IMG/VR virus record: IMGVR_UViG_3300032069_000858 | Coordinates: 1 to 20,320 of that record | Strand: one strand, 5' to 3' | DNA from: a virus | Length of the DNA stretch: 20,320 bases | In this document: piece after piece, positions 1 through 20,320 of the stretch | How the letters are laid out: the number at the start of each line of letters is the position of its first letter | How positions within the stretch are numbered: the first letter of the stretch is position 1 | Position numbers and translations under genes: made by a program | The notes under the pieces: model-generated | Database searches by the model: none | Seen by the model: the letters and a program-made list of their open reading frames with translations, nothing else | Told to the model about the DNA's origin: nothing

Positions 1-324
1 TTATATCGCCTCCAGCACCTTCCATTCCGCTTTCCGGCTAAGATCGTAAGCGCCGCCGGCGAAGGCGGCCTTGAACTGAACATGGAAGCCGCCGGCCGTA
101 GCCACGTCCGCCTCGCCATAGGTCCAGGAGAATTGACCGGTCGAGCCATCGCCCACCAGGACGAAAGCGCCGTCGCTGGCAAAGGCGGCGTCTCCATTTC
201 GCGGCTCGATCCGAGCAGTAATCGTGGCCCCGGCCAGGTTTTTCACCTCATTATCGTCATCCAGCCAAGTGATGGTCTGAGCGGTATGTCTGGCGCCCTC
301 GAGGGCATCGGAAATCGCGGACAT
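1..324 (-). CDS. Small tail-fibre/baseplate protein resembling a BppU N-terminal domain
   Basis: A complete 107-residue protein; the TAA stop lies at the very start of the window. It is probably a small beta-sandwich. The pattern of an early tryptophan (TWLDDDNE), an 'ATITARIEPRNGD' strand, then 'GAFVLVGDGSTGQFSWTYGEADVATAGGFHVQFKA' split over residues 53-85, matches the layout I know from BppU-like N-terminal domains of baseplate and tail-fibre proteins, in which a gene-product-like 'dG...G...y.w...D...aG.y..qf' motif recurs. The function is therefore inferred as a tail-tip or fibre-associated structural module. A GGAGGAG Shine-Dalgarno sequence lies about 10 bases upstream of the ATG at 324. 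It follows the LamG-repeat gene and is the last gene visible in the operon. The family assignment rests on pattern memory only. Confidence 0.6.
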   Translation of the reverse strand: MSAISDALEGARHTAQTITWLDDDNEVKNLAGATITARIEPRNGDAAFASDGAFVLVGDGSTGQFSWTYGEADVATAGGFHVQFKAAFAGGAYDLSRKAEWKVLEAI

Positions 325-341
325 TTTTATTCAGCTCCTCC

Positions 342-360
342 GGGCACGCACAAGGTGCCC
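342..360. repeat. Short hairpin between the LamG gene and the last gene
   Basis: GGGCAC (342-347) and GTGCCC (355-360) form a perfect six-base-pair stem with a seven-base loop. The hairpin abuts the TAG stop of the LamG gene (360-362). No clear T-tract follows it, so it is not a convincing intrinsic terminator. It may be a small palindromic repeat or an RNA-stabilising structure. Confidence 0.4.
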
Positions 361-1769
361 TATGATCGATCATCTTGCACTGTGGCGTAAGGCCACGGCG
401 AATAGATTTTTCCAAAGGCCCGCGGGCTGCGCACGACGCTCGCGGCGGTCGGGCCATACACTGTGCCGTGGGTATAAAGCGGAACCCAAACAATGGGCGA
501 TCCCGAAGCCAGCGCGTGGGCGGCGTCGGCCACGGTGATCTTGTAATCCTGGATGAGCGTCACGGTCCGCGAGGTCGGCGCGTGAACGGCATCGGCCGGG
601 ACCAGGACATAATCCTGGACAAGCCCGGGCGACTCGGAAGTCAGGCCGTGGACCGCGTCGGCCACGGTCAGAATGAAGCCCCAATCGAGCGACGGCGATT
701 CCGAGGTCAATGCATGGGCGGCGTTGGCCACGGTCAGAGTGTAAGTCTGAATAAGGGCCGGGCCCTGCGAGGTCAGAGCGTGGATTGCATCATCAATGGT
801 GAGCGTGTAAGCCTGGATGAGGCCAGGAGAATCGGAGCCGAGCGCGTGGGCTCCGTCAGCCGGAGCCAGCAAATATTCTTGAATCAGCGCCGGGGCCTGG
901 GAAGTCAGGGCATGGGCCGCGTCAGCCGGTGCGAGCAGGTAGGCCTCAACCAGGACCGGGGATTCGGAAGCGAGTGCATGAGCGGAATCGGCGACAGTGA
1001 GGGTAACGGCCGCCCCATAAGTTCCTGCCCGAATCTGGTCAATTTCATCGACGGTAAGAATATCGTTGAAAATGGGTATCTCGTCAAGCCAGCCGTCCAT
1101 CTCATTTCCAGGGGAAGTGCTGCCATTATTAAAAATCTGTCCTATACAAAATGGTGCATCCTCAATGTTTATATTATTGGCTGAATTTGAAGCGATATTG
1201 ACGACAATTTCTTGCGTATCATCTCTCCAGATTCTTATTTTATAGGATTTATCTGCATTGTTAAAAGTAAATCCGAAATGATACCAAACATCAGCTATTG
1301 ACACATAACCAGAATCAAGATATTCACTACCCGCCCCTCCATTATATCCAAGATAAATCCCAAAATGTCTTGGTGAAGTCGATCCCACATTACCAATTCC
1401 GAATGATCTTTTATTCAATCCTGGATCTGATTTAGAAACAATATATCTATTGGTGGCGGCAGAATTGTCAAGTTTATACCAAGCGCAAATGCTAAATACA
1501 TTGTTGGATGATCCATTCTTGCAAGGGAAATTAGCGCATAAACCGCTATCCGCTAAATACAGAGCTTGATTCTGGCCATACGTCCAGTATCCACTGGCAT
1601 CTCCTTCTTTATGATCCCCTGCATCTGTATCATTTGTTACAGTATTTTGATTTGTCAGTGTATTTCCACCATTCCCGCCTCCCGCAGGAATACTGTCAGC
1701 CGTCAAAACTCCATTATTGAGTTTGAAAAGTGCAACACAATGGGGATCAGTTGTAAAAATGTTCGCCAT
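360..1769 (-). CDS. LamG-domain tail/fibre protein with eight 22-residue repeats
   Basis: A 469-residue protein. Residues about 1-252 look like a concanavalin A/LamG jelly roll (Laminin_G_3 type): 'VFSICAWYKLDN' at 91-102, 'WYHFGFTF' near 162-169, and the family's usual closing segment 'MDGWLDEIPIF...LTVDEIDQIRAGTYG' at 224-252. Residues 257-432 are eight consecutive 22-residue units around 'ADAAHALTSESP', followed by a 37-residue tail. LamG domains usually bind carbohydrate, so a role in surface or receptor contact is inferred. The ATG overlaps the stop of the upstream gene by one base (TAATG), which suggests coupled translation. The DNA for the LamG part is clearly AT-rich, while the repeat part and all neighbours are GC-rich, so this is probably a chimeric gene whose LamG module came from another source. 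No signal peptide is seen, as expected for a virion protein. Confidence 0.8.
   Translation of the reverse strand: MANIFTTDPHCVALFKLNNGVLTADSIPAGGGNGGNTLTNQNTVTNDTDAGDHKEGDASGYWTYGQNQALYLADSGLCANFPCKNGSSNNVFSICAWYKLDNSAATNRYIVSKSDPGLNKRSFGIGNVGSTSPRHFGIYLGYNGGAGSEYLDSGYVSIADVWYHFGFTFNNADKSYKIRIWRDDTQEIVVNIASNSANNINIEDAPFCIGQIFNNGSTSPGNEMDGWLDEIPIFNDILTVDEIDQIRAGTYGAAVTLTVADSAHALASESPVLVEAYLLAPADAAHALTSQAPALIQEYLLAPADGAHALGSDSPGLIQAYTLTIDDAIHALTSQGPALIQTYTLTVANAAHALTSESPSLDWGFILTVADAVHGLTSESPGLVQDYVLVPADAVHAPTSRTVTLIQDYKITVADAAHALASGSPIVWVPLYTHGTVYGPTAASVVRSPRAFGKIYSPWPYATVQDDRS
474..1001 (-). repeat. Eight tandem 66-bp coding repeats (22 residues each)
   Basis: The units cover residues 257-278, 279-300, 301-322, 323-344, 345-366, 367-388, 389-410 and 411-432 of the LamG protein. 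The conserved core is an L-x-x-A/D-D-x-x-H-A-L-x-S segment followed by S-P-x-L and an aromatic Y near the end. Units 5, 7 and 8 deviate most at the C-terminal half. The units are diverged at DNA level, so the array is old or under selection for variation. It may form a solenoid or fibrous stalk. Confidence 0.85.
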
Positions 1770-2110
1770 TAGAACATTTCCGGATATTCTGTATGAGTTT
1801 CTTCGATTATGCCGTCGCCCAAGTCACGCCGGGCGATGATGACATAGCCCTGGGCCGCAGGCGGATCATCGGTTACACCATTGCCCCGAGACCAGACATT
1901 GACCGCGAACTGGGCATCCCCGGCCGTGGGAACGAAAGCCATTTTTTCAGCCGCTTCAGCTGTGGGCCGACGAAGTTCAGTCACCTTGGCCTCCATGCCG
2001 GCCAGGGGAATCGCCTCGGGCGTGGGTAAAACCTGGGCATACTTGCCCTTATTCTTGAACGCCAACTCCTGCATGACCTGGAGAGCCAGAATATCATCCT
2101 TGACGCTCAT
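1769..2110 (-). CDS. Small phage tail-region protein of unknown function
   Basis: A 113-residue acidic soluble protein that I do not recognise with confidence. The N-terminal half looks helical (DDILALQVMQELAFKNKGKY, then 'EAKVTELRRPTAEAAEKMAFV'), and the C-terminal half looks beta-rich ('GDAQFAVNVWSRGNG', 'QGYVIIARRD'). There is no transmembrane segment or cysteine. The start at 2110 is supported by a GAGG Shine-Dalgarno sequence five bases upstream. Its stop overlaps the LamG gene start by one base, so the two products are probably made together. Its position between a conserved tail-tip protein and the LamG protein suggests a tail-fibre connector or assembly factor, but this is context only. 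Confidence 0.6.
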   Translation of the reverse strand: MSVKDDILALQVMQELAFKNKGKYAQVLPTPEAIPLAGMEAKVTELRRPTAEAAEKMAFVPTAGDAQFAVNVWSRGNGVTDDPPAAQGYVIIARRDLGDGIIEETHTEYPEMF

Positions 2111-2119
2111 GTTTTCCTC

Positions 2120-2491
2120 TTACGTCGGGTCGGGAATATTGATCTTCCAAGCCGGCACGGTCACGGTGTTGCCCGTCACCAGGTCTGCGCCGGTGCACGT
2201 GGTCTGGTAATAGAGCGTGTCGGAGCCATTGGTCAGGCAGATGTGCGTGGGCGTTCCATCGGCCGTGATGGAAATGCCCGCCTGCTCATTGACCGTCAGC
2301 TTCCGGCCACTGGTGTCGTCCGCCGGGCCGGTGAAACTGCCGCTGGTCAGCCCGGTTTTCGTGGCCAGGGCATTCGAGACGGCTTCGGCATAGCTGGTCG
2401 GCGTGAGCTTAGCCACGATCAGCACCGTGACATTGTTCTTGATGATGTTCAGGGCCGCGTCCGCAAACGTGTCATCCATGAGTTTAGCCAT
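2120..2491 (-). CDS. Conserved phage tail-tip protein of unknown function
   Basis: A 123-residue protein with a recognisable layout seen in many proteobacterial phages: an N-terminal helix 'MDDTFADAALNIIKNN', then 'VTVLIVAKLTPTSYAEA', 'GRKLTVNEQAGISITADGTPTHICLTNGSDTLYY' split by short turns, and a closing 'GNTVTVPAWKINIPDP'. The family is, as I recall, a conserved hypothetical structural protein of the distal tail or fibre region; its biochemical role is unknown to me. A GAGGTG Shine-Dalgarno lies four bases upstream of the ATG at 2491, and the start overlaps the upstream ORF's stop by eight bases. Beta-rich content and the lack of catalytic motifs fit a virion component. Confidence 0.65.
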   Translation of the reverse strand: MAKLMDDTFADAALNIIKNNVTVLIVAKLTPTSYAEAVSNALATKTGLTSGSFTGPADDTSGRKLTVNEQAGISITADGTPTHICLTNGSDTLYYQTTCTGADLVTGNTVTVPAWKINIPDPT

Positions 2492-2912
2492 TTTTCACCT
2501 CGTCTTTGGTAAAAGTAATTGTAAGTGGATCGATAGGGCCTTGGGCGCCCATATTAAGGTGATCGCTTTGCAGAACGATCACGCCATCGTCGACCTGAAG
2601 GATCGTGTTGGTCGTGGCATGGGGTTCCAGCCCATGAATCACGGGGTTGAGTTCGAGATGATCGGATTGTGGGTCGATCACACCATCGTCAACCTGAAGG
2701 GCCGTATTGGTCGTGGCATGGGCTTCTAGCCCATAAATCACGGGGTTGAGTTCGAGATGATCGGATTGTGGGTCGATCACACTATCGTCAACCTGAAGGA
2801 CCGTATTGGTCGTGGCATGGGCTTCCAGCCCATGAATCACGGGCAGGATGCCCGTGCCACGTTGGAGGCCCGTGAAAAAACGTTTGATGACCGCCCAGAT
2901 TCGATGAAACAT
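2484..2912 (-). CDS. 142-residue ORF largely made of palindromic-repeat DNA
   Basis: The chosen start is the ATG at 2912, because an AAAGGA Shine-Dalgarno sequence lies about seven bases upstream. A longer reading to 3002 would run through a palindromic repeat and overlap the preceding gene. The N-terminus (MFHRIWAVIKRFFTGLQ) is an amphipathic or membrane-prone basic helix, and the C-terminus (GPIDPLTITFTKDEVKNG) ends eight bases inside the next gene. Between them lie three 33-residue units containing 'TTNTxLQVDDxVIDPQSDH' plus repeat-type peptide 'HGLEAHAT'. The flanks look like a genuine small phage gene, while the middle looks like a gene expanded by a palindromic repeat and tandem duplication. 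The function is unknown. Whether a stable protein is made is uncertain. Confidence 0.5.
   Translation of the reverse strand: MFHRIWAVIKRFFTGLQRGTGILPVIHGLEAHATTNTVLQVDDSVIDPQSDHLELNPVIYGLEAHATTNTALQVDDGVIDPQSDHLELNPVIHGLEPHATTNTILQVDDGVIVLQSDHLNMGAQGPIDPLTITFTKDEVKNG
2560..2862. repeat. Three tandem 99-bp units carrying GTGGCATGGG palindrome halves
   Basis: Equivalent points such as GATCAC recur at 2577, 2676 and 2775, giving an exact 99-bp period. Each unit holds GGTCGTGGCATGGG(G/C)TTC followed by AGCCCAT(G/A)AATCACGGG, that is the same palindrome found between other genes in this window. The last unit continues into a full palindrome ending in CAGGATGCCCGTGCCAC. The period is a multiple of three, so the reading frame is kept throughout. 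Confidence 0.85.
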
Positions 2913-2950
2913 AATGGGTTCCTTTCCGGGCGACCGCCGTTCGCCCCGAC

Positions 2951-2971
2951 GGGCGGGTTTGAAACCCGCCC
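2951..2971. repeat. GGGCGGGTTT palindrome, copy 1
   Basis: Ten-base arms GGGCGGGTTT and AAACCCGCCC flank a single G. It sits between the tail-hub gene stop and the start of the 142-residue ORF. The same palindrome occurs at 7242-7262 and, inverted, inside the terminase at 18284-18304. A second GC-rich inverted pair (CGGGCGA and TCGCCCC, about 2928-2946) lies beside it. Confidence 0.85.
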
Positions 2972-2977
2972 CCATAG

Positions 2978-4567
2978 TTATTCTGACGACACCCGTATCC
3001 ATTTTTGCCGGATAGTTGTCGGCTTAAAAATTCTCTCGATCAAGATGCACTTTTCCTCTACCCAGCCGGCGCCGTCCAGGCTAGGGCCTTCCTCCAAGGT
3101 AAGCAGGCCGGCATCGCCTTCGAGGACATCGAAACCGGTGAACCAAGGCACATCGAATTCGGCCACGTCATGTCGCATGGCCCGAAGGTCGAGAAAACGG
3201 TTGGTCAGGCCCGCGGCAATGGCCTCGTTTTGCACGTCGGTCAAAAGCAACTCGAACCGGGGTTGCTCGCCATACTGGTAAAAGGATTGTTTGCACCTGG
3301 GGTCATTGTTTCGGTTTTTGGTCAACAGCTTTTCCCAGGCTTTGGTCGTGGGGTTTAGGGCATACTTGACCACCAGATTGTTGACGACAAAATCCTCTGG
3401 AGTTTTGGTAAACGTGACTGGGTTCATGTCGTTGCCGATCACGTCCTGATCTCTGATGATCCGGCCAATGGTTGGAGCATCCGGGTCGAAAGTCCATACA
3501 CCCATAAGCCCGCCGGGCCGGAGCACCCGGGCCGCCAGGCATTGACTCAGAATCCGATCCACCACGTCCATGCCGCGCGCTGAGTCATTAACTAAGACCG
3601 AGAAGGCAACGCCGGTTAAAAGGGCTTTTGCCGTCTTGAGGCTGGCCGCGTCCACATCCTCGGGATAGAGTTGCGAAAACTTCTCCATGATAAAACGCAC
3701 AATATCAGCCGGGTGCTGAATAAGACCGGCCGCAGTCCCGGTGTACTCGCCGGAGCCGTCCCGGATGCCTTGAACGCTGAAGCGCAGCGGCTCAAGCGCG
3801 GCCTGATCCGAGGCGAACTCGAAATACTGACAAGGATTGCCTAGGTGATCGATAGCCTCGTAATAGGTGTAGTTAACTTTATCGATGGTTGCGCCGTCCT
3901 TATCCAGCAGCAGCTCGGTTCCGGCCTCAAACTGGGCCTCCCGGCTGACGGTCAAGCCATAGGTTGCCAGATAGAACCAATGCCCGCCTTCGTTCACGGC
4001 CACGCAGGGCGCGGGCAGGACCGCCGGCCAATCGCCGAACACGATCTGGCCGGGCTGGCCGAGTGGGGAGTCTCCAGAGCCGCCGGCGGTGCGAGCATAG
4101 GGCCAGGTGGTTTGATCGATCTGCTGCGGCGGCAAAGTATCCAGCTTGTACCGGGCCAGGTCCACCAAATCGAAGGCATAGGTGGTCTTGTTGTGGTGCT
4201 GCTTTTGGAAAACGCCCCGGAAAAGAATGCCGGCGGTCTCGATGTCTTCCCAGGTCAGGCCGTCGCACCAGACCCGGATCGTGCCGATCCCGCCGTCCAT
4301 GCCAATGGTTTTTTCCAGGTCTTGAAACCGGTCCCGGTTGGCGAGTTCGATCGAGATGGATACCGCGCCATAGCGAAAGGTGCGGAGGTCGAAACTGGCC
4401 CCGACCTCGAAGGTTTTTGTAATGGCCGCCTCATACCGCCGGTCGTCCCCGGATGAAGGCACGGCCAGGTCCCCATGCGCCAGGCGCAGAGATAGGCCGG
4501 TGAATTCCAGGTCGAGCAGAAAATGAACCCGGCGGGCGGTTTTAAGGGCGGCGGAAATTATGGACAT
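2978..4567 (-). CDS. Tail-tip/baseplate hub-like protein
   Basis: A 529-residue protein. It starts 'MSIISAALKTARRVHFLLDLEF', continues with beta-rich segments ('DLAVPSSGDDRRYEAAI', 'TFRYGAVSISIEL', 'GTIRVWCDGLTWEDIE', 'LFRGVF'), and has a central 'HPADIVRFIMEKFSQL' helix. The later 'ILSQCLAARVLRPGGLMGVWTF' and 'NNLVVKYALNPTTKAWEK' segments resemble the part of phage tail hub proteins that is followed by a long beta domain. The role as a structural element of the tail tip, downstream of tape measure and distal tail proteins, is inferred from this pattern and gene order. An AGGA Shine-Dalgarno lies just upstream of the ATG at 4567. I could not assign a Pfam family with certainty. The C-terminal end (KPTTIRQKWIRVSSE) stops just before a palindromic repeat. 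Confidence 0.65.
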   Translation of the reverse strand: MSIISAALKTARRVHFLLDLEFTGLSLRLAHGDLAVPSSGDDRRYEAAITKTFEVGASFDLRTFRYGAVSISIELANRDRFQDLEKTIGMDGGIGTIRVWCDGLTWEDIETAGILFRGVFQKQHHNKTTYAFDLVDLARYKLDTLPPQQIDQTTWPYARTAGGSGDSPLGQPGQIVFGDWPAVLPAPCVAVNEGGHWFYLATYGLTVSREAQFEAGTELLLDKDGATIDKVNYTYYEAIDHLGNPCQYFEFASDQAALEPLRFSVQGIRDGSGEYTGTAAGLIQHPADIVRFIMEKFSQLYPEDVDAASLKTAKALLTGVAFSVLVNDSARGMDVVDRILSQCLAARVLRPGGLMGVWTFDPDAPTIGRIIRDQDVIGNDMNPVTFTKTPEDFVVNNLVVKYALNPTTKAWEKLLTKNRNNDPRCKQSFYQYGEQPRFELLLTDVQNEAIAAGLTNRFLDLRAMRHDVAEFDVPWFTGFDVLEGDAGLLTLEEGPSLDGAGWVEEKCILIERIFKPTTIRQKWIRVSSE

Positions 4568-4591
4568 GGTTTCCTATTCCATAGGGGCACG

Positions 4592-4634
4592 TTGTCCTTC
4601 GACTGTGCTCGGGACCGCGAGCCTGCCGAACGGC
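4592..4634. repeat. GTCCTTCG...CCGAACGG palindromic repeat, diverged copy
   Basis: The sequence TTGTCCTTCGACTGTGCTC, GGGACCGCGAG, CCTGCCGAACGG is a diverged form of the repeat at 13255-13296 (TCCTTCGGCTCCGCTCAGG, ACCGTGAGCC, TGTCGAACGG). This family is widespread between genes in some bacterial chromosomes. Here it lies in the 173-bp gap between the propeller protein and the hub-like gene, directly beside the next repeat. Confidence 0.7.
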
Positions 4635-4642
4635 GCGTACCC

Positions 4643-4728
4643 TTGTGGCATGGGCTTCCAGCCCATGAATTGCCTTGTGGCATGGGCTTCCAGCCCATGA
4701 AAATCACGGGCAGGATGCCCGTGCCACG
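4643..4728. repeat. Three GTGGCATGGG/GTGGCACGGG palindromes in a row
   Basis: Two nearly identical 32-bp-spaced copies of TTGTGGCATGGGCTTCCAGC followed by CCATGAA (4643-4669 and 4675-4701) are followed by ACGGGCAGGATGCCCGT and GCCAC (4706-4727). The stems are CATGGGCT/AGCCCATG and ACGGGC/GCCCGT. Together with the preceding repeat these fill the whole gap; no gene is seen in it. Confidence 0.85.
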
Positions 4729-4740
4729 TCACATACCACA

Positions 4741-7206
4741 TCACAAAACTTCTTCCAACGTCAATACCACGTCGTACCGATCCAGGAACTTATGCGTCTG
4801 TTTGGCATCGGATGTGGCCTTGACCAAATACACATCAAGCAGGTCTGCGCTATCCGGGATGAGCACCACATTCTGGCCGCGCAAATAATCTACCATGGCT
4901 ATAAGTTGCCGCCGGCCTAGATCCGTATTCGGGAAAGTCAGCTCGAAAACATTTTTGGGCTCGGCCCCTTGTATTGGAATCATGCCGCCAGCCGGGGTGC
5001 GGAGCATCTCGACGTTCGCCTGTCGGGTCAATCCGAACCCAGCCGCGATACCGCGATCCAGGCTTACCATGCGCCCGAGGGCCGCATAACCGACCTGGTA
5101 ATAATTCTCGGCGGTCTGCTGAGTCTCGATGAGGATGCGCACATATCGCTTAACGTTCGCCGTAAAGGCGACGGCGGCCTTGGTGCCGAAAATGGCGAAG
5201 GTATCGTTGACCGAGACGCTTATCGCGGCCGTGGTATCCAAGACGATCCATGAAGAAAAATTGTCCAGAATCTTCCAGGTGACGCCGCTGCTCGTTCCCG
5301 AGGTCATGCGCACATATTGGCCCCGGAGCTCATGGTCGGCATACCCGGCCAGCAGGGAGGTGTCTTGAATAAAATTTCCGCTCGCGGCATCGATTGCGCC
5401 GGTAGCCAGGTCGAAACTGACGGATTGGTTGAGGGACGGCGAACCCCAGGAATCGGTGTCGTTCATCTGAATGGACAAAGTCCGCACATTCGCGCCGAAA
5501 AAGGCGGCCCCATCCGCGTAAAATTTATTATTGGCCCCGAGGTCCATCACCACGGCGTAGTCGGCATTGTCCGCCGCGGTCCGCCACGGCCGGCTTGGCG
5601 AATCGGCGATCAGGTTTTCCATACAGAAGTCGTATTCCGGCTCGAACGTCCAGGCGTCCCCAATCATGCCGCCGTAGCCATACCAGACCAGTTCGGCCCC
5701 GCAAACGAGGGCTTGCGGTATGGCCTCGATGGCAACTGGGCTGTCATTCCCAGAATAAGCCTCCCACATCCCGCGACGTACCAAATAAACATCGCTATTT
5801 GTATTATCCAAATATGCACATGACAACTGATGCCCATCAGCCATACAAACTGTTGGAGTTTGCAGATCCGTTCCCCATACAGAGGCGACTGTAAAAGCGT
5901 CATGCCATGTGGTTCCATTATTATCACTGTAGGTGGCGGTAATGGCCTTCGCATTCTCCGGGGCGATCAATGTACGATCACAAAACACAAAAATCCTACC
6001 ATCAATATCCACAATGGTAGTTGGAGAATGTCGCTCTACATTAAAGCTCGCATAGGCGAGAACAGTGATTGAATTGCCCCAGGTATAACCACCGTCCTCT
6101 GAAATTTTGCAGCGGATTTCATAATGCCCGCTGTTTGAAAACGAATAAACTACAATTAAATTGCCATTCTCGGTTTGAGCGCAGGCCGGTATGCTACTGG
6201 CTCCAACATTTTGAGTAATATCATTGATATTGGCCCAAGAGAAACCGCTATCTGAACTGAGTGCACCATTCAAATGCGGTCCAGTATCTATATAGGCGGC
6301 GAATAGAACGCCGCTACTCAGTTCGATCACGCCATAAAGCGACTGTGCCGTGGGTATGCCAGTCGTTTCCGGCACCATAACTTGGGCCTCGGCTGACCAA
6401 GTTAGGCCATGATCATCCGAGTAAGACATGTAAGTATCCATAAAAATCAGGATGCGGCTTGAGGCCAAAACCAAGAGCCGTTGCGGAGAACGATTGCTAT
6501 TCGAAATCTTGATGGCCGCCGACCAGGTAATACCATTATTTATAGATCGCTTGCAGTAAACTTTAGAATCTGCGGCTTCATTATAGGCTACAATCAAAGT
6601 CCCGTTTGCAGCCTGGCAGAGGGAGATACGTTTGGCCGTATTATTATGGACAAGCGTGCTCCCGGGCCAAATACCATCTTGGGGCCTATTTCGACCGAGC
6701 CATGTCGCACCGTCATGATTCCATTTGAATGTAGCATTGCCCGCGTCGCCAGCGGCTACTATCTCGACCTCGATGGCCCGCGTGGCATATGGAATGGTCA
6801 AGGTGAAAGTCACGCCGCTCACGATTTGAGCAGTAAAGGGAACTGATATGGTGATCGTGCCGGTAACCTGGGCAAAATCGGAGATTGTTCGGCTCTGGCC
6901 GCTCGCCGCGCCCGAGGTGATGGTGATGGTCCCGCCGATGAAATAATCATTACCATATATCACTAGGGCTGAGTCGATGAGCGTGGTTTTGTCCACGGCG
7001 CCGGTGGCCGAGGTGGTGCCGGAGTATGAAAAATCCGAGGCATCGCCCTGGGCCAGGAGCCGGAATTTCCCGGTGTTGGCCGAGGCTGGGGCGGGTTGCC
7101 CCCAGAAGCCCGAGGCCTGCGAGCCCTGGGGTGAGCCCGTCGAATCCTCCGCGCTCAGGAAATGCGCGTCGGTCAGGATGTTTTCGGCAAGAAGTTGGGT
7201 GGTCAT
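4741..7206 (-). CDS. Tail-tip protein with inserted sialidase-like Asp-box propeller
   Basis: An 821-residue chimera. Residues about 185-480 carry five Asp boxes: SINNGITW (221-228), SDDHGLTW (263-270), SSDSGFSW (317-324), SEDGGYTW (369-376) and SDNNGTTW (427-434), the hallmark of BNR/sialidase beta-propellers. An RIS-L segment at 193-196 sits where sialidases carry RIP, but I cannot confirm the full catalytic set, so glycan binding is at least as likely as cleavage. The propeller is flanked by two similar beta modules (about 68-137 and 602-674, both TGA(V/I)D...TSGxxSG...I.D.F). The C-terminal 150 residues ('KRYVRILIETQQTAENYYQVGYAALGRMV', split over 687-713, and 'RGQNVVLIPDSADLL') look like a phage tail-tip core. 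The DNA for the propeller is AT-rich against GC-rich flanks. The RBS is weak (GGAA). Likely a receptor-contacting distal tail protein. Confidence 0.75.
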   Translation of the reverse strand: MTTQLLAENILTDAHFLSAEDSTGSPQGSQASGFWGQPAPASANTGKFRLLAQGDASDFSYSGTTSATGAVDKTTLIDSALVIYGNDYFIGGTITITSGAASGQSRTISDFAQVTGTITISVPFTAQIVSGVTFTLTIPYATRAIEVEIVAAGDAGNATFKWNHDGATWLGRNRPQDGIWPGSTLVHNNTAKRISLCQAANGTLIVAYNEAADSKVYCKRSINNGITWSAAIKISNSNRSPQRLLVLASSRILIFMDTYMSYSDDHGLTWSAEAQVMVPETTGIPTAQSLYGVIELSSGVLFAAYIDTGPHLNGALSSDSGFSWANINDITQNVGASSIPACAQTENGNLIVVYSFSNSGHYEIRCKISEDGGYTWGNSITVLAYASFNVERHSPTTIVDIDGRIFVFCDRTLIAPENAKAITATYSDNNGTTWHDAFTVASVWGTDLQTPTVCMADGHQLSCAYLDNTNSDVYLVRRGMWEAYSGNDSPVAIEAIPQALVCGAELVWYGYGGMIGDAWTFEPEYDFCMENLIADSPSRPWRTAADNADYAVVMDLGANNKFYADGAAFFGANVRTLSIQMNDTDSWGSPSLNQSVSFDLATGAIDAASGNFIQDTSLLAGYADHELRGQYVRMTSGTSSGVTWKILDNFSSWIVLDTTAAISVSVNDTFAIFGTKAAVAFTANVKRYVRILIETQQTAENYYQVGYAALGRMVSLDRGIAAGFGLTRQANVEMLRTPAGGMIPIQGAEPKNVFELTFPNTDLGRRQLIAMVDYLRGQNVVLIPDSADLLDVYLVKATSDAKQTHKFLDRYDVVLTLEEVL

Positions 7207-7218
7207 TTTTTATTCCAT

Positions 7219-7266
7219 AGGGGCAGGTCTCAGACCTGTCCGGGCGGGTTTGAAACCCGCCCCTAC
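7219..7266. repeat. Paired palindromes CAGGTCT/AGACCTG and GGGCGGGTTT/AAACCCGCCC
   Basis: The first stem is CAGGTCT (7224-7230) with AGACCTG (7232-7238), and the second is GGGCGGGTTT (7242-7251) with AAACCCGCCC (7253-7262). The right-hand edge GTAGGGG supplies the TAG stop codon of the tape measure gene (7263-7265). Bases 7238-7266 are the exact reverse complement of 18280-18308 inside the terminase gene. Confidence 0.9.
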
Positions 7267-9107
7267 ATTTTCATTCCGGCCAAGGCCACATCCTTGGTGG
7301 CCACCTCGGCGCCGATGCGTTTATCGGTGACCTCATATTGCACGTTGGCGAACCAATTCTTGACGTCATTCGTGGTTATGACGCCTTCATTGTGCAGATG
7401 AAAATGGTTGTGCACTTCGCCGCCGGTATTGGATGAAACCGCCTGCTCGAGCCGGCCGAGCCGCGTAGCGATATCCCGCCGGTCCCGAGGCGTATAAATT
7501 TCCTCGCCCGCATGGACCCAGGCCGGGCCGCTGGCAAAAACTTCGCCGCCGAACTGGAAGCCGGGTAGTAAGCCGCCCTCGGCCGGCGAAGCTAAATAAG
7601 CGCTTGGGTTGGCGTTGATCTGGGTCATGATATCGGCCATGTCGCCCATGTTATGGGAAGTTTGCACCGCCGCCATTTCGGCATATCCCGGAGGAGTCGA
7701 TCTGCCGCCGATCCCGAGCTGCCCAAGCGCCCAAGAGATGCCTCTGCCGGCCGCGATGCCCGCGCCCAGGTTGGCGGCGCCTAATGCGACCAAACTCCCG
7801 CCGGCGATGGAGAGGATGCTGTTCACTAACGCCCCGGATGGAGTCAAAGAGGCCGCGGTCTCGGCCGTATTGGCCGCCACATGGCCCATGTTCGCGGCAA
7901 TGCTATTTAGGGCGTCGGTCTGGCTAAATTCGGCGCCGACCAGCCCGACCATGAGGGCCACCAGGTCTTGATTCTGCGCCGAGGTCAGGATGCGCTCGCC
8001 TTGGTGCACCAAGGCCGGCATGGTCTGAGGCACATAGGCCGTGCCTTCCTGGAACGGCCACAGGCTCTTGAGCAGATCGCCTGCGCCAGAAACCACATCC
8101 CCGACCAGGCTGCCCGCGCCCTGGATAAAACCGCCCAGACCCAGGAGGTTCGCGGCGCCTCCGAGCAGGCTTCCAGCCCCAGAGACCGCCGCGCCGGCCA
8201 AGCCCCAGTTCCGGCCGCCGCCCTCAATATCGTAGCCGGCGAGAAGCTGCGCCGTCTGCCGGCCAAGGGAATTGGCGATGCTACGCTGCATGTACGCCAG
8301 GATCATATCCGTGTAGTCGGAAAGGTCCTTCAGTCCGCCGCGGAAGGCATCAAAAAAGATTTCGGAAAAGGCGTCTTGCATACCCCAGGCCGTGGTCCGG
8401 CTGAGGTCCACCAGATCGGAAAACTTTTCCTGCTGGTAGGCATGCAGAGCCTTGGCCTGCGCCTGCTGGGCCTCTGCGCTGGCCCCAGACTCGGCCGTCA
8501 TGGCCGCATAGGCTTCGGCGGCCGTTTCTTCGGCCGCGTCGGCCCAAGAGCGCCAGGCATCATCTATTTTTTCAGGAGGCGTCAGTGTTTCTGGGGGGAC
8601 CTGGATTGCCCAGGGGAGGGAAAGGTCAGGCGCGGGGCCACGAAGCGGCGTCTGGTCAGCCGGCGCGGTCGGGGTGGGGCGAGGGATCGGCTCGAACAAG
8701 GATCCTGGCGGTATGGCCAAAGACGGGGCTTCCTGAAGGGTCTGCGGCCAAAGCCAAGCCGTCCGGACCAGGTCGTCAGGGATGGGCCGGATAAGATCCT
8801 CACCGGACCGGCCGTCAAAAAAGGTCGGCGGCAAAAGTGCCGGCCAGGCGGACTCGTCCGGCTCACGCTCCAGGAACCGTGCCTGGTCCAGGCCGCCGTC
8901 CAGGTCGGCGAGCGCGCTCCCAAGCGAGGTCGCATGTCGGGTCAGGTCGGATATTCCGACCTCGTGGGCCTCCAGGCGTTGGCCGAGGCGGTCGAAGGCG
9001 CGCTCACCCTGGCGGGTCGCGTCCTCCACGGCCCGGCCGAACTGCTGCACCGTGGCCGTGCCCTTGTCGTCAACGATCAGCTTGATTTGCAAACGTATGT
9101 CAGGCAT
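7263..9107 (-). CDS. Tail tape measure protein, short form
   Basis: A 614-residue protein. Residues 244-290 (WGMQDAFSEIFFDAF..., SDYTDMILAYMQRSIANSLG) match the C-terminal segment of lambda gpH-type tape measures. Glycine/alanine-rich hydrophobic stretches (about 300-345 and 425-470) fit the membrane-active region, and two 'GPA-VHAGE-I' motifs occur (365-374 PALVHQGERI and 528-538 PAWVHAGEEIY). The His-rich NHFHLHN at 567-573 is typical of these C-termini. The N-terminal 70 residues are helical, but 80-180 is proline-rich (for example IPRPTPTAPA), which is odd for a protein that should be a long helix. It follows the tail chaperone pair, as in most siphophages. By the usual length rule a 614-residue ruler implies a tail of roughly 90 nm. 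The RBS is weak, and the stop is formed by a repeat. Confidence 0.85.
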   Translation of the reverse strand: MPDIRLQIKLIVDDKGTATVQQFGRAVEDATRQGERAFDRLGQRLEAHEVGISDLTRHATSLGSALADLDGGLDQARFLEREPDESAWPALLPPTFFDGRSGEDLIRPIPDDLVRTAWLWPQTLQEAPSLAIPPGSLFEPIPRPTPTAPADQTPLRGPAPDLSLPWAIQVPPETLTPPEKIDDAWRSWADAAEETAAEAYAAMTAESGASAEAQQAQAKALHAYQQEKFSDLVDLSRTTAWGMQDAFSEIFFDAFRGGLKDLSDYTDMILAYMQRSIANSLGRQTAQLLAGYDIEGGGRNWGLAGAAVSGAGSLLGGAANLLGLGGFIQGAGSLVGDVVSGAGDLLKSLWPFQEGTAYVPQTMPALVHQGERILTSAQNQDLVALMVGLVGAEFSQTDALNSIAANMGHVAANTAETAASLTPSGALVNSILSIAGGSLVALGAANLGAGIAAGRGISWALGQLGIGGRSTPPGYAEMAAVQTSHNMGDMADIMTQINANPSAYLASPAEGGLLPGFQFGGEVFASGPAWVHAGEEIYTPRDRRDIATRLGRLEQAVSSNTGGEVHNHFHLHNEGVITTNDVKNWFANVQYEVTDKRIGAEVATKDVALAGMKM

Positions 9108-9134
9108 GGTTCATTCCGTCGTCTGGCTTTTTTG

Positions 9135-9196
9135 TCTGGAGTCCAGAGTCTGGCGGTTTGAGGCTCAAGACTCTAGAGTCGGGTCTCCGGACCCTT
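9135..9196. repeat. Inverted repeats of the CTGGAGTCCAGAGTC / GACTCTAGAGTC type
   Basis: The stretch contains TGGAGTCCAGAGTCTGG, GACTCTAGAGTC (a perfect 12-base palindrome at 9169-9180) and GGGTCTCCGGACCC. It lies in the short gap between the second tail chaperone ORF and the tape measure gene. The TAG in GACTCTAGAGTC is the stop codon of the chaperone ORF, so the last residues of that protein are encoded by repeat DNA. Confidence 0.75.
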
Positions 9197-9565
9197 CCGC
9201 CGGCTCCTGTCCGTTGCTTCGCGGGCGGTGAAGATGACGATATTGAAAAAATCGTTCAGCACGGGTTTTTGTCCAGGCGGCACGCCATAAATTTCGAAAG
9301 CATGGCGCAGGGCGTCAGGTTGCACGCCGCCCATGCCATTCCAGAGTTGCGGCCAGACGCGATCCAGCAGCCATTTAAATCGCCCCAGGGTGGGGGCGAG
9401 CCGGACAACCTCGCCAGTCGGGCAGGTCTCGACAGGGCTGGACCCAAGGGTTTCGATTCCATCCATTCCAGGGCAGGGGTCATTTCGGAATCCGTCTCTT
9501 TGGGCTTGCCGGCAAAGCCCGCAGGTCATGGGCTGCGGGTCGAAGCGCCGGCGCGCCCAGGCCAT
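9173..9565 (-). CDS. Tail assembly chaperone, downstream (frameshift) part
   Basis: A 130-residue ORF lying -1 relative to the upstream chaperone ORF and beginning at the ATG of a TAATG overlap. It is probably expressed as the C-terminal part of a 243-residue fusion through the A AAA AAC site at 9568-9574, like the T part of lambda gpG-T; reinitiation at the ATG is the alternative. Residues 15-18 CGLC, with later C31 and C48, could bind a metal. The segment 'LDRVWPQLWNGMGGVQPDALRHAFEIYGVPP' (67-97) resembles the small DUF1799-like proteins that sit before tape measure genes. These chaperones hold the tape measure and recruit tube subunits. The last dozen residues read into a palindromic repeat and are probably not ancestral. 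Confidence 0.7.
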   Translation of the reverse strand: MAWARRRFDPQPMTCGLCRQAQRDGFRNDPCPGMDGIETLGSSPVETCPTGEVVRLAPTLGRFKWLLDRVWPQLWNGMGGVQPDALRHAFEIYGVPPGQKPVLNDFFNIVIFTAREATDRSRRKGPETRL

Positions 9566-9903
9566 TAGTTTTTTTCGAGCGCGTCCTTGGCCTGCCGAAA
9601 CTCCCGATCCTTGGCCAGGACAAAGGCCGCCAGACCTCCGAGGTTGAAGTCGTAGATTTTCTGTTTGACTTCATCCGTGCACGGCAACGGCTTTTCGTCC
9701 GCGCCGACCACGCCCTCCCAAGCCACCAGGCAATGCTTGAAAAGGCGGCATTGCTCTGCCCCGGAGATTCGCAGCCCGCCGTCCTGAATCACGGTCACGG
9801 CCTGGCTGAGCGGGTAGGGCCGGATTTTCAGGCGCGCCCCGCTTTCCCCGAATTCGTACCATCGGGCGTCGTAGGACAGATCGGTGAAATCGATGGTCAG
9901 CAT
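9565..9903 (-). CDS. Tail assembly chaperone, upstream part
   Basis: A 112-residue protein beginning MLTIDFTDLSYDARWYEFG, with a strong GGAGGG Shine-Dalgarno four bases before the ATG at 9903. The layout is familiar from small tail chaperones: an N-terminal beta part with 'GARLKIRPYPLSQ', a central 'CLVAWEGVVGADEKPLPCTDE' with W57, and a helical C-terminus 'NLGGLAAFVLAKDREFRQAK' ending EKN. The EKN end matters, because the codons form the slippery heptamer. The protein is expected to coat the tape measure during tail assembly, together with the minor frameshifted form, and not to be in the finished virion. It follows the tail tube gene after a 99-bp repeat-filled gap. Confidence 0.75.
   Translation of the reverse strand: MLTIDFTDLSYDARWYEFGESGARLKIRPYPLSQAVTVIQDGGLRISGAEQCRLFKHCLVAWEGVVGADEKPLPCTDEVKQKIYDFNLGGLAAFVLAKDREFRQAKDALEKN
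9568..9574 (-). promoter_or_regulatory. Probable -1 programmed frameshift site A AAA AAC
   Basis: Codons of the upstream chaperone end GAA AAA AAC TAA, so the heptamer A AAA AAC is exactly in the zero-frame phase required for tandem slippage. The stop codon follows immediately. A -1 shift continues as CTA ATG GCC TGG into the downstream ORF. A self-complementary GCGCCGGCGC lies just downstream and could aid pausing. The position between tail tube and tape measure genes is exactly where such sites are conserved in siphophages. Confidence 0.8.
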
Positions 9904-9916
9904 TTTTCCCTCCGGG

Positions 9917-10000
9917 GAGTGCGTGAGTGCGAAAGTGCGCGAGTGCGGGGAGATAACCCGATGGTTTTTCGCACTTGCGCACTACGCACCTCGCACTACG
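9917..10000. repeat. GAGTGCGNGAGTGCG / CGCACTNNCGCACT inverted repeat
   Basis: The left arm (9917-9948) is built from GAGTGCG repeats, and the right arm (9970-10000) from CGCACT and GCGCAC repeats, so the two can pair over a long imperfect stem with an A/T-containing loop (9949-9969). Related fragments occur at 11455-11480 and 13387-13404. It fills the gap between the second tail tube gene and the chaperone gene. Confidence 0.75.
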
Positions 10001-10002
10001 TT

Positions 10003-10896
10003 TTACGCGTTAGAGGAAAACGATATTGGGCCGACGGTCTGGAAATTGACAGTCTCCTTGGCCACGGCGTTGATCGGCACGTCCGGGCTGAAACTGTCGA
10101 ACGTCACCCAAGCGGTGACGCGGTCGCCGGTCTGGTCCTGGTCCGGGTCATAGTTGAAAAGCTGGAGCAAGTAGTAAGCGTTGCCGCCGCCAGCCTCGGC
10201 CACCAGGGCGTCCAGGAAACTCTTGCCGGCAATAAAGAAAGCCTCGGCCGAACCCTTGCCGCTGGCCATGCCCGGCAGGTACTGCTTCCACTGCTGGCCG
10301 CAGTAGTTCAATTCGGCCAGCTCGAGCGCCAGGTCCAGGCTCCAGCCGATCAGGTAGCCGATTTTTTCCAGGCTGGCCTCCGGGATAAAACCGTTGTTGC
10401 CGGTGACGGTGACCTGGGTGACGTTGCCGGAGAATGAGGCTTTGCCTTGGGAAAAATCCACGGTCCGCGCCTGGTAGCCGCCCGAATCGATCCAGGCCGG
10501 CGGCACGTTCGGGTTGAGCAGCCGCTTGGTCACGTCCGTGATCTGGGCGCCCACGCCGGCCTCGGTGCAAGCCTCGTCCTTGAGGTTGCCGATGACCCAC
10601 TGGTCGTTCAGCGTGTGCCCGGTCGTGGAGGCAAAGGTGATGGTCTGGCCGTCCGAGAGCGTCTGGGCTGCACCGGTGATGGACACCAGGGTCGTCCAGG
10701 ACCCGCCGTTCTTGCGCCATTTGAACTTGTCCGGCGTGCCCTCGGTGTCGATGACCACCTCGAAATAGGCCGAGGACGCGGCGCTGTATGCCGTGCCCCA
10801 ACTGGCGTCGTTCAGGCCCGAGCCCTTAGAGCCGTTCGGCCGGCGGCGATACAGGGCCGCATATTTACCGTGGGTCGGCGTGGTGGGGGATGCCAT
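10003..10896 (-). CDS. Second tail-tube-like protein with a large inserted domain
   Basis: A 297-residue protein. The N-terminus (PTTPTHGKYAALY) and residues 184-290 match the preceding 138-residue tube protein: GWSLDLALELAEL and WKQYLPGMAS here against GWSLDVELEMADI and WKETLPGMAS there. About 155 residues are inserted between these parts. The insert contains a beta module I have seen in phage structural proteins ('TPDKFKWRKNGGSW', 'ITGAAQTLSDGQTITFAST', 'TGHTLNDQWVIG', residues 54-103). It may be a decorated tail tube, a tail terminator-like ring or the distal tube protein. A strong GGAGGT Shine-Dalgarno precedes the ATG at 10896. The order (two tube paralogues, chaperones, tape measure) supports a tail role; which paralogue forms the tube proper is not decidable here. 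Confidence 0.7.
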   Translation of the reverse strand: MASPTTPTHGKYAALYRRRPNGSKGSGLNDASWGTAYSAASSAYFEVVIDTEGTPDKFKWRKNGGSWTTLVSITGAAQTLSDGQTITFASTTGHTLNDQWVIGNLKDEACTEAGVGAQITDVTKRLLNPNVPPAWIDSGGYQARTVDFSQGKASFSGNVTQVTVTGNNGFIPEASLEKIGYLIGWSLDLALELAELNYCGQQWKQYLPGMASGKGSAEAFFIAGKSFLDALVAEAGGGNAYYLLQLFNYDPDQDQTGDRVTAWVTFDSFSPDVPINAVAKETVNFQTVGPISFSSNA

Positions 10897-10907
10897 AATT
10901 TACCTCC

Positions 10908-10980
10908 GCGTGGCATGGGCTTCCAGCCCATGTGGCCGCCCCTGGCGGCCGAGAATCACGGCCAGGATGGCCGTGCCACA
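10908..10980. repeat. Compound palindromic repeat between the tail tube paralogues
   Basis: Three stems follow each other: CATGGGCT/AGCCCATG (about 10914-10932), GGCCGCC/GGCGGCC (10934-10950) and CACGGCC/GGCCGTG (10957-10975). The right edge CCACAATTA runs directly into the TAA stop of the upstream gene (10982-10984). The gap contains no gene. It could act as an mRNA-stabilising structure between the two tube genes. Confidence 0.85.
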
Positions 10981-10981
10981 A

Positions 10982-11398
10982 TTACGCCGCGCTGGTCAGG
11001 GTCAGGGCGCCGTCGCCGACGAAATTGCAGGTGAAGGTCACCTTGTCGCCCATGCGGCCGGCCACGGACAGGCTGGTGATGTAAAGGCTGCCGGAAAAGG
11101 CGTTCGTGTCGCCGTCCAGCAGGAACTTGACATCGGTCAGCTTGGTGCCGGGTGCGGCAGCCACCAGGTTGTCGAAAAAGGCCTTCTGCTCGGTGTTGCC
11201 GGCCACGAACAGGCCATTGAAGCTGCCGCGCCAGGAGGCCATGCCCGGCAGGGTCTCTTTCCAGTTCTGGCCCTGGCGGGAGATGTCGGCCATTTCCAGT
11301 TCGACATCCAGGGACCAGCCCTCGGAATAGTCCATGGCCACGTTATTTTTTTCGACGCGGCATTTCCGGCCGTGAAACGGCGTGGTGTTGTATGCCAT
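10982..11398 (-). CDS. Tail tube (major tail) protein
   Basis: A 138-residue protein with the size and layout of short major tail proteins: 'MAYNTTPFHGRKCRVEKNNVAM' then GWSLDVELEMADI (27-39), WKETLPGMAS (46-55), 'FNGLFVAG' and the closing 'GSLYITSLSVAGRMGDKVTFTCNFVGDGALTL' split over residues 103-133. This final pattern, a strand on bounded-length variation followed by 'tftc.f.G.G.l', is typical of tube proteins. It is paralogous to the next gene. It probably polymerises into hexameric rings of a non-contractile tail, since no sheath gene is present. AAGGAGG lies upstream of the ATG at 11398, giving strong expression as expected for a major virion protein. Confidence 0.75.
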   Translation of the reverse strand: MAYNTTPFHGRKCRVEKNNVAMDYSEGWSLDVELEMADISRQGQNWKETLPGMASWRGSFNGLFVAGNTEQKAFFDNLVAAAPGTKLTDVKFLLDGDTNAFSGSLYITSLSVAGRMGDKVTFTCNFVGDGALTLTSAA

Positions 11399-11401
11399 CG
11401 G

Positions 11402-11674
11402 TTATTCCTCCTTCCCGCGTACGGCGGGAGTGCGTTTTTCCGCCTTTGGCGGAAGTGCGGGGTGCGAAGTGCGTGGTGCGGCCGCGCCTTCGGCGGGGGC
11501 AGGCGGCCGAGGCGGCGAAAACACTGCCACGATGTTGCCCTCGAGGTCGATGATCTCGGCGTCGCAGGCTTGGCAAAAAACGCATTCGGCGTCGGGCCGG
11601 GCCTTGGTTCGGTCCAGGCAGGTCTCCCGCGGGCAGGCGAGCCGCACGCGGCCGATGTAGGGTGTCATGTCCAT
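11402..11674 (-). CDS. Small cysteine-rich protein, C-terminus made of repeat DNA
   Basis: The start at 11674 is chosen because GGGAG lies six bases upstream; the in-frame reading further up is encoded by a palindromic repeat. The 90-residue product has cysteines at 14, 19, 31, 34 and 37 (CPRETC and CVFCQAC), suggestive of a zinc-binding knuckle, followed by a beta segment 'EIIDLEGNIVAVFSPPRPP'. From about residue 60 onward the protein (SHPALPPKAEKRTPAVRG region) is encoded by the repeat cluster at 11414-11500, so the ancestral stop is probably lost. The function is unknown. Small cysteine-rich proteins occur in this part of several Mu-like phages, but I cannot name this one. Confidence 0.5.
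   Translation of the reverse strand: MDMTPYIGRVRLACPRETCLDRTKARPDAECVFCQACDAEIIDLEGNIVAVFSPPRPPAPAEGAAAPRTSHPALPPKAEKRTPAVRGKEE
11414..11500. repeat. Cluster of short palindromes and GTGCG motifs
   Basis: The cluster holds CCCGCGTACGGCGGG, TCCGCCTTTGGCGGA, repeated GTGCGGGGTGCGAAGTGCG and GTGGTGCG motifs, and GCGCCTTCGGCG. These are small GC-rich stems next to the same GTGCG motif found at 9917-10000 and 13387-13404. The cluster lies within the 3' end of the cysteine-rich ORF and supplies its last 30 or so codons. Confidence 0.6.
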
Positions 11675-11685
11675 TTGGTTCTCCC

Positions 11686-11740
11686 TCGTGGCACGGGCTT
11701 CCAGCCCGTGATTTTTCACGGCCAGGATGGCCGTGCCACA
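11686..11740. repeat. GTGGCACGGG palindrome pair
   Basis: The stems are CACGGGCT/AGCCCGTG (11692-11710) and CACGGCC/GGCCGTG (11717-11735). The right edge GCCACAATTA leads directly into the TAA stop (11742-11744) of the upstream DUF1834 gene, the same junction seen at 10982. It fills the gap before the cysteine-rich gene. Confidence 0.85.
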
Positions 11741-11741
11741 A

Positions 11742-12212
11742 TTACGTTTCGGGCCGCAGCCACTCGACCTCGAACTCCCGGCTGAAAATGACCATGCGGG
11801 GCGAGGCGGCCAGAGGTTCGACCCGGACGGATCGGCAGATCAGCATCGTGGCGTCCAGGCCCAGGCCCGAATGATGCAGGCACGAAGCCACATCATCCAG
11901 CAAGTCATAAGCTCCGGCCTCGCCCTGAATAGAACGGCTGGCGCTCGAGGGCGATCTCAGGTTCCGAGCGCAGCACCAGACGGCGAAGATGCCGGTCTGG
12001 AAAAGCGCGTCCGACATCCCGCTGTCGTCGGTCTGCCCCATATAGGCCACCAGCAGGGCCGGGTACTGGAGCACCAGCTTTTCGAGCTCGTCGGCACGGT
12101 CCCAGGGCAGCCGGTCGAAGGTCCGCACGTAAGAGGCCAGGGTCGGGTCATGGGCCAGGGTTTCGATGATCGCATCCTCGATCTGCTCGATGGTGTAACC
12201 GGAAAGGGCCAT
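11742..12212 (-). CDS. DUF1834 / Mu gp37-like tail completion protein
   Basis: A 156-residue protein from the ATG at 12212 (MALSGYTIEQIEDAIIETL). A longer reading from 12266 would add 18 residues encoded by a palindromic repeat, so it is rejected. The N-terminal helix 'EQIEDAIIETLAHDP', then 'YVRTFDRLPWDRADELEKLVLQYPALLVAY', 'FQTGIFAVWCCARNLRSP' and the C-terminal strands 'MVIFSREFEVEWLRP' match the DUF1834 family of Mu-like phages (gp37 group). In the family this protein is placed with head-tail joining or tail completion; its exact role is not established as far as I know. A moderate AAGGCG site precedes the start. It sits in the usual place after the gp36- and gpG-like genes and before the tail tube. 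Confidence 0.75.
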   Translation of the reverse strand: MALSGYTIEQIEDAIIETLAHDPTLASYVRTFDRLPWDRADELEKLVLQYPALLVAYMGQTDDSGMSDALFQTGIFAVWCCARNLRSPSSASRSIQGEAGAYDLLDDVASCLHHSGLGLDATMLICRSVRVEPLAASPRMVIFSREFEVEWLRPET

Positions 12213-12239
12213 GCCTTTGTCGCCTTTTCTGTTGGGGTA

Positions 12240-12261
12240 GGGGCACGGCATGCCGTGCCCC
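12240..12261. repeat. Perfect GGGGCACGGCA palindrome
   Basis: Eleven-base arms GGGGCACGGCA and TGCCGTGCCCC meet without a loop. The element lies between the gpG-like stop and the DUF1834 start. Its edge again reads CAATTA at the TAA stop (12267-12269) of the upstream gene. Confidence 0.85.
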
Positions 12262-12266
12262 GACAA

Positions 12267-12803
12267 TTACCTGCCGGTGGCAATAAACCGGGCCAGCGTT
12301 GCTTTGATTTCCGCCCAATCCCGTTCCTGGGGTTTTCCCAAGAACGGCCGGGCCGGGATGTCGCCCCAAGGCACCCTCATGCGCCGGGTATGAGCCCGGA
12401 CCCTCGTGCCGTCCCGCCTCACGAACGGCCGCACCTTGGCCTGAACCTCGCCGAACTGGCCTTGGCGCGCGCCGAACTGGTGGACCGCGGCATAGATAAC
12501 GTTTGTACCGACGGTCACTCGATTGCCGGAGACGCTGACGTGGAGGGCATTCCTGAGGGTGCCGGTTTCGTTCAGGATGCGTCCGGGCAAGCGCCGGCGG
12601 GCCAGGGTCCGCGCCGAGAGCGGCTTCCAAGGGGTTCCTTGGGGAGAGTGCTCGCTTTTGAAATTGTTCTTGACGCTTTCCCCGAGGATTTCGCCGATCT
12701 CGGCCAAGGCCGGGGTCATATCGGCCAGGCGCCGGGCCAGGCTTTCCATCAGGTCCCGGACGTTCCGGTCGTTCGTCTTCAAGCGGATCGTATCGCCGGC
12801 CAC
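12267..12803 (-). CDS. Phage virion morphogenesis protein (Mu gpG / P2 gpS type)
   Basis: A 178-residue protein starting at a GTG (12803), one base after the previous stop. The order of motifs is that of the virion morphogenesis family (Phage_tail_S): an N-terminal helix with 'LMESLARRLADMTPALAEIGEIL', 'VKNNFKSEHSPQGTPWKPL', 'ARRRLPGRILNETGTLRNALHVSV', 'NVIYAAVHQFGARQGQ' and the near-C-terminal 'DIPARPFLG'. In Mu this protein (gpG) is needed for tail/head completion, and in P2 the related gpS for tail completion. Here it lies after the DUF1320 gene, while in Mu it precedes gpI, so the gene has moved. Low Trp, many Arg. Confidence in the family is high. Confidence 0.9.
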   Translation of the reverse strand: MAGDTIRLKTNDRNVRDLMESLARRLADMTPALAEIGEILGESVKNNFKSEHSPQGTPWKPLSARTLARRRLPGRILNETGTLRNALHVSVSGNRVTVGTNVIYAAVHQFGARQGQFGEVQAKVRPFVRRDGTRVRAHTRRMRVPWGDIPARPFLGKPQERDWAEIKATLARFIATGR

Positions 12804-12804
12804 G

Positions 12805-13230
12805 TCAGAAGCCTTTCATGCGGTCCCGCTTAAAGAGGCGGTCGCTCGCTTCCAGATCGGCCGCGTCCGGCGTGGTCTCGGCCGCGAGCGTTGGCGCGCC
12901 CAGGCGAATCCGGCCCGAGGCCACCTGTTCCAGGAAGCGGAGGGCGTCCTGGTAGCGGCCGCGCCGCGTCTCGGGCGCGGTGTCGTCCTTGCGGGAGAAC
13001 AGATGGTACAAGGCAAGGTCCACGCTGATCTGCCGGATTTTGGCCGGCACACTGGACAGCGGCACCTCGTACCGGCCCTGCAAATAGGCGTCGATGGTGG
13101 CGTCCGCGTCGGCGATGGCCCGGGCGAGCACGGTGGTATCGATTTCGCCCAGGCCCTCGTCGTCCGTGAGCTGGATGAGCGTTCGCTCGTCGAGCTGATG
13201 CAGGATGTCGGTTTGGGTCGAGTAGGCCAC
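12805..13230 (-). CDS. DUF1320 (Mu gp36-like) head-tail connector protein
   Basis: A 141-residue protein with a GTG start at 13230 and AGGAG seven bases upstream. 'MAYSTQTDILHQLDERTLIQLTDDEG' is the typical opening of DUF1320, followed by 'LARAIADADATIDAYLQGRYEVPL', 'VPAKIRQISVDLALYHLFSRK' and 'RRGRYQDALRFLEQVASGRIRLG'. These are the family's conserved positions (Y-L-x-G-R-Y, L-x-x-Y-x-L). The fold is an all-helical connector like HK97 gp6; the protein is thought to form the ring below the portal. It stands just after the major capsid region, as gp36 does in Mu. The gap before it holds repeats and a possible remnant gene. Confidence 0.9.
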   Translation of the reverse strand: MAYSTQTDILHQLDERTLIQLTDDEGLGEIDTTVLARAIADADATIDAYLQGRYEVPLSSVPAKIRQISVDLALYHLFSRKDDTAPETRRGRYQDALRFLEQVASGRIRLGAPTLAAETTPDAADLEASDRLFKRDRMKGF

Positions 13231-13254
13231 GGTTTTTCTCCTGGGTTCCGGCGT

Positions 13255-13296
13255 TCGTCCTTCGGCTCCGCTCAGGACCGTGAGCCTGTCGAACGG
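13255..13296. repeat. GTCCTTCGGCTCCGCTCAGG palindromic repeat
   Basis: The full copy reads CGTCCTTCGGCTCCGCTC, AGGACCGTGAGCCTGTC, GAACGG. On the other strand it starts CCGTTCGACAGGCTCACGG. A diverged copy is at 4592-4634. This repeat is, in my experience, common between genes in many bacterial chromosomes, so it is more likely of host than phage origin. Confidence 0.8.
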
Positions 13297-13308
13297 CCGG
13301 AACGCCGG

Positions 13309-13430
13309 CTATTTTTTGCTCTTGGGCTTTTCCGCCGGCGCGTCAGATTCGGGCTCGGGCGAGGTATGCCTCGCTTCTACAGATCGTACCCACGCACCAC
13401 GCACTATACGGGCGCGGTGCGCCCGGGCGA
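13309..13430 (-). pseudogene. Possible remnant of a small Mu gp35-like gene
   Basis: In the position where many Mu-like phages encode a short protein (gp35-like) between capsid and DUF1320 genes, only a reading frame without a credible start remains. From a GTG at 13404 it gives 31 codons ending 'SPEPESDAPAEKPKSKK' and TAG (13309-13311). A Lys/Pro/Ala-rich acidic C-terminus of this kind is common in the small proteins of that slot. No Shine-Dalgarno is seen, and the 5' part consists of palindromic repeat DNA. The frame could be the tail of a gene destroyed by repeat insertion, or chance. Confidence 0.3.
13359..13411. repeat. GCGAGG...CCTCGC hairpin plus GTGCGTGGTGCGTG motif
   Basis: GCGAGG (13359-13364) pairs with CCTCGC (13369-13374), followed by CTTCTACAGATCG, ACCCACGCACCACGCAC and TATACGGGCGC. 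The second part resembles the GTGCG motif of 9917-10000. The element overlaps the possible remnant reading frame. Confidence 0.55.
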
Positions 13431-14429
13431 TTAGGTGGTATGCGTGTCGTAGAACAGGAAGCCGAGGTCGTTGCCGGTCAGTTTCGCGTCCACGTCCATG
13501 AAGGCCTCGATGCGGTCCGAGTGGATGCTCTCCTCCCGCCATTTGCGCACGCCCACGGGCATGGCCTCGGAGGGCGCCTGGGCCAGAAGACCGTCCATGG
13601 AAGAGCGCACCCAGCGGAAGAGCACGCCGGCCGTGGGCTGCTTGGGTCCGACCAGGCTCGGGGAGTAGAGCAGCACGCCCGAGCCCTTGCCGGCGTTTGT
13701 TTCCCAGATTTTAACCGCGTTGAAATCGTCGCCGGCCGCCGTCTCCTCGGCGTCCGAATACACGGCCTGGCCGATGAGGACCCGGTCCAGGTCGAAGGCC
13801 GCGGCAATGAGATCGGCCGTGACGATGCCTTTCTGCGAGTACTTGATCTTCTCGATGAGATCGTTGTCCTGCCGGAGCTTTCCCAGAGTGGTGTGGTCGA
13901 TGACCAGGACGTTGGGCCGGTAGCCGGTGGCGGACAGCACGTAATCGATGGCCATCTCCATGTCCGCTACAAAGGTGCTCCCCGAGCCGGCCGTCCAGCC
14001 GCCCTCGGCGTCCTGGGTATGGCCCGCGGCCCAGTTGCCCGCGGTCAGAACGAGTGAGGCCACCAGGCGCTCCAGCCTGAGCAGGACCTTGTTCAGGCAG
14101 AACATGACCGCGTCCTGGTCGGGCCGGAGCGGCGCGTCGGCGTTGTCCCGGACCTCGTCCGGCACGTCGTCGTGGAAGGCCCATTCCCGGCAGGTGTAGG
14201 TATCGGAGCTGAGCGGATACCCGCCGCCCCGGCTCCGAGCCCCCGGCGCGCGCAGGGCCGCCTCGTCCCGGAACCAGGCTCCTTTCTGGAATTTGAAGTA
14301 ATAGTCGCTCTTCTTCGAGACGGAACGCCGGGAGAGCACCTCGGTGGCGATGTATTCCGGGTTCCGGTACTGCATGGCGAAGCTGGAGAGCGCCGTGTCG
14401 ATATGGACGTCGCTGGCCGTGGGCAGCAT
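13431..14429 (-). CDS. Major capsid protein (HK97-fold expected)
   Basis: A 332-residue protein in the slot of Mu gpT. The N-terminal 'DTALSSFAMQYRNPEYIATEVLSRRSV', 'KSDYYFKFQKGAWFRDEAALRAPGA', the 'GYRPNVLVIDHTTLGKLRQDNDLIEKIKYSQKGIVTADLIAAAFDLDRVLIG' stretch (169-220, with a CAP-like VLVIDHTTL) and the C-terminal 'IEAFMDVDAKLTGNDLGFLF' fit the major capsid family found in many siphophages and Mu-like phages. An AAGGAGGT Shine-Dalgarno precedes the ATG at 14429, suitable for the most abundant virion protein. It follows the decoration gene, as expected. Cleavage of an N-terminal delta domain is not obvious, which agrees with a separate scaffold from the protease gene. It assembles into the icosahedral head. 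Confidence 0.85.
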   Translation of the reverse strand: MLPTASDVHIDTALSSFAMQYRNPEYIATEVLSRRSVSKKSDYYFKFQKGAWFRDEAALRAPGARSRGGGYPLSSDTYTCREWAFHDDVPDEVRDNADAPLRPDQDAVMFCLNKVLLRLERLVASLVLTAGNWAAGHTQDAEGGWTAGSGSTFVADMEMAIDYVLSATGYRPNVLVIDHTTLGKLRQDNDLIEKIKYSQKGIVTADLIAAAFDLDRVLIGQAVYSDAEETAAGDDFNAVKIWETNAGKGSGVLLYSPSLVGPKQPTAGVLFRWVRSSMDGLLAQAPSEAMPVGVRKWREESIHSDRIEAFMDVDAKLTGNDLGFLFYDTHTT

Positions 14430-14453
14430 GTTAGAAACCTCCTTACGGAAGGG

Positions 14454-14554
14454 AATGATGAGTGATGAGTGATGAGTGATGAATGTTTTTGGAACGATAA
14501 ATTCTGGATTCTTTCAACTTTCCATTCATCATTCCGCATTCATCATTCATCATT
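14454..14554. repeat. Long ATGATGAGTG / CATTCATCATTC inverted repeat
   Basis: The left arm (14454-14485) is a run of GATGAGT units ending GATGAATG, and the right arm (14522-14554) is a run of CATTCATCATT units; they can pair over about 30 bases with a roughly 36-base AT-rich loop (GTTTTTGG...CAACTTTC). Its translations read as runs like HHSSF, a repeat type I know from many uncultured bacterial chromosomes. It fills most of the 151-bp gap between decoration and capsid genes; no gene is seen in it. A strong hairpin here could act as a transcript-processing or attenuation signal. Confidence 0.8.
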
Positions 14555-14580
14555 TCTTGAACCCCCAGTCTCCAGCCTTT

Positions 14581-15336
14581 TTAATGAACCACGGTCCCGA
14601 GGCTGTAGATGGTCACCGTGGTGGCCCCGGTGACCACGCACAAAAACCGTTTGCTGTTGTTCTGGGCGATGGTCATGGTGCCGGACAGGGTCACGCCCGC
14701 GCCGGCGGTGACGGTGATGGTCTCGGCGGCGTCGGCCGTGTTGCGAATGGCGAACTCGAAGGAGTTCCCCGCCCCGGCCTGCGCCATGGCCGCGACGATG
14801 TCCGCCGCGGCGGGCGTCACATCCGAGCGGGCTCCGCCGTTGGGATCGCGCAGGATCAGCCCACCCAGAAGCTGAGCCGCGGTGTAGATCACCACGTCGG
14901 CGGTGGAAAGGGTCGAGACCGTGGTGAAGCCGATCAGGGTTCCCAGGCTGGGCGGGAACGGACCGACGAGCTCGACCGTGGCCAAATCGTTTTCGGCGCC
15001 GGCCGCCTCGAGGACCACGGCCCGGGCCGCTCGCCAGGCCGCAAAGGCCTTTTCTCCCTTGCCGGCGTCGGCCGCGGACACGTATTCGGCCTTGAGAAAA
15101 TCGCCGATCGAGACCGCGCCGTTCACCGCCAGCTTGCTCAGGCCCAGCTTGCGCACCAGGGCCTCCTCGCCCTCGGCCGGCTTGTTCTGCAGGATGCCGT
15201 CCGGGATTTCGGCCGCCGAGTCTGGCCGGCGGACCTGGCCGGTGCCCGTGTCCAGGATCACGAAGGTGAACTGGTCGCCGGACAGGTCCTCGGCCGCTTC
15301 GTAGCTCACGTCCAGGACTTCGATGCCGTATGCCAT
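14581..15336 (-). CDS. Capsid decoration (cement) protein with extra C-terminal beta domain
   Basis: A 251-residue protein. Residues 1-130 (MAYGIEVLDVSYEAAEDLSG, 'FTFVILDTGTGQVRRPDSA', 'DGILQNKPAEGEEALVRKLGLSKL', 'SIGDFLKAEYVSAADAGKG') resemble DUF2190-like capsid cement proteins, which bind the outside of the head. Residues about 170-251 form a separate beta module with 'NSFEFAIRNTADAAETITVTAGAGVTL' and 'GTMTIAQNNSKRFLCVVT', a pattern that recurs as an add-on in virion proteins and may project from the capsid. An AGGAGG Shine-Dalgarno lies five bases before the ATG at 15336. The gene follows the protease/scaffold and precedes the capsid gene, the Mu-like order. The fusion makes it about twice the length of a plain cement protein. 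Confidence 0.75.
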   Translation of the reverse strand: MAYGIEVLDVSYEAAEDLSGDQFTFVILDTGTGQVRRPDSAAEIPDGILQNKPAEGEEALVRKLGLSKLAVNGAVSIGDFLKAEYVSAADAGKGEKAFAAWRAARAVVLEAAGAENDLATVELVGPFPPSLGTLIGFTTVSTLSTADVVIYTAAQLLGGLILRDPNGGARSDVTPAAADIVAAMAQAGAGNSFEFAIRNTADAAETITVTAGAGVTLSGTMTIAQNNSKRFLCVVTGATTVTIYSLGTVVH

Positions 15337-15359
15337 GTCTTCCTCCTGTTGGTTAAAAT

Positions 15360-15911
15360 TCAGACCTGCCGCGTGCGGCCGGCCTCGAGATATTCCTTGA
15401 CGATCTCCGGATGCCGCGCGGCCACGCGGTTCATGGCCTCCTGATAGGTCAGGCCGGCGGTCTCCTTCATCATTTTGGCGGTCAGGCGGGCCACCTGTTC
15501 CGCGGCGGTGCCGGACCTCTGTTCCGTGTCGCCGGCCGGGAGTTTATCGAGGGGCACGGCCTGGGGCGCGCCGGCCGCGAAGGCCTCGAACCCTTGCGGG
15601 TCCTTCAGGGCGTAAGCCCGGGCCCAGGCCTCCTGGGCCGGCGTGATCTTTCCCTCGGCCAGGGCCGCCTTCACGCGCGCCTCGCTCTCCCTTTGGGAAA
15701 ACTCGCGCTTCAAGGCCTCGTGGTCCTTCTTGAGGGCCTCGAAGAGGGACTTGAGACCGGCCGCTTCGGTCCCCCCGCTGTCGGGGGCGGGGTCCGCCGT
15801 CCCGGTCCCCGGAACGTCGCTCTGGCGCTTCAGCCGTTCGACCTGCAAGAGCGTTTCTTCCTCGCCGGCCGATTCGGCCAGGCCGAGGAGGCGCTTGATC
15901 CTGTCCAGCAT
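15360..15911 (-). CDS. Nested scaffold protein (Mu gpZ-like), internal start
   Basis: An in-frame ATG at residue 172 of the protease is preceded by AAAGGAGG with a six-base spacer (15909-15925), as good a ribosome binding site as any in the window. It would give a 183-residue protein starting MLDRIKRLLGLAESAGEEE, that is the helical scaffold half alone. In Mu the scaffold Z is known to be made from an internal start in gene I, so this is the expected solution; here it is inferred from the sequence. The scaffold would be present in excess over protease and be degraded after head assembly. Confidence 0.75.
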   Translation of the reverse strand: MLDRIKRLLGLAESAGEEETLLQVERLKRQSDVPGTGTADPAPDSGGTEAAGLKSLFEALKKDHEALKREFSQRESEARVKAALAEGKITPAQEAWARAYALKDPQGFEAFAAGAPQAVPLDKLPAGDTEQRSGTAAEQVARLTAKMMKETAGLTYQEAMNRVAARHPEIVKEYLEAGRTRQV

Positions 15912-16424
15912 CTGACTCCTCCTTTCGCGTGGACCGTCGGTCCATCCGTCTTTGCTGATAAGGGCCTGGATGTTCATCATCCGGGGTTGGTTGGTCAGGG
16001 CGATGTTGTAAAGGTTCACGATCTTTCGGTCGTCCTTGCGCAGGAGGAAGACCGGCGAAAAGTAGCGGTATTCGCGGCGGCGGAGGTACCCGGCCGCCTC
16101 CTGGGTCCACTCGGCCCGGGCCCACAACCCAAGCTCTTCGAACCAGGCGAGTTCCTGCACCCACCCGGCGGCCGGAGCCCTTTCCCCGGAGAGCGTCTGG
16201 TGCTCGTAGTCGATGACCAGGTCGTGGGACCGGCGGCGGAACTGCTCGAGGATGAGCGCCGCGCCCTCGGCGTCCATGACGGCCGGCTCCTCGCCGTCGA
16301 TAAGCACCTCCCCGGCCGGGAAAACCTGGAACCAGGCGGGCGGCTGGCTGGCGAGAGGCAGCCGGGCCTCGCGGCGGCCGGCGATCAGGCCGGCTCGGTC
16401 GAAATCGGCGGTCGTCGGCGTCAT
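15360..16424 (-). CDS. Mu gpI-like head maturation protease with scaffold region
   Basis: A 354-residue protein of the Mu prophage I family: 'PAWFQVFPAGEVLIDGE', HDLVIDYEHQTL (67-78), 'APAAGWVQEL' (83-92), 'REYRYFSPVFLL' (117-128) and IALTNQPRM (141-149) are its hallmark segments. The first 170 residues form the protease, and the rest (about 172-354) is charged, helical and coiled-coil-prone ('EALKKDHEALKREFSQRESEARVKAALAEGK'), ending in a small 'GLTYQEAMNRVAARHPE' helix. This C-terminal half matches the scaffold (Z) function of Mu gene I. The protease cleaves scaffold and itself during head assembly. The gene overlaps the portal stop by four bases (ATGA). An internal start with a strong ribosome binding site lies at 15911. 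Confidence 0.85.
   Translation of the reverse strand: MTPTTADFDRAGLIAGRREARLPLASQPPAWFQVFPAGEVLIDGEEPAVMDAEGAALILEQFRRRSHDLVIDYEHQTLSGERAPAAGWVQELAWFEELGLWARAEWTQEAAGYLRRREYRYFSPVFLLRKDDRKIVNLYNIALTNQPRMMNIQALISKDGWTDGPRERRSQMLDRIKRLLGLAESAGEEETLLQVERLKRQSDVPGTGTADPAPDSGGTEAAGLKSLFEALKKDHEALKREFSQRESEARVKAALAEGKITPAQEAWARAYALKDPQGFEAFAAGAPQAVPLDKLPAGDTEQRSGTAAEQVARLTAKMMKETAGLTYQEAMNRVAARHPEIVKEYLEAGRTRQV
15918..15925 (-). promoter_or_regulatory. Internal Shine-Dalgarno AAAGGAGG for the scaffold
   Basis: The minus strand reads AAAGGAGGAGTCAGATG, so a near-perfect anti-16S match stands six bases before the ATG of the scaffold. It lies inside the codons for PRERRSQ of the protease, where such a purine run is not forced by the protein sequence. 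Confidence 0.85.
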
Positions 16425-17737
16425 GTCAGATCGTCTCCTTTGTCCGGGTACGCCTGGGATTCGGCGCTCCGGCTGGGCTTTCCGGCGAGCCCGGTCTGGC
16501 CTGGCCGGGGCAGGGGCACGCCGAAGCGTTCGGACACGTGCTCGGCGCTGATGGGCTGTCCCAGGGCCGCCAGGTTGCGGTAAACCTCGCTCAGGGTTTT
16601 CAGGTCCTCGGGCTGCTCGAGGAAGAAGCGGAACCAGGGCACGGGCGTGTTCCAGCCGAAGTTGAAGCCCACCAGGGGCCGCAAGAGCTGCCGGCGCAGG
16701 GTGCGGCTGAGGGCCCAGGCGTCGGACCGGACCAGGTCCAGCCGTACGCTCTCGTGGGTCTTCGAGGCGGCGTACGAGCCGTGTTCGCCCACCTCGGCGG
16801 TCAGCGTGGCGCCGATCACGGCCTTGGACATCTCCCGGTTGCAGAAATCGGTCAGGCCGCGGTAAACGTCGGCCGAGCCTTGCTTCTGGGACTCGATGAA
16901 CTGGATTTCGGTGTTCTTCGAGATGATGCCGGCCGCGTCCGCGCCCAGGCTCTTGATGGCCTCGCTGAGCGCCTCCTTGTCGTCCGCCCCGGCCCCGGGC
17001 TCGTAACGGCCCAGCCTGAGCGGCATGCCGAAGACCTCGGCAAAAGCCGCCCAGTCCTTGACCGCGTAATTCTTGAACAGGTACATCCAGGCGCAGACGC
17101 GCAGCAGCCCGGCGCGCGCGTCGTGGCCGGAGCGGGCCTGGTGGCGGTGATAGACGACCTTGAAGGCCGGGATGTCCAGCGGCTTCCGATCGTCGCCGGA
17201 AAGGAGCCGGGGAACGAGGCTGTCCACGAAGGTGAGTCGCCGTGGCGGGATGCGCACGAGCCGCGCGGGAACGGCCCGGCCGGCCTCGATCTCCCAGACG
17301 ATCTCGCAGGCGGCAAAGCCCTGGCCGATGGCGTCCAGGAGGTCGAAGCGGGCCTCGTCGAAGTCCCCCAGGCCGCGCAGAACCTCGCGGCAGAAATTTG
17401 AGACGCGGTCGGAAATCCCGCGCCGGCGCGGGCCCGGGCTTTCCGGCGGCGCGTCGTAGGGCAGGATGTCGTAGTCCAGGCCGCCCACCGCGTTTTTTCG
17501 TTTTAGAAGCTCGCCGGAAAGGTGCGCGTCCTTTTCTTCCATCTCCTCGAAAAGCTCGGCCTGGCGCTGGACGTCGCCCTGGTCCGCCTCGCGGAAGATG
17601 GCGGCCAGCCGGGTGGGGGTCAGGCCGAACGAGGGGTAACTGCCGAAGCGGTCGGAGAGCCGAAGCACGGCCAGTTCCCGCGTCTCGGGCCGGGCCGGCG
17701 GTTCAATCCGCCGATTGAAGGAGTCCAATACGGGCAT
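16421..17737 (-). CDS. DUF935 portal protein (Mu gp29-like)
   Basis: 438 residues from the ATG at 17737, with AAGGAGGG ending five bases upstream; a TTG one codon earlier is possible but too near the Shine-Dalgarno. The DUF935 layout is clear: 'LTPTRLAAIFREADQGDVQRQAELFEEMEEKDAHLSGELLKRKNAVGGLDYDI' near the N-terminus, 'ARFDLLDAIGQGFAACEIVWE', 'YLFKNYAVKDWAAFAEVFGMPLRLGRYEPGA', 'GSYAASKTHESVRLDLVRSDAWALSRTLRRQLLRPLVGFNFG' and a final 'ISAEHVSERFGVPLP'. The portal forms the dodecameric ring at one vertex through which DNA enters and to which connector proteins attach. It overlaps the terminase stop by one base (TGATG) and the protease start by four, so the three are translationally coupled. 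No gpF-like minor head gene follows it. Confidence 0.95.
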   Translation of the reverse strand: MPVLDSFNRRIEPPARPETRELAVLRLSDRFGSYPSFGLTPTRLAAIFREADQGDVQRQAELFEEMEEKDAHLSGELLKRKNAVGGLDYDILPYDAPPESPGPRRRGISDRVSNFCREVLRGLGDFDEARFDLLDAIGQGFAACEIVWEIEAGRAVPARLVRIPPRRLTFVDSLVPRLLSGDDRKPLDIPAFKVVYHRHQARSGHDARAGLLRVCAWMYLFKNYAVKDWAAFAEVFGMPLRLGRYEPGAGADDKEALSEAIKSLGADAAGIISKNTEIQFIESQKQGSADVYRGLTDFCNREMSKAVIGATLTAEVGEHGSYAASKTHESVRLDLVRSDAWALSRTLRRQLLRPLVGFNFGWNTPVPWFRFFLEQPEDLKTLSEVYRNLAALGQPISAEHVSERFGVPLPRPGQTGLAGKPSRSAESQAYPDKGDDLT

Positions 17738-19269
17738 CAATACCCTCCTTTAGCCAGGCCGCGCCGCGCCTGGACCGTCTCGTAGCCGGGCGCCCCGCCC
17801 GCGCCGGACATGAGCAGGCTGACCGCGCCCTCGAGGGCGTCCGGCCCGTCGTCGTTCACGTTCTTGTCCAGGATGTAGACGAGCTGCTCCACCAGGCGGT
17901 CCTGGTCCGAGTGGCCTTTGACGAAGCGCAGCCGGCCGAACTCGACGAGCGGGCTGAGCGCGGCGATGATGCGGCCTTCCTTGTGCGCCGTGTGCCGGAC
18001 CTCGGTCAGCGGCAGGTAGCGTCCGCGCTCCCGGGCCGCCTGGGAAAAAACCTCGCGGAGAAAATCCTCCAGCATATTGATCTCCAGGCCCAGCGGCCCG
18101 CCAAAAGCGGCCTGGACCCGGTAGCAGGCCTCGATCATTTCGCTGACCGCGGCCCGCCGAATCCAGGCGTGGAGCACGTCGAATTTCATCACGTCAGGAT
18201 CGAGCCCGACAGTGATAATGGCTTTATAATCGTTGGCCATGCCCGATTTTGCGGATGGATCGAGAAAGGAGGCGACCCTGTAGGGGCGGGTTTCAAACCC
18301 GCCCGGACGAAGACCGGCAAGAGGATGTTCGATGAAAACGAACCAGGTTTCCTTGAACGGGCTCTCCTCGGCCCCGACCTGGTTGAGCATCTCGGCGCCG
18401 AAGGCCACGGTGCCCATCTGGCGGCGCTTTTTTTCCAGCCGCTCCGGCGGCCAAAGTTTTTCCCAAAGCGGCCGGCCATTATCGTCCAGGGCGCGGTAAA
18501 TCCGGGATTTATACAACGGGCCTTGCTCGTCCGCCTCGGCCATGAACCGGCTGAGGATGCTGTTCGGGGCGAAGAGGTTGCCCACCATGATAAAGCCGTA
18601 GCCCGCGGCCAGGGAGCCCATGACCGCCTGCCGCAGCCAATTCAACCCCTGCGTCACCAGCAGCGGGTTGCGGACATTGGCGTCGTTTTCGAAATCGTCC
18701 ACGATGGCCCGGTCCGGCCGATATTGTAAGTTTTTAAGACCCCTGACCCGCTCGCCCCGGCCCCGGGCCAGCACGCGCACGCCGCGGGCCGTGGTGAAGT
18801 CGTTTTGTTTCCAAGTGCGGCCCTCGAACGGGCCGAAGTCGTGCAGCAGCCTGGGGTTTTCCTCGAGCTCGAGCCGGATGGGCAGCGTAAAGCCGGCGGC
18901 CTGGTCGTTCGTATCCGAGATGATCAAAATGAAATGCCTGGCCTCATAACAAAGATCGTGGATAGGCAGGCCGAAGCTGAAAAAAGCGCTCTTGCCGTGC
19001 TCCCGCGGCGCGGCCACGAACACGGCCTGGTCCGAGACGTCGGCCAGGGCGGACCACTCCTGGTGGAAGGGGGCGAAGGGCGCGCTGAAGTAGTGAGGCA
19101 AATAGGTCTCGAAAAAGTAGAGCCGGTCCATCCGCGCGCGTTCTTTGCGCGCGGCCTGGATAAAAGGCGTGTCGGCCTCGAAGGGCGAGACGCTCGCCTG
19201 GATCCAGTCGCGGAGCTGGTCGGACCAGCGGTCGAAGCCGAGTTCGGTCAGGGTTGGGCGTTTACGCAT
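17737..19269 (-). CDS. terL: Terminase large subunit (Mu gp28-like)
   Basis: A 510-residue packaging motor. ATPase: Walker A APREHGKS at 87-94, and Walker B AIVDD at 188-192 followed by FEND. A coupling region is near 225-233 (GFIMVGNLF). Nuclease (RNase H-like): FLDPSAKSG at 335-343 with D337, then NDYKAI, GLEINM with E396, and DDGPDALEGA at 473-482. All key acidic residues seem present. An odd feature is residues 318-331 (AGLRPGGFETRPYR), which are encoded by a palindromic repeat (18280-18308) exactly between the ATPase and nuclease domains; the frame is kept. The gene overlaps the small subunit by eight bases and the portal by one. The enzyme cuts and translocates DNA into the prohead. It is probably functional if the linker tolerates the insertion. 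Confidence 0.95.
   Translation of the reverse strand: MRKRPTLTELGFDRWSDQLRDWIQASVSPFEADTPFIQAARKERARMDRLYFFETYLPHYFSAPFAPFHQEWSALADVSDQAVFVAAPREHGKSAFFSFGLPIHDLCYEARHFILIISDTNDQAAGFTLPIRLELEENPRLLHDFGPFEGRTWKQNDFTTARGVRVLARGRGERVRGLKNLQYRPDRAIVDDFENDANVRNPLLVTQGLNWLRQAVMGSLAAGYGFIMVGNLFAPNSILSRFMAEADEQGPLYKSRIYRALDDNGRPLWEKLWPPERLEKKRRQMGTVAFGAEMLNQVGAEESPFKETWFVFIEHPLAGLRPGGFETRPYRVASFLDPSAKSGMANDYKAIITVGLDPDVMKFDVLHAWIRRAAVSEMIEACYRVQAAFGGPLGLEINMLEDFLREVFSQAARERGRYLPLTEVRHTAHKEGRIIAALSPLVEFGRLRFVKGHSDQDRLVEQLVYILDKNVNDDGPDALEGAVSLLMSGAGGAPGYETVQARRGLAKGGY
18280..18308. repeat. GGGCGGGTTT palindrome inserted in the terminase gene
   Basis: Arms GGGCGGGTTT (18284-18293) and AAACCCGCCC (18295-18304) flank a single C. 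The 29 bases 18280-18308 are the exact reverse complement of 7238-7266. The element is read in frame as RPGGFETRPYR within the terminase. Confidence 0.9.
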
Positions 19270-19726
19270 TTTTTTCCAGCTTGAATTTCTCGACCAGGGC
19301 GTCGAAATTCCGGGCCAGGACCTTCAGGCCCTCGGGGTCGGCGTCCTTGAGCGCGCCGGCGATGAATTCGAGGGTTTCCATAAAGAGACGGGGCCGGTCC
19401 ATTTGCAGAGCCGGGCCGCCGGCCTTGTCCTTGTCGTCCTTCCGGGCCACGGTCTCGACGCGCACGGCCGCGCCCACGACGCGGGGGTCCAAGGTCTCCA
19501 GGGCGTGGGCCAACAGGTCCCGCCTGAGGCGAATCAAGTCGCGCCGGGCTTCGCTCCTCGCCCGTCGGTACTCGCCGCGGCGCTCGGGCCATTGGCCCTT
19601 GGCCGACCACTGGCGGACGGTTCGATAGCCGATCTTGAGTTCTTCGGCGATCTGCTGGAGTGTCCAGTCGTCCAGCACGTAGAGTTCCTCGGCGCGCTCG
19701 CGGATTTCCAGGGGAAGCTCATTCAC
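19262..19726 (-). CDS. terS: Terminase small subunit, DUF1804-like
   Basis: A 154-residue protein with a GTG start at 19726 and GGGGGAAG upstream. An N-terminal helix-turn-helix is clear (residues 8-42: ERAEELYVLDDWTLQQIAEELK and IGYRTVRQWSAKGQWP), followed by a basic, helical stretch (ERRGEYRRARSEARRDLIRLRRDLL). The C-terminal half is helical ('DRPRLFMETLEFIAGALKDADPEGLKVLARNF'). This matches the DUF1804 small terminase type of Mu-like phages. It recognises the packaging start and brings the large subunit to DNA. It overlaps both neighbours by eight bases, a typical coupled terminase pair. Confidence 0.8.
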   Translation of the reverse strand: MNELPLEIRERAEELYVLDDWTLQQIAEELKIGYRTVRQWSAKGQWPERRGEYRRARSEARRDLIRLRRDLLAHALETLDPRVVGAAVRVETVARKDDKDKAGGPALQMDRPRLFMETLEFIAGALKDADPEGLKVLARNFDALVEKFKLEKNA

Positions 19727-19970
19727 TTTCTTCCCCCAGGGCCTTTTCGATGGCCTTGAGGCCGGCCCGGGTTTCGCGGTAGCGGCTGAGCGCGTCGGCG
19801 AAGTCGGTGGCCAGGGCGAAGACGATCTCTTCCCTCAGGTCTTCGAGGGATTCGAAGGGGTCCAGAGTGTCGCGCAGCGCGGTCCGCAGGCCCTCGATCC
19901 GCAGCCGCAGCCGCTCGACCTCCAGCCGCGCCTCCTCGCGCCGTCCCATGAATTTCAACCGTTCGCTCAC
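19719..19970 (-). CDS. Small coiled-coil protein preceding the terminase genes
   Basis: An 83-residue, highly charged helical protein: 'GRREEARLEVERLRLRIEGLRTALRDTLDP' then 'EDLREEIVFALATDFADALSRYRETRAGLKAIEKALGEE'. It starts with GTG at 19970, inside a GTGA overlap with the upstream gene's stop. Small proteins with this coiled-coil pattern and 'RREEAR' opening are conserved directly upstream of terminase small subunits in Mu-like prophages, as I recall, but their role is unknown. Eight-base overlap with the terminase start suggests joint translation. Confidence 0.7.
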   Translation of the reverse strand: MSERLKFMGRREEARLEVERLRLRIEGLRTALRDTLDPFESLEDLREEIVFALATDFADALSRYRETRAGLKAIEKALGEESE

Positions 19971-20320
19971 GCTTGCACCCCCGCCGCCTTCTTCTCCAGC
20001 CTCACCTGCGGGCAGAACTGGTTGCCGTTGATGGCGCTCTGGGCCCGGGTCCAGGCCTGGGTGTTCATGACCACCACGTCCTTGAGGTCCTTGGCTAGCG
20101 ATTCGTAGGCCTGGACCAGGCTGACGTTGCGCTCGTAGAACTTGCTGATTTCCTGCGTGTCGGCCCGGTATTCCCGGAGGATGTCCTGGGTGTCGTCGCG
20201 GTACTCGCGGAGCGTGCGTTCCCGGCCGCGTTCGTTGAAGAACCAGAGCACGAGCAAGAGGCCGGGCAGGCCGAACTGGCCGGCGAATTCCATGAGCTTG
20301 AGGAACGACAACCCTTCCAT
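19967..20320 (-). CDS. Membrane-anchored coiled-coil protein, possible lysis-module member
   Basis: A 117-residue protein with an ATG at the very edge of the window, so an upstream extension cannot be excluded. A single hydrophobic segment (about 13-28, AGQFGLPGLLLVLWFF) precedes a charged helix with a direct 11-residue repeat, LREYRDDTQDI (37-47) and LREYRADTQEI (48-58). The C-terminal half has 'VVVMNTQAWTRAQSAINGNQFCPQVR'. A hydrophobic anchor plus coiled coil in front of the terminase genes fits the place where Mu-like phages keep holin or spanin-type lysis genes, but no lipobox or clear holin topology is visible. Its role is left open. Its stop overlaps the next start (GTGA). Confidence 0.6.
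   Translation of the reverse strand: MEGLSFLKLMEFAGQFGLPGLLLVLWFFNERGRERTLREYRDDTQDILREYRADTQEISKFYERNVSLVQAYESLAKDLKDVVVMNTQAWTRAQSAINGNQFCPQVRLEKKAAGVQA

Follow-up and report, generated by a model that had tools for sequence, protein, structure and literature searches.

An in-frame insertion of a GTAG-tagged REP in the large terminase gene of a Mu-like phage

Palindromic repeats within protein-coding genes

Both GTAG- and CGTC-tagged REPs are known to occur in frame in bacterial genes, and linkers and loops of the encoded proteins are believed to tolerate them (Di Nocera et al., 2013, PMC3733652). In recB, two Xanthomonas species carry different REPs at roughly one position (PMC3733652). 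The GTAG of such elements often supplies a TAG stop codon, and the intragenic repeats RPE-4 and RPE-6 of Rickettsia conorii are of the CGTC type (PMC3733652). The REP-associated tyrosine transposases (RAYT, or TnpA_REP) recognise GTAG together with the hairpin in single-stranded DNA (PMC8266576). Inverted repeats within protein-coding genes are also described for the mitochondria of Nematomorpha (PMC6649704).

The window analysed here, which is the whole of a 20,320-base virus record with its late operon on the minus strand, carries such an element within a large terminase gene. Like the intragenic GTAG REPs of bacteria, it has GTAG at one end of the stem and is found in multiple, mostly intergenic copies, some of them in frame within genes, but those described in PMC3733652 are in bacterial genes, many of them for replication or repair, while those reported here are in a phage terminase and in phage portals; the words "phage" and "Desulf" do not occur in the text of that paper. 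The initial annotation drew a parallel to the Rickettsia palindromic elements, and this holds in effect, as these too are palindromic repeats in frame in unrelated protein genes. Compared by tag alone, however, the intragenic R. conorii repeats carry CGTC whereas the window element carries GTAG and lacks the CGTC tag, and bacterial genes with a GTAG REP in frame had already been published (PMC3733652). Its closer kin are the intragenic GTAG REPs rather than the Rickettsia elements. The Nematomorpha palindromes differ in being mitochondrial and up to 284 bp long, and they are not dispersed bacterial REPs. A literature search of open-licence papers gave no report of in-frame REP insertions in phage terminases or portals; in-frame REP insertion is a known phenomenon, and its setting in phage packaging proteins is new.

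The REP-coded linker of the terminase

Among the products of the window's late operon, whose genes are open and collinear, are a portal (PF06074, E 2.9e-104) and a protease (PF10123, E 6.1e-68) that are both Mu-like. The ORF that holds the REP matches the PHROG family "terminase large subunit" (Table 1) and was assigned no Pfam family in a Pfam search. Its AlphaFold2 model, based on 65 sequences, matches T4 gp17 (3cpe, E 9.5e-14) and HK97 (6z6d, E 5.3e-13) in Foldseek, and the protein has the ATPase domain, the RNase-H-like nuclease domain and the conserved acidic residues of a phage large terminase (phrog_38). It retains the residues that are invariant in the 65-sequence alignment, including R89, K93, D191, D192, D337, D473, D474 and D477.

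A repeat search of the window found the terminase copy to be 100% complementary over 30 nt to a second copy (7238-7267), and an exact match of this length within 20 kb is far beyond chance. The element, which reads TGTAGGGGCGGGTTTCAAACCCGCCCGGAC on the plus strand of the terminase copy, belongs to the class of GTAG-tagged REPs (GTAGGGGCGGGTTTNAAACCCGCCC), in which GTAG or GTGG stands at one end of a short palindromic stem, and GTAG followed by GGGCGGGTTTCAAACCCGCCC is present both in the terminase copy (18280, plus) and at 7266 (minus). A 29-bp palindromic repeat had been annotated as encoding residues 318-331; the repeat is real and exact, but the 29-bp element (18280-18308) encodes R321-Y330 (RPGGFETRPY), and 318-331 corresponds to the wider span 18277-18318. 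Its exact reverse complement had likewise been placed in an intergenic gap at 7238-7266. This copy, exact over 30 nt, does sit in the 7206-7263 gap, but the TAG of its GTAG end (7265-7263, minus) is the stop codon of the ORF at 7263-9107(-), of 614 aa. The terminase reading frame is unbroken and free of stops through the REP, as had been claimed. Two of the three frames on each strand of the window REP have no stop codon, and survival in frame therefore needs little luck.

Where REP hairpins can be recognised in the window, they lie in late-gene gaps or overlap gene ends, the exceptions being the terminase copy and those in a small ORF at 2484-3002. This ORF (minus strand, 172 aa) is made up mostly of repeats, namely three 99-nt tandem units (2557-2853) with one GTGG-type REP in each and the third copy of the GTAG REP family (Table 1), and it may be a genuine gene overrun by repeats or may be spurious. 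At least two further REP-like families, GTGGCATGGGCTTCCAGCCCATG / GTGGCACGGGCATCCTGCCCGTG and GTAGGGGCACGGCATGCCGTGCCCC, often form opposed pairs and are found at 4641-4734, 10906-10986, 11684-11746 and 12237-12262, in gaps of the late operon or at gene starts. Additional repeat-like sequence (e.g., CTCGGGACCGCGAGCCTGCCGAACGG, GATGAGTGATGAGTGATGA) is present in gaps at about 4590-4640, 9903-10003, 13230-13431 and 14429-14581, so that most of the larger intergenic gaps of the phage look repeat-filled.

Table 1. Positions in the window of the terminase gene, its linker and the copies of the REP family.
Feature	Position	Strand	Basis
Large terminase subunit, 510 aa, Mu-like phage, intact	17737..19269	-	phrog_38, E 4.5e-72; AlphaFold mean pLDDT 88.9; Foldseek
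Interdomain linker W309-D337, 29 aa vs median 22 in relatives	18259..18345	-	Linker comparison; pLDDT dip at 321-330
GTAG-tagged REP, in-frame insert in terminase	18279..18308	-	Repeat search; residue/frame mapping; linker comparison
Composite repeat between two late genes	7206..7267	.	Contains, at 7238-7267, an exact reverse complement of the terminase REP
Third copy of the terminase REP family	2950..2977	.	93% complementary to the terminase copy

Terminase relatives number 80 in IMG/VR overall and 15 in named genomes, mostly deltaproteobacterial MAGs, with more in further genomes; the 15 were found with an alignment query of genome contigs, the terminase as a single query having given none. 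Two of the IMG/VR relatives are close, the sister L001 (78% identical) and L002 (69% identical). Among 115 distinct relatives other than the window and L001, the linker from the conserved W309 to D337 is 20-27 aa long, and exactly 22 in 88 of them, compared with 45 in L001. An alignment with homologues had been proposed as the check on the insertion, and all 115 relatives (L001 set apart) have a shorter linker that lacks the residues encoded by the REP, the homologues being gapped at a site where the frame of the window gene is intact. Conservation of these residues in relatives devoid of the repeat would have spoken against an insertion, and the reverse was observed. The linker of L002, WFVFIEIVSPKAWRFASFLD, is empty of any palindrome and has 20 aa, to which the window linker adds 27 nt. 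Judged by these sequence comparisons, the terminase REP is an insertion. The remainder of the linker, HPLAGL in the window and HPQ in L001, aligns uncleanly to L002, and for this reason the exact boundaries of the insertion are not fixed.

In the terminase model, the mean pLDDT falls to 56 over the block 321-330. This block follows a short strand (311-313) and precedes the first strand of the nuclease (331-337), which ends in the invariant D337. Residues 319-336 of the L001 model (mean pLDDT 86.8) are below 50 at the same place. Both inserts are thus predicted, at low confidence, as loops that immediately precede the nuclease's first strand, in agreement with the earlier placement of the insert in a tolerant loop at the ATPase/nuclease boundary. 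The NG86 dN/dS between the window and L001 is 0.126/0.867 (about 0.145) to the left of the insert and 0.110/0.611 (about 0.18) to its right, and at the level of codon changes this shows the terminase gene to be under purifying selection, although such pairwise values are averages over the whole divergence and are no proof of function after insertion.

At the same linker site L001 holds a different palindrome, of 83 bp with 25-bp perfect arms (GGAAAAGGGGTCAGGAACCTTTTTC...), whose sequence is unrelated to the REP, so one loop holds different palindromes in the two sister phages. The L001 palindrome is likewise a dispersed element, since a diverged second copy lies between two genes of the L001 contig (L173 5364-5485). 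Its arm was found in none of 395 genomes of the phylum and a loosened arm in none of 29 genomes of the class; a shorter arm gave 19 IMG/VR stretches, with the palindrome visible only on L001's own contig. The two palindromes may represent two insertions or one replacement. The L001 contig also has GTAG hairpins of its own (L173 3004-3054, 4277-4327 and 4833-4891), several in opposed pairs and with stems unlike those of the window.

REPs in bacterial genomes and in other phage genes

In a sample of 395 genomes from the phylum to which G001 belongs, 23 have the GTAG form GTAGGGGCGGGTTTNAAACCCGCCC. The REP core has 76 copies in genome G020 and 45 in G408 and is present in 13 of the 22 genomes of the G020 family (the reversed pattern, used as a control, gave zero in every listed genome). 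Many dispersed copies per bacterial genome are a property seen in the genomes of this census. Terminase relatives are encoded in 20 of the same 22 genomes. There are seven Y1_Tnp/RAYT-like genes in G020, several with GTAG/GTGG hairpins nearby, and one RAYT-like transposase gene (L162 1159-1707, plus) has the terminase REP itself in its own frame (VGAGLKPAPT), after a HuH-like HIHG motif. A RAYT flanked on both sides by the exact terminase REP was not found, the RAYT-like genes adjoining other GTAG/GTGG hairpins and the L162 copy being internal, and the record of the window has no RAYT domain. Since GTAG plus a hairpin is the RAYT recognition unit (PMC8266576) and the genomes rich in the terminase REP have RAYT-like genes, mobilisation into the phage by a RAYT is plausible, but this we infer.

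Terminase-type REPs occur in 70 IMG/VR stretches, and the exact 30-nt pattern gave no match in IMG/VR. In the phage contigs, 61 of 120 REP cores lie inside mechanical ORFs of at least 150 aa, a count that takes such ORFs as called; 10 further ORFs have no Pfam family and may be spurious. One portal gene (L215 5287-7314, minus), with PF04860 at 54-380 and a head-morphogenesis match at 506-639, has an in-frame REP (RAGLKPAPAG) at about residue 466, where five relatives have a gap of about 16 aa, placing the insert between the portal domain and the head-morphogenesis-like domain. An SU10-type portal (PF23899; L218 6079-8349, plus) contains two REP-derived stretches in frame within about 38 aa, both absent from its relatives L251 (74% identical) and L252 (72% identical). 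The nuclease half of a Terminase_6C-type ORF (L242 4777-5916, plus) has REPs directly before the nuclease start FFLGIDIGRQHD and in a later loop; it was rejected as an intact example, the gene being split upstream with its ATPase half lying, in a different frame, behind a GGGATTAGGG-type repeat. A DUF6582 pair (L177/L192) was rejected as an empty-site control, as no clean gap faces the REP-coded stretch in the alignment. In a two-domain glycosyltransferase (L187 6484-8451, plus; same as L198) a terminase-type REP lies at about residue 318, between the GT9 and group-1 domains.

Origin and meaning of the insert

It is probable (roughly 0.8) that the large terminase gene of a Mu-like phage or prophage received a copy of one of the host's GTAG-tagged REPs. 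The donor would be the host chromosome and the mover a host RAYT, acting on single-stranded DNA, or recombination. The REP would have been kept because it is in frame, lacks stop codons and lies in the loop that joins the ATPase domain to the RNase-H-like nuclease domain, and the terminase would still package DNA with a near-neutral insert. The recurrence of a palindrome at one linker is best read as loop tolerance rather than sequence-targeted insertion.

If the terminase belonged to a decaying prophage remnant, any insertion would persist and its being in frame would be meaningless. REP-rich phage contigs do include broken genes, such as the L242 terminase split upstream of its REPs, but decay is unlikely for a gene that keeps its invariant residues and has a dN/dS of about 0.15-0.18 to L001, in a late operon whose genes are open and collinear. 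Given that REPs are repetitive and that the window comes from IMG/VR as a virus record, a chimera joined at a short repeat in metagenome assembly had to be considered. It was rejected as highly improbable, since the two flanks resemble L001 to an equal extent (79.0% nucleotide identity on the left of the insert, 81.9% on the right), and L002 likewise (69.9% and 68.0%); the reading frame is moreover continuous, and the same place is occupied by a palindrome in an independent contig. It is just as hard to credit that the linker merely varies in length and composition and that its match to the REP is incidental: two relatives (L013 and L037) do have natural 27-aa linkers without a REP insert, but ordinary indels yield neither exact 30-nt identity elsewhere in the genome nor the perfect 25-bp arms of L001.

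How the REP arrived is a separate matter. Recombination or gene conversion, for example with a palindrome already in the linker, in place of RAYT transposition would account for different palindromes at one site in two sister phages, as if one had replaced the other, and no cognate REPtron for the terminase REP was identified among the RAYT-like genes examined. Against this, the two palindromes have no evident common sequence for recombination and the site in the outgroup L002 has no palindrome, which leaves such an arrival a lesser possibility, though one of some weight. That the hairpin or its peptide was adopted for a function, such as a longer hinge or translational pausing between the domains, might be suggested by two different inserts at one domain junction; it is very unlikely, as the inserts have no peptide or nucleotide sequence in common, differ in length by 16 aa and are both predicted as loops with low confidence.

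Under the preferred reading, a host REP copied into the terminase and tolerated in its linker, an essential phage motor joins the bacterial genes in which palindromes are inserted in frame. This reading further suggests that the genomes of phages are subject to REP insertion within hosts that bear REPs. The locus provides a rare internal control at one linker, with a different palindrome in a sister and none in an outgroup, and its naturally occurring linker variants could serve to test the freedom of the terminase ATPase-nuclease hinge. It also calls for caution: when peptides such as GAGFKPA or GGFETRPY turn up in phage proteins from metagenomes, they may stem from the translation of repeats rather than being conserved motifs. 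Only tentatively can it be proposed that, in REP-rich hosts, REPs and other palindromes repeatedly enter and lengthen the interdomain linkers of phage packaging proteins (terminases and portals); if so, phage machines would regularly draw new linker peptide from the selfish repeats of their hosts.
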